Part shown: positions 1-64,000 of the stretch, piece by piece
How positions within the stretch are numbered: position 1 is the first letter of the stretch
Layout: every line of letters starts with the position of its first letter
NCBI RefSeq assembly: GCF_037023745.1
Contig: NZ_CP146101.1
Coordinates: forward strand, 7,482,001-7,546,000
Length of the DNA: 64,000 nt
DNA from: Streptomyces sp. SCSIO 30461
GTDB taxonomy: Bacteria > Actinomycetota > Actinomycetes > Streptomycetales > Streptomycetaceae
Direction of reading: 5' to 3'
Program-made: the position numbers and the translations under genes
The notes under the pieces: generated by a model
What the model saw: the letters and a program-made list of their open reading frames with translations, nothing else
Told to the model about the DNA's origin: nothing
The model's database searches: none

Positions 1-254
1 CGCAGTCGGCGCGCCACGTCCTCGTGGTCGGCCGCGTCGGAGAGCGAGATGCCGACGAGCGCGGTGACACCCAGGCCGAGCGAGGCGGAGTCGACGGTGG
101 CCCGATAGCCGGTGATGACACCGGCGGCTTCCAGACGGTTGATGCGGTCGGTGACGGAGGGACCGGAGAGTCCGACGAGCCGGCCGAGCTCGGCGTACGA
201 AGCCCTGCCGTTCTCGCGCAGAGCCTGGATGAGCTGCCTATCCACGGCGTCCAT
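1..254 (-). CDS. Lrp/AsnC-family transcriptional regulator (partial, runs off left edge)
   Basis: The minus strand from an ATG at 254 reads MDAVDRQLIQALRENGRASY and continues with a winged HTH (about residues 16-45, AELGRLVGLSGPSVTDRINR), the classic AsnC-type N-terminus. The start of the RAM ligand-binding half follows (GYRATVDSASLGLGVTALVG) before the window ends. Members bind amino acids or related effectors and control metabolic genes as oligomers. The gene is divergent from a tiny basic ORF and lies upstream of menaquinone genes, but no target can be read from the sequence. The C-terminal half is outside the window. Family assignment is firm; ligand unknown. Confidence 0.9.
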   Translation of the reverse strand, partial: MDAVDRQLIQALRENGRASYAELGRLVGLSGPSVTDRINRLEAAGVITGYRATVDSASLGLGVTALVGISLSDAADHEDVARRL

Positions 255-380
255 ATGCCTGAGCCTTCCATTATTCAGCGATACCGCAAGTTTACGTGTA
301 GAATCTAAGGCACACAGGGGCGACACCCTGTGAATCTTTCAAACGATCAAAAACGATCTATACAGGAGATGACACTCACC

Positions 381-524
381 GTGTACACGATCGAGATGGC
401 CCACGCCCACATGAGGCAGCTTCAGGAGCTGGCCAACCGCTCGCGTGCCCACCAGCCTGCTGCCGCCTACCGCATCGACCGGGGCTCTGCCCGCTCCGCC
501 CGTCGCGCGGCCAAGAAGCGCTAG
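381..524 (+). CDS. small basic hypothetical protein
   Basis: An unrecognised protein of 47-64 residues. The open frame begins at GTG 330, with other candidate starts at ATG 369 and GTG 381. An AGGAG at 364-368 lies directly before ATG 369 and 12 nt before GTG 381, so the start is unsettled. The protein is helical and Arg/Ala-rich, ending RSARRAAKKR, with AHAHMRQLQELANRSRAHQ in the middle. Such a basic tail would suit nucleic-acid or membrane-surface contact, but that is inference. It is divergent from the Lrp gene and may share its control region. Confidence 0.55.
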   Translation: MYTIEMAHAHMRQLQELANRSRAHQPAAAYRIDRGSARSARRAAKKR

Positions 525-543
525 TCCTCAGCCGGCTGCTCGT

Positions 544-1236
544 TCAGTCACTACGGGACTGGGCACCTCCCAGCTCCCCTTCCCAGCGGCGGTACAGCCG
601 GTGCGGCACCCCTGCCGCGTCCAGCACCCGCCCCGCGACGAAGTCCACCAGATCCTGGATGTGCGTCGCGCCCGCGTAGAACGCCGGAGAGGCGGGCAGC
701 ACCACTGCGCCCGCCTCGTCCAGCGCCACCAGATGCCTGAGGGTCTGCCCGTTCAGCGGAGTCTCCCGCAACGCGACCACCAGCTTGCGGCGCTCCTTCA
801 GCATCACGCTCGCCGCACGTTGGAGCAGGTCCTTCGAGAGCCCGAGCGCCACCCCCGCGACACACGCCGTGGATGCCGGCACGATCAGCATCCCCCTGAC
901 CGGGTACGAACCCGACGACGGTCCGGCGGCGAGGTCCCCGGCCGACCAGTGGCGTACGTCCGCCAAAGCCGCATCGGCCACCGCGAACGTACCCGGCTTG
1001 CCGTCGGCCCCGCGGGACAGCCACTCGCGCAGATCGTCCCGCCAGTGCGCGTCACGGAAGGCGATCCCCGTCTCGTCCAGAAGAGTGAGCCGCGACGCGC
1101 GCGACACCACCAGATCCACGCTCTCGCCCGCGTCGAGCAGCCCGCGCAGCACGGCTGCCGCATACGGGGTGCCCGATGCCCCGGAGACCCCGACGACCCA
1201 CGGGGTGCGCTGGGCGGTGCGGTTGGCGTCATTCAT
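544..1236 (-). CDS. mqnM: UbiX-like flavin prenyltransferase of the futalosine menaquinone pathway
   Basis: The 230-residue protein opens with the UbiX signature WVVGVSGASGTPYAAAVLRG and contains the VIPAS-like segment LIVPASTACVAGVALG. UbiX enzymes join dimethylallyl phosphate to FMN to make prenyl-FMN, the cofactor of UbiD decarboxylases. A UbiD (2961-4412) and a UbiA prenyltransferase (2062-2964) lie just downstream on the same strand, separated only by the opposite-strand rhomboid gene. In Streptomyces this trio performs the late futalosine-route steps, so the mqnM assignment rests on family plus context. The N-terminal 12 residues before the Rossmann strand are a dispensable extension. 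Confidence 0.88.
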   Translation of the reverse strand: MNDANRTAQRTPWVVGVSGASGTPYAAAVLRGLLDAGESVDLVVSRASRLTLLDETGIAFRDAHWRDDLREWLSRGADGKPGTFAVADAALADVRHWSAGDLAAGPSSGSYPVRGMLIVPASTACVAGVALGLSKDLLQRAASVMLKERRKLVVALRETPLNGQTLRHLVALDEAGAVVLPASPAFYAGATHIQDLVDFVAGRVLDAAGVPHRLYRRWEGELGGAQSRSD

Positions 1237-1332
1237 GGATCGAGCCTATCCGGCCATGTGATGGCGGAACCGAGTAAGGTACCCCGGACGTTTCCGGGGG
1301 AGACGCAGGGCGCGGGACCACAGGGGGCCGTC

Positions 1333-1965
1333 ATGGCAGCAGCATCCGCGAGACCGTCGGGATCGGCCTCGGGCGGCAGACTGGCCGGGCGCGCCGCCAC
1401 GGCCGCCGTGCTGATGATCGGCTGGATCGCCCTGCTGTGGGTGCTGGAGATCGTCGACTTCGCCACCGGCCATGCCCTGGACTCGTACGGGGTCACCGCG
1501 CGTGAGCCGTCCGAGCTGGCGGACATCCTGCCCGCCGCCTTCCTCCACTACGGTTTCGGCCATGTCGCCGCCAACAGCGTGCCGCTGCTGGTGCTCGGCT
1601 TCCTCGCCGCGCTGGGAGCCGGAACGGGCCGGTTCGCCGGGGTCGTCCTGACCGTCATCGCGGCCTCGGGCCTCGGGGTGTGGCTGACCTCCCCTCCCGG
1701 CTCGGTCACCCTGGGCGCGTCAGGTGTCGTCTTCGGGCTGTTCGGCTATGTGCTCGCGCGTGGCTTCGTGGACCGCAGCGTCCGCGATGTGCTGATCGGA
1801 CTGCTGGTGGCCGGGCTCTACGGCTCGATCCTGTGGGGCGTGCTGCCCGTCGACGGCGGGATCAGCTGGCAGGCGCATCTGTTCGGACTGCTGGGCGGCG
1901 TCGCGGCGGCGTTCCTGTTCCGCAGGCGGCGGGTGGCGACGGGCGCCGCGGCGCTCACGGCGTAG
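1333..1965 (+). CDS. rhomboid-family intramembrane serine protease
   Basis: This 210-residue polytopic membrane protein carries the rhomboid catalytic pair: Ser130 in LGASGVVFG and His182 in SWQAHLFG. The upstream helix has the typical H-x3-N pattern (His77, Asn81 in HYGFGHVAANSVPLL). Hydrophobic segments near residues 24-42, 68-95, 102-118, 127-142, 152-170 and 180-198 fit a six-helix core. The ATG at 1333 was chosen because an AGGGGG (1322-1327) precedes it; the frame is open further upstream without such a signal. It lies on the opposite strand between mqnM and mqnP, so it is probably unrelated to menaquinone. Substrate unknown. Confidence 0.88.
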   Translation: MAAASARPSGSASGGRLAGRAATAAVLMIGWIALLWVLEIVDFATGHALDSYGVTAREPSELADILPAAFLHYGFGHVAANSVPLLVLGFLAALGAGTGRFAGVVLTVIAASGLGVWLTSPPGSVTLGASGVVFGLFGYVLARGFVDRSVRDVLIGLLVAGLYGSILWGVLPVDGGISWQAHLFGLLGGVAAAFLFRRRRVATGAAALTA

Positions 1966-2061
1966 GAGGCGAGCCAGGGGCGCCTGGGGCCACCGGAAGG
2001 CCTCCCGTGTGCAGGGAGAGCTTGCCGATGCCGGTCTCCACGACGACCAGCTGCACGGCAG

Positions 2062-2964
2062 CTACAGGGTGAGACCTCGAACGACCAGATCGATCAGCGC
2101 ACACACGAACAGGGCAATCCCGATGAACCCGTTGACGGTGAAGAACGCCCGGTTCAGCCGGGACAGGTCGTGCGGCGTCACGATCGTGTGCTCGTAGGCG
2201 AACGCCACCGCGACGATCACCAGACCGGCCCAGAAGAACAGCCCGGCGCCGGTCGCCAGCGCGTACCAGACCAGCAGGCCCATGGTCACGGCATGGCAGA
2301 CCCGCGCCCCCCACAGCGCGGCCGGAATGCCGAAGCGGGCCGGGAACGACTTCACCCCGTGGGCCCGGTCGGCCTGGACGTCCTGGCAGGCGAAGATCAG
2401 GTCGAAACCGCCGATCCAGATGCCGACCGCGAGGCCGAGGATCACCGGGTCCCAGGACCAGGTGCCGGTGACCGCGAGCCACGCCCCGACCGGTCCTATG
2501 GCCTGGGCGAGGCCCAGGATGGCGTGCGGGTAGTTCGTGAACCGCTTCCCGTACGGGTAGACCACCATCGGGACGACCGCGAGCGGCGCGAGCGCCAGGC
2601 ACAGCGGGTTGAGCAGGGCGGCGGCGCCCAGGAAGACCACCAGGGCGATGCCCGCCCCGGTCCAGGCGGACCGCACCGACACGGCGCCCGTCACCAGTTC
2701 GCGGTTGGCGGTACGCGGGTTACGGGCGTCGATCTCGCGGTCGATGATCCGGTTGCAGGCCATCGCGAACGTGCGCAGGCCCACCATGCACACCGTGACC
2801 AGCAGCAGCGTCACCCAGTCGATGCGCCCGTCGATCCGGAACATGGCCGTCAGCGCGGCGATGTAGGCGAAGGGCAGCGCGAAGACGGAATGCTCGATCA
2901 TCACCAGGCGCAGGAACGCCTTGGTGCGGCCGGGACCCGGGACCGCCGCGGCCGAAGCGCTCAC
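2062..2964 (-). CDS. mqnP: UbiA-family prenyltransferase for menaquinone synthesis
   Basis: The 300-residue protein has about nine membrane helices and the two Asp-rich UbiA motifs: Asn71/Asp75/Asp79 in NRIIDREIDARNP and a second in DLIFACQDVQADRAHG. UbiA enzymes bind polyprenyl diphosphate through Mg2+ on these aspartates and prenylate an aromatic acid. In the futalosine route the acceptor is 1,4-dihydroxy-6-naphthoate or a derivative. The start ATG at 2964 overlaps the mqnL stop by 4 nt (ATGA), so the pair is translationally coupled. Gene symbol is from family and neighbourhood. Confidence 0.9.
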   Translation of the reverse strand: MSASAAAVPGPGRTKAFLRLVMIEHSVFALPFAYIAALTAMFRIDGRIDWVTLLLVTVCMVGLRTFAMACNRIIDREIDARNPRTANRELVTGAVSVRSAWTGAGIALVVFLGAAALLNPLCLALAPLAVVPMVVYPYGKRFTNYPHAILGLAQAIGPVGAWLAVTGTWSWDPVILGLAVGIWIGGFDLIFACQDVQADRAHGVKSFPARFGIPAALWGARVCHAVTMGLLVWYALATGAGLFFWAGLVIVAVAFAYEHTIVTPHDLSRLNRAFFTVNGFIGIALFVCALIDLVVRGLTL

Positions 2965-4412
2965 AGGCCGTACTCCTTCCAGCGGCGGTCGACCAGCGCC
3001 GCCGTGTCCGGGTCGGAAAGCACCATCTCGGGCCAGCCGCCGTCCCGGGTGTAGCCCTCCTCAAGCCACTTCCTGGTCGCGTCGACACCCGCCTTGCCGC
3101 CCCAGAACTGCTGGTACGAGGAGTGGTCAAGGTGGTCCACCGGGCCCTCCACGACCGTCAGGTCGCGGGCGTAGTCCGTGTTGCCGAGGGCCCGCCAGGC
3201 GACCTCGTGCAGATCGTGGACGTCGCAGTCGGAGTCCACGACCACGATCAGCTTGGTCAGCGACATCATGTGCGCGCCCCAGATGGCGTGCATCACCTTC
3301 TGGGCGTGCTTCGGGTACTTCTTGTCGATCGAGACGATCGCACAGTTGTGGAAGCCGCCGGCCTCGGGCAGGTGGTAGTCCACGATGTCCGGGACGATGA
3401 CCTTCAGCAGCGGGAGGAAGAAGCGCTCGGTGGCGCGGCCCAGCGGGCCGTCCTCGGTCGGGGGGCGGCCGACCACGATCGACTGGAGCAGCGGGCGCCG
3501 GCGCATCGTCACACAGTCGATGGTCAGCGCCGGGAAGGGCTCCTGCGGGGTGTAGAAGCCGGTGTGGTCGCCGAACGGGCCCTCGGGCAGCATCTCGCCG
3601 GGCTCCAGCCAGCCCTCGATGACGACCTCGGCGTTCGCCGGGACCTGGAGCGGGACGGTCTTGCAGTCGACCATCTCGATCCGCTTGCCCTGGAGAAAAC
3701 CCGCGAAGAGGTACTCGTCGATGTCGCCGGGGAGCGGCGCGGTCGAGGCGTAAGTCACGGCGGGCGGGCAGCCGAAGGCGATCGCGACCGGCAGCCTCTC
3801 ACCGCGCCGCGCCGCCACCTGGTAGTGGTTGCGGCTGTCCTTGTGGATCTGCCAGTGCATGCCGATGGTGCGCTTGTCGTGGCGCTGGAGGCGGTAGAGC
3901 CCGAGGTTGCGGACGCCGGTCTCGGGGTCCTTGGTGTGGGTCAGCCCCAGGTTGAAGAACGAGCCGCCGTCGTCGGGCCAGGTGAACAGCGCGGGCAGCT
4001 GCTCCAGATCGACCTCGTCACCGCGCAGCACGACCTCCTGCACCGGGGCGTCCTTGACCTTCTTCGGCGGCACATGGGTCATGGCGCCCAGCTTCCCGAA
4101 CGCCTCGCGTACGCCCATGAACCCGTGCGGCAGCTCGGGCTTGAGCAGCCCGCCGATCTTCGCGCTGATCTCGTCGTACGACTTCAGGCCCAGCGCCTTG
4201 AGGAGGCGGCGGTCCGTGCCGTAGACGTTCATCGCCAGCGGCATGGCGGAACCGCGCACGTTCTCGAAGAGCAGAGCGGGGCCGCCGGACTTCTGGACCC
4301 GGTCGACGATCTCCCCGACTTCGAGGTAGGGATCGACTTCGGCCTTGATGCGCTTGAGGTCGCCCTCGCGCTCCAGTGCACGCAGCAGCGAGCGAAGATC
4401 GTCGTAAGCCAT
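2961..4412 (-). CDS. mqnL: UbiD-family prenyl-FMN-dependent decarboxylase
   Basis: A 483-residue full-length UbiD homologue. It starts MAYDDLRSLLRALEREGDLK and carries segments typical of the family: IHKDSRNHYQVA (cofactor region), EGPFGDHTGFYTP (catalytic acid region) and VVVDSDCDVHDLHEVAWRAL near the C-terminus. UbiD enzymes use prenyl-FMN, here presumably supplied by the UbiX at 544-1236, to decarboxylate an aromatic substrate. In Streptomyces the homologue acts late in the futalosine pathway. It leads a two-gene unit with mqnP (4-nt overlap) and is divergent from the membrane gene at 4498. Confidence 0.9.
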   Translation of the reverse strand: MAYDDLRSLLRALEREGDLKRIKAEVDPYLEVGEIVDRVQKSGGPALLFENVRGSAMPLAMNVYGTDRRLLKALGLKSYDEISAKIGGLLKPELPHGFMGVREAFGKLGAMTHVPPKKVKDAPVQEVVLRGDEVDLEQLPALFTWPDDGGSFFNLGLTHTKDPETGVRNLGLYRLQRHDKRTIGMHWQIHKDSRNHYQVAARRGERLPVAIAFGCPPAVTYASTAPLPGDIDEYLFAGFLQGKRIEMVDCKTVPLQVPANAEVVIEGWLEPGEMLPEGPFGDHTGFYTPQEPFPALTIDCVTMRRRPLLQSIVVGRPPTEDGPLGRATERFFLPLLKVIVPDIVDYHLPEAGGFHNCAIVSIDKKYPKHAQKVMHAIWGAHMMSLTKLIVVVDSDCDVHDLHEVAWRALGNTDYARDLTVVEGPVDHLDHSSYQQFWGGKAGVDATRKWLEEGYTRDGGWPEMVLSDPDTAALVDRRWKEYGL

Positions 4413-4497
4413 GCCGTCCAGTATCTGCCACTCGCTAGGCTGGAACCGTCACGGGGGCCGCTAACCGGCCCCGATCTCCGCACGCAGGGGGCCGCCA

Positions 4498-4911
4498 ATG
4501 TTCCGGGTGCTGATGTTCTTGGTGCCGCTGGCGCTCAGCATCTACGCCTTCATCGACTGCATCTCCACGGACGAGAAGGAGATCAGGTACATCCCCAAAC
4601 CGATCTGGGCGATCCTCGTGCTGCTGTTCCCGCTCGTCGGGTCGATCTCCTGGCTGATCGCGGGGAAGGACCGGTCGGCGCGGCGCCCTTCGCGGCGCGG
4701 CGGCGGCGGCGGATGGGTGGCGCCGGACGACAATCCGGAGTTCCTGAAGTCGCTGGGTGACGAGAACCGCCAGGCCAAGGACGTCGAGCCCGGCCGGGAA
4801 CGGGACGGCGAGCGGAGCGGCGAGCAGGGCCCGGGGCGCGACGAGGACAGCGCTCGCGAGCAGGAGCGACGCAGGCGGGACGGCGGCGAATCCGGCGGTG
4901 GCCAGGCCTGA
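4498..4911 (+). CDS. PLDc_N-type small membrane protein with charged tail
   Basis: The 137-residue protein has two membrane helices in the first 60 residues ([20 protein letters not shown] and [20 protein letters not shown]) with the loop [14 protein letters not shown]. This is the PLDc_N (phospholipase D N-terminal) motif often found as a stand-alone actinobacterial protein. The rest is a hydrophilic Glu/Arg/Gly-rich tail with no fold visible. No catalytic HKD motif is present, so it is not a phospholipase. A GGGGG lies 7-8 nt before the ATG. Role unknown. Confidence 0.8.
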
Positions 4912-5052
4912 CGAGGGCCGTCCGGCTGACCGGCTGACCGGCTGACGAGAGTCGGCCCGTCTGGCGCCTGACTCCCTGCTCCTGACCGGGTCTCATCGCC
5001 CGAAGCCGCGTCGCTCTGGCATCCGGCGCCGCCTGCGCGGGACAGTGGGCGC

Positions 5053-5508
5053 ATGGACCAGGAGCAGGCACGGCGGTGGCTGACCACCGCGCTCGACGAA
5101 GCCCGCGCGGGGCTCGCCGAGGGCGGTATCCCCATCGGCGCGGCCCTCTACGGCCCGGACGGCGCGCTGCTCGGCCACGGGCGCAACCGCCGCGTACAGG
5201 ACGGTGATCCCTCACTGCACGCCGAGACCGCCGCGTTCCGCGCTGCGGGGCGACGGCGCTCGTACCGGGGCACGACGGTGGTCACCACCCTGTCCCCCTG
5301 CTGGTACTGCGCAGGGCTCGTGCGGCAGTTCGGCATCTCGCGGGTGGTGGTCGGCGAGGCGGACACCTTTCCCGGCGCCCAGGGCTGGCTGGCCGCGCAC
5401 GGGGTGGATGTGATCGTGCTCAAGGACCCGGACTGCACGGCCCTGATGCGCGAGTTCATCCGTACCAGCCCCGAGCTGTGGAACGAGGACATCGGCGATG
5501 ACACATGA
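5053..5508 (+). CDS. cytidine/deoxycytidylate-type nucleoside deaminase
   Basis: The 151-residue protein shows the zinc deaminase signature: His56 and Glu58 in SLHAETAAF and Cys83/Cys86 in LSPCWYCAGLV. His56 and the two cysteines bind Zn and Glu58 is the proton shuttle. It resembles cytosine/guanine deaminase-like proteins more than TadA, since the PCWYC signature and the INDEWELL-like tail (ELWNEDIGDD) match yeast-type cytosine deaminases. The stop overlaps the next gene by 11 nt, suggesting an operon with the 2OG oxygenase. Substrate is inferred to be a free base or nucleoside. Confidence 0.85.
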   Translation: MDQEQARRWLTTALDEARAGLAEGGIPIGAALYGPDGALLGHGRNRRVQDGDPSLHAETAAFRAAGRRRSYRGTTVVTTLSPCWYCAGLVRQFGISRVVVGEADTFPGAQGWLAAHGVDVIVLKDPDCTALMREFIRTSPELWNEDIGDDT

Positions 5509-6427
5509 CGTGATCCCGGTCATCGCCCTGGAGCCGTGGTTCTCCGGGGACCCGGCCGCCCGCGCCGGGACCGCCGCCACCGTCGACGCCGCGCTGCGCA
5601 CCGCTGGGTTCCTGCTGGTCACCGACCACGGTGTGGACCCGGAGCTGGGCGGCCGGATCCGGGAGTCGGCGCATGACTTCTTCAAGCTGCCGCCGGCGGC
5701 CAAGGAGCCGTACGGGGTCAAGGTCGGCGGGCGCGGCTGGCTCGGTCCGGGTGCGGAGGCCAACGCATACGCCGAGGGCACCCCGACACCGCCCGACCTG
5801 AAGGAGTCGCTTTCCTTCGCGGCGGACGAGCCGATCGGGGTCCCGGCGGTGGACGCCGAGTGGTTCCTGCCCAACAACTGGCCGCGTGAGGTGCCCGCGC
5901 TCAGACCTGCCGTGGAGGCGTATCTGCGGCAGATGCGGGAGCTGTCGGACCGTCTGCTCGGGCTGCTCGGTGCCGCGCTCGGTGGGCCCGAGGATTTCTT
6001 CACCCGGCACACAGGCCATCCGACCTGGGGTTTCAACATCAACTGGTATCCGGGCCGTGACACCGTCGGGGAGCCGGAGCCGGGGCAGTTCCGGATCGGC
6101 CCGCACACCGACTTCGGCACGGTCACCGTGCTCGACCGGCAGGCCGGCAAGGGCGGACTCCAGGTGTTCACGGACACCGGAGGCTGGCAGGACGCACCCT
6201 GGGTGCCCGGTTCGCTGACCGTCAACATCGGCGATCTGATGGCCCGCTGGACGGACGGCCGCTGGTGCTCGGGCCGCCACCGGGTGCTGCCGCCGCCCGC
6301 CGACATACCGGCTGAGGAGCTGATGTCGCTCGTCTACTTCTACGAGTGCGACCCGGGCACGGATGTCCGGGGCATCGACTCGCACGCGTACCTGCGGGCC
6401 AAGCTGGACTCGATCACGGTCGGCTGA
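5498..6427 (+). CDS. 2-oxoglutarate/Fe(II) oxygenase, isopenicillin N synthase-like
   Basis: The 309-residue protein begins VIPVIALEPW and has the N-terminal DIOX_N region (TDHGVDPELGGRIRESAHDF). The iron-binding facial triad follows: HTD in RIGPHTDFGTVTVL and a distal His in WCSGRHRVLPP. The 2OG-binding Arg expected later is less clear. The family hydroxylates or desaturates small molecules. It overlaps the deaminase gene by 11 nt, suggesting that the two modify a related nitrogenous base or nucleoside, which is inference. Its 3' end overlaps the convergent SRPBCC gene by 14 bp. Confidence 0.86.
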   Translation: MTHDVIPVIALEPWFSGDPAARAGTAATVDAALRTAGFLLVTDHGVDPELGGRIRESAHDFFKLPPAAKEPYGVKVGGRGWLGPGAEANAYAEGTPTPPDLKESLSFAADEPIGVPAVDAEWFLPNNWPREVPALRPAVEAYLRQMRELSDRLLGLLGAALGGPEDFFTRHTGHPTWGFNINWYPGRDTVGEPEPGQFRIGPHTDFGTVTVLDRQAGKGGLQVFTDTGGWQDAPWVPGSLTVNIGDLMARWTDGRWCSGRHRVLPPPADIPAEELMSLVYFYECDPGTDVRGIDSHAYLRAKLDSITVG

Positions 6428-6947
6428 GGTAGTCGGCGCGCAGTTCGCGGAAGCGTTCCGGTGTCCGGGCTCCCCAGTCGGCGGGGTGCCCGTCGAGCGC
6501 CCGTTCGAGGTACTCGAAGTGCTGGTGCCAGCCCGCCAGGTTGTCGAGGCGCTGCTCGTCGGTCCCGGTGAACTCGTTGGTGAAACGCAGCACGGTCGCG
6601 AGCGAGTCGGCGGGCGCCGGTTCCAGGTGGAAGCGGATCCGGCCGTGCGGCTCGACGGTGTACTCGGCGACGGACTCCATGTCCCAGGCGGTCACACGCC
6701 CGGTGGCCACCGTCCCCTCGACATCGCCGGGGGCGTTGAGCCAGCGCAGCCGTACCCCGCCGCCCAGGTGTGTCTCCAGCAGGTCGGCGACCGCCAGCCA
6801 CTGCGGCAGACCCTCCGGAGTCGCGACGGCCGCCCATACCCGTACGACCGGATGGGGCAGCCGCACCACGAAGTGCAGAAGGTGGGTCGCGGTGCCGTCC
6901 CCGCCGTCGCGGGTCTCGCTGGTGCCATGAGGGATCGGTTCGCTCAT
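6414..6947 (-). CDS. SRPBCC/AHSA1-type ligand-binding protein
   Basis: A 177-residue START-like helix-grip protein. The pattern LPHPVVRVWAAVATPEGLPQWL at the N-terminus and GWHQHFEYLERALDG near the C-terminus are typical of AHSA1/SRPBCC proteins of Streptomyces. These bind hydrophobic ligands or act as cyclase-like helpers, and no specific function can be assigned. The ATG at 6947 is the first plausible start of the domain; the frame stays open upstream but without homology. It is convergent with the 2OG oxygenase. Confidence 0.78.
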   Translation of the reverse strand: MSEPIPHGTSETRDGGDGTATHLLHFVVRLPHPVVRVWAAVATPEGLPQWLAVADLLETHLGGGVRLRWLNAPGDVEGTVATGRVTAWDMESVAEYTVEPHGRIRFHLEPAPADSLATVLRFTNEFTGTDEQRLDNLAGWHQHFEYLERALDGHPADWGARTPERFRELRADYLSRP

Positions 6948-7075
6948 GGCACCAGCGTGGCCCGAGCGGCCGGGGGTCGCTACCGCGTGCGCCCACCCGG
7001 CCGACCGCGTATCGCCGACCGGAGCCGGGAAACGGGAGGCGGACGACTGGCGGCGGGGGCGGACGTGGGCGCGGG

Positions 7076-8161
7076 TCAGACGCCCGCGTAGCCGTGCAGG
7101 CTGTTCACGAACAGGTTGACCCCGTAGTAGTTGAAGAGGAAGCAGGCGAAGGCGACCAGCGCGATGTACGCAGCCTTGCGGCCCTTCCAACCGGCGGTGG
7201 CACGGGCGTGCAGATACGACGCGTACGCCACCCAGGTGATGAACGACCAGACCTCCTTGGCGTCCCAGCCCCAGTAGCGGCCCCAGGCGTCACCGGCCCA
7301 GATCGCACCGGCGATGATCGTGAAGGTCCACAGCGGGAAGATCGCCGCGTTGACGCGGTACGCGAACTTGTCCAGGCTGGCCGCCGACGGCAGCCGCTCC
7401 AGCACCGAGCGGGCGAAGGAGCCGGGGCTGCCACCGGTGGCCAGCTTGTTCTCGTACGAGTCGCGGAAGAGGTAGAGCGCGGTCGCGACGAAGCCGAGGT
7501 AGAAGACCGCCCCGCAGAAGATCGCGGTCGAGACGTGGATCCACAGCCAGTAGGAGTGGAGCGCCGGGACGAGCTGGTCGCTCTCGGTGTAGAGCCAGGT
7601 GGTGGCGATGCCGAGGTCCAGCAGCACCGTGGTCACCAGCGGCAGCCCGATCCAGCGGACGTTCTTCTTCGCCAGCAGGAAGCCGAGGTAGGCGCCCACC
7701 GCCACGGTGGAGAAGGTGGTGGAGAACTCGTACATGTTGCCCCAGGGGGCCCTCTGCACCGACAGCGCGCGGGTGATGACACCGGCGGCCTCGACCAGGA
7801 AGGCCAGGGCGGTCAGCGAGACCGCGATCCGTCCGTAGAGGTCGCCCTTGACGGTGCCGCCGGCCGCTCCGGGGCCGTCCGGGACGTCGCGCTGTCCGGC
7901 GGCCGCACGGGTGACGACCTTGGGGTGCTCCAGGACGCCGGTGCCGCCGACCTGCCGGGTGACACGGACCGCCGGTGCGGCGGCGGCCGCCGGGGCGGCG
8001 GAGGTCAGCGCGGCGGCGGTGCGCCCGACCTTGCTGCGGCTGCCGAACACCCACTCGGCGATATGCGCGAGGAAGGCCAGCGTGTAGACGGCCATCGAGG
8101 AGTAGATCAGCCCGTTGCTGAACTCCGCGAGGCTCTCGTTGGTGGCGGCGGCGAGCGTCAC
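7076..8161 (-). CDS. ccsB: cytochrome c maturation protein CcsB/ResC
   Basis: A 361-residue polytopic membrane protein with the haem-handling tryptophan-rich motif WGRYWGWDAKEVWSFITW in the C-terminal half, diagnostic of CcsB/CcsA (System II). With ResB it exports haem and attaches it to apocytochrome c. Its start overlaps the resB stop by 4 nt (ATGA), making it the last gene of resA-ccdA-resB-ccsB. A cytoplasmic Ala-rich loop interrupts the N-terminal part, as in other actinobacteria. Confidence 0.93.
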   Translation of the reverse strand: MTLAAATNESLAEFSNGLIYSSMAVYTLAFLAHIAEWVFGSRSKVGRTAAALTSAAPAAAAAPAVRVTRQVGGTGVLEHPKVVTRAAAGQRDVPDGPGAAGGTVKGDLYGRIAVSLTALAFLVEAAGVITRALSVQRAPWGNMYEFSTTFSTVAVGAYLGFLLAKKNVRWIGLPLVTTVLLDLGIATTWLYTESDQLVPALHSYWLWIHVSTAIFCGAVFYLGFVATALYLFRDSYENKLATGGSPGSFARSVLERLPSAASLDKFAYRVNAAIFPLWTFTIIAGAIWAGDAWGRYWGWDAKEVWSFITWVAYASYLHARATAGWKGRKAAYIALVAFACFLFNYYGVNLFVNSLHGYAGV

Positions 8162-10092
8162 TTGTCGGCCCCTTCGGAAGGCTTGGCTTCGGCTTCGGCT
8201 TCGGCTTCGGCTTCGGCTTCGGCTTGGGATACGGGTTCGGATGCGTCGGCTTCCGCCCCGGCATCGGATTCGGCCGCAGGCCCGGATGCGGTCGGCGCCT
8301 GAGCGTGCAGCAGTTCGGCCAGCTCCGCCAGCTCCTCCGGCAGCTTCGCCGATTCGGTGCGGCCGAGCCCTGCCAGCTCGACCACGGTCAGCCCCGTGCC
8401 GGAGTCATCGCGCACGGCGCGCACCCAGACCCGGCGCCGCTGGATGAACAGCGAGCCGACGAGTCCGGCGATCGCGGCGACGGCGCCCGCGAGGGCGAGG
8501 CTGTTGCCGGGCTGCTGGGAGACCTGGAAGCTGGCCCACTCCTTGATCTCCTTCTCGAAGGTGACCGAGCCGGCTCCGTCGGGCAGCTTCATCGTCTCGC
8601 CGGGCAGCAGCGTCTGCTTGAACACATCGCCCTGGGCGGTCTTGAACGGGGTCAACCCGCTGGTGTCCAGCTGGTACACGTTCTGCGGGACTCCGCGGTT
8701 GCCGCCCAGGTCACCGTGGTACGCGCCGAGGTTCAGCGCCGGGAAGACCAGCCCCGGGAACTGGGAGAACATCTGTCCCTGGCCCTTGCCCGCATACGTC
8801 GGCACGAAGAAGGCGGGGAAGCCGAGCTGCTCCTTCTTGCCCTTCGCGTCCCGGTAGCCGTCCCGCACCTTGATGACGCCGGTGGAGGTGACATTGCTGT
8901 CGACGGGCAGCAACGGCACGGCGCCCCTGTACACCTGCTTGCCCCTGCCGTCCCGGACGGTCACCACCGGGGCGTAGCCGTGGGAGAGCAGATAGACCTT
9001 GGCGCCGTCGATCTCCAGGGGCTCGTTGACCTTGATGGTCCGCTTGCGCTCCTTGCCGCCGACGCCCTCGGTGTAGGTCACCGCGGCCTCGAAGGTGCGC
9101 GGCGTGCCCCGCTGCGGTCCCTTGGCCTCGTACGTACCCGTGAACCGGTCCAGGGTGAAGCTGAACGGGACCAGCTCGTCCACGTCGAACAGCGAGCCGG
9201 ACCTGAAGTCGTCGTACTGGGTGAGCGTGTTGGAGAAGCCGCTACCCTCGACGATCAGCTTGCCGCCCTCGGACTTGAACAGCTGTCCGACGGCGAAGGC
9301 CACCAGCATGACGATCAGCGAGACATGGAAGACGAGGTTGCCCACCTCGCGCAGATAGCCCTTCTCGGCAGCGACCGCGTCGCCCGTGACATGGGCGCGG
9401 AACCGGCGCTTGCGCAGCAGCCTGAGCGCGGCCTCGCGGACCGCCTCGGGGTCGGCGTCGGTGCGCCAGGTGGTGTGGGCCGGGAGCCGGGTGAGCCGCT
9501 TGGGGGCGCCCGGCGGGCGGCTGCGCAGCTGGCCGACGAACTGCCAGGTGCGCGGCACGATGCAGCCGATGAGCGACACGAACAGCAGGATGTAGATCGC
9601 GGAGAACCACACCGAGCCGTAGACGTCGAAGAGCTGGAGCTTGTCGAAGACCGGTGCCCAGAACTCGTGGTTCTGCTTCCAGGTGCGGACCTTCAGCTCG
9701 TCGGCGTCGCTCTGCGGGATGAGGGAGCCGGGGATGGCACCGAGCGAGAGCAGGAAGAGCAGGATCAGCGCGATCCGCATCGAGGTGAGCTGGCGCCAGA
9801 ACCAGCGCACCCACCCGATGGTCTCGCGGAAGGTCCAGGCGACGGCACCGGCGGCGCCCGGCGTGCGCGGGCCTCCGAAGGAGCCGGGCACGGCACGCTC
9901 CTGGGGAGCGGTGGAGAGCTGCGCACCGGCCTTGCCGAGGTCACCGGAGTCACCTGAGTCGCCGGTGCCACCGGAGTCACGCGTGCCGCCCTGCCCGGGG
10001 GCGGGGGTCTCCTGCTCGGGGACCTCAGGCGTCCCGGCACAGGGGACCTGCGGACCGGTGGCGCTCTCACCGGTCGTGTCGGTCGTACTCAT
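8158..10092 (-). CDS. resB: cytochrome c maturation protein ResB
   Basis: A 644-residue ResB homologue. After a disordered N-terminal 85 residues come membrane helices (SMRIALILLFLLSLGAIPGS, VWFSAIYILLFVSLIGCIVP and VGNLVFHVSLIVMLVAFAVG). A large extracytoplasmic domain and a last helix near residues 545-565 follow. ResB forms the haem export/ligation complex with CcsB. It lies 3 nt after ccdA and overlaps ccsB by 4 nt. The C-terminus carries an alternating Ala-Glu tract encoded by a hexanucleotide repeat (8185-8220). Confidence 0.93.
   Translation of the reverse strand: MSTTDTTGESATGPQVPCAGTPEVPEQETPAPGQGGTRDSGGTGDSGDSGDLGKAGAQLSTAPQERAVPGSFGGPRTPGAAGAVAWTFRETIGWVRWFWRQLTSMRIALILLFLLSLGAIPGSLIPQSDADELKVRTWKQNHEFWAPVFDKLQLFDVYGSVWFSAIYILLFVSLIGCIVPRTWQFVGQLRSRPPGAPKRLTRLPAHTTWRTDADPEAVREAALRLLRKRRFRAHVTGDAVAAEKGYLREVGNLVFHVSLIVMLVAFAVGQLFKSEGGKLIVEGSGFSNTLTQYDDFRSGSLFDVDELVPFSFTLDRFTGTYEAKGPQRGTPRTFEAAVTYTEGVGGKERKRTIKVNEPLEIDGAKVYLLSHGYAPVVTVRDGRGKQVYRGAVPLLPVDSNVTSTGVIKVRDGYRDAKGKKEQLGFPAFFVPTYAGKGQGQMFSQFPGLVFPALNLGAYHGDLGGNRGVPQNVYQLDTSGLTPFKTAQGDVFKQTLLPGETMKLPDGAGSVTFEKEIKEWASFQVSQQPGNSLALAGAVAAIAGLVGSLFIQRRRVWVRAVRDDSGTGLTVVELAGLGRTESAKLPEELAELAELLHAQAPTASGPAAESDAGAEADASEPVSQAEAEAEAEAEAEAKPSEGADK
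8185..8220. repeat. hexanucleotide tandem repeat in the 3' end of resB
   Basis: Six perfect copies of GGCTTC (plus strand), followed by a variant GGCTTG, encode an (Ala-Glu)6 tract near the ResB C-terminus. The unit is a multiple of three, so copy-number change would alter tail length without a frameshift. Confidence 0.9.
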
Positions 10093-10095
10093 GGA

Positions 10096-10833
10096 TCAGA
10101 TCCCCACCTGGAAGCCGTCGGACCAGCCCTGCATTTCCTGTACGAGGGCGTCCCACGCACCCGTGAGCAGCAGCAGACCGGTGACGACCATCATGCCGCC
10201 GCCGATCCGCATCACCCACGCATAGTGCCGCTTCACCCATCCGAACGCACCGAGCGCCTTGCGGAAGGCGACGGCGGCGAGGACGAACGGCAACCCGAGC
10301 CCGAGGCAGAACGCGACCATGAGCAGGGCGCCGCGGGCCGCTGTGCCCTGCTCCAGGGCCAGGATGTTGACGGAGCTGAGTGTGGGCCCGATGCACGGGG
10401 TCCAGCCGACGCCGAACAGCACGCCCAGCAGTGGCGCACCGGCCAGGCCCGCCGTGGGCCGCTTGTGGAACCGGAACTCGCGCTGGGTGAGGAAGGGCAT
10501 CAAGCCCATGAAGAAGATCCCCATGAGGATCATCAGCACACCGAGGACGATGCTGAGTGTCTCGCGGTGCTCCTGGAGGGTGTCGCCGAAGTAGCCGAAC
10601 AGCGCCCCGCCCGACACGAAGACCGCCGTGAAGCCGAGCACGAAGAGCAGCGCCCCGGCGGCCATCCGGCCCCTCCTGGCCTCCGCCAGATCCGCGCCGG
10701 TGATCCCGGTCACATACGAGAGGTAACCGGGGACCAGCGGCAGCACGCACGGGGAGAAGAAGGAGACAAGGCCTCCCAGCACGGCGATGGGCAGCGCGAG
10801 CAGCAGCGCACCGCTGTAGACCGTCTCGTTCAC
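10096..10833 (-). CDS. ccdA: thiol-disulfide transporter CcdA
   Basis: A 245-residue membrane protein with six hydrophobic helices and the CcdA/DsbD signatures: Cys in FFSPCVLPLVPGYLSYVTG and the second redox Cys in GVGWTPCIGPTLSSV. It carries reducing equivalents from cytoplasmic thioredoxin across the membrane. The recipient is presumably the TlpA-like lipoprotein encoded directly upstream (1 nt gap), which keeps apocytochrome CXXCH thiols reduced. Third helper beside resB and ccsB in one operon. Confidence 0.93.
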   Translation of the reverse strand: MNETVYSGALLLALPIAVLGGLVSFFSPCVLPLVPGYLSYVTGITGADLAEARRGRMAAGALLFVLGFTAVFVSGGALFGYFGDTLQEHRETLSIVLGVLMILMGIFFMGLMPFLTQREFRFHKRPTAGLAGAPLLGVLFGVGWTPCIGPTLSSVNILALEQGTAARGALLMVAFCLGLGLPFVLAAVAFRKALGAFGWVKRHYAWVMRIGGGMMVVTGLLLLTGAWDALVQEMQGWSDGFQVGI

Positions 10834-10834
10834 G

Positions 10835-11443
10835 CTACTTCTCCGCGATCAGCGGGTCGATCATGGAGCGGAGCATCTCGTCGTCCACGGCGCGCAGGGC
10901 ACGGGCGGCGATCTTTCCTTCCCGGTCCAGCACGAGCGTGGTCGGAATGGCCTGCGGGTTGAGGCTGCCCTTGGGGAATTCCAGGATCAGCTTGCCGATG
11001 GGGTCGTGGAAGCTCGGGTAGCCGACCCCGTAATCGTCCTCGAATTCGAGCGCCGCGCCGACCTCGTCGTCCCGGGTGTTGATACCGACGAACTCGACAC
11101 CCTTGCTCTTGGTGTCCGTGGCGACCTTCTCCAGATACTCCGCCTCACCCCGGCAGGGCGCACACCAGGAGCCCCAGACGTTGATCACGGTGATCTTGCC
11201 CTTGTAGTCGGCCAGGGACAGCGGCTTTCCCTCAAGGTCCTTGCCGGTCAGCTCGGGCGCCGCCGTCCGCTTGCCCTTGGCGACGGTGGAGATCCCGCCG
11301 GTGCCGGTCACGAAGTTGGTGTCGTTGCCGCCACCGGACTTGCCATTGAGGTCGCCACTGCACGCCGACAGCGTGAGCACGGCGACGAGAGCGCCTGCTC
11401 CGGTGGCGAGAAGGATGCGTCGATGGGCGCGGACAAGGCTCAT
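10835..11443 (-). CDS. ResA/TlpA-like thioredoxin lipoprotein
   Basis: A 202-residue precursor with a signal peptide and lipobox (VLTLSAC, lipidated Cys about residue 28). A thioredoxin fold with the active site WGSWCAPCRGE and the cis-Pro loop QAIPTTLV follows. It is expected to reduce haem-binding cysteines of apocytochrome c outside the membrane, fed by CcdA, whose gene starts 1 nt downstream. First gene of the cytochrome c maturation operon. The name resA would fit, but TlpA-type roles cannot be excluded. Confidence 0.9.
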   Translation of the reverse strand: MSLVRAHRRILLATGAGALVAVLTLSACSGDLNGKSGGGNDTNFVTGTGGISTVAKGKRTAAPELTGKDLEGKPLSLADYKGKITVINVWGSWCAPCRGEAEYLEKVATDTKSKGVEFVGINTRDDEVGAALEFEDDYGVGYPSFHDPIGKLILEFPKGSLNPQAIPTTLVLDREGKIAARALRAVDDEMLRSMIDPLIAEK

Positions 11444-11574
11444 GTGAAAAGTTTCGCATGGGCGTTCAGGGGATCTACCGCACCCCCCTCCATGCCCGCA
11501 ACGCCCCTTGTCAAGGACGCCTAAGCACGCCGATGTCCGCCCCTCGGAGAGCGATCACGGGCGATCACTGACGT

Positions 11575-12846
11575 TCAGGGGGCCGCTTTCAGGAAGGTCT
11601 TCCAGCCCCCTGCCGGGGCTTGACCGACTTCCAGACTCCGAAGCCTGGCGAGGACCTTCGGGTCCTGGACGTCCAGCCAGTCGCAGAACTGCCGGAACGA
11701 CACCAGACGTACGTCCTTCTTCCCCGCCATCGCCTTCAGGGCTTCCTCGACGGCGTCCATGTAGATGCCGCCGTTCCACTGCTCGAAATGATTGCCGATG
11801 AAGAGCGGTGCGCGATTCGACTCATAGGCGCGGTCGAATCCGTTGAGATACGCCTGGGTGGCCTGCTTGCGCCAGCCGGGATAGCGCTCCGGATTCCCCT
11901 TGGTGGAGTTGTGCGACTGGTTGGCGAGGATGTTGTAGTCCATCGACAGCACCTCGAAGGAGTGCCCGGGAAAGGGCACCGCCTGGAGCGGCAGGTCCCA
12001 CAGCCCGCCCCGCTGCCGCGGCCACTGCTGCCGACCGCCCGGCGAGCTGGCGTCATACCGCCAGCCGAGCTCCTTCGCAGTCGGCAGCAGATTGTCCTGC
12101 CCGAGCAGGCAGGGGGTGCGGGCGCCGACGAGTTCCCTGCGGTAGTCGAAGGGCAACGGGTCGATGTCCGTCCAGCCGCTGTTCGTCTTCCACTCGGTGA
12201 CGAAGGACACGGCCTGGTCGATCTCACTCCGCCACTGCGCGGAGGTCCAGTTCCCGACCGAGCCGGAACCGCCGCAGAAATGCCCGTTGAAGTGCGTGCC
12301 TATCTCGTGGCCGTCCTGCCAGGCCTGGCGGACGTACTTCAGGGTGTCCTTTATGTGATCGTCGCTGAGATATCCGATGTCGGACGCGCCGACCGGGTTG
12401 CCCGGCGGCCGGTAGCTCTTCTTCTTCGCCTCGGGCAGCAGATAGATACCGGAGAGGAAGAAGGTCATCGCCGCGTCGTGGTTCCTGGCGAGTTCCAGGA
12501 ACCGCGGGAAGAGGCCGTTGCCGACCTCGCCCGCGCCGTCCCAGGAGAACACCACGAACTGCGGCGGAGCCTGACCCGGCTGGAGCGGCACGGGCTTGTC
12601 CGGTTGGTTGGGCTGCTTCCCGGTGTCGGCGGTCGAACCGTCACCTATGGAACGGAAGGGCGGGGCGGACTTGCCTGGAGAGCCGGATGACGTGCCGTCA
12701 CCCCCCGCTCCCCCGGACCGTCCGGCCCCGCCCTTCCCGTCGTTCGCGTCCCCGGTACCGGATCCCAGGCCGCACCCGGCGATGCCCATCGCCGCCGCAG
12801 CACCGAGTCCCGCCCCGAGCAGGCCCCTTCGGCTGATCTCGCGCAT
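11575..12846 (-). CDS. Tat-exported lipoprotein with NodB-like polysaccharide deacetylase fold
   Basis: The ATG at 12846 is preceded by GGGAC and starts a Tat-like signal (ISRRGLLGAGLG, twin Arg at residues 6-7) ending in a lipobox (GIAGC, Cys25). After a Gly/Ser/Pro linker comes a domain with FVVFSWDGAGEVG, then HEIGTHFNGHFC (the H-x3-H metal motif of NodB enzymes), then VGARTPCLLGQDN (the R-x-P region). The fold is therefore deacetylase-like, but the usual TFDDG is altered to SWDGAG, so activity is uncertain. 423 residues. No operon partner is obvious; it lies between resA and the phosphatase gene on the same strand. Confidence 0.78.
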   Translation of the reverse strand: MREISRRGLLGAGLGAAAAMGIAGCGLGSGTGDANDGKGGAGRSGGAGGDGTSSGSPGKSAPPFRSIGDGSTADTGKQPNQPDKPVPLQPGQAPPQFVVFSWDGAGEVGNGLFPRFLELARNHDAAMTFFLSGIYLLPEAKKKSYRPPGNPVGASDIGYLSDDHIKDTLKYVRQAWQDGHEIGTHFNGHFCGGSGSVGNWTSAQWRSEIDQAVSFVTEWKTNSGWTDIDPLPFDYRRELVGARTPCLLGQDNLLPTAKELGWRYDASSPGGRQQWPRQRGGLWDLPLQAVPFPGHSFEVLSMDYNILANQSHNSTKGNPERYPGWRKQATQAYLNGFDRAYESNRAPLFIGNHFEQWNGGIYMDAVEEALKAMAGKKDVRLVSFRQFCDWLDVQDPKVLARLRSLEVGQAPAGGWKTFLKAAP

Positions 12847-13016
12847 GCTGTCCCGTCCCTGTCGCCTGGCGGTTTCGCCATACCGGCCACGTACAGGCCA
12901 CGCCCGGACTGCCTTCAGTCCACACAAGGCCCGCATACAGGCCGATGTGTTAGATGGCGTGCCGCCGACGAGGGTTCCCGGGACCCGCACCGCAATGCGT
13001 CAGGTGACCCCCGCCG

Positions 13017-13709
13017 CTACGCCCCGAAGGCCTTCGACTTGCCCTTCACGGGCTTGGCCCCGGCCAGCAGATGGGCCGGTACGAGATCGCGGGCGGGCTC
13101 GGAGTAGCCCACGGAGACGATCCGGTCGCCCTGGAAGGTGAAGCTGGTGAGCGAGGCGAGCGTGCACTGCCTGCGGCGCGGGTCGTGCCAGAGGCGGCGG
13201 TGCTCCACATGGCTGCGCAGCGTCCAGATCGGCAACTGGTGGCTGACGAGTACCGCCTCGTGGCCACGGGCCGCGTCGCGGGCCGCCTCCAGGGCCGCCA
13301 TCATCCGGTCAACCTGCTCACGATAGGGCTCGCCCCAGGAAGGCCGGAACGGGTTGGTGAGGTGCTTCCAGTTGCCCGGCTTGCGCAGCGCGCCGTCACC
13401 GACGCCGAAGGTCTTGCCCTCGAAGACGTTCCCGGCCTCGATCAGCCGCTCGTCGGTGTCCAGGATCAGACCGTGCGACTTGGCGATCGGCGTCGCGGTC
13501 TCCTGCGCCCGTTCCAGCGGTGAGGCGACCACATGGGTGATGTCCCGGTCCGCCAGGTGCCCGGCGACCCGGTCGGCCATCTGCCGGCCCAGCTCGGAGA
13601 GGTGGTAGCCGGGCCTGCGGCCGTAGAGCACGCCATCCGGATTGTGCACTTCTCCGTGGCGCATGAGATGAACCACGGTCGTTTCCGTATGGATGTCCAT
13701 GCTGCTCAT
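13017..13709 (-). CDS. histidine phosphatase (phosphoglycerate-mutase-like) protein
   Basis: The 230-residue protein has the phosphohistidine loop [18 protein letters not shown] (Arg17, His18) and the second catalytic region [16 protein letters not shown]. Substrates of this superfamily range from sugars to nucleotides, so none is assigned. Its ATG overlaps the hemL stop (ATGA, 13706-13709), so it is translated after hemL in one transcript. The hemL-phosphatase order is common in Streptomyces, but any link to tetrapyrrole synthesis is inference. Confidence 0.88.
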
Positions 13710-15022
13710 GCGGTGGCCTCCGCGGCGGCGCGGGCGGCGGCCGGGAGCGCCGCCGCGATCCGCTCGATCGCCGCGTCGTCATGGGCGGTCGACACGAACC
13801 AGGATTCGAAGGCGGACGGCGGGAGGTAGACGCCCTGCGACAGCATCGAGTGGAAGAAGGCGTTGAAGCGGAACGCCTCCTGCTTCCGGGCATCGTCGTA
13901 GTCGCGCACCTCGTGCGCGGTGAAGAAGACCGAGAACATGTTGCTCGCGGTCTGCAGCCGGTGCGCCACGCCTTCCTCGGCGAGCGCCTCGGTGACGAGT
14001 GCCTGGATCCGCCGGGAGGCCGTGTCGACCTTCTCGTACGCCGCGTCGTCGAGAAGCCGCAACTGGGCGAGGCCCGCCGCGGTGGCGATCGGGTTCCCCG
14101 AGAGGGTGCCCGCCTGGTAGACCGGCCCGGCGGGGGCGAGGTGGCCCATCACATCGGCCCGGCCGCCGAACGCCGCTGCCGGGAAGCCGCCGCCCATGAC
14201 CTTGCCGAAGGTCATCAGGTCCGGCACCACCCCGTCGACGCCGTACCAGCCGGCCTTCGAGGTACGGAAACCGGTCATGACCTCGTCGGAGATGTACAGG
14301 GCGCCGCTCTCGGCGCAGAGGTCCTTCAGCCCCCGGTTGAAACCGGGCAGGGGCGGGACCACGCCCATGTTGCCCGGGGATGCCTCGGTGATCACACAGG
14401 CGATCTCACCGGGGTGCGCGGCGAAGGCGGCACGAACCGATTCCAGATCGTTGTACGGCAGCACGATGGTGTCCCCGGCCTGTGCGCCGGTGACACCGGG
14501 GGTGTCGGGCAGCGCGAAGGTGGCGACCCCGGAGCCCGCCGCGGCCAGCAGCGCGTCCACATGGCCGTGATAGCAGCCGGCGAACTTGACCACCTTGGCG
14601 CGCCCGGTGAAGCCGCGGGCGAGCCGGATCGCCGACATGGTGGCCTCCGTGCCGGACGAGACGAGCCTCACCTGCTCGACCGGTGCGACCCGGGCCACGA
14701 TCTCCTCGGCGAGCGTGACCTCGCCCTCCCCCGGCGTACCGAACGAGGTACCACGGGCAACAGCCGCCTGAACTGCGGCAACGACCTCCGGGTGGGCATG
14801 TCCGAGGATCATCGGACCCCACGAGCAGACAAGATCGACATATTCGCGGCCATCCGCGTCGGTCAGGTACGGGCCGGCACCGGACACCATGAACCGGGGC
14901 GTACCGCCCACGGCACGGAAGGCGCGGACCGGAGAGTTCACGCCGCCGGGCGTCACGAGGGACGCGCGGTCGAAAAGCGTCTGCGAAACTGGGGCGTCAT
15001 AGGGAAAGCTCACGGAATCCAT
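13706..15022 (-). CDS. hemL: glutamate-1-semialdehyde 2,1-aminomutase
   Basis: Starting at ATG 15022 the protein is 438 residues, the usual GSA-AM length. Signatures: [19 protein letters not shown], the PLP phosphate region [16 protein letters not shown], Asp246 in [12 protein letters not shown] and the Schiff-base Lys274 in [19 protein letters not shown]. It converts GSA to 5-aminolevulinate for haem, sirohaem and B12. It pairs with HemA (59891-61261), which makes GSA from glutamyl-tRNA about 45 kb away in this window. The frame stays open upstream of 15022 but without homology. Confidence 0.95.
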
Positions 15023-15290
15023 GGTGTCAGAGGCCCCAGGCGTTCTTGCGGACAGGTGTTTCACCACCCCTCCGCGGGGGAGGTCACTGTCACGATGATC
15101 GGGTTGCGCGGCCTGCGCTGTGCGTCATAAAAAGCAGTCGGGTGGAGATATGCATCGCGGTGGCGGACCGGGCGAGGGTACCGACGACCTGGGTCCCGAG
15201 CCTGCCCGGCGGGGGAGGCACCGGCGGCACGGGTCCCCCGAGCCCGTGGAGAGCACGCGCGAGCCCGTACAGAGCAGGAGTGGCCGAGGC

Positions 15291-15728
15291 ATGGGGGTCA
15301 CATACAGATACTTCGGCGCCCCCGACGGCGCCACGGCCGCCCGTGTGCCCATTTCGATGCGCCCGGAAGAGCTCGGCGGGGACGAGCTCGGCATGGGCGG
15401 GATGTTCAGCAAGATCAAGCCCGAGACGATAGCCGCGATGGTCCTCACGGGCATCCAGGGGATGCCCCTCAACAAGGTGCCGCCGCTGGAGCTGGTGGTC
15501 CTGCACCCGGACTACGCGGTGGTCAAGCTCCCCATGACGGTCGTCGACCCGCTGCGCGACATCGGCGAGGAGACGGTCGGCGCCGCCGCCTTCATCTGGT
15601 CGACGGTCCCGGACCGCGGGGGGCCGCGGGACGCTTTCAACGTGTACCAGCTGCTGCACGAGTGGCAGGACTTCAGCCACCGGCTGCATGAGGCGGGGCA
15701 TCAGCCTTATTGCCTTGTATGGCCGTGA
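15291..15728 (+). CDS. conserved small protein; integration target of the mobile element
   Basis: A 145-residue protein I cannot assign to a named family. It starts MGVTYRYFGAPDGATAARVP and ends HEAGHQPYCLVWP. An alternative ATG at 15150 has a good GGTGGAG signal and would add 47 low-complexity residues. The last 25 codons (15654-15728) contain attL: codons before the 23-bp core are host-like, while those after it (CCT TAT TGC CTT GTA) use A/T-ending codons and come from the element. The protein sequence is nonetheless restored exactly, so the gene survives integration. Function unknown. Confidence 0.8.
   Translation: MGVTYRYFGAPDGATAARVPISMRPEELGGDELGMGGMFSKIKPETIAAMVLTGIQGMPLNKVPPLELVVLHPDYAVVKLPMTVVDPLRDIGEETVGAAAFIWSTVPDRGGPRDAFNVYQLLHEWQDFSHRLHEAGHQPYCLVWP
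15684..15706. other. attL core (23-bp direct repeat, left copy)
   Basis: The 23 bp from CTGCATGAGG to GCATCAGCC recur exactly at 36675-36697. The flanking 75-bp windows (15654-15728 and 36645-36719) match at 65 positions, and all ten differences are third-codon-position synonymous changes. The core is where codon usage switches from host-like to element-like, which marks the crossover. Confidence 0.9.
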
Positions 15729-15794
15729 GCTGGGGTTTCTTGCGGATCGGGCGGGGTCTTCGGGCCTCGCCCCTGTTGGTGCCGGAGGGGGCCG

Positions 15795-17141
15795 TCAGGC
15801 GGCCAGGGCACATTGAGGGCACATTGGTTTTGCTGGGGGTGCTGATGTGCCCTGGTCGGCGGGCGGGTCGCCGTCGTCTTCCGCCTCGGCTTCCGTTTCC
15901 GTGAAGGCGTCGTCGATCGCCTTGCGGGTGCGGGTCTCACTGGACGGCAGCAGGTGCGTGTACGTCCGCAGCGTGAAGCCCGGGTCCGAGTGGCCGAGGT
16001 ACTCGGAGAGCGCCTTGATGCTCTCCCCTGCATCCAGGAGCACGGAGGCGTAGGCGTGACGTAGAGCGTGCATGCCGTCTTCCGGGGCCGCTTGGAGGTA
16101 GCGCGCGCCGCGCTCGCGGGGAGGGATCACGCCGGCGGCGGCCAGGGCGCGCTTCCAGTCGCCCATGTTGAAGACGCTCCGGTTGTACGCCCGCTCCTTC
16201 GCGTCGACGAAGAGGAGGCGCAAGGTCTTCGGCTCGCCGTCCGGTTTGGCCCAGGGCAGGGTGACGGCGGTCGGCGGGAACTCCTTCATGTGAGCCTTGA
16301 TGGCTGCGGCGAGCTGGGCCGACAGGGGCACTGACCGGATCTTGTTGCCCTTGGGCAGGGCGAAGACGGGCTTCGTACCGACGAGCCGTACCTGACGGTT
16401 GACGTGTATCCAGCCGCCCTTGAAGTCGATGTCCTCGACGGCGAAGCCGAACACCTCGCCCTGGCGAAGGCCGCAGCCGAAGGCGAGCTTGCCGCCAGCC
16501 TGGAAGCGCTTCGGGAGTCCGGCTATCACGGCGAGTACGCGCTCCAGCGGCCAAGGGATGATCCTCTTCTTGGTCGCGGTCGGCAGCTTGACCGACTTCG
16601 CCTTGCAGGGGTTCTTCGGCAGCAGCCCGTCCTCCACGGCCATGCCGAGGATGCTGGAGAGGATGTCGAAGATGCCCTCGATCGTCGACACTTCCAGTTC
16701 GGCGTCCTGCAGCGTGCGAATCCAACCCTGAATGATCGAGGGCTGGTTGAGGGACCGCAGCTCGCGTCGGCCGAGGTGCTCGACGATGTGGTTGCGGACG
16801 GTCGCCTCGTAGCGGAGCGCGGTCGTCGGGCCGACGGAGTTCGCATCGAGCCACTTCTGCGCGTAGGCACCGAGCGTCTGCTTCGTCTCGGCGGGGACGA
16901 CGTAGGAGCCGCGCCGGATCTCGACGTCGACCTCGGCGGCGCGATTGTCCGCCTCGGCCTTCGTGTGGAAATTCTCCTTGCGCTGCCGGCCGTCAAGGTC
17001 GCGGTAGCGGACTTGCCAGCGCTTGCCGACACCGTGGTCGGCGGTGGCGACCATCTGCCGTGTACGGCTCTTGTGTTCGCCGCACTCGGCCTCGGCGGGC
17101 TTGGGGTGGGACTTGTGCCAGCGGTCGTACACGTCAGCCAA
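15795..17141 (-). CDS. int: tyrosine recombinase (integrase) of the element
   Basis: I place the start at TTG 17141 because a perfect AGGAGG lies 6 nt upstream and the resulting N-terminus MADVYDRWHKSHPKP is the usual one for Streptomyces element integrases. Length 448 residues. An Arg/zinc-like N-terminal arm-binding part (GEHKSRTR.. VGKRWQVRYRD) is followed by the core-binding domain (about 75-165). The catalytic domain has Arg in GCGLRQGEVFG, HALRHAYASVLL (H-x-x-R), the third-box His in LGHSDPG, and the nucleophile Tyr in TLRTYTHLL. It is adjacent to attL, as expected for excision control. Confidence 0.95.
   Translation of the reverse strand: MADVYDRWHKSHPKPAEAECGEHKSRTRQMVATADHGVGKRWQVRYRDLDGRQRKENFHTKAEADNRAAEVDVEIRRGSYVVPAETKQTLGAYAQKWLDANSVGPTTALRYEATVRNHIVEHLGRRELRSLNQPSIIQGWIRTLQDAELEVSTIEGIFDILSSILGMAVEDGLLPKNPCKAKSVKLPTATKKRIIPWPLERVLAVIAGLPKRFQAGGKLAFGCGLRQGEVFGFAVEDIDFKGGWIHVNRQVRLVGTKPVFALPKGNKIRSVPLSAQLAAAIKAHMKEFPPTAVTLPWAKPDGEPKTLRLLFVDAKERAYNRSVFNMGDWKRALAAAGVIPPRERGARYLQAAPEDGMHALRHAYASVLLDAGESIKALSEYLGHSDPGFTLRTYTHLLPSSETRTRKAIDDAFTETEAEAEDDGDPPADQGTSAPPAKPMCPQCALAA
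15805..15853. repeat. left arm-type integrase binding sites
   Basis: AGGGCACATT occurs at 15805-15814 and 15816-15825 (11-bp period) and inverted as ATGTGCCCT at 15845-15853, all within the last codons of the integrase gene. The same AGGGCACAT pair with the same 11-bp period occurs at 36517-36536 near attR. Paired repeats inside both ends are what tyrosine integrases of the lambda type bind with their N-terminal domain; this role is inferred. Confidence 0.75.
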
Positions 17142-17800
17142 GAAGGGCCTCCTGGATGGGGTTTGGGGACTGGGGGCGGCGTGGGTCGCGGCGGTGTGCG
17201 TCAGCCACGGGAGCAGCAGGGCTGTGGGAGGAGCGGCGAACTGGTGCTGGGGCCGGCTGGCACGAGGCGTGGGTGCTCGATGGCGCGGGCGGCGTGGAGG
17301 CCAGCGGGGCCTATTTCGACAGGTCGGTTGGGCATGACAAATAGCTGTAACTTGCAGGCGACCGTCGTGGCAAGAGTTAGTTCTTAAACTCTCCAAAAGT
17401 CGCCCGGAGGCGAAGTGGTGTTCGTCTCGTCAAATTCCGGCACATCACGAGCCGTTTTGGCGGGGAGGTTGTGCTACCTTCCCTCCGCGTCAAAGAATTG
17501 GGCGATTTGAGCGACTATCGGATATAATGTCCACTGGGCAAGCCGCGCCACTTCTCAGCACTGGGCGCCGCCTCTGAGCTGCTGAGGTACCGGATTCCAG
17601 CACCTCAGCCGTTCACTTCGCCGCAGAAAATTTCAGTTTCCATGGGAGCGATTTCGGCAACCGGGGATCCGCCCTTACTGTTTTGGTCTTCCCCGGCGAC
17701 ACCGAGGGAAGTGTCCGGGAGTTCCAGAATTCACTCTGGACGCTTCCCAGGCGGTGTGGATGTGTTGCCCACGCCTGCCATCCAAAACCCTGATTCCGAT
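17142..17800. promoter_or_regulatory. 659-bp intergenic control region between int and xis
   Basis: No gene is supportable here. A TATAAT at 17523-17528 with TTGGGC at 17498-17503 (19-bp spacing, longer than ideal) is the best promoter candidate and points towards the excisionase. Downstream, CTCAGCA 17554-17560 can pair with TGCTGAG 17580-17586, and CTGAGGT 17582-17588 can pair with ACCTCAG 17602-17608. The two hairpins overlap and are mutually exclusive. The tract 17330-17560 is A/T-richer than its surroundings. Confidence 0.45.
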
Positions 17801-18034
17801 ATGGAGACCTCATTGCCGAACCACTCCCCGCGCCCTGTCGGCGCCGAGCGTGACCAGCTCGCCACTCCCGCCGACGTAGCCGCGTACCTCGGGGTACCGG
17901 TGAAGACCCTCTACCAGTGGAAGTACCGGGGCATCGGCCCCAGCGTCCACAAGGTCGGCCGTCACCTGCGCTACCGCTGGCGGGAGGTGGACGCATGGCT
18001 GGACGCCCAGACGTCGTACGACCTCACAGCCTGA
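17801..18034 (+). CDS. xis: excisionase/HTH DNA-binding protein
   Basis: A 73-77-residue MerR-like winged helix protein: TPADVAAYLGVPVKTLYQWK, then RGIGPSVHKVGRHLRYRW and REVDAWLDAQ. This is the standard excisionase/plasmid HTH of actinobacterial elements that bends att DNA to favour excision. The ATG at 17801 lacks a ribosome site. TTG 17813 has GGAGA ending 5 nt upstream and gives 73 residues; since int and the relaxase also use TTG, it may be the true start. Separated by a hairpin from the DUF3631 gene downstream. Confidence 0.85.
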   Translation: METSLPNHSPRPVGAERDQLATPADVAAYLGVPVKTLYQWKYRGIGPSVHKVGRHLRYRWREVDAWLDAQTSYDLTA

Positions 18035-18131
18035 CCCCGCCCCTGACGCGGACAACGAAGCGGCCCCCGGCGCGCCAACGCCGAGGGCCGAAGACTCCCC
18101 TGCCGATTGCCCATCCCTGAACGAACGAGCT

Positions 18132-18168
18132 GGTGAGGGGCGGGACCTTGCCCGTCCTGCCCCTCACC
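18132..18168. promoter_or_regulatory. hairpin directly before the DUF3631 gene's ribosome site
   Basis: GGTGAGGGGCGGGAC (18132-18146) pairs with GTCCTGCCCCTCACC (18154-18168) with one mismatch and a 7-nt loop. It ends immediately before GGAGAGGAA and the ATG at 18183. Its position suggests an operator or a structure that limits translation of the replication-type ATPase. Confidence 0.6.
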
Positions 18169-18182
18169 GGAGAGGAACGCCT

Positions 18183-19868
18183 ATGGAGGACTCTACGTCC
18201 CCCAGCACCACGAACACCTCGCCCACCGGCTGGCCCACTCCCGCGGTCCCCGGCGAGGGCGTCCCCTGGCGCCGCCAGGATCAGCAGGACACACGGTCCC
18301 CCGCGTCGGGGACCGTCGAGCACTCGGCGCATGTGGAAGCACACGGGGACCGTCCCCAGCCGCCTACAGATGCCGCTTTTGGGGACCGTCCCCGCGAAGT
18401 GCCCGCTGCTCGGTCCCCGCACGTCCCGGTCCCCGTATCAGCATCCGACACAAACCCGCAGGCCAGCGGCATGAAATCGGGGACCGATCCCCAAGAGACG
18501 GCAGTTGCACCAGGGGACCGTGAGCACGGTCCCCGCCAGTCTCTGGGGACCGATGGTCCCGCTGCGGGGACCGTCCAGCCGGAGGGGACGGGTCCCATCG
18601 ACGCGCGACCGGATCACGAGGCCGGTCCCCGGCCTTCTCGGGGACCGTCAGACCCCGTGAAACGGGGTTCCGGTGAAGGTGCGGAACTACTGGATGAGTT
18701 GCGGGCGGCCATCGGCAAGTACGTCGTGCTGCCCAGTGACGAGGCGCTGACCGCGGTCACCCTGTGGGTGGCTGCCACGCACATCCAGACCGCTCTGCAG
18801 CACGCGCCTCGTCTGGCAGTCGTCGGCCCGACGAAGGGCTGCGGCAAGTCCCGCGTGCTGGACGTGCTCCACGAGACCGTCCACCAGCCGATCATGACGG
18901 TGAACATGTCCACGGCGGTACTCTTCCGCGTCATCGGCAAGAACCCGCGCACGATCCTGGTGGACGAAGCCGACACCATCTTCAGCAAGGCCGGCGACAA
19001 CGAAGAACTGCGCGGTCTGTTGAACGCCGGACACCAGCGCAACCGGCCCGCCTGGCGCATCTCCGGTCCGGAGCACAAGCCGACCCCGTACCCGACCTTC
19101 GCCATGGCCGCGCTGGCCTCGATCGGCGACCTGCCCGACACAATCACGGACCGGGCGGTCGTGCTCCGCATGCAAAAGCGCAAGCCGGGCGAGAAGGTGA
19201 CCCCGTTCCGCTCGCGCTACGCCACACCACAGCTGAACGCGCTCCGGGACAAGCTGGCCGCCTGGCTGGGCCCGCTGCGCGGCACGGCCGGCCGCATGGC
19301 GCCGACCATGCCGGTGGAGGACCGGGCGGCGGACACCTGGGAACCGCTGGTCATCATCGCCGACCTGGCCGGCGACCACTGGCCCGCGAGCGCCCGTGCG
19401 GCCTGCGTGGCGATGACCCGGTACGAGGCCGTCAAGGACGAGCAGACCAACCTGAAGACGCGGCTGCTGCGCGACATACACCGCATCTTCGAGGCACACG
19501 GCAACCCCGAAGCCCTGTCCTCCCTGGATCTGGTCACCACCCTGCTCCAAGACCCCGACGCACCCTGGGCAGAGCACGGCACCAACGGGCTCAACGCCTA
19601 CCACCTGGGCAGAATGCTCCGGGACTTCGACATCCGCCCGGCCAACTACCGGTTCGACAAGGGCAGGCAGGCCAAGGGGTACGCCCGTAACCGGTTCCTC
19701 GACAGCTGGGCCCGACACTGCCCCGACCTCACCGACACGGCGCCCGCCCCCGCGCACGACGCCACACCCGCGCACCTGCCAGCCCAGGGCAAGCCGCCCA
19801 CCGCCCCGGCGGGCCAGCTGCCCATCTGCCTGCCCGGCGGCCCCACCGGCCCCAAACGCGCCCGCTGA
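18183..19868 (+). CDS. DUF3631-type P-loop ATPase (replication-associated)
   Basis: A 561-residue protein. Residues 1-160 are low-complexity and disordered and are encoded by the repeat array at 18244-18647. From about 165 the globular part begins: a Walker A-like VVGPTKGCGKSRVLD, Walker B ILVDEADTIF, and the C-terminal DUF3631 region to about residue 525 (LGRMLRDFDIRPANYRFDKG). The family occurs on actinobacterial plasmids and integrative elements, often as or beside a primase, and is presumed a helicase-like replication protein; biochemical role is inference. GAGAGGAA sits before the ATG. Ends in a Pro/Ala tail. Confidence 0.85.
   Translation: MEDSTSPSTTNTSPTGWPTPAVPGEGVPWRRQDQQDTRSPASGTVEHSAHVEAHGDRPQPPTDAAFGDRPREVPAARSPHVPVPVSASDTNPQASGMKSGTDPQETAVAPGDREHGPRQSLGTDGPAAGTVQPEGTGPIDARPDHEAGPRPSRGPSDPVKRGSGEGAELLDELRAAIGKYVVLPSDEALTAVTLWVAATHIQTALQHAPRLAVVGPTKGCGKSRVLDVLHETVHQPIMTVNMSTAVLFRVIGKNPRTILVDEADTIFSKAGDNEELRGLLNAGHQRNRPAWRISGPEHKPTPYPTFAMAALASIGDLPDTITDRAVVLRMQKRKPGEKVTPFRSRYATPQLNALRDKLAAWLGPLRGTAGRMAPTMPVEDRAADTWEPLVIIADLAGDHWPASARAACVAMTRYEAVKDEQTNLKTRLLRDIHRIFEAHGNPEALSSLDLVTTLLQDPDAPWAEHGTNGLNAYHLGRMLRDFDIRPANYRFDKGRQAKGYARNRFLDSWARHCPDLTDTAPAPAHDATPAHLPAQGKPPTAPAGQLPICLPGGPTGPKRAR
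18244..18647. repeat. array of 8-bp repeats GGGGACCG, both orientations, inside the DUF3631 gene
   Basis: Exact GGGGACCG starts at 18308, 18345, 18381, 18479, 18513, 18545, 18566 and 18640. The reverse complement CGGTCCCC starts at 18244, 18294, 18411, 18427, 18527 and 18623. There is also a near copy at 18584. Two copies extend to the palindrome GGGGACCGTCCCC. The copies fall in all three reading frames and both orientations, so the repeat is conserved as DNA, not as peptide. Candidate iteron-type origin, clt-like or operator array. Confidence 0.9.
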
Positions 19869-19894
19869 CCCGCTTCCCCTGGGTCCGTATCACT

Positions 19895-20014
19895 GCGTCG
19901 CATCCGTCCCCGCGCAGGTCAGCGCGGGGACGGATGTCCTCACCGGGACGGACTTCTCCGTACCTGCCCGAGTGTCCGTACCTGCCCTGACCAGGCATGG
20001 GACGGATGCGACGC
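19895..20014. repeat. competing inverted repeats and direct repeats upstream of mobC (oriT candidate)
   Basis: CATCCGTCCCCGCGC (19901-19915) forms a perfect 15-bp stem with 19922-19936 over a 6-nt loop. The overlapping GCGTCGCATCCGTCCC (19895-19910) is perfectly complementary to 19999-20014. Only one of the two can form at a time. Between them lies a direct repeat TCCGTACCTGCCC at 19957-19969 and 19975-19987. Such clusters before mobC/relaxase genes commonly mark transfer origins; the shorter hairpin could also terminate transcription of the upstream ATPase gene. Confidence 0.7.
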
Positions 20015-20055
20015 ACGTGACACACGTTCCGCCCCCTCACCACCGGAGCACTCCG

Positions 20056-20658
20056 ATGCACGAACAGCACCACGAACACCCCATGCCCCAGGAACAGATG
20101 GCCACCACCCCCGTCACACGCGCAGCAAGTTGTCGGGTAAGGAGTCCTTACCCGACCCCCGCCCCAGAGGAGGCGGAGGCATCCGGCGCAGGGGCACCGG
20201 AGTCGACCGGCCCGGGGGAGCCGACCGGGACTGGGGGCAGCGAGCCGTCGTCGAGCGTGCCGCGGCAGCCGGCGCAGCGTCGCCGTCTGCGTGACAAGCA
20301 GCTGCGCGAGCACCGCGTCCACCCCCGCTACAACGACGACGAATTCGCCCTCGTCCAGAACGCCGCCGCCCTGAGCCGCATGCAGCCCGGCGGCTACGTC
20401 GCCGAGTGCGCGCTCGCCGCCGCCCGTGCCGACGACCCCACCGCAGCCGTCGCCGACTACCGCGCCATGGTCAAGGCGCTGTTGGCCGCCAACCGGCAGC
20501 TCGGCGGTATCGGCAACAACCTCAACCAGCTCACATGGCACCTCAACAGGGACGGCTCCTGGCCCCACCCCGACACCGTCCAACGGCTCCTGGAGCGCGT
20601 CGAGGCATCCATCGCCGAGGTGGACACCGCCGTCGCCCAGATCACCGAGGGGCGGTGA
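20056..20658 (+). CDS. mobC: MobC-like relaxosome accessory protein
   Basis: The ATG at 20056 has GGAG 8 nt upstream. The first ~75 residues are Pro/Ser/Gly-rich. The C-terminal domain (RRLRDKQLREHRVHPRYNDD, QPGGYVAECALAAA, RQLGGIGNNLNQLTWHLN) is a MobC/ribbon-helix-helix-type pattern with the typical GxNLNQL box. MobC proteins open DNA at oriT for the relaxase encoded 4 nt downstream. 200 residues. A perfect 12+1+12 palindrome lies in its 5' coding part. Confidence 0.88.
   Translation: MHEQHHEHPMPQEQMATTPVTRAASCRVRSPYPTPAPEEAEASGAGAPESTGPGEPTGTGGSEPSSSVPRQPAQRRRLRDKQLREHRVHPRYNDDEFALVQNAAALSRMQPGGYVAECALAAARADDPTAAVADYRAMVKALLAANRQLGGIGNNLNQLTWHLNRDGSWPHPDTVQRLLERVEASIAEVDTAVAQITEGR
20132..20156. 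repeat. perfect 25-bp palindrome in the mobC coding sequence
   Basis: GTCGGGTAAGGA (20132-20143), a single G, then its exact reverse complement TCCTTACCCGAC (20145-20156). The arms are rich in A/T for this DNA and encode part of the unstructured N-terminus (CRVRSPYPT), so the symmetry is likely functional at DNA or RNA level (oriT hairpin or MobC operator). Confidence 0.85.
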
Positions 20659-20662
20659 GCCA

Positions 20663-22339
20663 TTGATACCGAAGATCATCCTCGGCAAGGGGCCCCACGC
20701 CACACGCCGCACGATCGGCTACCTCTTCGGCAAAGGCCGGGCCAGCGAACACATCGACCCGCACCTGGTGGCCTCCTGGAACGACTTCGCCCCCGACCCT
20801 GGCCGCAGCCCCCACCGCGACCCCAAGGACGTGGAGGCCCAGCTCGCCGCACAACTCGACCAGCCCGTGAAGATGCTCGGCGACAAAGCACCCAAGCACA
20901 CCGTGTGGCACTGCCCCGTCCGTGCCGCCCCCGAAGACCCGATCCTCACCGACACCCAGTGGGGGGATATCGCCCGCCGGATCGTGGCCGCCGCCGGCAT
21001 CGCCCCCGAAGGCGACGAGGAAGCCTGCCGCTGGGTGGCCGTCCGCCATGCCGACGACCACATCCACATCGCCGCCACCCTCGTACGCCAGGACGGTCGC
21101 CGCCCCCAGCGCGACTTTGACCAGCGGGCCGTCCAGCGCGAAGCCCGCCAGATCGAGGTCGACTACGGACTGAGGCGACTGAAGCCGGGCGACGGCACCG
21201 CCGCCAAACGCCCCACCAGCAAGGAGCACTTCAAGGCCAAACGCCTGGGCCAGGAAGCGGCCACCCGCGAGATCCTGCGCCTGCGGGTCCGCCGCGCCGT
21301 CGCCGCCGCGGCCGACGAGGCCGAGTTCTTCGCCCTGCTGGACGCCACCGGCGTTGCCGTGCGCCTCAAGCTCGGCCCGTCCGGCGACGCCCTCGGCTGC
21401 AACTTCGCTCTGCCCGGCGACACCAATGACAAGGGCGAGCCGGTCTTCTACTCCGGCTCCACGCTCGCCCCCGACCTCTCCCTCCCCAACATCCGCCAAC
21501 GCCTCGTTACCACCAGCCCCGAACCTGTCACCGTCCGCCCGGGCAACCTGTGGCACCAGGCCACCGCCGCCACCGAACGCATCCCCTACCACCTCACCCA
21601 CAGCGACGACCCCACGGCTCACGGACAGCTGGTCGCGCTCGGCGCCGCACTGGACCTCCTGCCGGCCACCGGACCGGCGGTGCTCAAGGCCGAACTCGAA
21701 CAGGCCGCGGCCGCCTTCGAGCGCGCCACCCGCTCCCGCATCGCCGCCGACCTCGACAGCACACGCGTCCTGCGCCGCAGCGTCCAGGCGATCTGGCGCG
21801 ACCGCCCCCAGGACAGGGACGGGGCCGGATTCGCGATGCTTCTGGATGCCGCACTCACCGCGGTGGCGTTCGCGATTCACTGGCACCGCATCCGTCAGCA
21901 CGCACAGCAGGAGGCGGCAGCCGAGCAGGCCCTCCTCCACTTGCAGGTGGCGTACGCGCAGGTCGCCGAGCCGGTCCTGGTCGGCCTCGCCAGCCGGGCG
22001 CCCAGCCCGCAGACCAAACTCCGCTTCGCCCACCACCTCCAGCAGGCGGTACCGGAACACTCCGAGCGCATCCTGGCCGACTCCGCCTGGGACGCACTCG
22101 CCACCGTGCTCGCCGAGGCCGAAGCAGCAGGACACAACGCAGCCACCGTCCTCGACCAGGCGCTCGGACAGCGCACCCTGGATGACGCCCACAGCCCCGC
22201 CCGCGCACTGACCTGGCGCATCCGCCGCCTCGGCGAACGCCATCCGCCCAGTCCACGAGCCGAGGCAGCCCGGACTACGCCCGTCCAGCCTGCGGCAGCG
22301 GCTCCTCCCTCACAGCCCCATTCGGCACGGCGGCGCTGA
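20663..22339 (+). CDS. relaxase/mobilization nuclease (MobA/VirD2-type)
   Basis: A TTG at 20663, 4 nt after the mobC stop with AGGGG/GGTGAG upstream, gives MIPKIILGKGPHATRRTIGYL, the usual relaxase N-terminus; the frame remains open upstream only as overlap with mobC. The metal-binding motif III appears as VRHADDHIHIAATLVR (H-x-D-x-H-x-H pattern). The strand-cleaving residue in the N-terminal 30 residues is likely the Tyr of TIGYLFGKG. 558 residues; the C-terminal half is a helical Ala-rich region of unknown role. Cuts oriT and pilots DNA during mobilization. Confidence 0.88.
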   Translation: MIPKIILGKGPHATRRTIGYLFGKGRASEHIDPHLVASWNDFAPDPGRSPHRDPKDVEAQLAAQLDQPVKMLGDKAPKHTVWHCPVRAAPEDPILTDTQWGDIARRIVAAAGIAPEGDEEACRWVAVRHADDHIHIAATLVRQDGRRPQRDFDQRAVQREARQIEVDYGLRRLKPGDGTAAKRPTSKEHFKAKRLGQEAATREILRLRVRRAVAAAADEAEFFALLDATGVAVRLKLGPSGDALGCNFALPGDTNDKGEPVFYSGSTLAPDLSLPNIRQRLVTTSPEPVTVRPGNLWHQATAATERIPYHLTHSDDPTAHGQLVALGAALDLLPATGPAVLKAELEQAAAAFERATRSRIAADLDSTRVLRRSVQAIWRDRPQDRDGAGFAMLLDAALTAVAFAIHWHRIRQHAQQEAAAEQALLHLQVAYAQVAEPVLVGLASRAPSPQTKLRFAHHLQQAVPEHSERILADSAWDALATVLAEAEAAGHNAATVLDQALGQRTLDDAHSPARALTWRIRRLGERHPPSPRAEAARTTPVQPAAAAPPSQPHSARRR

Positions 22340-22894
22340 TCACGGCCGCGCGGACGCCTTGGGAGTGAGCAGCTCCAGCGCTTCCTCCCAGCAGTAGCGG
22401 TCTGCCCCGCCGCCGGCCTTCGGCCGGTGCGGCTCGTACGAACCGATCAGGACGCCCATCTCGCGCAACCGCTCCAGACTCTGCCGGTACGCGGGATGGG
22501 CGGCCTGGGCTGAGTTCACGTACGGCAGGACGGCAGTGGGGAGGCCCATGCCGTACGCCTCGCACAGGATGCCCAGGGCCAGAGTGTCGGATATCCCTGC
22601 CGCCCACTTATTGACGGTATTGAAGGTGGCCGGGGCCACCGCGATGGCGTCGGCGGGTGGCAGCGGGCGAGGATCGTCGGGTGAGCGCCAGGCCGATCGG
22701 ATCGGGTAGCCGGTCTGGGCCTCGACCGCCTCCGTGTCGATGAAACCCAGACCCTGCGGGGTGGCCACCACGCCCACGTCCCAGTTCGCCTCTTGAGCAG
22801 CCGTGATCAGCTTGCCGACGTCGCCGACGACACCGGCCGCGCAGACGACGACGTACAGGAACGGCTTTTTGCCCGGCGCCTGCGGTTCGGTCAC
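22340..22894 (-). CDS. flavoprotein (Dfp/EpiD-like decarboxylase family)
   Basis: GTG 22894 with a GGGGGG run upstream gives a 184-residue protein MTEPQAPGKKPFLYVVVCAA. The FMN-binding Rossmann-like pattern is seen in VVVCAAGVVGDVGKLITAA, the AVAPATFNTVNKWAAGISD segment (the APAT-N-x-A-G motif of the HFCD flavoproteins) and PYVNSAQAAHPAY. Known relatives decarboxylate cysteine residues in PPC or lanthipeptides, but the substrate here is unknown. It overlaps the WbqC gene by 4 nt and belongs to a four-gene same-strand cassette ending with it. Confidence 0.85.
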   Translation of the reverse strand: MTEPQAPGKKPFLYVVVCAAGVVGDVGKLITAAQEANWDVGVVATPQGLGFIDTEAVEAQTGYPIRSAWRSPDDPRPLPPADAIAVAPATFNTVNKWAAGISDTLALGILCEAYGMGLPTAVLPYVNSAQAAHPAYRQSLERLREMGVLIGSYEPHRPKAGGGADRYCWEEALELLTPKASARP

Positions 22895-23709
22895 GTGAAG
22901 CCCCCCAGAAGCAGTTGGTCTCGTTGGGCCGCCAGCATGGCGGCCAGGACTTCCGGTCCGATCTGGCTCAGCGCCCACAGACTGCTGATCCCTCGGGACC
23001 ACCGCCAGAGTGGGTCTTCCGTCTCCACAGGAGTGTGGAAAGCCAGCACCGGGATGCCGTGGGCATCGAACGGAGCCGGGTCGAGGTAGCGCCAGCCACC
23101 CGTGCCGCAGAGATAGTGGGTACTGCTCGTGGCCACGGCCAGGTCTGCGAGCCGTTCTGATCGGCCTTCCCGAGTCGGGATCGTGCTGCTGTCCAGTACT
23201 TCGCCGCTCCAGCCAAGTGCGGTGAGCAGCGTGATCGTCGACGCCCTGGCGATGCCGGAGACGCGGTCGGTGGTCTCGAACTGATCGAGAACCGCGTCCA
23301 GGACCCCACGCACCGCTGGCCAGTGGCGGCTGCGGCCGTAGTACTGGCGAATCAGCAGGCTGACGGTGCGACGGGAGCGGCTGGGGTCGGCGAGCCGCGC
23401 CCGGCTGATCAGTGTCGTGCGCCCATCGGGCAGGTGCGTGGGGAGCGTGAGCCACTGCTGCCTGGCGGGGCTGTCCAGGGCTGCGAGCCGAGCCCGGTGC
23501 TGATAGTCGCGCCGGGCGAACTGGACGTCGTCGAGGACGATCCACCGGCCGGCGGCGTACAGCTTCGCCAGAGTGGACAGCCGCGGGAACAGGTTCGGTT
23601 GGTGGATCGCGCACACCCCGCCCGGCGAACCAGCGTGGGACAGGTCAGGTGCCGATGAGGCGGCTGTCGAATCCGTCGCGCAGAAGGCGCTCGTAAGCGT
23701 CATACACAT
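22891..23709 (-). CDS. WbqC-family protein
   Basis: The core starts GGVCAIHQPNLFPRLSTLAK and continues with LDDVQFARRDYQHRARLAAL, a clear WbqC signature; conserved His and Asp residues imply a metal or nucleotide-binding enzyme. WbqC proteins occur in O-antigen and natural-product loci and their chemistry is poorly known. With the start at ATG 23709 the gene overlaps YdcF by 65 nt. GTG 23616 would remove the overlap but also part of the N-terminal lead, so the start is uncertain. 272 residues as given. Confidence 0.8.
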   Translation of the reverse strand: MCMTLTSAFCATDSTAASSAPDLSHAGSPGGVCAIHQPNLFPRLSTLAKLYAAGRWIVLDDVQFARRDYQHRARLAALDSPARQQWLTLPTHLPDGRTTLISRARLADPSRSRRTVSLLIRQYYGRSRHWPAVRGVLDAVLDQFETTDRVSGIARASTITLLTALGWSGEVLDSSTIPTREGRSERLADLAVATSSTHYLCGTGGWRYLDPAPFDAHGIPVLAFHTPVETEDPLWRWSRGISSLWALSQIGPEVLAAMLAAQRDQLLLGGFT

Positions 23710-24334
23710 CCCCCGGTACGTCCTGCTCGACGGCGAAGCCGAGCTTCGGGTACTCGATCACCCGTTGCAGGTCGCCGACGAGCATGTCGACGACCAGCTT
23801 CTCGTCGCCGATGGACTTGATGTAGTCGTCCAACTCCAGCGGCTCGGAAGCGCACACGACCTCAGCCTCGGGCCACAGCTTGCGGGAGGTCGCATACGAG
23901 CGGCGTTCCATGTACGGCTTGGAGATGAGCAGCAGCGACTCGACCGCGATGCCGGCCTCGGCCAGCATCTCGCGGGAGAAGGTGACGTTCTGGCCAGTGT
24001 TGGCCGCCTTGGGCTCGACCAGGATCGCCTCGTCCGGCACCCCGAGGCTCAGGGCGTGCTCGCGGTAATGGACGGCCTCACCGCGTGGGAAGCGGGCCCG
24101 GGTGGTGGGGCTGTTGCCCCCGCTGAACACCACGACCGGGAAGAGGCCGGCGCGGTAGAGGTCTGCGGCCGTGGTGGCCACCCCAAGGTCGTGGCTGCCC
24201 AGGCCGATCGCCGCCGAGCAGGGACGCTGCTCGTGGCCCATCTGGTGGTAGTTCCAGATCAGCGTCGCGTCGTGGAACTGCTCGTCGGTGATCTGGCGTT
24301 GCTCGTGCTCCGGCACTGGCACTCCCTGGCTCAT
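23645..24334 (-). CDS. YdcF/DUF218-family protein
   Basis: The 229-residue protein has the DUF218 pattern: ALGLGSHDLGVATTAADLY, the VVVFSGGNSPTT loop, EAVHYREHALSLGVPDEAI, and ANTGQNVTFSREML. Relatives bind nucleotides or act in envelope metabolism, and the exact reaction is unknown. Start ATG 24334 overlaps the regulator stop by 4 nt. It is third of the regulator-YdcF-WbqC-flavoprotein cassette, which has no membrane or transport protein. Confidence 0.85.
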   Translation of the reverse strand: MSQGVPVPEHEQRQITDEQFHDATLIWNYHQMGHEQRPCSAAIGLGSHDLGVATTAADLYRAGLFPVVVFSGGNSPTTRARFPRGEAVHYREHALSLGVPDEAILVEPKAANTGQNVTFSREMLAEAGIAVESLLLISKPYMERRSYATSRKLWPEAEVVCASEPLELDDYIKSIGDEKLVVDMLVGDLQRVIEYPKLGFAVEQDVPGDVYDAYERLLRDGFDSRLIGT

Positions 24335-25374
24335 CCCTGCTGGCCCTTTCGGATGCCCTCGATACTGTGCAGCTGGTGGCTCAACCCGTACTGGCGGGCC
24401 ACCTGTGCCGCCTGATCGAGGACGGACAGCCCATCATTCCGGGTCGCCGCATCCGACAGAAGGATGTGCCCGTATGCGGTGTCCAACCGCACCCGCTGCA
24501 TCGGGGAGTCGACCGTGCCGGTGGTGCGCGCGATGTCGATGTAGTGCAGGGCCTGCTTCAGGTCGCCGACGCCTCGGTGGGCCAGGGCCAGCTTTTGGTG
24601 GGCAACAGACCAGTCCTCCGGCTCACCCAGGTCCTCGAAGGAGCGAGTGGCCTCCACCATGACGCCGGTGGCGTACCCGTTGTTGCCCTCCTTGCTCAGT
24701 GCCGTACCGACCCAGAGCCGGGCCCTGGCACGGTCGCGAGGGCTCAAGCGCTCGTCCGCTGCAAGGAGTTCGTACTGCCGGGCAGAGGCTTCCAGCTGGC
24801 CGGACATTTCCTGAACGACGGCGAGGGAGAGCTCGATCTGAGCCACTCGACGCGGGATATCGAGTTCGGTGAACATGCCGCGGGCGGTCATGTAGGAGTG
24901 CCGGGCGGAGAGCGGGCCGAGGATCGCGCCCTGGTCACGTTGGAGATCGCCGAGCAGCACGAGGGAACGGCCGTAGAAGTAAAGGCCCTTGTCATCCAGG
25001 TGATGGGGGTCGTGCCGGGTCAGCCAGCGGTTCAACAGTGAGGTGGCGAAGGGAAAGTTCTGGCGGCTGACACAGACCACAGCCCGCTCGATGTCCTCGG
25101 TCCAGGTCTCGTAGTCCGCCGGCCGCACGCTCTTCCTGTCGGGGAAGATCAGCGCCTCGAACCTGGCCTGAGCAGCGGAGTCCGCGCGGGCCAGTGCCGT
25201 GTCGAGGATGGCCTGGGTATCCGGGCGGGGATGGGTTGCTGTACCGAGGCTCTCCCACTTGGCGACCGTGCGCAGTGCGACACCGAGGTGCTCTGCGAAT
25301 GCGCGCGTGCTCATACGCAGCGCGGCGCGCAGGGCGCTCGCCTCCCGGCCTGTCCATTGCTGCACACTGACCAC
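24331..25374 (-). CDS. XRE-type HTH regulator with TPR domain
   Basis: GTG 25374 sits 6 nt after GGGAGG, giving 347 residues. The N-terminal HTH is ALRAALRMSTRAFAEHLGVA with RTVAKWESLG. The rest consists of TPR-like helical pairs (SWKVAHQKLALAHRGVGD-like repeats: VAHQKLALAHRGVGDLKQAL, RVRLDTAYGHILLSD). This is the common Streptomyces XRE-TPR layout, where the TPR part may sense a peptide or other ligand. It heads the minus-strand cassette and is divergent from the 25494 gene across 119 bp, so it probably controls both directions. Confidence 0.88.
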   Translation of the reverse strand: MVSVQQWTGREASALRAALRMSTRAFAEHLGVALRTVAKWESLGTATHPRPDTQAILDTALARADSAAQARFEALIFPDRKSVRPADYETWTEDIERAVVCVSRQNFPFATSLLNRWLTRHDPHHLDDKGLYFYGRSLVLLGDLQRDQGAILGPLSARHSYMTARGMFTELDIPRRVAQIELSLAVVQEMSGQLEASARQYELLAADERLSPRDRARARLWVGTALSKEGNNGYATGVMVEATRSFEDLGEPEDWSVAHQKLALAHRGVGDLKQALHYIDIARTTGTVDSPMQRVRLDTAYGHILLSDAATRNDGLSVLDQAAQVARQYGLSHQLHSIEGIRKGQQG

Positions 25375-25493
25375 GGATGACCTCCCTCCGTCATGTATGG
25401 AAGCACTCTCGGTGACGACGTGGGGCGGGAAGTGCAACGGAAGTACAACAGCAGGTCATTTCGAGGCCGTTCACGACGGCCGACGCTGTGGGC

Positions 25494-25910
25494 ATGGACG
25501 ACGACCTCATCACCGAACGACGCTCCGTCGCCTGCCCCCAGGTCTTCGGCTACCTGCGCCATGTCACCGGCGGCCCGGCCCGCCACGCGGCGCTCATCGG
25601 CTGCCTCACCGAGTACTGCCGGCAGCACGAGCTGACCTTGAGCGGTGTGTTCACCGACCGCGAGGCGACGGTTGCCGTCCGCTCGCCCGCCTTCGTCGGC
25701 CTCCTGGACGCACTCGAATTGCCCGACACGTATGGCGCCGTGGTCCCTTCCCTCAGCCACCTCGGCCCAAGGCGCGTCGTATCCGAGCGGCAGCGGCAGA
25801 TAACAGCAACAGACACCCGTCTGATCGTGGTTCGCCCCATCAGGCCGCCGACGGAACGTGCGCCTCTGTTCGGCGTGAGCTCCGGCCTCCAGCACCAAGG
25901 GGATACGTGA
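25494..25910 (+). CDS. resolvase-fold protein lacking the catalytic serine
   Basis: A 138-residue protein that resembles the N-terminal domain of serine recombinases: FGYLRHVTGGPARHAALIG corresponds to YxRVS..., and GVFTDREATVAVRSPAFVGLLDAL and AVVPSLSHLGPR correspond to the later strand/helix and DRLxR motifs. The catalytic Ser is absent (YLRHVTGG) and there is no DNA-binding domain, so recombination activity is unlikely. It overlaps the next gene by 1 nt (TGATG) and starts a plus-strand unit divergent from the XRE gene. GTG 25488 is an alternative start. Confidence 0.65.
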   Translation: MDDDLITERRSVACPQVFGYLRHVTGGPARHAALIGCLTEYCRQHELTLSGVFTDREATVAVRSPAFVGLLDALELPDTYGAVVPSLSHLGPRRVVSERQRQITATDTRLIVVRPIRPPTERAPLFGVSSGLQHQGDT

Positions 25911-26323
25911 TGTCCGTCCGTGAAGCGCTGCGCAGCGCACCCTTGGTCAACGACGTGCCCGGACTCCGCCTCCTCCGAGTCGGCGAAGGCTGGGACCTCG
26001 TACGCACCCCCGCAGCGGTCGGTTTCCTGGCCCTGGCCCACCTGCGGGCCACTGGCACGGCAATCGGCCCGGTGCTCTACGACGGGCCCAACGAACGCCT
26101 CTACTACGCCATCGACACCGGCACCGCAGGGAGTTGGGGCGACCTGCCGGTCCGGCATCTCACCACCAACTCGTGGCTCGTCGCGCCCAGCCTGCCGTTG
26201 ATCGACGACTGGTTCGGCGGCTGGTGCGAACTGCCCGACGACGAGACCCTCACCAACGCGCACGCCCTCCGTACCGCACTCCAGCACCCGTACGTCGCCA
26301 CGGCTCTGGAGACGGTTCGATGA
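25910..26323 (+). CDS. hypothetical protein
   Basis: A 137-residue protein I do not recognise. ATG 25910 overlaps the previous stop by 1 nt and has AAGGGG 6 nt upstream. The text reads as a small soluble alpha/beta domain (GLRLLRVGEGWDLVRTPAAV, GPVLYDGPNERLYYAIDTG, SWLVAPSLPLIDDWFGGW). The pattern of aromatic residues around a central Gly-rich strand recalls small Streptomyces proteins next to XRE regulators. Overlaps the following gene by 4 nt. Confidence 0.75.
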   Translation: MSVREALRSAPLVNDVPGLRLLRVGEGWDLVRTPAAVGFLALAHLRATGTAIGPVLYDGPNERLYYAIDTGTAGSWGDLPVRHLTTNSWLVAPSLPLIDDWFGGWCELPDDETLTNAHALRTALQHPYVATALETVR

Positions 26324-26556
26324 CCAGCCGCGCGATTATCTGCCACAAGAAGTGGACACTCCAGCCCGACCGGGAACCCGACGCCGAGCCCACCACGTAC
26401 GCGATGCAGTGCGCGGTCTGCGGCGAGACCTCACCGCCGGGCACCGACTTCGCCGAACCGCAGAGCTGGGTGTTCACGCATGGTGGCCGCAATCCCTCAC
26501 ACCATACGTACCGGGAGATCATCACCCGGCCATGGAGGGCCTGGTGGAAGCCGTGA
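26320..26556 (+). CDS. small Cys-pair protein (DUF7848-like)
   Basis: A 78-residue protein with TYAMQCAVCGETSPPG (a C-x2-C pair) and FTHGGRNPSHHTYREIITRP with conserved His. This matches my recollection of the DUF7848 family, common in Streptomyces elements next to XRE regulators; a zinc site is likely. The ATGA overlap with the previous gene shows coupling. Function unknown. Confidence 0.78.
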   Translation: MTSRAIICHKKWTLQPDREPDAEPTTYAMQCAVCGETSPPGTDFAEPQSWVFTHGGRNPSHHTYREIITRPWRAWWKP

Positions 26557-26684
26557 ACCACCGTGTCACCGCCCAGGTCACCCGGGCCGCCCGCTACGCC
26601 GGACCACTGCTGATCGTGCTCGTGTCCGCCTCGTGCGGCTTCGTGATCGGCGTGGCCGCCTTGACCGCACGGATCACGCCCTGA
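26553..26684 (+). CDS. 43-residue single-helix membrane peptide
   Basis: GTG 26553 overlaps the stop of the previous gene (GTGA) and has GGAAG upstream. The product is MNHRVTAQVTRAARYAGPLL followed by a hydrophobic stretch (LIVLVSASCGFVIGVAAL) and a short tail: one membrane helix. Compact coupling with the genes before it supports that it is real. Function unknown. Confidence 0.55.
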   Translation: MNHRVTAQVTRAARYAGPLLIVLVSASCGFVIGVAALTARITP

Positions 26685-26787
26685 CCCGCGCTTGGAGAAG
26701 GGATCCACCGGCCGAGCGGGCAGCCAACCTGATCGCCGCCCACCACCAGGCCCGACCAACCCCTCGCACCCACCTCGTGGAGGTCCC

Positions 26788-27948
26788 ATGATCGAGACGA
26801 ACACCAGCGCCAAGAGGCCGAGGCGGAAAGCAGCTCCGCAGCTCGTGGCCAGCCCGTTTCTCGCCCAGTACCTCCTAGTCCAGCCCGGCCGGGCGGCCGG
26901 CGTGCGCATCCCGGAGGTCCGCTACGAGGAGCTGTGGGCCGCGGGCGCGGAAGGCCGATCCGTCCCGGACTGGCTGGCCGACGCGGCGCGGGAAGCGTGG
27001 GGGACCGAGTTGCCCGCGTCGCCGGTCGGTGATGTCGTCCTCGTCCGCGAGCGGTCCCGGTACGGGTACGGCAAGGCGTCATGGGAGATCAACCTCGGCT
27101 GTGACTACGACTGCGAGTTCTGCTACCTCGGGGAGAAGCGGTTCGAGGGCCTGGACTGGGCCGGTAAGCAGGCGCTGCTGCAGACGCTGAGGGACGCCGG
27201 TGTCTTGTGGTTGCAGATCACCGGCGGTGAGGCGCTGATCGACCGCGAGTTCGGCGCGGCGTACGAGTACGCCCACCAGCTCGGGATGATGGTCCAGGTC
27301 TCGTCCAACGGTTCCTCGCTGCGGAAGCAGCCGATCCGGGACCTGTTCGCCCGCCACCGGCCGTACCGACTGACCCTGAGCGTCTACGGAGCCACCGCCG
27401 AGACGTACGACAAGGTGACGCGGAACCGCGGGGCGTTCGGCCGGTTCCTGATGGGCCTGGACGCCGCCCGCGAGGACAGGTTGCCGGTCCGCCTGAACGT
27501 GATCGTCTCGGACGGCAACGCGCACGAGACAGACGCGATGGTGTGCCTCGCGAAGTCGTACGGCTTCCCGCACCAGGTCTTCACGAACATGTCGCCCACG
27601 ATCGATGGCGAGGCGAACCCCCTGGCGACGCAGGCACTGGACCATCTCAAAGCCCGTAGCGTCTTCACCGGCTGCAACGCCGGCCACACGTTCTTCCACG
27701 TCAACCCGCACGGCATCGCGTCGATCTGCAAGGTCGGTCGCGACCCAAGCGTGAACCTCATCACTGAGGGCGTCGAAGCCCTCCCCCGACTCGGCGCGGT
27801 CGCCGAGTCCCTACAGCTCCGCACCGGTGGATGCTCCGGCTGCACGAAGGTCGGCACGTGCCGCACGTGCCGACCGCTGGCCAGGCTCTACCAGGAGGCG
27901 GGGGACCGACGAGAGCTCTACTGCCAACATGGAGGTTACGGATCATGA
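26788..27948 (+). CDS. radical SAM enzyme, probable RiPP-modifying
   Basis: A 386-residue protein with GGAGG before the ATG. The 4Fe-4S/SAM motif is INLGCDYDCEFCYLGEKRFE (C-x3-C-x2-C), with GGEALIDREF as the SAM-binding GGE. A C-terminal cysteine cluster (CSGCTKVGTCRTC and later YC) resembles a SPASM/twitch auxiliary cluster. The N-terminal ~90 residues could hold a recognition element but no clear RRE is seen. Its stop overlaps a 70-residue peptide gene ending CSCSAGDDQPY, so peptide modification is the natural hypothesis. Confidence 0.85.
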   Translation: MIETNTSAKRPRRKAAPQLVASPFLAQYLLVQPGRAAGVRIPEVRYEELWAAGAEGRSVPDWLADAAREAWGTELPASPVGDVVLVRERSRYGYGKASWEINLGCDYDCEFCYLGEKRFEGLDWAGKQALLQTLRDAGVLWLQITGGEALIDREFGAAYEYAHQLGMMVQVSSNGSSLRKQPIRDLFARHRPYRLTLSVYGATAETYDKVTRNRGAFGRFLMGLDAAREDRLPVRLNVIVSDGNAHETDAMVCLAKSYGFPHQVFTNMSPTIDGEANPLATQALDHLKARSVFTGCNAGHTFFHVNPHGIASICKVGRDPSVNLITEGVEALPRLGAVAESLQLRTGGCSGCTKVGTCRTCRPLARLYQEAGDRRELYCQHGGYGS

Positions 27949-28157
27949 CTCCGCCCACCGCACTCCTGACCCCGCCTCGCGAACCGGTCATGCTCACCAT
28001 CGGCCGACGTCCGGCGGACAACCCGACCAGCGCCCTGCCGGTGCCGCTGATCGCCGCGTCGATCAAGGACGACGAGTTCCAGATCATCGCCGACCTGGAC
28101 GAGGCTGCCGAGGGCGCCGAGTGCAGCTGCTCGGCTGGGGATGACCAGCCGTACTAG
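27945..28157 (+). CDS. putative RiPP precursor peptide
   Basis: A 70-residue peptide, translated through an ATGA overlap with the radical SAM gene and a GGAGG at 27931-27935. A Pro-rich N-terminal part is followed by KDDEFQIIADLDEAAEG (leader-like) and a C-terminal segment AECSCSAGDDQPY with two cysteines, suited as core. No cleavage signal is obvious. I do not recognise the family. Downstream lies a strong hairpin, and then the kinase gene. Confidence 0.6.
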   Translation: MTPPTALLTPPREPVMLTIGRRPADNPTSALPVPLIAASIKDDEFQIIADLDEAAEGAECSCSAGDDQPY

Positions 28158-28205
28158 ATCCATCACGGGCGGCGCCCGTGCCGCCCGCTCGTTCCACCCC
28201 CTCAG

Positions 28206-28238
28206 TGCCGCCCCGGCCTTACCCTGGCCGGGGCGGCA
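28206..28238. terminator. hairpin after the precursor gene
   Basis: TGCCGCCCCGGCC (28206-28218) pairs perfectly with GGCCGGGGCGGCA (28226-28238) over a 7-nt loop, between the peptide stop (28157) and the APH start (28273). It could end or attenuate the radical SAM/peptide transcript. Confidence 0.75.
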
Positions 28239-28272
28239 TTCCCCGTACCCGAGCACCCTTGAGGAACCGCGC

Positions 28273-29082
28273 GTGTCCATGTCCCGCATCCCCTTCGAAC
28301 AGCTACCCGCCGACGTCCGCCGAGCCGTCGCCGACAAGAGCGGCGCCGTTCACCAAGCGGTGACCGTGCAAGGCGGCATGAACTCCGGCATCGCCTCCGT
28401 CCTGGCGACGAACGGCGGCCGGGTCTTCGTGAAGGGCATCCCGGCCGACCATCCCCAGGTCGCTGCCCAACGCCGCGAGGCAGCCGTCGCTCCGTACCTG
28501 CCGGCATCCTGTCCACGCCTGTACTGGCACCTGGAGTTCGGCGGCTGGAGCTTGCTCGGCTACGAGGTGATCGACGGCCGCCACGCCGACTACACGCCAG
28601 GCTCACCCGACCTGCCGCTCGTGGAAACCGCGCTTGTCGAACTGCAGGGCCTTGCAGCGCCCGCCGGCATTGGGATCAAGGACGCCGTCGACCGGTGGGC
28701 GGACTACGCACCGCCAGGTACGCTGCACTACTTCGAGGGCAACACTCTCCTGCACACCGACTTCGCCCCGGACAACGTCCTGATCACCGGTGCCCGCGCA
28801 CGACTCATCGACTGGGCCTGGCCGACGCGAGGGGCGGCCTGGATCGACCCCGGCGCACTTATCCTCCAGCTCATGGACGCCGGGCATTCGGTGGAGGAGG
28901 CCCTCGCCTTCGCAAGTCGGTTCTCGTCCTGGCGGGACGCAAAGGCCGAGGCACTCGCGGCCTTCAGCTTGGCCACGGCGGCACTGTGGCGGGAGATTGC
29001 TGAAGTGGAGCGGACACCATGGAAGTTGGGGATGGCGAAGCGAGCGGCGGAGTTCGCGCGCGTCCGGGACTGGGCCCTATAG
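28273..29082 (+). CDS. APH-fold phosphotransferase
   Basis: GTG 28273 has GAGGAA 6 nt upstream, giving 269 residues. The kinase catalytic loop is LLHTDFAPDNVLI (H-x-D-x4-N) and the metal-binding Asp lies in RLIDWAWPTRG. Relatives phosphorylate aminoglycosides, choline or homoserine, but no substrate is indicated. In this position it might act on a product of the radical SAM cassette or be an unrelated resistance gene; there is no evidence for either. The terminator upstream suggests partial separation. Confidence 0.82.
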   Translation: MSMSRIPFEQLPADVRRAVADKSGAVHQAVTVQGGMNSGIASVLATNGGRVFVKGIPADHPQVAAQRREAAVAPYLPASCPRLYWHLEFGGWSLLGYEVIDGRHADYTPGSPDLPLVETALVELQGLAAPAGIGIKDAVDRWADYAPPGTLHYFEGNTLLHTDFAPDNVLITGARARLIDWAWPTRGAAWIDPGALILQLMDAGHSVEEALAFASRFSSWRDAKAEALAAFSLATAALWREIAEVERTPWKLGMAKRAAEFARVRDWAL

Positions 29083-29297
29083 ACGCCACGTACTGGGAAG
29101 GGGGGACGCGTTCGGACGGACTTGCCCGGCTCTCAGCGGTGCTCGTGTCGACGAGGGTGCCGGGGGCCGCTTGGGCTGGCGACGGCGTGATGTCAGTGGT
29201 GACGCCTAGGCTGGATGAGGCAAGTGTGTTGCGCCGTCAGCTCCCATCCTCTGATGCGGTCCGGGGGCGGTCGGCCCGTTCGAATCCGAGGACAACC

Positions 29298-30290
29298 ATG
29301 CAGCTCGCCGACCATTTCAATGAGTTTTTGCGCACCACGGTGAACCTGGGCCAAGTCAAGCTCGACCTTCTCGACACCAGGGTGGAGGCGATCTACCGGG
29401 CGTTGAAGGCGGACGAGGAAATCGGCTCGCTGGTCCTGGGCAAGATTCCGCAGGGCTCATGGGCGCATCGCACGATCATCGACCCGGTCGGCGGGACGGA
29501 GTTCGATGCTGACGTGATGCTGCTGATGGCCGAGAACCCGGACTGGTCACAGAGCCCGAAGACGTATATCGAAGAGGTGTATGCGGCCCTGCATCGACAC
29601 AGCATCTACAAGGACATGCCGCACTCGCGTAAGTGCCGATGTGTGCGGCTGGTCTACAGCAACTCCATGCACGTGGACATCGTTCCTTACGTGATGCTAG
29701 TCGACGGTCGAGAGGTCATCGTCAACCGCGACGAGGACACCTGGGAGAACACCAACTCGCAGGGCTTCAGCACTTGGATGCGCACTCAGGACCAGATCGC
29801 GCAGGGGAATCTGCGCAAGGTCATCCGGTTGATGAAATTCCTGCGCGACCACAAGGGATCGTTCACCGGGACGCGGTCGGTGATCCTGACGACGCTGCTC
29901 GGCAACCAAGTCCATGCCTACAAGAAGTTCTCCGATCCGGGCTACTACCGTGATGTGCCAACTGCGCTCTTGCACATCGTCGCTGACCTGGACACCTATC
30001 TGCAGGCCAACGAGATCAAGCCCTCGGTCGCCGACCCCTCAGGGTCTGGGCTGACCTTCGACCACCGATGGGAGCAGAACACGTACTCCTACTTCCGCGA
30101 CCGCATCCACAAGCACGCCGCCGAGATCCACGACGCTTACCACGCCGAGGACAAGGACACGAGCCTACGGCTGTGGCAGAACCTTTTCGGCCCCGAGTTC
30201 AAGGCCCCGGTTTCGGCAACCAGCGGCTCCAAGTTCCCCGCGGCTGCCACCACGGTCACCGCTGTCGCGCGGCCTGGTCGCGCCGGGTGA
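29298..30290 (+). CDS. CBASS cyclic-oligonucleotide synthase (CD-NTase)
   Basis: A 330-residue SMODS-type nucleotidyltransferase: Gly53-Ser54 in IPQGSWAHRT, catalytic Asp70 and Asp72 in EFDADVML, and third acid Asp127 in MHVDIVPYV. This is the synthase that makes a cyclic di- or trinucleotide on phage infection. The C-terminus is a flexible tail ending PGRAG with a terminal Gly, as required for conjugation by Cap2. The ATG has GAGGA 5 nt upstream. Its stop overlaps cap2 by 4 nt (GTGA). Nucleotide product cannot be read from sequence. Confidence 0.92.
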   Translation: MQLADHFNEFLRTTVNLGQVKLDLLDTRVEAIYRALKADEEIGSLVLGKIPQGSWAHRTIIDPVGGTEFDADVMLLMAENPDWSQSPKTYIEEVYAALHRHSIYKDMPHSRKCRCVRLVYSNSMHVDIVPYVMLVDGREVIVNRDEDTWENTNSQGFSTWMRTQDQIAQGNLRKVIRLMKFLRDHKGSFTGTRSVILTTLLGNQVHAYKKFSDPGYYRDVPTALLHIVADLDTYLQANEIKPSVADPSGSGLTFDHRWEQNTYSYFRDRIHKHAAEIHDAYHAEDKDTSLRLWQNLFGPEFKAPVSATSGSKFPAAATTVTAVARPGRAG

Positions 30291-32050
30291 GCGGCGGCAA
30301 GAACCGACCCGCCCCGACGGACTGGCAGAGAGAGGCCCTGGCCGAGCTGCGCGAGGCCGCGGCCGAACAGCCTGACGTGCTGCGTCTGGTGGGAGTTCCA
30401 GCCCGCGGCCAGAACGGTGTGCTCAGGGTGACGCTGCGGCTTCACACAGGGCCCTTGGCCACTGCTGACGGCGGCTTGGTTCTGCAGGAGCACGAGGAGT
30501 TCGTCCTGACCTTGCCGGCCTCACCGCTGTCCGCAACCACCGTCGAAGTGGAGCACTGGAGGTTCGCCGGCTACCCGCATGTCCTCCAGGGACGCCGACT
30601 GTGCATCTTCCTGGATCCCGCCCGCGAGTGGGATCCGCTGCGCGGGGGCATACGGGCGTATCTGAACCGGCTGTGGTCCTGGCTGAGCGACGCGGCAGCG
30701 GGCCAGTTCAACGCATCAAAGGCGATGTACCACGCCGTCGGCGGAGTGCTTCACCAAACGCCCGGAACCCCGACGCTGGTCGTACGCGTTCCCGGCCCTG
30801 ACCAGCGAATCCAGACTGGCTACCTGATCGCGCGCACCGAGCACCGACTAGACCTGGCCTACAGTCCGCCCCCGGAAGGCAGGGCCGTACGGGTGCCAGT
30901 AATCACCATTGCGGGAGCGCTGCCGCTCGGCGGCGGCTCAACCTTTGCCGAGCTGCTGACCTACGTGGACAACCCTCCGTTCGATCGCCAGAGGAGAAGC
31001 TCCCCGCAGGCAGTCGCCCAGTCTCCGGCGATCCTGACCACGCTCGCGGCCAGTGCGGCCCGCAACCCCGATGGCTCGCCGCAGTACCTGATCCTGGCAG
31101 TCCCGCACCCTGCGGGCGGCCCGCCCAATCTCTTGGGTGCACGTCTTCCCGCGCCTACCGCGGATGCACTGCGGCGCATGGCCCACGAGCAGGGTTCCGC
31201 GCTGAACATCGACGCCTCCCAGATCCGCCCGGACCTACTGATCGAATGGTGCCCTGTGTCCGATGAACGGCCTGCCGTGACGACACGTCGCGATGACGGA
31301 AGCCTCATCGGGGGCTTCTTGGGGAAACACGTGCATGTCTGGGGCTGCGGCGGCCTTGGCTCCTGGATCGCCGAGTTCGTCGTCCGTGGCGGCGCCTCAC
31401 AGGTGACGGTGTGCGACCCCGGAACAGTCACCGGCGGACTGCTGGTCCGGCAGAACTACGTCGAGGCTGACGTTGGAGCCTCCAAAGCCCAAGCCCTGGC
31501 CCGACGGCTGCGAGCAGTGGATGACACCGTCGCGGTCCACGTCCACGACGGCGTACTGCCCGACGCTACAGCTCTGGCAGGCGCCGAAGTCATTATCGAC
31601 GCGACCGTGAGCATTGCCATGGGCCACATCCTGGATCGCCTCGCGGCTAGCGGGGGACGCCACCCGGTCCTGGCTCAGGTAGCCACCGACACCCGCACCG
31701 GCACCTTGGGCCTGCTGAGCGTCTCCGCGCCCACCACCGCACAGGGGCCCAGCAGCATCGACACTGCCGCCGGGAAGATCGTACTGGCCGACCCCGCCCT
31801 GGAGCTTTACCACCGCCTGTGGCAGGACACCCCGGACGGCGACGAACTTGTACCAACCCGCGGCTGTTCGGTGCCCACCTTCCACGGGGCATCGGCCGAC
31901 CTGGCTGCTGTCGCCGGAACGCTGACGTCCCTCCTGGGGATGCACCTGATCACTCCCGGCTCGGGCACACATCTGATCGCGCTCCCTCACGCAGCCGGAT
32001 CGCCCCATCACCATTTCCTGGCCCACGACCCGACACCGACCACGCCCTGA
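30287..32050 (+). CDS. cap2: CBASS Cap2-like E2-E1 ubiquitin-type conjugating enzyme
   Basis: A 587-residue two-domain protein. The N-terminal E2-like part has HWRFAGYPHVL and the candidate catalytic Cys106 in QGRRLCIFLDPAREWD. The C-terminal E1/ThiF domain has the nucleotide motif HVWGCGGLGSWIAEFVV (353-360), then the Arg/Gln/Asn adenylation segment and the candidate E1 Cys527 in TRGCSVPTFHG. In type II CBASS, Cap2 conjugates the synthase's C-terminal Gly to a target to prime it. Translationally coupled to the synthase. No JAB peptidase (Cap3) gene was found nearby. Confidence 0.88.
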   Translation: MSGGKNRPAPTDWQREALAELREAAAEQPDVLRLVGVPARGQNGVLRVTLRLHTGPLATADGGLVLQEHEEFVLTLPASPLSATTVEVEHWRFAGYPHVLQGRRLCIFLDPAREWDPLRGGIRAYLNRLWSWLSDAAAGQFNASKAMYHAVGGVLHQTPGTPTLVVRVPGPDQRIQTGYLIARTEHRLDLAYSPPPEGRAVRVPVITIAGALPLGGGSTFAELLTYVDNPPFDRQRRSSPQAVAQSPAILTTLAASAARNPDGSPQYLILAVPHPAGGPPNLLGARLPAPTADALRRMAHEQGSALNIDASQIRPDLLIEWCPVSDERPAVTTRRDDGSLIGGFLGKHVHVWGCGGLGSWIAEFVVRGGASQVTVCDPGTVTGGLLVRQNYVEADVGASKAQALARRLRAVDDTVAVHVHDGVLPDATALAGAEVIIDATVSIAMGHILDRLAASGGRHPVLAQVATDTRTGTLGLLSVSAPTTAQGPSSIDTAAGKIVLADPALELYHRLWQDTPDGDELVPTRGCSVPTFHGASADLAAVAGTLTSLLGMHLITPGSGTHLIALPHAAGSPHHHFLAHDPTPTTP

Positions 32051-32138
32051 CCCATCCCATGTGCACTGGAGGATGCGCTGTCGCCAAGGCGAACGGGAAC
32101 GCAGTAACTGGCTATCGGATCGCCAGCGAGTGCCAGCG

Positions 32139-33347
32139 TCAGGGAATCTCCAAGGCTCGTCGATATCCGCTCGGCGTGCGGTCGTAGAGCACCAGCGCCG
32201 GGTGCACTTGGCGGTCGCGTACCCGCCCCAGGCTTACCCCGGCCGAGAGCGGCACCGCGAACAGCACGTGCAGGCGCCGCACCTGCTTGGCGCTCGCCTC
32301 CAGATCCGCGAACAGCGACCGCAGCACCTCCTGGAACTGAGTCAAGGAAACGCGATTGCGCAGCACGTCCGGCGCGGCGGCAACATCAACAGGGCTGATG
32401 CGGTACCGGCGCAGTCCGGCGAGCTGGTGTGGGACCTCCTCGGGCTGGATCGTGCCTGAGATGTTCAGCACGAGCACCGCCTCATGCGCGGGCGGCTGGT
32501 CAACGTCGAGGTGGACCGCGAAGCCGACCGCAGGCGCTGTCGAAGACCACGACCAGGACTCGTCTTCGCGGTGACGCTGATAGACGTCGGTGGGCACGGT
32601 GTCGTCCAGACGGGATCCGAGGTAGACAAGCAGTGGCAGCCGGGCGAAGCCGAAAACACTCAAGTGCGCAACTTTGTCACGGGCGATACCGCGGTTGAGC
32701 TGGTTGTCGATGACCTCGTCGATGACGGCGGTGGCTGCCCGGTAGTAGGGCGAGCCTCCAGTCTCCTCGTCGGGGATGTCACGCAGATCGATCGTCATCT
32801 CGCCGGCCACGTGGCGCAGGTCGATCTCCACGCCGTGCCGCTCATAGGACTCCAGGAATAGTGGGAACCGGTCCCCGGAGGTGATCACCGCGGTAGCGGC
32901 GGTCTGCCGGGTCAGCTCGACTTCCTGGCCACGCACCCGGCCCACCATCCGCAGCACCGTGGTCGCCCGGTCGTCGGCCAGCCCGGTGACGTGCTTGATG
33001 CGGTCCTCGTGAGCGCGTTTGAGCGCGCGCAGCCGTTCCACGGTGAAAACGTCCAGGGTGCCGGAAGCATCGATCTCGTCGTGCTCGTCGGCACAAACCA
33101 GCATCAAGTTGTCGGCGGTGTCGCGCTCCACCAGGTCGTGTTCACCGCGCGGGGAGCCTGCGGTCTGTTGCTGGCCGACGATGTGTGCCAACTCACCCTG
33201 CCGTACGGTGCGGCCCGTCATCCCACCATCGAGCAGATACCTGTTGCAGATCGCGCACCGACCACCACTACGCACCCACACCTCCAAGCGCACAGGCGCT
33301 GGGATGGCCCGTCTCCCGCCGCCCTGCCCGGCAGCCTTCCTCGCCAT
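32139..33347 (-). CDS. cap5: CBASS effector: HNH-SAVED endonuclease (Cap5)
   Basis: ATG 33347 has GGGAGG 6 nt upstream; 402 residues. N-terminal HNH nuclease with zinc cysteines C31/C34 (CAIC), His55 in GELAHIVGQ, Asn80, Cys85 and His89 (NLMLVCADEHDEID). The C-terminal SAVED domain (EIDLRHVAGEM, HLSVFGFARLPLLVYLG, VPLSAGVSLGRVRDRQVHPA) senses the cyclic nucleotide. Binding activates DNA degradation and abortive infection. It lies convergent to the synthase-cap2 pair, an unusual orientation for a CBASS effector, which are more often in the same operon. Confidence 0.9.
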   Translation of the reverse strand: MARKAAGQGGGRRAIPAPVRLEVWVRSGGRCAICNRYLLDGGMTGRTVRQGELAHIVGQQQTAGSPRGEHDLVERDTADNLMLVCADEHDEIDASGTLDVFTVERLRALKRAHEDRIKHVTGLADDRATTVLRMVGRVRGQEVELTRQTAATAVITSGDRFPLFLESYERHGVEIDLRHVAGEMTIDLRDIPDEETGGSPYYRAATAVIDEVIDNQLNRGIARDKVAHLSVFGFARLPLLVYLGSRLDDTVPTDVYQRHREDESWSWSSTAPAVGFAVHLDVDQPPAHEAVLVLNISGTIQPEEVPHQLAGLRRYRISPVDVAAAPDVLRNRVSLTQFQEVLRSLFADLEASAKQVRRLHVLFAVPLSAGVSLGRVRDRQVHPALVLYDRTPSGYRRALEIP

Positions 33348-33600
33348 ACGTTGCCTCCCGTCTCGGAGCACGCCTGCCGGAACCATTGTGCGTTCCCGTC
33401 CACGGCCTCCTGGTACAGCCCGGTTTGATTCGCCACTCCCGACAACGACGGGGCCGGGCCTTCTGACCGCGCAACCGCTCTCGATTTCTGGGAACGATCT
33501 CCAGCAAGTCGGGAAGCAATCTTCAGGACCTGTGGTGCCGCAAGTCAGAAACATTCGTGAACAGCCTTCGACCACGCGGGCGTTCTGGGATGATGTTTGT

Positions 33601-33984
33601 ATGACGGTCTGGAAGGTCTTGCGTTGGGCGGGGGCCGCTGTCGGTCTGATCGCTCTGGTCGTGTTCTTCGCCTTGCTGGGACTTGATCGGGCGGATCAGT
33701 TGAGCAGTGTGTTGAGTCTGTTCTTCACAGTGGCCGGGTTCGCGCTGGCCTTGGTGAGCCATTCTCAGCAACAGTCTGCGCGCGGGGCATCTCCCGTCGC
33801 GCGCAGTGGGTCGATCGCATCAAGTGGAAGTGTGCGTGGTTCGAAGGCCATCGACACTGGTTCAGGTGCTCCTCCATCCGTCTGGTCGCCCGCACCCTCG
33901 GGAGGAACGGGGGCGTCGGCTGACAGTGGATCGATCGCGGCTGGCGGCGATGTCGAGGATTCTGAAGCACGGCGGGGCTCGTGA
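33601..33984 (+). CDS. small two-helix membrane protein with SGSI/GGDV repeats
   Basis: A 127-residue protein: membrane helices at about residues 8-26 (VLRWAGAAVGLIALVVFFAL) and 37-53. A disordered Ser/Gly tail follows, with SGSIASSGSVRGSKAIDTG and ADSGSIAAGGDVEDSEARRG. The motif ADSGSI-AG-DV also appears at the N-terminus of the next protein (YADSGSIVAGRDVKNS). The gene is joined by TGATG overlap to the STAND gene, so it is probably a membrane partner of the NTPase. Unrecognised family. Confidence 0.75.
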   Translation: MTVWKVLRWAGAAVGLIALVVFFALLGLDRADQLSSVLSLFFTVAGFALALVSHSQQQSARGASPVARSGSIASSGSVRGSKAIDTGSGAPPSVWSPAPSGGTGASADSGSIAAGGDVEDSEARRGS

Positions 33985-36152
33985 TGGGTCGTCGAAAGCC
34001 CCGTCGTACAAAACGCAGCCATGAGGAACCGGTCCTGTATGCCGACAGCGGCTCGATCGTGGCGGGCCGAGACGTTAAGAACTCCAATTCTTTTCACACG
34101 CACACCACGGTATTGCCCGCAGGAGCATTGAAGAGAGCTCCAAAGCTGGAGGCGCCAACGGGGTTGAGTAACGTGCCGCAGCCACACGGATTCGTTGGGC
34201 GGGACAGTCAACTGGCCATGCTGGATGCCGCGTTCGCAACCTCGGGCGAAGTGATTGTGCAGGCCCTCCATGGCCTGGGAGGGGTCGGTAAGTCCACGCT
34301 CGCCGCGTACTGGGCCACGAAACGATCGCGGAGCTCTCCACAGTGGTGGATCACGGCCGATTCACGAACCTCCCTGGACTCCGGGCTGGCCGACCTCGCG
34401 GTTGCCCTCCAACCTGCTTTCAGGAGCGCGGAGACGGGCGCTGACGAACTGCGGGAGTGGGCTCTTCTATGGCTTGCGACGCATCGGAACTGGCTTATCG
34501 TGCTGGACAACGTTAACGATCCCCAACATATCCGTCCAGTCATCGATCGGGCTGGCCGAGGCGGACGCTTCCTCATCACCAGTCGCCGTGCCACCGGCTG
34601 GCACCAACTTTCCTCTGCCATAGCCCTCGACGTTCTGGAAGCACCTGAATCCATCGAGTTGTTCACTCGAATTCTAAACCACGGAAAGACGAGGACCAGC
34701 GAGGGCGCCGCTGAAGTCTGTGCCGAAGTTGGCTGTCTACCCTTGGCTGTAGAGCAGGCAGCGTCCTACTGCGCAGAGACGGGCATCTCTCCAAGATCCT
34801 ATCTGGAACTGCTCAAGAACAGGCCGGCAGAAATGTTCGCGGCCACCACGGAAAATGGCGAAGCGGACCGTACTATCGCCCGAATTTGGAGTATCACGTT
34901 AGATCACCTCAGGGATACACCTCTAGCTGGCGAAGTACTACGGGTCCTGGCTTGGTACGCCCCTGACGGAATCCCCCGCAGCTTGCTTGACGATCTCCGC
35001 TACCCGCCTGCTCTGCGGGCAAAGATGACACGACTAAGATCTCAGTGCGGGAAGCACGACGCGAAGAGCTGGCGCGGCCGAATCCACCAATTCAGACACC
35101 TATATGCGGAGCAAATGATTGACCCTCTGGCACTAAACAATGCTATCGGGCGATTGGCCGCCTACAGCATGATCGGAGAGCGAGACGGAAATATCGCCGT
35201 TCATCGATTGGTTCAAACCCTCGCCCGGACATCTGACCCAAAAGATCCCCACCGCCAAGCGGGAGATATCGCTGATGCCCATCGAACCGCGAGCAGTTCA
35301 TTGGCGCACCAAATACCAAAACTCACGAGCGATCCCAGCACTTGGCAGGCGTCGCGCCCATTGCTGCCTCACCTGATTGTTCACGCCGAACTTAGCCAAG
35401 GGGAGCTGGAGGGCACTATCACCGCCAGCCTGCTGACTTACGCCTCGGCATTCCTCTATCAGACGGGATCAATCAATCGAAGCATCGCCATTGGGTGCCG
35501 TGCACTTGAGATCAACGAGCGCATGTTGGGCACAAGGCACAGCGACACCTTGGTCGGTCGCAGTAATCTAGCCACGGCCTACTGGGCTGCCGGTGACTTC
35601 AAAACTGCAATCCGGCTAAATGAGACTAACGTCGCCGAATCTGCAACAATCCTTGGCGCAGACCACCCGCAAGCACTTAAATTCCGTTTCAACCTGGCGG
35701 CCACTTATCGCTATGTCGGCGACTTCAAAAAGGCGATTCCCTCACTGCAGTCCACCCTGGCCGACCTTGAGCGTATTCTCGGCGCCGACCACCCCGACAC
35801 CCTAATATGCCGCCATGGTCTCGCGTGCGCCTACCAGGCCATGGGTGACCTTCAGCGAGCGATTCCCTTGCTGCAGTCCACCCTGGCCGACCTTGAGCGT
35901 GCCCTCGGCGCCGACCATCCCGATGCTATTATCTCCCGGGGGAATCTCGCAGGCGCATATCAAGACGCTGGCGACCATAAAAAAGCAGTTTCGCTGTTCC
36001 GGTCCACCCTTGCCGACTGTGAGCGCGTTCTCGGCGCCGAACACCCCCACACTTTGACTAGCCAGAAGAACCTCAAAAATGCATATCAGGCCGCCAAGAC
36101 GCGTAAACGCCCTGATGAATCTCGGTCGGGGAAAGACTGTCGAGAGAAGTAA
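33984..36152 (+). CDS. STAND (NB-ARC-like) NTPase with TPR repeats
   Basis: A 722-residue protein. The N-terminal tail carries the ADSGSIVAGRDV motif, then VGRDSQLAMLD and the P-loop HGLGGVGKSTLA (Lys103). Walker B-like LIVLDNVND, TSRRATG sensor and GCLPLAVEQAA (GLPL-like) follow. From about residue 490 kinesin-light-chain-type TPRs of 42 residues follow, two of them nearly identical (KAIPSLQSTLADLERILGAD and RAIPLLQSTLADLERALGAD). The layout is that of NLR-like sensors. Placed next to CBASS in an element, a defence role is likely but unproven. The gene is A/T-richer than its neighbours. GTG 33981 is an alternative start. Confidence 0.85.
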   Translation: MGRRKPRRTKRSHEEPVLYADSGSIVAGRDVKNSNSFHTHTTVLPAGALKRAPKLEAPTGLSNVPQPHGFVGRDSQLAMLDAAFATSGEVIVQALHGLGGVGKSTLAAYWATKRSRSSPQWWITADSRTSLDSGLADLAVALQPAFRSAETGADELREWALLWLATHRNWLIVLDNVNDPQHIRPVIDRAGRGGRFLITSRRATGWHQLSSAIALDVLEAPESIELFTRILNHGKTRTSEGAAEVCAEVGCLPLAVEQAASYCAETGISPRSYLELLKNRPAEMFAATTENGEADRTIARIWSITLDHLRDTPLAGEVLRVLAWYAPDGIPRSLLDDLRYPPALRAKMTRLRSQCGKHDAKSWRGRIHQFRHLYAEQMIDPLALNNAIGRLAAYSMIGERDGNIAVHRLVQTLARTSDPKDPHRQAGDIADAHRTASSSLAHQIPKLTSDPSTWQASRPLLPHLIVHAELSQGELEGTITASLLTYASAFLYQTGSINRSIAIGCRALEINERMLGTRHSDTLVGRSNLATAYWAAGDFKTAIRLNETNVAESATILGADHPQALKFRFNLAATYRYVGDFKKAIPSLQSTLADLERILGADHPDTLICRHGLACAYQAMGDLQRAIPLLQSTLADLERALGADHPDAIISRGNLAGAYQDAGDHKKAVSLFRSTLADCERVLGAEHPHTLTSQKNLKNAYQAAKTRKRPDESRSGKDCREK

Positions 36153-36674
36153 GGTTGAACTCGCGGTGGCGGGTGGCAATTGGAGCGTGCGAAGTCTTCC
36201 AGCTGTGCGCCAGGCCAACCAGATTCCGCCCGATCGCATCTGGTTGGCCAGCACTGACAGCTGTATCCACGGGACTGCGCGCATGCAGTACCTACCACCC
36301 TGGCGGCATGCGCACGGGGGGGGATCGATCAATACGCCCTCTTGGAGACCGTCTACCGGCCCGCCTAAGTGATCAGTACCGTCCGCCAACTACGTGAGGC
36401 TGGCGTCGTGACGACGGAACCTCGTGCCATCAACGTCAAGACACGAGTGACCCTGGCGGCGGCACCTCCCACCACCAACCCGTCGGCCGAGCAGGGCGCC
36501 CTTTGGGGTGAGCCCGAGGGCACATCCAGGGCACATGAGCCCGGGAAACGGCGTAGACCAGTGAGAACTACCGAGAGACGTTTCCCCTGGTCAGCACACA
36601 CATCGCCAAGAATCCCCAGGTCAGCGCCCTCCCGCCCCCAATCGCTGCATGAATGGCAGGATTTCAGCCATCGT
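36153..36674. repeat. right-end region with arm-type sites AGGGCACAT (36517-36525, 36528-36536)
   Basis: No gene is supportable in these ~520 bp. Two AGGGCACAT repeats, 11 bp apart, match the pair near attL. A run of eight Gs lies around 36316-36323. The residues translated around 36290-36372 (LPPWRHAHGG.. ALLETVYRPA across a shift in the G run) look like a gene remnant, but I cannot identify it. Confidence 0.6.
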
Positions 36675-36697
36675 CTGCATGAGGCGGGGCATCAGCC
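36675..36697. other. attR core (23-bp direct repeat, right copy)
   Basis: This is an exact copy of 15684-15706. Upstream of it (36645-36674) the element-derived arm encodes LHEWQDFSHR with A/T-ending codons (CAT GAA GAT CAT CGT). Downstream, to 36719, the host-derived original 3' end of the target gene resumes with G/C-ending codons (CCG TAC CTG GTG CCC TGA). Confidence 0.9.
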
Positions 36698-36826
36698 GTA
36701 CTGCCTGGTGTGGCCCTGATCGCAGGGAGCCGGCTCGGGCGGGAGTACGGCTCCGAGGTCGGCGCGAGTGGCTGCCAAAGCGGCTACGAGCCACCGCGGT
36801 CGATCCATAGCCGCCATGCCGGAGCC

Positions 36827-37120
36827 ATGTGGGAACTCAACGGACGGCCCGTGGAACCCGATGCCCTCCAGGCTCTCGGCCTGACGGACTACGGGCATTT
36901 CACGCGCATGCGCGTCGACAACCGGCGCGTACGCGTCCTTGCCCTGCGCCTGCGCAGGCTGGGGCGGGACTGCGAGACGATCTCCGGTACCGCCCTCGAC
37001 CTCGACCAGGTCCGGCACCACATACGCAACGCCGTCGGAGACAGGGCCGGGATCCTTCGTCTGGTGGTGCGACCCCGAGTCGGAGCGGGGCTTCGGGCGG
37101 ACGGCTTCGGGCGGACGGCT
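36827..37120 (+). pseudogene. truncated class IV aminotransferase-like gene
   Basis: ATG 36827 opens MWELNGRPVEPDALQALGLT, then DYGHFTRMRVDNRRVRVLAL and LRRLGRDCETISGTALDLDQ, matching the N-terminal ~85 residues of branched-chain/aminodeoxychorismate-lyase type (class IV) PLP enzymes. The frame then shifts (the DP-containing strand appears as WWCDPESERGFG in another frame) and the sequence runs out at the convergent corA stop (37126). The catalytic Lys region is missing. A remnant just right of attR. Confidence 0.7.
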
Positions 37121-37125
37121 CCGGG

Positions 37126-38247
37126 TCAGAGCCAGCCGTTGCGGCGGAAACCGCGGTAGATCACCAAGCAGGCGACGGCCATGACGCCGAGGACGACCGG
37201 ATAGCCGTAGGCCCAGCGCAGCTCTGGCATGTGGTCGAAGTTCATTCCGTAGACGCCGCAGACCATCGTCGGCACCGCCACGATCGCCGCCCAGGCGGTG
37301 ATCTTGCGCATGTCCTCGTTCTGGGCGACGGTCATCTGGGCCAGGTGCGCCTGCAGAATCGAGTCGAGCAGGGAGTCGAAGCCGTTGATCTGCTCGACGG
37401 CGCGGGCGAGATGGTCGGCCACATCCCTGAAGTACGGCCGTATCTCAGGGGCGATGACCGTGGCGGGCTGGGTGGCGAGGGCTTCCAGCGGGCGGTTCAG
37501 CGGAGTCATCGCCCGCTTGAACTGCAGCAGTTCACGCTTGAGCTGGTAGATACGCCCCGCCTCGCCGCGACCCTTCTCACCGCGACCGGCGTACTCGGCG
37601 AAGACCGCGAGCTCGACCGCGTCTATGTCGTCCTGCACGGCGTCGGCGACGGCGACGTACTCGTCCACGACGAAGTCGGCCACCGCGTGCAGTACGGACG
37701 AGGGGCCCTTGGCCAGTTGGTCGGGCAGGGCCTCCAGGGCCTCGCGCAGCGGACCGAGTGAGCCGTGGCGGCCGTAGCGGATGGTGATGACGAAGTCCCG
37801 GCCGGTGATCACCTTGATCTCACCCGTCTCCGCGACCTCGCTGGTGGTGGTGAGCTGGTCGTGCTTCGTGTAGGAGACGGTCCTGAACACGGCGAGCAGC
37901 ATGTCGTCGTACGGGACGACCTTGGCGCGGTGGTGCGGGTTGACGGCGTCCTCGATGGTGAGCGGATGCAGGCCGAACAGCTCGGCGATCGAAGCGAACT
38001 CGTCCTGTGTCGGCTCGTGTAGTCCGAGCCAGACGAAGCTGTTGCTGCCGGGGGCCGCCTTGTTCTCCTTGCGTACCCGGCGCAGCGCCTCGTCGGCCGG
38101 GCAGCCGCCGGCCTGCCGTACCCCGTCCGAGTAGCCCACGCAGTTGACCACAGAGCTTCCCAGCGGCGAGCGGGCCGGGTGGCTCAGGTCGACGGTCCGC
38201 CGGTACGTACGGCGTACGGCGCGTCGGAGGTTGCGCATCATCGACAA
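37126..38247 (-). CDS. corA: magnesium/cobalt transporter CorA
   Basis: TTG 38247 is preceded by GGGAG with 6-nt spacing and gives MSMMRNLRRAVRRTYRR..., the usual start in Streptomyces; the longer open frame upstream lacks homology. 373 residues: the soluble funnel, then a long coiled stalk helix, then two C-terminal membrane helices with the GMN selectivity motif VYGMNFDHMPELRWAYGYP. It conducts Mg2+ (and Co2+) into the cell. Monocistronic; no riboswitch-like leader was recognised. Confidence 0.92.
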   Translation of the reverse strand: MSMMRNLRRAVRRTYRRTVDLSHPARSPLGSSVVNCVGYSDGVRQAGGCPADEALRRVRKENKAAPGSNSFVWLGLHEPTQDEFASIAELFGLHPLTIEDAVNPHHRAKVVPYDDMLLAVFRTVSYTKHDQLTTTSEVAETGEIKVITGRDFVITIRYGRHGSLGPLREALEALPDQLAKGPSSVLHAVADFVVDEYVAVADAVQDDIDAVELAVFAEYAGRGEKGRGEAGRIYQLKRELLQFKRAMTPLNRPLEALATQPATVIAPEIRPYFRDVADHLARAVEQINGFDSLLDSILQAHLAQMTVAQNEDMRKITAWAAIVAVPTMVCGVYGMNFDHMPELRWAYGYPVVLGVMAVACLVIYRGFRRNGWL

Positions 38248-38509
38248 GGCGGACTCCCGGCGGACTGGCGGTCTTTCGCCGACCACACTCTCCGACACGG
38301 CGGCGGCTTGTCCATGGCGGGGGTCGCGGGCGGGAACGCCGGTGGTACGTGAGCTGACGCCGAGCGTCCATCGCACCATCCGGACATGTTTTTGGACAGT
38401 GAACCTATATTGAGCCGGACGCCATCTCTGCCGATGGCCCGAATGTAAGGCATATGAGAATGCGAAGACGCACCTACGCAACGACGCAGAGACCATGAGG
38501 GGACGGGAC

Positions 38510-38851
38510 ATGGGCGACACGCTGCTGGTCCTGTGCATTCCGCTGACGGTGTGCGCCAGCGGGATCTACGCGGTGTGCGAGAGCTGGTGGCGGCGCCGGC
38601 ATCCGGCGCCGCCGTCGCCGTACACGCACGCCGCCGCCCGGCTGCGGGAGCGGGAGATGCTCGTGGACGCCGAGGCGATCGTGACGGAGGCGTACTCCCG
38701 GCTCGCTCCGTTGTACGCGAACTGCTCGACCCAGAAGCCCGAGAACCCGGAGGACCGCGAGAACCCGGCGAACTCGAGGCCGGATTCCCGTGCGGGCGAG
38801 CCTGACGATGTCGTCAGCGGCCAGGGCTCCACCGCGGGTCACGCCCCGTAG
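38510..38851 (+). CDS. small membrane-anchored hypothetical protein
   Basis: A 113-residue protein: ATG 38510 has AGGGG 7 nt upstream. One N-terminal membrane helix (TLLVLCIPLTVCASGIYAV), a basic stretch ESWWRRRHPAP, a helical segment and a charged disordered tail (PENPEDRENPANSRPDSRAG). An ATG at 38495 is also open. It is divergent from corA. Unrecognised. Confidence 0.7.
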   Translation: MGDTLLVLCIPLTVCASGIYAVCESWWRRRHPAPPSPYTHAAARLREREMLVDAEAIVTEAYSRLAPLYANCSTQKPENPEDRENPANSRPDSRAGEPDDVVSGQGSTAGHAP

Positions 38852-38902
38852 TCGCGAGCACCCGCTCGAACGGAGTCGCGCCGTCCGGCACGTCCACCAC
38901 CC

Positions 38903-38945
38903 GTGCAGACGCGTGGAAAGCCTCCGTGCAGACGCGCGGAAAGCC
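38903..38945. repeat. 20-bp direct repeat before the Mut7-C gene
   Basis: GTGCAGACGCGTGGAAAGCC (38903-38922) recurs at 38926-38945 with one mismatch, at a 23-bp period. It ends 37 bp before the GTG at 38983, so it could be an operator or a short duplication. Confidence 0.75.
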
Positions 38946-38982
38946 GTGGAAGGTACCCGGTGCCCGGTGGCATGCTGACGGC

Positions 38983-39717
38983 GTGAACGGACCGGAGATC
39001 CACATCAGCTTCGCCCCCGAGCTGCGGCTCTTCGTCGCGGCGGAGCGCCGCCTGGGGCGGACCTCGCTCACCACGGACGGCTCCTCGACGCTGGGGCATG
39101 TCGTGGAGTCGCTCGGCGTGCCGCTCACCGAGGCCGGTCGGCTGCTTGCGGACGGCACCCCGGTGCGGGTCTCGCACATCCCGGCGGCGGGCGAGGACAT
39201 CGAGGTGCTCGGCGTCGAGCGGCCGCAGCAGGTGCCGGGGGCACCGCTGCGGTTCCTGCTCGATGTGCACCTCGGCACGCTCGCCCGGCGGCTGCGGCTG
39301 CTCGGGGTGGACGCGGCGTACGAGAGCGAGGATCTCGGTGATCCGGCGCTGGCCGCTCTCTCGGCGCGAGAGCAGCGCGTGCTGCTGTCCCGGGACCGCG
39401 GCCTGCTGCGCCGCAGGGAGCTGTGGGCCGGTGCGTACATCTACAGCGACCGCCCCGATGACCAGCTCCGGGACGTGCTGCAGCGGTTCATGCCCGCCCT
39501 CGCGCCGTGGAGCCGCTGCACGGCATGCAACGGCGAGCTCGCGGACGCCTGCAAGGAGACCGTCGAGCAGCACTTGGAGCAGGGCACTCAGCGGACATAC
39601 GACGTGTTCGCCCAGTGCCGGTCCTGTGAGCGCGTCTACTGGCGCGGGGCGCACCACTCGCGGCTTGAGGCGATCGTGGAGGAGGCCTTGCGCGAGTTCG
39701 GCGATCCGGTCGCGTAG
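38983..39717 (+). CDS. Mut7-C RNase-domain protein with ubiquitin-like N-terminus
   Basis: The 244-residue protein starts at GTG 38983. Residues 1-85 form a ThiS/MoaD-like beta-grasp (FAPELRLFVAAERRLGRTSL, PAAGEDIEVLGVE). The PIN-like Mut7-C domain begins RFLLDVHLGTLARRLRLLGV with Asp in VLLSRDRGLLRR, and ends with a zinc ribbon SRCTACNGELAD ... FAQCRSCERVYWRGAHHS (two C-x2-C pairs). Proposed to be an RNase; substrate unknown. It stands alone. Confidence 0.87.
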   Translation: MNGPEIHISFAPELRLFVAAERRLGRTSLTTDGSSTLGHVVESLGVPLTEAGRLLADGTPVRVSHIPAAGEDIEVLGVERPQQVPGAPLRFLLDVHLGTLARRLRLLGVDAAYESEDLGDPALAALSAREQRVLLSRDRGLLRRRELWAGAYIYSDRPDDQLRDVLQRFMPALAPWSRCTACNGELADACKETVEQHLEQGTQRTYDVFAQCRSCERVYWRGAHHSRLEAIVEEALREFGDPVA

Positions 39718-39782
39718 GGCGCTCCCCGCAGACCGGCAGTCCTGCGGGTCCGGCAGTCCATATGGTCCGGAGGTGCGGGGGC

Positions 39783-39813
39783 CCGGAGTTCCGGAGTTCC
39801 GGAGTTCCGGAGG
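39783..39813. repeat. 8-bp tandem repeat between convergent genes
   Basis: CCGGAGTT is repeated three times (39783-39806) followed by a partial copy. The unit is nearly self-complementary. It lies between the Mut7-C stop (39717) and the secreted-protein stop (39820), where a terminator would be expected. Confidence 0.75.
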
Positions 39814-39819
39814 GGAGCT

Positions 39820-40383
39820 TCAGAAGGTGTAGCGGTCGCCGGTGGCCGGGACCAGCACGATATGCCGGTCGTTCGCGTGGTTGCGGTCGACGGCGCCGCC
39901 GTTCCACACCGTGGTCACAGCGATGACGACCTCCGCGGGCTCACCGGCCAGTCGCAGGCGCAGCGCGCGCCCCGGCCCCGTACTCGCGGCCCTCAGCTCT
40001 CCCGTATGGCAGAGGACCGTCCGGTATCCGACCCACAGGCAGCCGTCCGGCAGCGAGGCGTCGGGCCCCGGCGGCGCCGAGAAGGTCAGCCACACCGTCG
40101 TACCGGGCACGGCGTCCGGTCCGTGGTTCTCGCTCGTCAACCAGACGTCGAGCAGGCCCTCCCACAGCACGGCATGGCCGTGATGAGCCGTGTCGGCTTC
40201 CGGGACCGCCGCCGCGAACGATGCGGGCACCGCACCCGCCGTACCCGCACCGCCCACCGCGTCAGCCGGAGCCGCGCCGGCGCTTCCGGTCGGCATCACC
40301 GCCGCCGTCACGATGGACGCCACAACCAGACTGCTGCGCATGACCCGCATAACCGGCATGATCGAAAGATACCGATCCATCAC
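39820..40383 (-). CDS. secreted protein with DUF11/CARDB-like domain
   Basis: A 187-residue precursor. The N-terminal signal peptide VMRSSLVVASIVTAAVMPTG is followed by an Ala-rich linker. An Ig-like domain then shows NHGPDAVPGTTVWLTFSAPP and a Cys pair (GCLWVGYRTVLCHTGEL), recalling DUF11/CARDB repeats. No catalytic motif. The start among several Met codons (40383, 40359) is unsettled and lacks a strong ribosome site. Likely an extracellular protein of unknown role. Confidence 0.65.
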   Translation of the reverse strand: MMDRYLSIMPVMRVMRSSLVVASIVTAAVMPTGSAGAAPADAVGGAGTAGAVPASFAAAVPEADTAHHGHAVLWEGLLDVWLTSENHGPDAVPGTTVWLTFSAPPGPDASLPDGCLWVGYRTVLCHTGELRAASTGPGRALRLRLAGEPAEVVIAVTTVWNGGAVDRNHANDRHIVLVPATGDRYTF

Positions 40384-40515
40384 TGATAAGGCAGATCATC
40401 CAACCGCTCGGCGCGTCCCTGATACCTCAGGAGCACCGGGCGCGGGCGGTACTTCACACCGTCCGCCTATCCTGACCTTTGGCCACTGGTTCGATCATCT
40501 GCCCGAGGAGCCGTC

Positions 40516-41286
40516 ATGACCGCCGCCCCCGTCGCCGTCGTCACCGGAGCGAGCAGCGGCATCGGCGCCGCCACCGCGCGGACGCTGGCCGCCGCGGGCT
40601 ACCACGTGTTCCTCACCGCCCGGCGCAAGGACCGGATCGAGGCCCTCGCCACCGAGCTCACCGAAGCCGGCCACCAGGCCACGCCCTACGCACTCGACGT
40701 CACCGACCGGGACGCGGTCGACGCCTTCGCCGCGTCCCTCGACGGCGCGGGCCGGGAGGTCAAGGTGCTGGTGAACAACGCGGGCGGTGCCCATGGCGCC
40801 GATCCGGTGGCGAGCGGCGATCCCGCCGACTGGCAGCGGATGTACGACACGAACGTGCTGGGCACGCTCCATGTCACCCAGGCCCTGCTCCCCGCCCTCA
40901 CCGCCAGCGGCGACGGCACGGTGGTCGTGCTGTCCTCCACCGCCGGCCACGGCACCTACGAGGGCGGCGGCGGTTACGTGGCCGCCAAACACGCCGCCCA
41001 CGTACTCGCCGAGACCCTCCGGCTGGAGATCGTCGGCACACCGGTCCGGGTGATCGAGATCGCCCCCGGCCTGGTGAAGACCGAGGAGTTCGCCACGACC
41101 CGGTTCCGGGGGGACACCGAGAAGGCCGCGAAGGTCTACGCGGGAGTAGCTGAGCCCCTCACCGCCGAGGACGTGGCCGACACCATCGGCTGGGCGGTCA
41201 GCCGTCCCTCCCACGTCAATATCGACCTGCTGATCGTCCGCCCCCGCGCGCAGGCGTCGAACACCAAGCTCCACCGGGAGCACTGA
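40516..41286 (+). CDS. short-chain dehydrogenase/reductase
   Basis: A 256-residue classical SDR: TGASSGIGAA (nucleotide binding), VNNAGG, the catalytic Ser in VLSSTAGHGTY, and Tyr-x3-Lys in GGYVAAKHAAHVLAE. Close in form to serine/3-hydroxy acid dehydrogenases of the YdfG group, which use NADP. GAGGAG precedes the ATG. Stands alone between the secreted protein and a WhiB gene on the other strand. Substrate unknown. Confidence 0.9.
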   Translation: MTAAPVAVVTGASSGIGAATARTLAAAGYHVFLTARRKDRIEALATELTEAGHQATPYALDVTDRDAVDAFAASLDGAGREVKVLVNNAGGAHGADPVASGDPADWQRMYDTNVLGTLHVTQALLPALTASGDGTVVVLSSTAGHGTYEGGGGYVAAKHAAHVLAETLRLEIVGTPVRVIEIAPGLVKTEEFATTRFRGDTEKAAKVYAGVAEPLTAEDVADTIGWAVSRPSHVNIDLLIVRPRAQASNTKLHREH

Positions 41287-41376
41287 CCCTCACGCCGGTC
41301 GCGGGGAGAGACGGCCGAGGCCGCGGGAGCGACCGACGGAGGGACGACCGACGGGCGGCCAAGCCGGCTCCAGGGC

Positions 41377-41685
41377 TCAGCCCGCGCTGCGCGCGGTCGT
41401 CTTCGATCGCTGCCTGGCCATCCGGCGCTTGAGCGCTCGGCGCTCGTCCTCGCCGTAGCCGCCCCACACTCCGGAGTCCTGGCCGTACTCCATGGCCCAG
41501 GCCAGACACTCCTCCCGGACCGGGCAGCCGCGGCACACGGCCTTGGCCTCCTCCGCCTGGAGCAGCGCCGGGCCGCTGTTGCCGATCGGGAAGAACAGGT
41601 CGGGGTCCTCGTCGAGACATGCGGCGTCCTGTCGCCAGTTCTCGCGCTCCACGGGAAGTACCTCCTCCACGTCGCTGTCACACAT
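41377..41685 (-). CDS. WhiB-family Fe-S transcriptional regulator (WblE-like)
   Basis: From ATG 41685 the protein is 102 residues. Four conserved cysteines hold the 4Fe-4S cluster: Cys in QDAACLDED, then VCRGCPVREECLAW. The turn motif GVWGGYGEDERRALKRR follows, with a basic tail. The pattern DPDLFFPIGNSGPALLQAEEAK is close to WblE-type proteins, which often act with a sigma factor. A start at 41733 would add 16 residues without support. Regulon unknown. Confidence 0.93.
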   Translation of the reverse strand: MCDSDVEEVLPVERENWRQDAACLDEDPDLFFPIGNSGPALLQAEEAKAVCRGCPVREECLAWAMEYGQDSGVWGGYGEDERRALKRRMARQRSKTTARSAG

Positions 41686-41923
41686 TGCTTTCGTCGACGC
41701 TCTCTCTGCCGCTCCTCTTCGGCTCGCCGACAAGCGGAAGCTGAAACACCGATTCGCCTACGCATCACACATCTGGCTGAAAGCCGGGTCCCGGCAACGA
41801 CCGTCGGCGCCACCACCAGTAACACCCAACCTCACGCCATCACTTTCCGTAATCATCGAGGAGCCGCGTCCGTTCGGCCGAATCCCGCTCGCGGGCACCG
41901 GCCGGCCACGATGTCGTCGGGTC

Positions 41924-43513
41924 ATGCACATATCCGGGCCGATGGCCGCTCTCACCGCCGCAGCCGCCCTCAGCTACTCCCTGAGCGCACCGACCGACGG
42001 CGCCCCCGCGGCCGCGGTGGAGCTGGACTGGCAGCCCTGCGTCCAGGCCAGTCCATACAACTGTGCGACCGCGACGGTGCCGCTGGACTACGCCGAACCC
42101 GGCGGGCGGGCCATCGAGCTGGCGGTGGTGAAGCGCAAGGCAACCGGCCCGGGGCGGCGCATCGGAACGCTGTTCTTCAACCCGGGCGGCCCCGGCGGAC
42201 CGGGCACCATCCAGATGCCGCAGTTGTACGACGCCTTCCCGCGCGAGGTACGGGAGCGGTTCGACATCGTCAGCTGGGACCCCCGCGGGATCGGCAGCAG
42301 CACCGCCGTGAACTGCTTCGCCAGTCCCGCCGACGCCACGGCATGGGCGGCGCGCAAACCGGCCGGATTCCCGGTGGGCGAGCAGGAGCGGAGGACCTGG
42401 ATCACCGCGTACCAGGATCTGGCCCGCCGCTGCCACGAGCGGGACCCCGAACTCCTGCGGCATGTGTCGACCGCCGACACCGCCCGCGATCTCGACCGGC
42501 TGCGCCAGGCGGTGGGCGAGCGGCAGCTCAGCTACCTGGGGATCTCATACGGAACCTATCTGGGCGCGACCTACGCCGGCCTCTTCCCCGGCAACATCCG
42601 CGCCATGGTCCTCGACAGCAATGTGGACCCGCGCGCCTGGACCGGCGACACGGACGACGACTCCCCCCGGACGACCACCTTCCTGCGGATGGGGTCGGAC
42701 CGCAGCGCGGCGGCGGTCCTGGACAGGTTCCTCACCCTGTGCGGGTCCACCGATAGCGCCCACTGCGCCTTCTCCGCGGGCAGCCCCCGGGCGACACGAG
42801 AGAAGTTCGACCGGCTGACGCGCCGACTGCGGGAGCACCCCGTGGGCGGGTGGACCTACGGCCGCACGGCCGGCGACACGATCAACAGCCTCTACGCGGT
42901 CCACCCCGGCTGGGCCGACCTCGCCGGGCGCCTGCAGGAGCTGTGGCTCGGCCGCGCCCCGCAGCCCGCCGCGCAACCGCCCGCGCAACCGGTGCGCGAG
43001 CCGGAACCGTACCTGGGCGATGAACAGGCGGCAGCCGTGCTGTGCTCCGACAGCCCCAACCCTCGTGACACGGGTGCCTACCACGCCCTTGAGGAGGCCG
43101 GCGCCCACCTGACGGGTGACGCGGGGCGCTACTGGACCTGGGCGGCGGAGCCCTGCGCTTCCTGGCCGGCAGTCGCCGCCGACCGCTACCGCGGGCCGTG
43201 GGACAAGCCGACGGCACACCCGGTACTGGTGATCGGCACCACTGACGACCCCTCGACTCCCTACTGGGGAGCGCAGGCCATGGCCGCGACCCTGGCCGAC
43301 GCCCGGCTCCTCACGCATGACGGCTACGGGCACACCGCGCTGGTCAACCCCAGCAGCTGCGTCAAGGCACATGTGAGCCGCTACCTGATCGGCGGCGGCC
43401 TCCCACCGAAGGGCACGAGGTGCCGCCAGGACGGGACTCCGTTCTCCGAGTCACGTCCGGTCGGCGGGCTCGCCACCGGCGGCGGCGGGACGGCGGGCGA
43501 CGCCGCACCGTGA
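41924..43513 (+). CDS. secreted alpha/beta hydrolase (TAP-type tripeptidyl aminopeptidase)
   Basis: From ATG 41924 the precursor is 529 residues with a weak signal peptide (PMAALTAAAALSYSLSAPTD). The mature enzyme opens LDWQPCVQASPYNCATATVP, then the oxyanion loop FFNPGGPGGPG, nucleophile Ser in LGISYGTYLGAT, the acid in VIGTTDDPSTPYW, and His in DGYGHTALVN; the last part is the TAP C-terminal domain. Family members release tripeptides or act on esters outside the cell. Start lacks a good ribosome site and may lie elsewhere. Confidence 0.85.
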   Translation: MHISGPMAALTAAAALSYSLSAPTDGAPAAAVELDWQPCVQASPYNCATATVPLDYAEPGGRAIELAVVKRKATGPGRRIGTLFFNPGGPGGPGTIQMPQLYDAFPREVRERFDIVSWDPRGIGSSTAVNCFASPADATAWAARKPAGFPVGEQERRTWITAYQDLARRCHERDPELLRHVSTADTARDLDRLRQAVGERQLSYLGISYGTYLGATYAGLFPGNIRAMVLDSNVDPRAWTGDTDDDSPRTTTFLRMGSDRSAAAVLDRFLTLCGSTDSAHCAFSAGSPRATREKFDRLTRRLREHPVGGWTYGRTAGDTINSLYAVHPGWADLAGRLQELWLGRAPQPAAQPPAQPVREPEPYLGDEQAAAVLCSDSPNPRDTGAYHALEEAGAHLTGDAGRYWTWAAEPCASWPAVAADRYRGPWDKPTAHPVLVIGTTDDPSTPYWGAQAMAATLADARLLTHDGYGHTALVNPSSCVKAHVSRYLIGGGLPPKGTRCRQDGTPFSESRPVGGLATGGGGTAGDAAP

Positions 43514-43625
43514 CCGCCGCCAGTTGCCCGGCAGCGTACGGCCCCCTGCACATGCCCGACCCCAACCCGAACAGGACACCGACCAAAGCCACTCCGGCAG
43601 GCCGCGTGGATCAGCGCCCCCCACG

Positions 43626-43961
43626 TGGGTGACCTACTTCGACGAGACCAAGCTCATTGTCGACACCGGCATCACACACGGGCAGCTCGGCGAGGCAGCG
43701 ACCGCTGAGCCTCTGATCGCCGACGCCTTGAGGCGGGAGAACAGTGCCAATCAGCGAGGACGCGCATTCCACGCGTTCTGGCTCGCCCGGACACAACTCA
43801 GCCTCGGCAAGTTGGACCAGGCGTGCCAGACGGCGACGGACGCATTGGGGCCCGCTTCCTCGGTCGCCTCAGAGCGTGTGGCCGGGCACCTGCGCGAGTT
43901 CTATGACGAGCTTGCCCCGTACCGGCGGGAACCCGTAGCCGTGGCTTATCTGGACACTTTC
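43626..43961 (+). pseudogene. C-terminal remnant of an XRE-TPR regulator
   Basis: The reading frame WVTYFDETKLIVDTGITHGQ ... RGRAFHAFWLARTQLSLGKL ... REFYDELAPYRREPVAVAYL matches the C-terminal TPR end of Streptomyces XRE regulators. No HTH and no start with a ribosome site are present, and the frame runs on past the expected end with unrelated residues. Part of the decayed patch 43.6-46.3 kb. Confidence 0.65.
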
Positions 43962-44035
43962 ATGGTCTCCGGGAGGGACTCACACGGCCGTGTGTCACTC
44001 CCCCGAGGCGATCCATGTCCGACAGTTTCTGCCGT

Positions 44036-45160
44036 TCACAACTGCGTGTTCAGCTTGCCGGCCGCCAGTTCGGAGCGGACCAGTTCAAGCAGCCGTCCCA
44101 TCCAGTTGCGGCCATCCAGTCCGTGCTGGCCCCAGAACGTCGAGTCCATATCGTCGTAGATCACTCGCGTTGTTCCCGTGCTCGTCAGTGCTTCGGCGAG
44201 GTCGGGGTGCTGGTTGAACTTCGCACGCAGCAGGTCCGCCATGATCGCCATCCGTGCCTGGGGCCAGCCGTCGCGCAGGGTGGCGCTCTTGGCAAGTTTC
44301 TGCGCGGCGTACGGGGTGCCAGCACGAAGGATCTCAGCCTGACGAGGCTCCTCGACAACCGACAGCGCCCAGTAGGCATGCGTGACGGTCGGGTAGGTCA
44401 GATCACCTACAGTAACGGGCGCGGGGAACTCGTTGCGCAGCACCAGTTTGCCTGGATCCTGCGGCCAGCCGCGCGGAAAGACCGTGTGGTTAATGAGGAC
44501 GCTGGTCTCGACGGGTTCTGTCTGGCCGTCCACAGGCGTCTTGTCGGCGAAACGCTGGCGCTGCTGCTCCCGGTCGGTGAAGTACTGCAGGGCCTCGGCA
44601 TGCATGTCCCCGGTGACTACTTCGTCCTCACCGTGGACTTCGAGCGGCTGCCCGGGTCCTGCCACCAGCACCCGCAGCGGCCAGTCCTTGGAGTCCATGT
44701 CACCGAGGGCGTAGATCCGCAGGTGTTCGGGGATGGCTTCGTAGGCTTCGCGAAGCGCCGCCCGATTGTCCTCAGTCGGCTGGCTCAGGAAGGTGTCCAG
44801 GGTGGCCAGGCAGCGTGCCGTGGAGTCCGGTCGGCCGTTGAGCTGGTCGATGTCGTCGCGGACCTCGCCGAGCAGCATCTCGGGGGTCAGCCACATCTCC
44901 GGCTCGGCGAACGTCCACGATGCGAGGTGATGGGCCGATGCCTGAGCGCCGTCAGCCAAGTCGGTGGCCACCCAGCCGGATGCGAGCTTGCCGGCGAACT
45001 CCTCCAGGGTCACCAGCCCCCAGCAGTCGACCATCCCGTCGGCGTAGATCAGCAGGTCGGTGAGGAAGTACGTCCCCGCATTGCGGATGAAGGCGTGCCG
45101 CCAGGTTCCCTCGATGCGTTCGCCATCCACGTTCCGCCATGTCCACCGTCGTATCGCCAT
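44036..45160 (-). CDS. DUF7638-NADAR two-domain protein
   Basis: Starting at ATG 45160 (MAIRRWTWRNVDGERIEGTW) the protein is 374 residues. Residues 1-205 resemble the DUF7638 family as I recall it (FLTDLLIYADGMVDCWGLVT). The C-terminal ~155 residues are a YbiA/NADAR domain: LRNEFPAPVTVGDLTYPTVT, HAYWALSVVEEPRQAEILRA, GWPQARMAIMADLLRAKFNQ and DMDSTFWGQHGLDGRNWMGR. NADAR enzymes cleave N-glycosidic bonds, including ADP-ribosyl-guanine, linking it to NAD-based defence. The frame is open from 45493, in phase with the integrase remnant. Confidence 0.82.
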   Translation of the reverse strand: MAIRRWTWRNVDGERIEGTWRHAFIRNAGTYFLTDLLIYADGMVDCWGLVTLEEFAGKLASGWVATDLADGAQASAHHLASWTFAEPEMWLTPEMLLGEVRDDIDQLNGRPDSTARCLATLDTFLSQPTEDNRAALREAYEAIPEHLRIYALGDMDSKDWPLRVLVAGPGQPLEVHGEDEVVTGDMHAEALQYFTDREQQRQRFADKTPVDGQTEPVETSVLINHTVFPRGWPQDPGKLVLRNEFPAPVTVGDLTYPTVTHAYWALSVVEEPRQAEILRAGTPYAAQKLAKSATLRDGWPQARMAIMADLLRAKFNQHPDLAEALTSTGTTRVIYDDMDSTFWGQHGLDGRNWMGRLLELVRSELAAGKLNTQL

Positions 45161-45229
45161 GGCCGACAGGGTAGTGGTTTCCGCGATCACGTGATCGGTC
45201 CGGCGACGCTGTGTGGTTGGCTCGTCGCG

Positions 45230-46033
45230 GGGTTCGCCGAGGTCATCCAGGAGGCCGGCGATGCGGTCGGCGATCCGCTGGTGGCGTTCGATCTCGCGGT
45301 CCCAACCACGGTCCCGGGCGTCGGCGATCAGTTGCCGTTCGACGCAGAGGCGTTCCCGCAGCCGGGGCGCGTACTGGGGTGTCGTGACGAACTTTGCGCA
45401 GCTCAGGTAGAGGTCGCACTCGCAGGGACCTTCCTGGGGCAGGCGCAGGCAGCGGCCGAGTTCGAGTTCGGTCTTGTAGAAGTTGGTCTTGAGTCAGTCC
45501 AGCGCGTCCTGGTCGAGTTGTCCGGAGGGCAGGGTGTCGGCGAGCGGACCGGCGATGACCGCGCCGGGCGTGAGCACGGCCTGGTAGTCGGCCAGGACCG
45601 TGGGGTCGGAGATGTGCGTGTAGGTCATCGACATGCCGGGGCTCTTATGGCCGAGGACCTTCATGATGGTCTGCATGCGAGCCCCCTTCTCGGCAAGCTG
45701 GGTGCCCAGGGTGTGCCGGAAGCGGTGGGGGTGGATCGCGGGTTTGCCCACGCCGTTGAGGATGCCCAGCTCCTGGCAGATGGCGCGCAGCGGGTTGGCG
45801 AAGAGGTAGTCGGGGCCCGCGAGGCGGCCGTTGCGCAGGAACAGGTAGCGCACCGGGCGTCCGAGATCGGGGTCGTGGATGCCTCGGTCGTGCTGGGCCT
45901 GCCGCAGGGCGACAAGCGCGCGGATCGCCTCGGCGGCCTCCTCGTGCAGCGGAACGGTGCGTTCCTTGAGGGCCTTGCCGGCCGCGAGTCGCAGCCGCGG
46001 GGTGCCGTCCGGGTAGGCGTCGAGGCAGCCACC
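45230..46033 (-). pseudogene. truncated tyrosine recombinase with an internal nonsense codon
   Basis: The frame reads GCLDAYPDGTPRLRLAAGKA, then PAIHPHRFRHTLGTQLAEKG (H-x-x-R) and VLGHKSPGMSMTYTHISD (nucleophile Tyr), to DQDALD. A TGA at 45494-45496 stands where homologues usually have Trp (DALD-stop-LKTNFYKTELELGRC). The characteristic Cys-rich end EGPCECDLYLSCAKFVTTPQ follows it. The N-terminal half is missing beyond 46033. The piece after the stop stays in frame with the NADAR gene. Confidence 0.8.
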
Positions 46034-46052
46034 ACAACTAAGCAGCGACAGA

Positions 46053-46274
46053 CTACTGGGGGAGCTCCCACGCCCACGCGTCCGTGATGAAGCGGTGCCG
46101 CCACATCATCAGGATCTCTCGCTTGTCGTTGATCACGACGGCCACGGCCAGGTGCCGGAGCTTGACGACGTGGCACTCTCACCGGCGCCCGTCCGGTTGC
46201 TCCACATCGGTCAACCACAAGTTGACCCACTGGTTCTCGTAGATCGGACGTTCCCCGTGGATCTTCCACTGCAT
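46053..46274 (-). pseudogene. truncated NUDIX-hydrolase gene
   Basis: ATG 46274 opens MQWKIHGERPIYENQWVNLW, then LTDVEQPDGRR, an in-frame TGA (46179-46181), then ECHVVKLRHLAVAVVINDKR and MMWRHRFITDAWAWELPQ before a stop at 46053. This matches the N-terminal third of Streptomyces NUDIX proteins up to the strand before the catalytic box, which is missing. It ends about 20 bp from where the integrase remnant begins, pointing to one deletion joint. Confidence 0.75.
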
Positions 46275-46437
46275 CGCTGCTGCCCCTCTCGATCAGCCCC
46301 AGCATCGCAGAGGAGGTCCCCTCGGGGGCCACGTTGAGACGAATTCGCGTCAGCTTGACGAATACAGGAACGGCGTGCAGGTGCTGACCCGAGGCCAGCC
46401 GTCAGAAGATCGGCCCGCAATCAGCGGGGACAACAAA

Positions 46438-46460
46438 GCCCCGGACACAGAGTCCGGGGC
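46438..46460. terminator. hairpin downstream of rtcB
   Basis: GCCCCGGAC (46438-46446) pairs perfectly with GTCCGGGGC (46452-46460) over a 5-nt loop, 27 bp after the rtcB stop. It fits an intrinsic terminator of rtcB. Confidence 0.8.
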
Positions 46461-46486
46461 CTGTCGATCAGGTGGAGTGCTGGACG

Positions 46487-47743
46487 TCAGCCCTTGACGC
46501 AGATGACCTGCTTGAGCTTCGCGACGACCTGCACAAGGTCCTTCTGCTGATCCATCACCTGACTGATCGGCTTGTACGCAGCCGGGATCTCATCCACGAC
46601 ACCGGAGTCCTTGCGGCACTCGACGCCCCGCGTCTGCTCTTCCAGATCCTTCGTGGAGAACTTCCGCTTCGCCGCGTTCCGGCTCATCCTTCGGCCAGCA
46701 CCGTGCGACGCCGAGTTGAACGACTTCGAGTTGCCCAGGCCCCGAACGATGTACGACTCCGTACCCATGGACCCGGGGATGATCCCCCACTCCCCCGAGC
46801 CCGCACTGATCGCTCCCTTACGGGTGACCAGCATGTCCATGCCCTCGTACCGTTCTTCACTGACATAGTTGTGGTGGCAGCTGATCACGCCAGGGCGGTA
46901 CTCAACGGTCCTCATCCGACCTTCGGCATCTTCCTGCTGGCAGGAGATCACCGGCTCGAAGGTCACCCGTGCCTTGCGGAATTCACGGCGGACGACCTCC
47001 TGGAACAGCCCCATCATGATCGCGCGGTTGTAGCGCGCGTACTCCTGCGCCCAGAACAGGTCGTTTCGGTACGCCGCCATCTGCGGGGTGTCCGCGACGA
47101 ACACCGCGAGGTCGCGGTCGATCAGGCCCTGGTTGTGCGGAAGTTTCCGGGCCTCGCCGATGTGGTACTCGGCGAGCTCCTTGCCGATGTTTCGCGAACC
47201 CGAGTGCAGCATCAGCCACACCGTTCCGCTCTCGTCGACGCAGAACTCCACGAAGTGGTTTCCCGCACCGAGCGTGCCCATCTGCTTGGTGGCCCGCTCG
47301 CGGCGGAACTTCACGGCGTCGGCCACATGGTCGAAGCGGGACCAGAAGTCGCCGAAACCACTCGCGGGGAACCCGTACACCCGGCCCGGGTCGACAGGGT
47401 CCGCGTGCATTCCGCGGCCCACCGGGATGGCCTGCTCGATCTTGGAGCGCAGTCGGGACAGGTCGCCGGGCAGGTCGTTCGCGGTCAGCGAGGTCTTCAC
47501 GGCCGACATACCGCAGCCGATGTCGACGCCGACGGCGGCGGGGCAGACGGCGCCGTGCATCGCGATCACCGAGCCAACCGTCGCGCCCTTGCCGAAGTGG
47601 ACGTCGGGCATCACCGCGAGGCCCTTGATCCAGGGCAGTGTGGCGACGTTGCGCAGCTGCTGCATCGCGACGTCCTCGACCGTGGCCGGGTCCGTCCACA
47701 TCCGGATCGGGACCTTCGCTCCAGGCACCTCTACATACGACAT
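46487..47743 (-). CDS. rtcB: RNA-splicing ligase RtcB
   Basis: From ATG 47743 the protein is 418 residues (MSYVEVPGAKVPIRMWTDP); GTG 47749 is an alternative with a better spaced GGGGG. Motifs: GLAVMPDVHFGKGATVGSVI, the Mn-binding Cys in VGVDIGCGMSAVKT, GAGNHFVEF, LMLHSGSRNIGKELA and the guanylated His in SASHGAGRRMSRNAAK. RtcB joins 2',3'-cyclic phosphate to 5'-OH RNA ends using GTP and Mn. No archease gene is adjacent. It has its own terminator. Confidence 0.95.
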   Translation of the reverse strand: MSYVEVPGAKVPIRMWTDPATVEDVAMQQLRNVATLPWIKGLAVMPDVHFGKGATVGSVIAMHGAVCPAAVGVDIGCGMSAVKTSLTANDLPGDLSRLRSKIEQAIPVGRGMHADPVDPGRVYGFPASGFGDFWSRFDHVADAVKFRRERATKQMGTLGAGNHFVEFCVDESGTVWLMLHSGSRNIGKELAEYHIGEARKLPHNQGLIDRDLAVFVADTPQMAAYRNDLFWAQEYARYNRAIMMGLFQEVVRREFRKARVTFEPVISCQQEDAEGRMRTVEYRPGVISCHHNYVSEERYEGMDMLVTRKGAISAGSGEWGIIPGSMGTESYIVRGLGNSKSFNSASHGAGRRMSRNAAKRKFSTKDLEEQTRGVECRKDSGVVDEIPAAYKPISQVMDQQKDLVQVVAKLKQVICVKG

Positions 47744-48028
47744 ATCCACTCGATTCCCCCGAAAAGCTTTATAACGCAAATCCGCGTCCAGGGCCGACAA
47801 AGGGGATGGGCGACCGGCGTTCACGGCTGCGCGTGCGATACACATTGTGTCCACCGGCCCGCAGCGGGCGGCAAGCAGTTTTCCCGCGACAGGCCCCGGC
47901 AGACCCGTCCGCAGACCGGTCCGCAGCCCCGTCGGCAGACCCGCAGACGGGGCCCGCGAACGGACTCGCGGCGGACCCTGCGAGCTGAGCAGCCCATCGG
48001 CGCGGGACGAGAGAAGAGGAGCGGCACT

Positions 48029-48901
48029 GTGCAGCGCAAGGCGGCAAAGGCGTACGTACCCGCGCTGGCGGCGCTCCTCGCCGTGCTCGCCGCCGGCTGC
48101 ACCTCGGGGGCCGGCGACAGTAGGTCCGGCGACGACACCAAGCCGGGCAGCTCCAAAGCCCCTGCCGCCGCCCCCGGCAAGTACCGCACGCTCTACGAAC
48201 CCTGCGGAGCGGTCCCCGCAGCCACCCTCCTGGAGATGCTCCCCGGCGCGGCCGAACTGCCCGCGGACCAGCAGTCGAAGGCCGTACAGGGCACGCCCGC
48301 CATCACCTACGACACGGACCGCAGGGTCGGATGCAGTTGGAAGGCCGACGGCACGGAGGCCTCACACCGGTTGCGGATCGACGTCGAGCGCGTGGTGTCG
48401 TACGACCCCGCCGTCAGCGACGACGACCAGGCACAGGGGGTCTACGCCCGCAAGCAGGAGGCGGCACAGCTCCCCGCGCCCGTCGTCGGCCCCCGCGAGG
48501 AGACGGCCCAGCGGTCCGGGACCCCCGGCGGCTCCACGAGCCCTGCGGGCGGCACGACCCCGGGCACCCCCGCGCCCGAGGAGAGCCCCTCGGGCGCACC
48601 CCGCGCCGCGAGCTCTCCGAGCACCTCCGGCTCCCCGGACGCGACGGCCACTCCCGACGGGCTCGAACCCCGCGAGCTCGACGGACTCGGCGACGCGGCA
48701 TTCATCGACGATGTCCTCACACGCTCCGGTTCCACCGCCCAGCGCCGCACGGTGAGCGTGGTATTCCGCACATCCAATGTGATCGTGACCGTCGAGTACG
48801 CGGAGCAGCCCGGCCGCATCACGGAGGTGCCCGACAGCGGGGAGCTCCAGGAAAAGGCGCAGGCCCTGGCCCGGAATCTGGCCGAGCGCTTCAACGACTG
48901 A
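48029..48901 (+). CDS. DUF3558-like lipoprotein
   Basis: GTG 48029 has AGGAG 8 nt upstream. The 290-residue precursor has a signal peptide with lipobox (VLAAGC). A domain with YEPCGAVPAATLLEMLPGA and RRVGCSWKADGTEA (Cys-containing DUF3558 pattern) is followed by a long Pro/Ser/Gly linker (residues ~165-225) and a second segment VSVVFRTSNVIVTVEYAEQP. The gene is tandem with a shorter DUF3558 lipoprotein at 49059, so the pair looks like an old duplication. Function unknown. Confidence 0.8.
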   Translation: MQRKAAKAYVPALAALLAVLAAGCTSGAGDSRSGDDTKPGSSKAPAAAPGKYRTLYEPCGAVPAATLLEMLPGAAELPADQQSKAVQGTPAITYDTDRRVGCSWKADGTEASHRLRIDVERVVSYDPAVSDDDQAQGVYARKQEAAQLPAPVVGPREETAQRSGTPGGSTSPAGGTTPGTPAPEESPSGAPRAASSPSTSGSPDATATPDGLEPRELDGLGDAAFIDDVLTRSGSTAQRRTVSVVFRTSNVIVTVEYAEQPGRITEVPDSGELQEKAQALARNLAERFND

Positions 48902-49058
48902 CCCGCCCGCACCCCCCTCGCGCGAGGCGCGGCGGGCCACGGTCGGCGCCAGGTCGCGATCTTCCCCGACACCGCCGCCCGCGTAACGTGTCCGGCGTAC
49001 CGTGGCCGCACCCGCCGGCTCGCACCGGCGGACCGTACGACTCACGACTGAAGGAACC

Positions 49059-49793
49059 ATGCACCGATCAGCCCCGCGACTCACCCGCATACTCGCCTGC
49101 GCCGCCGTCCCGGTGATGCTCGTCGTCGCCGGCTGCTCGTCGGATTCGGACACTGAGAGCAAGACGGGTAAGTCGGGCAATTCCCCTGGCGGCTCGTCCC
49201 AGCAGTCCCCGGCCCCCAAGGAGTCGGCCGCGACCGTCGCGCCGGCGAAGTACGCCAAGCTGCCCGCCCCGTGCAAGTCGCTCAGCACCAAGACCGTCGA
49301 GGACCTGGTGCCCAAGGTCAAGAACAAGGCCGGCACCGAGGGCACCTCAAGCGACTCCGGCCTCCGCGGCGGCTGCTCCTGGAACGGCCTTGAGGACAAG
49401 GGCGTCAAGGGCTCGAACTACCGCTGGCTCGACGTCTCCTTCCTCCGCTACGAGTCCGACGCGAGCCTCGGCAGCGGCCAGCAGCGCGCCCAGGAGGCGT
49501 TCAAGAAGGCAGTTGCCAAGACCGCGGCCACGGACGGCGCCAAGAAGGTCGCGAAGTCCACTGCCACGGGCGTGGGTGACGAGGCGGCCGCGGTCGCGTT
49601 CGAGCTCAAGAAGACGGACGAGACCTTCAGGTACGCGACCATCGTGGCCCGCACCGGCAACATCGTGGTGACCCTCGGCTACAACGGCGCCGGTTACGCC
49701 GGGGCCAAGTCGCCCGACGCCGGCGACCTCATGAAGGACGCGGTCAAGGCGGCCAAGGAAGCGACGTCCGCGGTCGCCGCGGCCAACAAGTAG
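49059..49793 (+). CDS. DUF3558-family lipoprotein
   Basis: A 244-residue precursor with lipobox (VVAGC) and a Ser/Gly linker. The DUF3558 domain follows: LPAPCKSLSTKTVEDLVPKV, LRGGCSWNGLEDKG and IVARTGNIVVTLGYNGAGYA. AAGGA precedes the ATG. It shares layout and the C-W motif with the preceding lipoprotein. Surface-located; role unknown. Confidence 0.83.
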   Translation: MHRSAPRLTRILACAAVPVMLVVAGCSSDSDTESKTGKSGNSPGGSSQQSPAPKESAATVAPAKYAKLPAPCKSLSTKTVEDLVPKVKNKAGTEGTSSDSGLRGGCSWNGLEDKGVKGSNYRWLDVSFLRYESDASLGSGQQRAQEAFKKAVAKTAATDGAKKVAKSTATGVGDEAAAVAFELKKTDETFRYATIVARTGNIVVTLGYNGAGYAGAKSPDAGDLMKDAVKAAKEATSAVAAANK

Positions 49794-50039
49794 CCGCCGC
49801 CGACTCACCGGCGCCCCGGGGCCGGGTGCCGTGCCGGCCCGGCCCCGACGTCCAGGGGGGCACGCGGGCGGTCGGCGGGCATCGCCACCTGCCTGGAGGC
49901 CCGGGTTCCGGAAACATGTGCCAGGCTTGGCCCGCGTCCGGGCACGGGGCACGCGCCCATGGCGCACCGGGTGGCCCGGATGGGCGGTGCGGTCTGAGCG
50001 CCGGAACTGGATATCGGGCTTGATGGGAGGGGGTCGCGG

Positions 50040-51323
50040 GTGGCCGCGATGCAGCTGACACGCACGCACCGGATACTGATCGGCGTCGTCGTGGCCGGTG
50101 CGGTGATCATCGCCGGGATCGGCTTCGCCGGGTCGTACGCCGCCGTGCGCGAGCTTGCCGAGCAGAAAGGATTCGGCAGCTTCTCCCTCGTCTTCCCGAT
50201 CGGTATCGACGCGGGCATCTGCGTACTCCTCGCGCTCGACCTGCTGCTGACCTGGATCCGTATCCCGTTCCCGCTGCTTCGCCAGACGGCGTGGCTGCTG
50301 ACAGCCGCCACGATCGCGTTCAACGGCGCCGCCGCCTGGCCGGACCCGCTGGGCGTCGGCATGCACGCCGTGATCCCCGTGCTGTTCGTGGTCTCGGTCG
50401 AGGCCGCGCGACACGCGGTCGGCCGGATCGCGGACATCACCGCCGACAAGCACATGGAGGGCGTCAGGCTCACCCGCTGGCTGCTCTCACCGGTGCCCAC
50501 CTTCCGACTGTGGCGCCGGATGAAGTTGTGGGAACTGCGCTCCTACGACCAGGTCATCAAGCTGGAGCAGGAGCGGCTGATCTACCAGGCGCGGCTCCAG
50601 GCCCGGTTCGGCCGGGCTTGGCGGCGCAAGGCCCCGGTCGAAGCGCTGATGCCGCTGCGGCTGGCCCGCTACGGTGTACCGCTTGCCGAGACGGCCCCGT
50701 CCGGGCTCGCGGCAGCCGGAATCGACCCCGTACTGCTGCCGCCGAACCCGGCGGTCACCGCGGCTTCGGCGCCGGAACTCGAACCCACCAGAGCAGCCCA
50801 AGCCCAGGCGCAACCCCGGGCCCAAGCGCCGGTCGCAGGCGCCGAGCAGGACACGAGCCAGTGGTTCGCCACCCCCAAGAACGTCGAGTACCAGGGCGGC
50901 TACGACCCGAACTTCGAGCAGCCCACCTACACTCCGGTCCCGGAATACGAGGCTTGGTACGAGGAGCAGCCGCAGCAGGTCCCGGTCCCTCGGCAACGCA
51001 CTGCAGAGCCCGCGACCTCTCCCGCGCCCCAGCCCGCACCCGAGGCCGCGTCCGAGGCCGAGGCGCGGTTCCGGGTTCCGAACGGGGCAGGCGGCACGCG
51101 CCCCCTGGGTGAGGGAGTGCAGGAAGCACTGCCGTCGGAGGAGAACCTGTACCAGGTGTTCCGGCAGTCGATAGAGGGCGAGGGCATGCCGACGCCCGGC
51201 GCGTTCGCGTCGAACGTCGAGGCCGCGTACGGGCTGCGCCTACCGGCCCGCGATCTGAGCCAGCACTACGAGCGGTTCGCGGCACGCCTCAACAACGAAC
51301 TGATGGAAGACCACATCGCCTGA
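50040..51323 (+). CDS. DUF2637 membrane protein
   Basis: GTG 50040 lies 7 nt after GGGAGGGGG. The 427-residue protein has four membrane helices in the first 125 residues (ILIGVVVAGAVIIAGIGFAG, FSLVFPIGIDAGICVLLALD, QTAWLLTAATIAFNGAAAW, VIPVLFVVSVEAARHAVG), the DUF2637 pattern. A basic region, a Pro/Gln-rich linker and a C-terminal winged-helix-like segment follow (ENLYQVFRQSIEGEGMPTPG). DUF2637 proteins occur with plasmid spread genes and on chromosomes; no function known. Confidence 0.85.
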   Translation: MAAMQLTRTHRILIGVVVAGAVIIAGIGFAGSYAAVRELAEQKGFGSFSLVFPIGIDAGICVLLALDLLLTWIRIPFPLLRQTAWLLTAATIAFNGAAAWPDPLGVGMHAVIPVLFVVSVEAARHAVGRIADITADKHMEGVRLTRWLLSPVPTFRLWRRMKLWELRSYDQVIKLEQERLIYQARLQARFGRAWRRKAPVEALMPLRLARYGVPLAETAPSGLAAAGIDPVLLPPNPAVTAASAPELEPTRAAQAQAQPRAQAPVAGAEQDTSQWFATPKNVEYQGGYDPNFEQPTYTPVPEYEAWYEEQPQQVPVPRQRTAEPATSPAPQPAPEAASEAEARFRVPNGAGGTRPLGEGVQEALPSEENLYQVFRQSIEGEGMPTPGAFASNVEAAYGLRLPARDLSQHYERFAARLNNELMEDHIA

Positions 51324-51515
51324 GGCCTGCCCGCTGACGGCGGTTCTCCTCCCACGGACGACCTCGGACGACCTCGGACGACCATGCTCTCCAGCCTCGG
51401 CGAACAGCGGCGGCACCGTGGGGCGCGCGTGCGGCACCGCTCCGGATCCGTGAGCCGCGCCGATGTGCCCTCACCGGACATCCCACCGCTGGACGGACCA
51501 TGCGCGGACAGCGGA

Positions 51516-51560
51516 CAAGGGCCCCGGTCGCACCGCGTCCCGGTGCGACCGGGGCCCTTG
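51516..51560. terminator. strong bidirectional hairpin
   Basis: CAAGGGCCCCGGTCGCACC (51516-51534) pairs perfectly with 51542-51560 over a 7-nt loop. It lies between the convergent DUF2637 gene and lysS, 12 bp from the lysS stop, so it can terminate both. Confidence 0.85.
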
Positions 51561-51571
51561 CGGGCACGGCG

Positions 51572-53314
51572 TCAGGCCGCGAGCAGCTTGCGCACCCGGT
51601 CGGCGCCCACGGCGAGCAGCAGCGTCGGCAGCCGGGGGCCGGTCTCCCGGCTGACGAGCAGGCGGTAGAGCAGGGCGAAGAAGGACCGCTGGGCGACCTT
51701 CAGCTCCGGGGTGGGCTTGGCGTCAGGCGCCAGACCCGCCATGATCTTCGGGACGCCGTAGACCAGCGTCGTCAGGCCGTCGAGCGACCAGTGCGAGTCC
51801 AGGCCGTCAAGCAGCAGCCGCAGTGACTGCCGGCCCTCGTCGTCCAGCGAGCCGAGCAGCTCGGTGTCGGGCTCGGAGCGCACGACGGTGCGGGCGTCGG
51901 CGGGGACCTGGGTGGTGATCCAGTTCTCCGCGCGGTCGAGCCGGGGCCGGACGACGTCCAGGGAGCTCAGCGGGTTGGCCGGGTCGAGCTCGCTGAGGAT
52001 CCGCAGGGTCTGCTCGTCGTGGCCGGCCGTGATGTCCGCGACCGAGGCGAGCGTGCGGTACGGCAGCGGGCGCGGGGTACGCGGCAGCTCGCCCGCCGCG
52101 GTACGGACCGCGCGCGAATGCGCCGCGGCGTCGGCCGGGAGCGCCGAACCGTCGGCGACCTTGCCCTCCAGCTTGTCCCACTCGTCGTACAGGCGCTGGA
52201 TCTCCTGGTCGAAGGCGATCTTGAAGGACTGGTTGGGCTTGCGGCGTGCGTACAGCCAGCGCAGCAGCGGCGCTTCCATGATCTTCAGCGCGTCGGCGGC
52301 CGTCGGCACCCCGCCGCGGGAGGACGACATCTTCGCCATGCCGGAGATCCCCACGAAGGCGTACATGGGGCCGATCGGCTGGACTCCGTCGAAGATCTCA
52401 CGGACGATCTGCCCGCCCACGACGAAGGACGAACCGGGCGAGGAGTGGTCCACACCGCTGGGCTCGAAGATCACGCCCTCGTAGGCCCAGCGCATCGGCC
52501 AGTCGACCTTCCAGACCAGCTTGCCGCGGTTGAACTCGCTCAGCCTGACCGTCTCGGAGAAGCCGCAGGCCGTGCAGGAGTACGTCAGCTCGGTGGTCGC
52601 GTCGATGTACGAGGTGACCGTGGTGAGGTCCTTCTCGCAGTTGCCGCAGTACGGCTTGTACGGGAAGTACCCCGCGGAGCCGCCGCTGCCGTCGTCCTCG
52701 CTCGCCGCTCCGGAGCCCTCCGCGGCCTCCAGCTCGGCCTCGTCCACCGGCTTCTGCTGCGGCTTCCTACCGGGAGCCTTGCCCTTGGTGCGGTACTGGT
52801 CGAGGATCCCGTCGATCACGACGCGCTGCTTCATGGCGTGCAGGATCTGCTCGCGGTAGGCACCCGTGGTGTACTGCTCGGTCTGGCTGATCGGGTCGAA
52901 CTCGACACCGAGCTCGGCCAGTGACTCGACCATCGCCGCCTTGAAGTGCTCGGCCCAGTTCGGATGCGGCGAGCCCTCGGGGGCGGGCACCGAAGTCAGC
53001 GGCTTGCCGATGTGCTCGGCCCAGGCGGACTTGTCGATGCCCGGGATGCCGTCCGGGACCTTGCGGTAACGGTCATAGTCGTCCCAGGAGATGACATGAC
53101 GGACTTCGTGCCCACGCCGGCGGATCTCGTCGGCGACCAGGTGCGGCGTCATCACCTCACGCAGATTGCCCAGATGGATGGGGCCGGACGGGGACAGGCC
53201 AGAGGCAACGACGACCGGTTTCCCGGGCGCACGCCGTTCCGACTCGGCGATGACATCGTCCGCGAAACGGGAGACCCAGTCGGTCTCGGTGCTGCTCTGA
53301 GCCACGATCGGCAC
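51572..53314 (-). CDS. lysS: class I lysyl-tRNA synthetase
   Basis: A 580-residue class I LysRS. The HIGH-like motif is SGPIHLGNLREVMTPHLV and the KMSKS-like loop is GMAKMSSSRGGVP. Zinc-type cysteines lie in YCGNCEKDL and YSCTACGFSE. The catalytic part is followed by a helical anticodon-binding domain. This archaeal-type enzyme (LysK fold) is found in many actinobacteria. Divergent from argS across 312 bp, which should hold both promoters. Confidence 0.93.
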   Translation of the reverse strand: MPIVAQSSTETDWVSRFADDVIAESERRAPGKPVVVASGLSPSGPIHLGNLREVMTPHLVADEIRRRGHEVRHVISWDDYDRYRKVPDGIPGIDKSAWAEHIGKPLTSVPAPEGSPHPNWAEHFKAAMVESLAELGVEFDPISQTEQYTTGAYREQILHAMKQRVVIDGILDQYRTKGKAPGRKPQQKPVDEAELEAAEGSGAASEDDGSGGSAGYFPYKPYCGNCEKDLTTVTSYIDATTELTYSCTACGFSETVRLSEFNRGKLVWKVDWPMRWAYEGVIFEPSGVDHSSPGSSFVVGGQIVREIFDGVQPIGPMYAFVGISGMAKMSSSRGGVPTAADALKIMEAPLLRWLYARRKPNQSFKIAFDQEIQRLYDEWDKLEGKVADGSALPADAAAHSRAVRTAAGELPRTPRPLPYRTLASVADITAGHDEQTLRILSELDPANPLSSLDVVRPRLDRAENWITTQVPADARTVVRSEPDTELLGSLDDEGRQSLRLLLDGLDSHWSLDGLTTLVYGVPKIMAGLAPDAKPTPELKVAQRSFFALLYRLLVSRETGPRLPTLLLAVGADRVRKLLAA

Positions 53315-53626
53315 GTCCTTGGATGCTCGGGCGAATGCTTGGTAGGGCGGGTATGGGGCTGGTGCGGGACCTGTGTGGGACTTGCTCCCCGCTCCCGGGG
53401 CTGAACCCTGTCGAGTCCGGCTCGGTCATTCTCCCAGACGAATCCGTGGGCCCGGAGGTTGTCCACAGGGCACCACGAGCCCGATCGCCGCGTCACGCGG
53501 TTTTCCACAGGAGCAGCGAGGGCGGGAGAAACGGGTTGCCACCCCGTGGGACACTTGACTACCGATTCAGTCACCGGCCGGACACGGTCGGCGCCCCTCA
53601 TCGACAACCGACAGGAACGGAAGCTC

Positions 53627-55396
53627 ATGGCCTCGGTCCCTTCCCTCGCTTCGACCGTGCAGCAGCGCCTCACGGACGCCCTTTCGGCAGCTCTGCCGGA
53701 AGCCGGCTCCGTCGACCCGCTGCTGCGACGAAGCGACCGGGCCGACTTCCAGGCCAACGGCATCCTGGCACTCGCCAAGAAGCTGAAGGGCAACCCGCGC
53801 GAGCTGGCGACCAAGGTGGTCGACGCGATCCCGGCCGGTGACGTGCTGAAGGACATCGAGGTCTCCGGACCCGGCTTCCTGAACATCACGATCTCCGACG
53901 AGGCGATCGTGAGGACCCTCGCCGCCCGGGCAGCCGACGACCGCATCGGCGTTCCGTTCGCGGCCGGCGCCGGCACCACGGTGATCGACTACGCCCAGCC
54001 GAACGTGGCGAAGGAGATGCACGTCGGCCATCTGCGTTCGGCGGTGATCGGCGACGCCATGGTGCAGATCCTGGAGTTCACCGGCGAGAAGGTGGTCCGG
54101 CGGCACCACATCGGCGACTGGGGCACCCAGTTCGGCATGCTCATCCAGTATCTGATCGAGCACCCGCACGAGCTGGACCACGAGGACGAGGCCGCCGTCT
54201 CCGGCGAAGAAGCCATGTCCAACCTCAACCGCCTCTACAAGGCGTCGCGGGCTCTGTTCGACTCCGACGAGGAGTTCAAGGAGCGGGCCAGGCGCCGGGT
54301 GGTGGAGCTCCAGTCCGGCGACCGGCAGACACTCGCCCTCTGGCAGAAGTTCGTGGACGAGTCGAAGATCTACTTCTACTCGGTCTTCGACAAGCTCGAC
54401 ATGGACATCCGCGACCCCGATGTCGTCGGCGAGTCCGGCTACAACGACATGCTGGCCGAGACCTGCCGGATCCTCGAGGAGTCGGGGGTCGCCGTGCGCT
54501 CCGAAGGCGCGCTGTGCGTGTTCTTCGACGATGTGAAAGGACCGGACGGCAATCCGGTGCCGCTGATCGTCCAGAAGTCGAACGGCGGTTACGGCTACGC
54601 GGCCACGGACCTGTCCGCGATCCGCGACCGGGTGCAGAACCTCGGCGCCGACTCCCTGCTGTACGTGGTGGACGCCCGGCAGTCGCTGCACTTCAAGATG
54701 GTCTTCGAGACCGCCCGCAGGGCCGGCTGGCTGAACGACGAGGTCAAGGCCGTCCAGCTGGCCTTCGGCACGGTCCTCGGCAAGGACGGCAAGCCGTTCA
54801 AGACCCGCGAGGGCGAGACGGTGCGGCTGGTCGACCTGCTGGACGAGGCGATCGACCGGGCCACCTCCGTGGTGCGCGAGAAGGCCGGCAAGGTCGGCCT
54901 GAGCGAGCGGGAGATCGTGGAGAACGGCGCGCAGGTCGGCATCGGCGCGGTGAAGTACGCCGACCTGTCGACCTCGGCGGTGCGGGACTACAAGTTCGAC
55001 CTGGATCAGATGGTGTCGCTCAACGGCGACACATCCGTCTACCTCCAGTACGCGTACGCCCGAATCCGGTCGATCCTGCGCAAGGCGGGCGACGCGAAGC
55101 CCGCCGCGCACCCGGAGCTGGAGCTCGCCCCGGCCGAGCGCGCACTCGGGCTGCACCTGGACCAGTTCGGCGAAGTGCTCGCCGAGGTGGCCACCTCGTA
55201 CGAACCGCACAAACTGGCCGCGTACCTCTACCAGCTGGCCACCCACCTGACGACCTTCTACGACCAGTGCCAGGTCATCAGCGCGGACAACACGGTGGAG
55301 GTCTTCGAGAACCGGTTGTTCCTGATCGACCTGACCGCCCGCACGCTGCACCAGGGCATGGCGCTGCTGGGCATCCGGACCCCCGAGCGCCTCTGA
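53627..55396 (+). CDS. argS: arginyl-tRNA synthetase
   Basis: From ATG 53627 (AGGAA and GGAAG upstream) the enzyme is 589 residues. An ArgRS N-terminal additional domain ([20 protein letters not shown]) is followed by the HIGH motif in [20 protein letters not shown]. The DALR anticodon-binding domain is at the end ([14 protein letters not shown] ... [11 protein letters not shown]). It charges tRNA-Arg without a KMSK in its canonical form, as usual for the family. A 20-bp stem terminator follows. Confidence 0.95.
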
Positions 55397-55420
55397 CGCG
55401 GCGGCGCCGGTCGGACACAC

Positions 55421-55471
55421 GACACAGGGCGGCCCCCGGCAATCGAGTATCGCCGGGGGCCGCCCTGTGTC
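55421..55471. terminator. strong hairpin after argS
   Basis: Positions 55421-55440 pair perfectly with 55452-55471 (20-bp stem beginning GACACAGGGC, 11-nt loop). It lies 25 bp after the argS stop and before the convergent DUF1876 gene. Confidence 0.88.
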
Positions 55472-55501
55472 CGGCACCTGTCCGGTCGCCGATCGGTCAC
55501 C

Positions 55502-55771
55502 TCACCTCAGGGGGTGCGCGGAGCGACCCGTGGCCTCCTCTATCTCGTCATGCGCCTTGTCCAGCAACTGGCTCGCGATGTCCTTCAGCGCCCGGCCGCC
55601 CGCGATCTCCTCGCCGACTCTGAGCTGTCCCGGGTCGGAGGGGTGACGGTTGGCGTTGCCATGGCCCCGCACCTCCGTACCGTCGGCGAGGCGGAGCATC
55701 GCGGCGGCCTTCGTCTTGTCGCCGTCCTCACGGAATTCCATCTCGACATGCCATCCGGTGAGCGTCTCCAT
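55502..55771 (-). CDS. DUF1876 small protein
   Basis: An 89-residue protein: TGWHVEMEFREDGDKTKAAA, MLRLADGTEVRGHGNANRHP and the helix IASQLLDKAHDEIEEATG. This matches the DUF1876 family, common in actinobacteria, of unknown function with a small alpha/beta fold. It is convergent with argS and in the same direction as hemB. Confidence 0.85.
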   Translation of the reverse strand: METLTGWHVEMEFREDGDKTKAAAMLRLADGTEVRGHGNANRHPSDPGQLRVGEEIAGGRALKDIASQLLDKAHDEIEEATGRSAHPLR

Positions 55772-55842
55772 GAGAGATCACCTCCAGCGGTATCACTCAC
55801 CACCAGTTCCCAGAGTGCGCCGTCCGGCCGATGATCACCACG

Positions 55843-56007
55843 TCACTGGGCGACCCACTCCTTCTTGTCGGGCCAGTAGTCGTACACCTTGCGCGCCCCG
55901 ATCGCACGGGGTGCTGAAGGGTTTGCCGCCCCTGCCTTGATGATCACCGTGTCCTTCTCGTCGCCCCTGGTCCAGCCGAGCGCCCTCAAACGTCGGGCGT
56001 CGGGCAT
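55843..56007 (-). CDS. small hypothetical protein
   Basis: From ATG 56007 a 54-residue protein MPDARRLRALGWTRGDEKDT ... VYDYWPDKKEWVAQ. Not assigned to a family, though the compact aromatic C-terminus looks conserved-like. No clear ribosome site; an earlier start at 56028 is open. It lies 33 bp after hemB. Its start codon sits inside an inverted repeat. Confidence 0.55.
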   Translation of the reverse strand: MPDARRLRALGWTRGDEKDTVIIKAGAANPSAPRAIGARKVYDYWPDKKEWVAQ

Positions 56008-56020
56008 CAGATGCCCGACG
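55998..56020. repeat. inverted repeat over the small ORF start
   Basis: CGTCGGGCAT (55998-56007) and ATGCCCGACG (56011-56020) are perfectly complementary with a 3-nt centre. It lies 20 bp after the hemB stop and may be a hemB terminator or a structure hiding the start of the next ORF. Confidence 0.7.
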
Positions 56021-56040
56021 CCGGACACGGTCGAGAGATG

Positions 56041-57039
56041 TCAGTCGCGGTCGAGCTTCTGTGCGACCTCCGTCGCCCAGTACGTCAGGATCATCTGCGC
56101 ACCCGCCCGCCTGATCCCCGTCAGGGCCTCCAGGATCGCCTTGTCGCGGTCGATCCAGCCCTTCTCGGCCGCCGCCTCGACCATGGCGTACTCACCGGAG
56201 ATCTGGTACGCGGCCACCGGCACGTCCACCGCGTCCGCCACCCGTGCCAGCACATCCAGATACGGCCCCGCGGGCTTGACCATCACCATGTCGGCGCCCT
56301 CCTCAAGGTCGAGGGCCAGCTCGCGCAGGGACTCGCGCAGATTCGCCGGGTCCTGCTGGTAGGTCTTGCGGTCGCCCGTCAGGGAGGACCCGACGGCCTC
56401 GCGGAACGGCCCGTAGAAGGCCGAGGAGTACTTGACGGTGTAGGCGAGGATCGAGACGTCCTCCTTGCCGATGGTGTCCAGGGCATCCCGGACTACACCG
56501 ACCTGACCGTCCATCATCCCGCTGGGGCCCACCACGTGGACGCCTGCATCCGCCTGGACCTGCGCCATCTCGGCATACCGCTCCAGTGTGGCGTCGTTGT
56601 CCACCCGGCCATCGGCGTCCAGCACACCGCAGTGGCCGTGGTCGGTGTACTCGTCCAGACACAGGTCCGACATGATCACGAGCTCGTCGCCGACCTCGTC
56701 CTTCACGGCTCGGATGGCGGTCTGGAGGATGCCGTCCGGGTCGGTGCCCGCGGTCCCCGCCGCGTCCTTCTTGGCGTCCTCAGGCACACCGAACAGCATG
56801 ATCCCGGAGACACCGGCTTCCCGAGCCTCGACGGCGGCCTTACGCAGCGTGTCCAGCGAGTGCTGGACCACTCCGGGCATCGCAGCGATGGGCACCGGCG
56901 CGCTCACCCCCTCCCGGACGAACGCGGGAAGGATGAGGTCCGCCGGATGGAGCCGGGTCTCGGCGACCATGCGGCGCATCGCGGGGCTGGTACGCAGCCG
57001 TCGCGGCCGCGCGCCGGGAAAGGATCCGTACACAGTCAT
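56041..57039 (-). CDS. hemB: delta-aminolevulinic acid dehydratase
   Basis: From ATG 57039 the enzyme is 332 residues. Signatures: [17 protein letters not shown] (metal region with Cys), active-site Lys in [19 protein letters not shown], and the second Schiff-base Lys in [18 protein letters not shown]. It condenses two ALA to porphobilinogen. It is last in the rex-hemA-hemC-hemD-hemB order but is separated from hemD by 213 bp with a hairpin, so it may also have its own promoter. Confidence 0.95.
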
Positions 57040-57211
57040 ACGGCCCACGTTACGCCCGTCCTGTGCGCGCACTTACCGACAGTGCGCCGGTGCACCCGCG
57101 GCCCCACCGCCTTCACGACGCCACGGACGACGACGCGCACGAGTGCCCATACGCACGGACACATGCGCGGACGTGCACAAGGACCCACACGGCGCCGTAT
57201 ATGACGAAGAG

Positions 57212-57233
57212 GCCACGGGGGCATGCCCGTGGC
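57212..57233. terminator. hairpin between hemD and hemB
   Basis: GCCACGGG (57212-57219) pairs with CCCGTGGC (57226-57233) over a 6-nt loop; extra G/C pairs flank it. It lies 20 bp after the hemD stop and would limit read-through into hemB. Confidence 0.7.
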
Positions 57234-57252
57234 CCCTCACACGCCACTCAGC

Positions 57253-58920
57253 TCACGTCGTACGCCGCCGCCGCGCACCCGGCCGCCGCTCGCTCGGCCG
57301 GGTCACCGGGTCGCCCGCCTCGAGAGCGGCCTCCCGGCGCTGTGCGCCGAACTGCGCCAGCGCCTCAGCCAGCTTGTGCACCGAAGGCTCGGGCGACAGC
57401 ACGTCCACCCGCAGCCCGTGCTCCTCCGCGGTCTTGGCGGTTGCGGGGCCGATACAGGCGATCACGGTGACGTTGTGCGGCTTCCCGGCGATGCCCACCA
57501 GGTTGCGCACCGTCGACGACGACGTGAAGAGCACGGCGTCGAAACCGCCGCCCTTGATCGCCTCACGGGTGTCCGCCGGTGGCGGCGAAGCCCGCACCGT
57601 GCGGTAGGCCGTGACGTCGTCGACCTCCCACCCGAGCTCGATCAGACCGGCGACCAGGGTCTCCGTGGCGATGTCGGCCCGCGGCAGGAACACCCGGTCG
57701 ATCGGGTCGAAGACCGGGTCGTACGGCGGCCAGTCCTCCAGCAGTCCGGCCGCCGACTGCTCACCGCTGGGCACCAGGTCCGGCTTGACGCCGAAGTCGA
57801 TCAGCGCGTGCGCGGTCTGCTCGCCCACCGCGGCGACCTTGATCCCCGCGAAGGCGCGGGCGTCGAGCCCGTACTCCTCGAACTTCTCGCGCACCGCCTT
57901 GACCGCGTTGACGCTGGTGAAGGCGATCCACTCATAGCGACCGGTCACCAGGCCCTTGACCGCTCGCTCCATCTGCTGGGGCGTGCGCGGCGGCTCGACG
58001 GCGATCGTCGGCACCTCGTGCGGCACAGCGCCGTATGAGCGCAGCTGGTCGGAAAGCGAGGCCGCCTGCTCCTTGGTCCGCGGTACGAGCACCCGCCAGC
58101 CGAACAGCGGCTTGGACTCGAACCACGCGAGCTGCTCACGCCGGGCCGGGGCACTGCGCTCGCCGACCACGGCTATGACCGGCCGGTGCCCCTCGGGCGA
58201 CGGGAGCACCTTCCCCTGCTTGAACACCTGGGCGATGGTCCCGAGCGTCGCCGTCCACGTCCGCTGCCGCGTGGTCGTACCGGCCACGGTCACCGTCAGC
58301 GGGGTGTCGGGCTTGCGCCCGGCCGCGACCAGCTCGCCTGCCGCGGCGGCCACCGCGTCCAGCGAGGTGGACACCACGACGGTGCCGTCCGAGGCGCCGA
58401 CCTCGGTCCAGCAGCGCTCGTCGGCCGTTCGCGCGTCGATGAAGCGCACATCGGTGCCCTGGCCGTCGCGCAGTGGCACACCCGCATAGGCGGGCACACC
58501 CACGGCGGTGGCGACACCGGGGACGACCTCGAACGGGATGCCCGCGGCTGCGCAGGCGAGCATCTCCTGGCCTGCGTTTCCGTCGAGCCCGGGGTCACCG
58601 CCCACCGCACGCACGACCCGCTTGCCGCCCCGTGCGGCCTCCATGACAAGATTGGCCGCATCCCTCAACACAGGGACATCAGCGGTTGTTGACGCCTCGT
58701 CAAGAACCGTCAGCTCCGGCGTGCTCACGCCTGCCCGCGCATGGCCGCGAACGACCTCCAGGACATCGGGCTCGGCGATCAGTACGTCCGCGCCCGCCAG
58801 CGCCTCGACGGCGCGCAGCGTCAGCAGCCCCGGATCGCCGGGACCGGCGCCGAGGAAGGTGACATGGCCCCGTGCGGAGAACGCCGAAAAGGCGGATGTG
58901 GCAGTAGTGGTGGGGCTCAA
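57253..58920 (-). CDS. fused uroporphyrinogen-III methyltransferase/synthase
   Basis: A 555-residue fusion. Residues ~15-245 are an SUMT/CobA-type methyltransferase (VTFLGAGPGDPGLLTLRAVE, RAVGGDPGLDGNAGQEMLA). Residues ~265-530 are a HemD uroporphyrinogen-III synthase (VLVPRTKEQAASLSDQLRSY, FTSVNAVKAVREKFEEYGLD, FTSSSTVRNLVG). It closes the tetrapyrrole ring and starts sirohaem/B12 synthesis. The GGDP loop deviates slightly from canonical SUMT (GDPxxxG). Start overlaps the hemC stop by 4 nt. Confidence 0.92.
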   Translation of the reverse strand: MSPTTTATSAFSAFSARGHVTFLGAGPGDPGLLTLRAVEALAGADVLIAEPDVLEVVRGHARAGVSTPELTVLDEASTTADVPVLRDAANLVMEAARGGKRVVRAVGGDPGLDGNAGQEMLACAAAGIPFEVVPGVATAVGVPAYAGVPLRDGQGTDVRFIDARTADERCWTEVGASDGTVVVSTSLDAVAAAAGELVAAGRKPDTPLTVTVAGTTTRQRTWTATLGTIAQVFKQGKVLPSPEGHRPVIAVVGERSAPARREQLAWFESKPLFGWRVLVPRTKEQAASLSDQLRSYGAVPHEVPTIAVEPPRTPQQMERAVKGLVTGRYEWIAFTSVNAVKAVREKFEEYGLDARAFAGIKVAAVGEQTAHALIDFGVKPDLVPSGEQSAAGLLEDWPPYDPVFDPIDRVFLPRADIATETLVAGLIELGWEVDDVTAYRTVRASPPPADTREAIKGGGFDAVLFTSSSTVRNLVGIAGKPHNVTVIACIGPATAKTAEEHGLRVDVLSPEPSVHKLAEALAQFGAQRREAALEAGDPVTRPSERRPGARRRRTT

Positions 58921-59894
58921 AGTGCTCGCTCCCCCATAAGACCGGCCGCACCCTTGGCAAGCATCTCGTCCGCGAGTTCGCGGCCGATGGCCACGGCTGC
59001 GTCATGCGACATGGGTACGGGACCGGTGGTGGACAGCTGCACCAGCGTCGAGCCGTCGGTGGTACCGACGACTCCGCGCAGGCGCAGTTCATGAACATCC
59101 TGTGCGTCGGCCGACAGGTCGGCGAGTGCACCCACAGGTGCGCTGCAACCGGCCTCCAGGGCGGCGAGCAGGGAACGCTCGGCGGTCACGGCGACCCGGG
59201 TGTCCGGGTCGTCGAGTCCGCCCAGCGCGGCGGCCAGGTCGGTGTTGCCCGAAAGGCATTCGACCGCCAGAGCGCCCTGGCCGGGGGCGGGCAGCACGGC
59301 GTCGACCGACAGGAAGTCGGTCACCTCGCTGATCCTGCCGATACGGTTCAGCCCGGCCGCGGCAAGCACCACGGCGTCCAGCTCCCCGTTCCGCACGTAT
59401 CCGATGCGGGTGTCGATGTTCCCCCGGATCGGCACGGTCTCGATCTCCAGCCCGAGCGCCCGTGCGTGAGCGTGCAGCTGGGCCGTCCGCCGCGGCGAGC
59501 CGGTGCCGATCCTGGCGCCGTTCGGCAGCCGGTCGAAGGTCAGCCCGTCGCGTGCGATCAGCACATCCCGCGGGTCCTCGCGGAGCGGGATCGCCGCCAG
59601 CGTCAGCTCGTCGGGCTGCGCGGTCGGCAGGTCCTTCAGCGAGTGCACCGCGAAGTCCACCTCGCCGGCGAGCAGCGCGTCCCGCAGCGCGGTGACGAAC
59701 ACGCCGGTGCCACCGATCTGCGCGAGGTGCTCACGGGACGTGTCGCCGTACGTGGTGATCTCGACGAGCTCGACGGGTCGGCCGGTCAGCCGGGTCACCG
59801 CCTCCGCCACATGCCCGGACTGAGCCATGGCGAGCTTGCTGCGCCTGGTCCCCAGCCTCAGAGCCTTGCCGGCCCTCTCGGCCTTCTCGGTCAT
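58917..59894 (-). CDS. hemC: hydroxymethylbilane synthase
   Basis: A 325-residue porphobilinogen deaminase: LRLGTRRSKLAMAQSGHVAE, SLKDLPTAQPDELTLAAIP, IGTGSPRRTAQLHAHARALG, and the dipyrromethane-binding Cys in LEAGCSAPVGALADL. It polymerises four porphobilinogens. ATGA overlap with both hemA (upstream) and the hemD fusion (downstream) shows tight coupling in the rex operon. Confidence 0.95.
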   Translation of the reverse strand: MTEKAERAGKALRLGTRRSKLAMAQSGHVAEAVTRLTGRPVELVEITTYGDTSREHLAQIGGTGVFVTALRDALLAGEVDFAVHSLKDLPTAQPDELTLAAIPLREDPRDVLIARDGLTFDRLPNGARIGTGSPRRTAQLHAHARALGLEIETVPIRGNIDTRIGYVRNGELDAVVLAAAGLNRIGRISEVTDFLSVDAVLPAPGQGALAVECLSGNTDLAAALGGLDDPDTRVAVTAERSLLAALEAGCSAPVGALADLSADAQDVHELRLRGVVGTTDGSTLVQLSTTGPVPMSHDAAVAIGRELADEMLAKGAAGLMGERAL

Positions 59895-61261
59895 ACTCGC
59901 CCTCGGTTCTTGACGTCGGCGTCGTTCAGGTCGGCCCGGCTGACGGCGGCGACCGTCTCCGGGTCGAGGTCGAAGAGTGTGCGCAGCGCGTCCGCGTACC
60001 CGGCGCCGCCGGGCTCGGCCGCGAGCTGCTTGATCCGTACGGTGGGTGCGTGCAGCAGTTTGTCGACCACGCGGCGCACGGTCTGGGCGACCTCGGCACG
60101 CTGCCGCTCGTCCAGGTCGGGGAGCCTGCCATCGAGGCGGGCGACCTCACCGGCGACCACGTCGGCGGCCATGGCACGCAGCGCGACCACGGTCGGGGTG
60201 ATGTGCGCGGCGCGCTGGGCCGCGCCGAACGCGGCCACCTCGTCGGCGACGATGGTCCGCACCTGGTCCACATCGGCGGCCATCGGAGCGTCCGCCGAGG
60301 CTTCGGCGAGCGACTCGATGTCCACCAGCCGGACCCCGCCGATGCGGTGTACGGCAGCGTCGATGTCACGGGGCATGGCGAGGTCGAGCAGCGCGAGCGG
60401 TGCCCCGTCGCCGTGTGCCTCGCGGTTCTTCAGCGCGGCCTCGACCGCTTCCACACCCAGCACCAGGCCGGTCGCACCGGTGCAGGAGACCACGATGTCG
60501 GCACGTGTCAGCTCGTCACCGGCCGCCGCCATGTCGGCGGTGCCGGCGCGCACGCCCGTACCGCCCGGCTCGGTCAGGATCCGGACCAGCCGCTCGGCAC
60601 GCTCACGGGTCCGGTTGGCGACGACCACCTCGGCCACTCCGGCGCGTGCGAGAGTGGCGGCGGCCAGCGAGGACATCGACCCCGCACCGATGACCAGGGC
60701 GCGCTTGCCCCGCGCCCAGGCGTGCACATCGGCACCCTGGGCGAGCTGTTCGAGCCCGAAGGTGACGAGGGACTGCCCGGCCCGGTCGATCCCGGTCTCG
60801 CTGTGGGCCCGCTTGCCGACCCGCAGCGACTGCTGGAAGAGGTCGTTCAGCAGTCGGCCCGCTGTGTGCAGGTCCTGGCCGAGTGCGAGGGCGTCCTTGA
60901 TCTGGCCGAGGATCTGGCCCTCACCGATGACCATGGAGTCGAGTCCGCAGGCCACCGAGAAGAGGTGGTGGACGGCGCGGTCCTCGTAGTGCACGTACAG
61001 ATAAGGGGTCAGCTCTTCCAGGCCGACGCCGCTGTGCCGGGCGAGCAGCGTGGACAGCTCGGCGACCCCTGCGTGGAACTTGTCGACATCGGCGTACAGC
61101 TCGATGCGGTTGCAGGTGGCGAGCACGGACGCCTCGACGGCGGGCTCCGCGGCGAGGGTGTCGTGGAGCAGCTTGACCTGCGTGTCCGGGGACAGTGAGG
61201 CACGCTCCAGCACGCTGACCGGGGCGCTGCGGTGACTGAGTCCGACGACCAGGAGACTCAT
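59891..61261 (-). CDS. hemA: glutamyl-tRNA reductase
   Basis: From ATG 61261 the enzyme is 456 residues. Catalytic Cys50 in VLATCNRIELYADVD, GEGQILGQIKDAL, NADPH-binding ALVIGAGSMSSLAAATLAR, and the C-terminal dimerisation helix. It reduces Glu-tRNA to GSA, the first committed step, for HemL (13706-15022). Its start overlaps rex by 4 nt, and the locus is expected to be repressed by Rex when NADH is low relative to NAD+. Confidence 0.94.
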   Translation of the reverse strand: MSLLVVGLSHRSAPVSVLERASLSPDTQVKLLHDTLAAEPAVEASVLATCNRIELYADVDKFHAGVAELSTLLARHSGVGLEELTPYLYVHYEDRAVHHLFSVACGLDSMVIGEGQILGQIKDALALGQDLHTAGRLLNDLFQQSLRVGKRAHSETGIDRAGQSLVTFGLEQLAQGADVHAWARGKRALVIGAGSMSSLAAATLARAGVAEVVVANRTRERAERLVRILTEPGGTGVRAGTADMAAAGDELTRADIVVSCTGATGLVLGVEAVEAALKNREAHGDGAPLALLDLAMPRDIDAAVHRIGGVRLVDIESLAEASADAPMAADVDQVRTIVADEVAAFGAAQRAAHITPTVVALRAMAADVVAGEVARLDGRLPDLDERQRAEVAQTVRRVVDKLLHAPTVRIKQLAAEPGGAGYADALRTLFDLDPETVAAVSRADLNDADVKNRGRV

Positions 61262-62136
61262 GCCGGCATCACGGCGGGAACATCCCCGTCGGGTCCTTTC
61301 CGGCCGGATCCGGTGGTGGTTGCCGTGCCCGAGCCGGTTCCGGCATCGGTGCTCGGCCCGGCGCCCGCCGCGGCCCCGGCACCTGCGGCGTCCTCGGGGT
61401 TCCCGGGGTTCGCATGACCCCCGGCGGGCGCGGCCACCGGCGGTACGGCGGCGGGCGCCTCGCCGTCCGTGTCCTCGCCGGCCTTGCGCTGCTCGTGGAA
61501 CGCGAGGATCTGGAGTTCGATCGACAGATCGACCTTGCGTACGTCGACCCCGTCCGGCACCGAGAGCACGGTGGGCGCGAAATTGAGGATGGAGGTGACA
61601 CCCGCGGCGACCAACCGGTCGCACACCTGCTGGGCGGCCCCCGCGGGCGTCGCGATGACCCCGATGGAGACGCCGTTCTCCGAGATGATCTTCTCCAGCT
61701 CGTCCGTGTGCTGGACCGGGATCCCGGCGACAGGCTTCCCGGCCATCGCCGGATCCGCGTCGATCAGCGCGGCCACCCGGAAGCCCCTGGAGGCGAAGCC
61801 GCCGTAGTTGGCGAGGGCGGCGCCGAGGTTGCCGATCCCGACGATCACGACCGGCCAGTCCTGAGTCAGGCCGAGCTCGCGGGAGATCTGGTAGACGAGG
61901 TACTCGACGTCGTAGCCGACACCGCGGGTCCCGTACGAGCCGAGGTAGGAGAAGTCCTTCCGCAGCTTCGCGGAGTTCACCCCGGCGGCCGCGGCCAGTT
62001 CCTCCGATGAGACCGTGGGCACGGAGCGCTCCGACAGCGCGGTCAGCGCGCGCAGGTACAGCGGAAGCCGGGCGACGGTGGCCTCGGGAATTCCTCGGCT
62101 ACGAGTCGCCGGTCGGTGAGTTCGGCCAGTTGCCAC
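61258..62136 (-). CDS. rex: redox-sensing transcriptional repressor Rex
   Basis: GTG 62136 with CAGGAG upstream gives 292 residues. N-terminal winged helix (ERSVPTVSSEELAAAAGVNS, AKLRKDFSYLGSYGTRGVGY) and Rossmann domain (VVIVGIGNLGAALANYGGFA) that binds NADH/NAD+. The C-terminus has a ~55-residue Gly/Ala/Pro-rich tail of unknown role. Rex represses respiration genes at high NAD+/NADH and releases DNA on NADH binding. An operator lies 77 bp upstream, so it controls its own operon. Confidence 0.96.
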   Translation of the reverse strand: MATGRTHRPATRSRGIPEATVARLPLYLRALTALSERSVPTVSSEELAAAAGVNSAKLRKDFSYLGSYGTRGVGYDVEYLVYQISRELGLTQDWPVVIVGIGNLGAALANYGGFASRGFRVAALIDADPAMAGKPVAGIPVQHTDELEKIISENGVSIGVIATPAGAAQQVCDRLVAAGVTSILNFAPTVLSVPDGVDVRKVDLSIELQILAFHEQRKAGEDTDGEAPAAVPPVAAPAGGHANPGNPEDAAGAGAAAGAGPSTDAGTGSGTATTTGSGRKGPDGDVPAVMPA

Positions 62137-62212
62137 GGTGCTCCTGCGGGATGAGCGAGGCTGTAGGCGGCCGTACGTCCCAGGACCGCCCCGTCGAATG
62201 CAGGCTATGTCT

Positions 62213-62230
62213 TTGTGAACGCGTGCACAA
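62213..62230. promoter_or_regulatory. Rex operator
   Basis: TTGTGAACGCGTGCACAA is an almost perfect palindrome matching the Rex consensus TTGTGAA-N4-TTCACAA except for one base in the right arm. On the minus strand it stands in the rex promoter region. Established for streptomycete rex-hemACD; here inferred from sequence match. Confidence 0.88.
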
Positions 62231-62410
62231 AGATGGTGTCCGCTTTGTCCGACCAAAGTGACCGGGGTCACGCGGACTGAAAGCGGGATTCCGGAACCAC
62301 TCGCCGCTCCCGGCCGTGGAATTCCCGATGGGGGCATCGCGCTCCACACTCCTTGCACCCACGCCCACGAGACACCGGCAAAACGCCCACGATGGTAACC
62401 CCCTTTCGGG

Positions 62411-62695
62411 TCACGCCCCCAGCTCACGGCGGAGCCGGTCCGGGTCCACCCGCCAGAAGGTGTGCTGCTCACCGTCCACGAGTACGACCGGGATCTGCTC
62501 CCAGTACGCCCGGTGCAGCTCCGCGTCACGCGTGATGTCCTTCTCCTCCCACGCGGCCCCCGTCTCCGCGCAGACCCGCTCGACCACCGCCCTGGCGTCG
62601 TCGCAGAGATGGCACCCGGGCTTTCCGATCAGGGTCACGACCCGTTCGGCGGGGTTCTTCTTCGCTTGTCTCGCGCGCCGCAGCAGAGGACTCAT
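62411..62695 (-). CDS. glutaredoxin-family protein
   Basis: A 94-residue thioredoxin-fold protein with the redox site GKPGCHLCDDARAVV (C-x2-C), the cis-Pro region WEQIPVVLVDGEQH and a C-terminal helix. Common beside rex-hem in Streptomyces. It may use mycothiol or thioredoxin as partner, which cannot be told from sequence. A 274-bp gap with the Rex operator separates it from rex. Confidence 0.88.
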   Translation of the reverse strand: MSPLLRRARQAKKNPAERVVTLIGKPGCHLCDDARAVVERVCAETGAAWEEKDITRDAELHRAYWEQIPVVLVDGEQHTFWRVDPDRLRRELGA

Positions 62696-62890
62696 GCCCC
62701 CATTCTCCGCCCCGGCCCTCTACTCGCGGTCGCACCGACTAGTTGGTGAACGTGCTTTCGGCCACACATACGAAGCGCCGCCGACACCGCTGACGCCGGT
62801 GATCGCGCTTAACGACCCGGCCACGCAGAGTTCACGCCTTCGCATCCCCGCGAGTCGGGAAGTGGCGGACGGACTGGCTATGCTCACGCC

Positions 62891-63844
62891 ATGGCCGGAC
62901 TGGGATGGCTCACCCCCCGCAGGCGCTCCGCCACCGCACGGAGCGTGCTGGCAGGCGAGGCCGCCGCCGAGGCTGCCCGCAAGACCTCGCAGCAGCTCGC
63001 AGCCGATGCCGAGACGGCGGTCGGCGAGGGTGAGGAGTCACAGCGGCGGGAGCCGGACTTCCCGGTCGTCGGAGACTCCCTGGCCGCCGCCTTCTTCGAC
63101 CTGGACAACACCGTCATGCAGGGCGCCGCGATCTTCCACTTCGGCCGGGGGCTGTACAAGCGGAAGTTCTTCCAGCGCCGCGAGCTGGCGAGGTTCGCCT
63201 GGCAGCAGGCGTGGTTCCGGGTCGCCGGAGTCGAGGACCCCGAGCACATGCAGGACGTGCGCGAGTCGGCGCTGTCCATCGTCAAAGGGCACCGGGTCTC
63301 GGAGCTGATGTCGATCGGCGAGGAGATCTACGACGAGTACATGGCGGACCGCATCTGGCCCGGCACGCGTGCGCTCGCCCAGGCGCACCTCGACGCCGGC
63401 CAGAAGGTGTGGCTGGTCACCGCGGCGCCCGTGGAGACCGCGACGATCATCGCCAGACGGCTCGGACTGACCGGCGCGCTCGGCACGGTCGCCGAGTCCG
63501 TCGACGGCGTCTACACCGGGAAGCTGGTGGGTGAGCCGCTGCACGGCCCCGCGAAGGCCGAGGCGGTGCGCGCGCTGGCCGCGGCCGAAGGCCTGGACCT
63601 CGGGCGCTGCGCGGCGTACAGCGACTCGCACAACGACATCCCGATGCTCTCGCTGGTCGGCCACCCGTACGCGATCAACCCTGACACCAAGCTGCGCAAG
63701 TACGCGCGGGAGCGCGACTGGCGGCTGCGGGACTACCGCACGGGCCGCAAGGCGGCGAAGGTCGGCATCCCGGCCGCCGCCGGTGTGGGCGCCCTGGCGG
63801 GCGGTACGGCGGCGGCGGTCGCGCTGCACCGACGGCGCCGCTGA
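62891..63844 (+). CDS. HAD-IB family phosphatase
   Basis: A 317-residue protein with a basic N-terminal 55-residue extension. The HAD core follows: motif I AFFDLDNTVMQGAAIFHFG, motif II in KVWLVTAAPVETATIIAR and motif III/IV AAYSDSHNDIPMLSLVGHPY with YAINPD. HAD-IB members include phosphoserine phosphatase-like enzymes and the SerB-like CicA group. The C-terminus has a basic Gly/Ala helix (AAAGVGALAGGTAAAVALHR) that might touch the membrane. The 156 bp after it to the window end hold nothing recognisable. Confidence 0.9.
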   Translation: MAGLGWLTPRRRSATARSVLAGEAAAEAARKTSQQLAADAETAVGEGEESQRREPDFPVVGDSLAAAFFDLDNTVMQGAAIFHFGRGLYKRKFFQRRELARFAWQQAWFRVAGVEDPEHMQDVRESALSIVKGHRVSELMSIGEEIYDEYMADRIWPGTRALAQAHLDAGQKVWLVTAAPVETATIIARRLGLTGALGTVAESVDGVYTGKLVGEPLHGPAKAEAVRALAAAEGLDLGRCAAYSDSHNDIPMLSLVGHPYAINPDTKLRKYARERDWRLRDYRTGRKAAKVGIPAAAGVGALAGGTAAAVALHRRRR

Positions 63845-64000
63845 CGCGCGGGGCGGCCACCCGCGCCCGGAGCCGCGCCACCCCCGGCCCGCGCCCTCAC
63901 ACCCGTCCCGCACCCATCACCTGCGCCCGCACGCACACGCGCCCGAACAATTCCGAACGAATTTACGCCGAGCTAAGCCACCCACTGCCCACTCGTGCCC

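Follow-up and report, generated by a model that had tools for sequence, protein, structure and literature searches.

An array of 8-bp repeats within a RepAM-type ATPase gene of a Streptomyces element, and its possible reading by SpdB-like proteins

The host element and its in-gene array

The window analysed here is a 64,000-nucleotide stretch of the Streptomyces sp. SCSIO 30461 chromosome (NZ_CP146101.1, positions 7,482,001 to 7,546,000), in which the gene order is integrase, HTH_17 gene, RepAM, MobC and relaxase. The tyrosine integrase gene lies on the minus strand (15795..17396; PF00589, E 1.9e-16), and the remaining four genes lie on the plus strand: an excisionase-like HTH_17 gene (17801..18034; PF12728, E 4.2e-11 for a longer version of the frame, 17642-18031, the start being picked by eye), a RepAM-type ATPase gene of the DUF3631 family (18183..19868; PF12307, E 1.9e-68, residues 329-511), mobC (20056..20658; PF05713 and PF21983 above cut-off) and a relaxase gene (20663..22339) with homologues 44-75% identical in 12 regions. 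For the window's own relaxase frame, Pfam gave nothing at 1e-3 and NCBIfam a weak match to MobB, while its homologues in three of the 12 regions (L179, L181 and L184; L numbers are our locus labels for relatives and fetched regions) matched PF03432 above cut-off. A 23-bp direct repeat, CTGCATGAGGCGGGGCATCAGCC, occurs at 15684..15706 and again as an exact copy at 36675..36697 (both plus strand), and this pair is the sole exact repeat of at least 16 bp between 15000-15900 and 22000-64000. These probable att repeats suggest an element of about 21 kb. The presumed element thus combines an integrase, putative att repeats, MobC and a relaxase, as is expected of an integrative mobilizable element. 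An inverted repeat at the 5' end of mobC, GTCGGGTAAGGA-G-TCCTTACCCGAC (20132..20156, plus strand), is a candidate oriT; among 93 entries it was confined, whole or as its core, to relatives of the window's mobC group.

The presumed element also holds a gene with a flavoprotein domain (22340-23614), a radical SAM protein with weak similarity to viperin (pVip; 26692-27948) and, according to Pfam and PADLOC, a CBASS-like set (29019-33575) made up of an oligonucleotide cyclase (29019-30290), an E1-E2 protein (30068-32050) and a SAVED endonuclease effector (32139-33575, minus strand), adjoined by an NB-ARC/TPR (STAND-like) protein (33981-36152). The same genome carries eight relaxase relatives on one chromosome, together with five matches to DUF3631.

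Within the N-terminal part of repAM, 18244..18647 (plus strand) contains 14 exact copies of GGGGACCG, eight forward (18308, 18345, 18381, 18479, 18513, 18545, 18566 and 18640) and six reverse (18244, 18294, 18411, 18427, 18527 and 18623), spanning the first ~162 codons of a gene that encodes 561 residues. Only five further exact copies occur elsewhere in the whole window. Our recount agrees with a preliminary description of this locus in the number and orientation of the copies, in their extent of ~400 bp, and in two of them (18345 and 18381) having the longer form GGGGACCGTCCCC; mapping the units likewise placed them in all three reading frames, as it had stated. Where that description counted a single near copy, we found four one-mismatch copies inside the array (18350, 18386, 18485 and 18584). 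It had further taken the encoded segment for the disordered N-terminus of a replication-type ATPase, and the DUF3631/RepAM assignment bears this out, with disorder suggested by composition.

In 5000 synonymous-codon permutations of the N-terminus, GGGGACCG appeared 1.96 times on average and at most seven times, against 14 observed, and a null built from the codon usage of neighbouring genes (5000 runs) gave a mean of 0.68 and a maximum of five. Because synonymous shuffles reach at most seven copies, protein sequence and codon usage are insufficient to account for the array. Third-position GC is 0.728 in the repAM N-terminus versus 0.902 in the remainder of the gene. Across 13 close relatives, identity to the window was 94.1% at unit sites (95.7, 95.3 and 91.3% by codon position) and 83.7% at other N-terminal sites. 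On average an array unit survived unchanged in 8.9 of the 13 relatives and a control 8-mer in 3.1, although the conservation of single units varied from 0/13 (the unit at 18566) to 13/13. The unit sites are therefore better kept than both other N-terminal sites and control 8-mers, and the array is conserved as DNA, which the earlier description had proposed. A peptide repeat was ruled out by the three frames, the two strands and the synonymous null.

The array among RepAM relatives and the question of the replication origin

We examined the best 80 of 101 RepAM relatives. Two of the six peptides used as queries were N-terminal, so the sample is biased towards array carriers. With a threshold of at least six copies, set by ourselves, 76 of 81 RepAM genes (the window and 80 relatives) carry GGGGACCG, CCGGACCG or GCGGACCG ahead of the ATPase part. 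The array is lacking in L057, which is cut by a contig end, and in L074, L075, L078 and L080, four relatives that nevertheless possess integrase, MobC and relaxase. An open frame of at least 125 codons lies ahead of the ATPase part in 74 of the 81 genes. In L053 and L072, five of six and six of ten units, respectively, fall 5' of the open frame; as these units are partly outside the frame, it is the DNA rather than the peptide that is kept. The GGGGACCG array of L018 and L013 is complete despite an N-terminal RepAM frame that is broken or has no early start, for which a frameshift, an assembly error or a start further downstream may be responsible.

One pair of relatives separates the unit from the neighbouring proteins. 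L071 and L045 share 92-94% identity over the 3.4 kb that precede the array and the 3.9 kb that follow it. MobC and relaxase are each 92% identical between the two, and a 67-residue C-terminal stretch of their ATPase parts is 100% identical, yet L071 carries an array of CCGGACCG (the B unit) and L045 one of GGGGACCG (the A unit). Since the units differ while the proteins are near-identical, the reader of the array is probably none of the ATPase, MobC and relaxase, and the units are therefore exchangeable as a block.

In-gene origins are known from other replicons, and the preliminary description had leaned towards reading the repeats as origin iterons. On this view they would be the iteron part of a replication origin that RepAM binds inside its own gene. 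DUF3631 proteins are described as the RepAM initiators of AICEs, and RepAM is reported to be responsible for the autonomous replication of pMEA300 (PMC3218068). AICE repAM genes are moreover adjoined by 8-bp arrays: many AICE-type genes have one just 3', built of other units such as GGTAGCGG, TGTAGCGG and GGACGGCT. The window has a site in this place, at 19904..20005 (plus strand), with GGGACGG at 19904 (minus strand), 19927, 19945 and 19999 and CTGACC(A/T)G at 19915 and 19987, and shares both place and motif with the AICE repAM arrays. In the window's clade, at least two GGGACGG follow repAM in 77 of 80 genes and CTGACC(A/T)G in 79 of 80 (these counts omit L054, where the contig ends, whereas the array counts include it). 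The four array-less relatives L074, L075, L078 and L080 all retain the 3' site. As judged from its sequence, 19904..20005 is likely the RepAM origin region.

Because this 3' site is conserved, also in the four relatives without the array, the N-terminal array is a second cis element and is unlikely to be the RepAM origin. The array does not occur wherever the clade has repAM, being absent from these same four relatives, and it is not confined to repAM elements, since it accompanies other replication genes as well. Moreover, A and B arrays are found despite the 100% identical ATPase C-terminal stretch of L071 and L045. The preliminary description had named homologues with replication or mobilization intact and no repeats in this place as the case that would speak against its reading, and the four relatives are such homologues as far as gene content goes, having integrase, MobC, relaxase and 3' site. 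We therefore rejected origin iterons on the 3' site, the array-less relatives and the other replication modules, and consider it improbable that RepAM binds the array as its origin. Compared with the AICE RepAM module of the pMEA300 type (PMC3218068), the window has the same ATPase family and a 3' repeat site in the homologous place, but it differs in its extra in-gene N-terminal array, which is not tied to RepAM.

Elsewhere among AICE-type repAM genes, 8-bp arrays run across or after the 3' end in L086 (12457-12621), L087 (11449-11646), L092, L096, L099-L102 and L141-L148. Often these are tandem, spaced at 9 bp, and have CTGACC(A/T)G and a far end in inverted orientation; the unit differs by group, and the arrays are probable RepAM origins. 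A structure model of RepAM was poor (pLDDT 43).

Recurrence of the array beside mobC and relaxase genes

A pattern of three same-strand GGGGACCG with gaps of up to 30, sought in 150 Streptomyces genomes, matched in at least 67 of them; among the matches listed, many resemble ordinary tandem coding repeats and some resemble known RepAM arrays. The corresponding search for the B unit was noisy, with matches in 129 of 150 genomes. From the GGGGACCG matches listed we chose 12 dense, irregular arrays by eye, skipping lookalikes of the RepAM array, and all 12 adjoin homologues of the window's MobC and relaxase. Eight of these arrays lie in SpdB-like genes (L179-L183, L186, L187 and L189), three behind an IstB/DnaC-like gene (L184, L188 and L190) and one inside a RepAM gene (L185). 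The three commonest near-copies, CGGGACCG, GGGGACGG and GGGGACCA, are common to the arrays of RepAM genes, of SpdB-like genes and of the IstB group (which here takes in L231, although it has a different type of gene upstream), a likeness that suggests a single kind of reader.

In the sampled elements the array stands upstream of mobC-relaxase wherever it is found, and MobC is NikA-like, as might be expected if MobC or the relaxase bound the array as an extended oriT. Against this, the unit is still GGGGACCG at MobC identities down to 25-33%, it changes from A to B at 92% MobC identity, and 42 of 74 relaxase elements (sample described below) have no array. Unit and proteins vary independently, and we rejected MobC and relaxase as readers, a role we regard as highly improbable.

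A further candidate is suggested by conjugative Streptomyces plasmids, in which the winged HTH domain of TraB reads the 8-bp TRS repeats of clt for transfer (pSVH1 and others; PMC4170104, PMC3583192); the array could then be a clt/TRS array for the FtsK-type TraB translocase of a helper element. Repeats of about 8 bp are indeed what the two share. Unlike TraB/clt systems, the elements studied here have MobC and a relaxase, no TraB was found, and the co-varying protein is SpdB/DUF2637-like. No FtsK-type TraB was recognised within the element: two AICE TraB queries matched nothing in the fetched stretches of the 80 relatives, and one matched nothing in the window segment or in any of 79 relaxase regions, searches that a distant TraB would escape; the absence of TraB noted in the preliminary description is thus borne out within this scope. 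With no TraB match found, the clt reading was rejected, and we regard it as the least probable of the alternatives. We also dropped a likeness of the B unit to the pSVH1 TRS, as it depended on an assumed TRS sequence, GACCCGGA. In L088, a Nonomuraea AICE, a second array of seven GGTGCCAC, mostly on one strand, lies away from repAM (4851-5001) and is a possible clt.

SpdB-like tails, orphan arrays and the proposed reading

In elements that combine an array with an SpdB-like gene, nearly all units fall inside that gene, in the linker that joins the membrane part to the tail. The label SpdB-like, which we use for all such membrane genes, rests partly on the source names of relatives; Pfam finds DUF2637 in the membrane part of L252 and L223 and nothing in that of the L180/L256 type. 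Across 24 array-bearing SpdB-like genes, array composition correlated with tail identity (r 0.82, reached in 0 of 2000 permutations). The partial correlation of array and tail given the membrane part was 0.78, that of array and membrane part given the tail 0.07. Correspondingly, array similarity was 0.70 where the tail was the same and the membrane part different (35 pairs), 0.35 where the membrane part was the same and the tail different (51 pairs), and 0.27 where both differed (117 pairs). These figures apply to 24 of 69 SpdB-like genes: 45 were dropped as below threshold, including most class-F genes, whose counts fell below it after linker trimming, and the set kept three genes with a low-complexity CCGCCCGC unit as well as L253, whose tail was mis-cut.

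The same co-variation is apparent by tail class; in all these comparisons the SpdB-like genes were found by short expressions, and their set may be incomplete. Class A tails (TR.QLR..RN..L) go with GGGGACCG on three membrane types (L180, L252 and L280), class D tails (RMTRR) with GCGGACCA on two (L272-L274 and L278; L327), LSSDTLT tails (L258-L266) with CCGGTCAC or overlapping forms, and LANDRL/LSNDRL tails (L268-L270) with CGGACACC. Exceptions to the LSNDRL pairing are L271, with GGACAGCG instead of CGGACACC, and L267, with only four copies. Among 80 distinct SpdB-like genes, at least six GGGACCG were present with 14 of 14 class-A tails and with 6 of 66 other tails; the six comprise L324 and L326 (A-like tails missed by the expression), L327 (class D), L253 (class C), L328 (truncated) and L235 (weak). 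The exact B unit CCGGACCG was seen in no spdB-like gene among those examined. The SpdB-like proteins of L203, L234 and L244 have 6-8 GCGGGCGG in the linker, either low complexity or another unit class.

A structure model of the tail, of modest confidence (pLDDT 70), consists of three helices and would fit an HTH. Foldseek gave no match to it at E 0.001 or better, and of two PDB sequence searches one gave a chance-level match and the other none. As neighbours within spdB-like genes, linker and tail could be exchanged jointly with no functional pairing, which is the main confound of the tail-unit co-variation. Orphan arrays located in other genes speak against such joint movement as the whole story.

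How often arrays are orphans was assessed in a relaxase sample of 75 full-length rows from 61 genomes, 67 taken blind and eight chosen earlier for their arrays; L206 was excluded as too short, and L257, one of the blind rows, is the same place as L186. The presence of SpdB-like genes was scored by homology count, hydrophobicity-based detection having missed most known cases. In the blind set (n = 66), 10 elements had both array and SpdB-like gene, 14 the array only, 39 the SpdB-like gene only and three neither (Fisher P = 9.4e-6); in the full set (n = 74) the corresponding counts were 15, 17, 39 and 3 (P = 1.3e-5). The array was accordingly present in 17 of 20 relaxase elements without an SpdB-like gene versus 15 of 54 with one, 39 of these 54 having the gene but no array. 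Neither array nor adjoining spdB-like gene was seen in L220, L226, L255, L074, L075, L078 and L080. The window belongs with the orphan arrays: the SpdB tail was absent from the whole window and from the fetched stretches of the 80 relatives (six frames, 16-tail profile, E 1), and the SpdB membrane part had no match in the window segment. Its unit, GGGGACCG, is that of class-A tails, and elsewhere the same genome has a class-A SpdB-like gene (L256) with 21-22 units.

From these data we propose, with a probability of roughly one half (about 0.52), that the array is a binding-site cluster for the HTH-like C-terminal tails of the SpdB/DUF2637-like membrane proteins that accompany this relaxase family, used in trans for docking at the membrane and for transfer; it would then serve transfer or spread rather than RepAM replication. 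The window's element has its array in repAM, 1.4-1.8 kb upstream of mobC, and no spdB-like gene of its own. After excision, a class-A SpdB-like protein supplied by another element would dock the excised circle to the membrane near the element's own oriT region, and the element would be transferred or spread. Counting against this reading are the 39 SpdB-bearing elements that have no array, the loci with neither array nor adjoining spdB-like gene, the want of an spdB-like gene with exact B units, the exceptions L271 and L267, and the modest tail model. A broader version, which we hold more tentatively and think somewhat less likely to be right than wrong, is a two-part docking system in which the HTH-like tail of an SpdB/DUF2637-like membrane protein reads an 8-bp unit present in many copies in the DNA that encodes the linker of that protein, and protein-less, satellite-like elements hide the array in another gene and may swap the unit wholesale for that of another protein class.

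The reader of the array might instead be a DNA-binding factor encoded by the host or otherwise unlinked, the linkers of SpdB-like genes being merely another permissive place for it. The unit is independent of the RepAM-element proteins compared, and orphan arrays show no tendency to share a genome with class-A SpdB, which also counts against our main reading. Among the 12 genomes that hold an orphan class-A array, two also have an spdB-like gene with a class-A array beside a relaxase, as do 6 of 49 others (Fisher P = 0.65, hand tally of 61 genomes). On the other hand, the unit tracks the tail class of SpdB across membrane types, and a single host strain, Streptomyces sp. ISL-12, harbours both A and B units (L058 and L067). 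We judge such a factor unlikely, though it is the most plausible of the alternatives weighed here.

Binding by SpdB-like tails would have partial precedents. SpdA2 of pIJ101 is a Streptomyces plasmid stability protein that binds short sites in its own coding region (PMC4170104), and in this it resembles the SpdB-like case; its sps sites are 12-bp palindromes in one to three copies, and the protein is small, whereas the array here has non-palindromic 8-bp units in many copies, a membrane-protein tail as the proposed partner and orphan versions in other genes. SpdB2 of pSVH1 is reported to be an integral membrane protein that binds DNA non-specifically and interacts with TraB (PMC4170104); we liken our proteins to SpdB2 by description only, and for them propose a tail whose co-variation is specific to the array.

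We found no description of such an array/tail system in the literature searched, most subscription journals being outside its coverage. The array is a case of a cis-acting element kept by DNA-level selection inside the coding sequence of unrelated genes. To our knowledge, the DNA target of SpdB/DUF2637-type proteins has so far been undefined; if the proposed reading is true, these proteins would gain a readable address code, and there would be a route by which Streptomyces relaxase elements that lack SpdB use the proteins of others.
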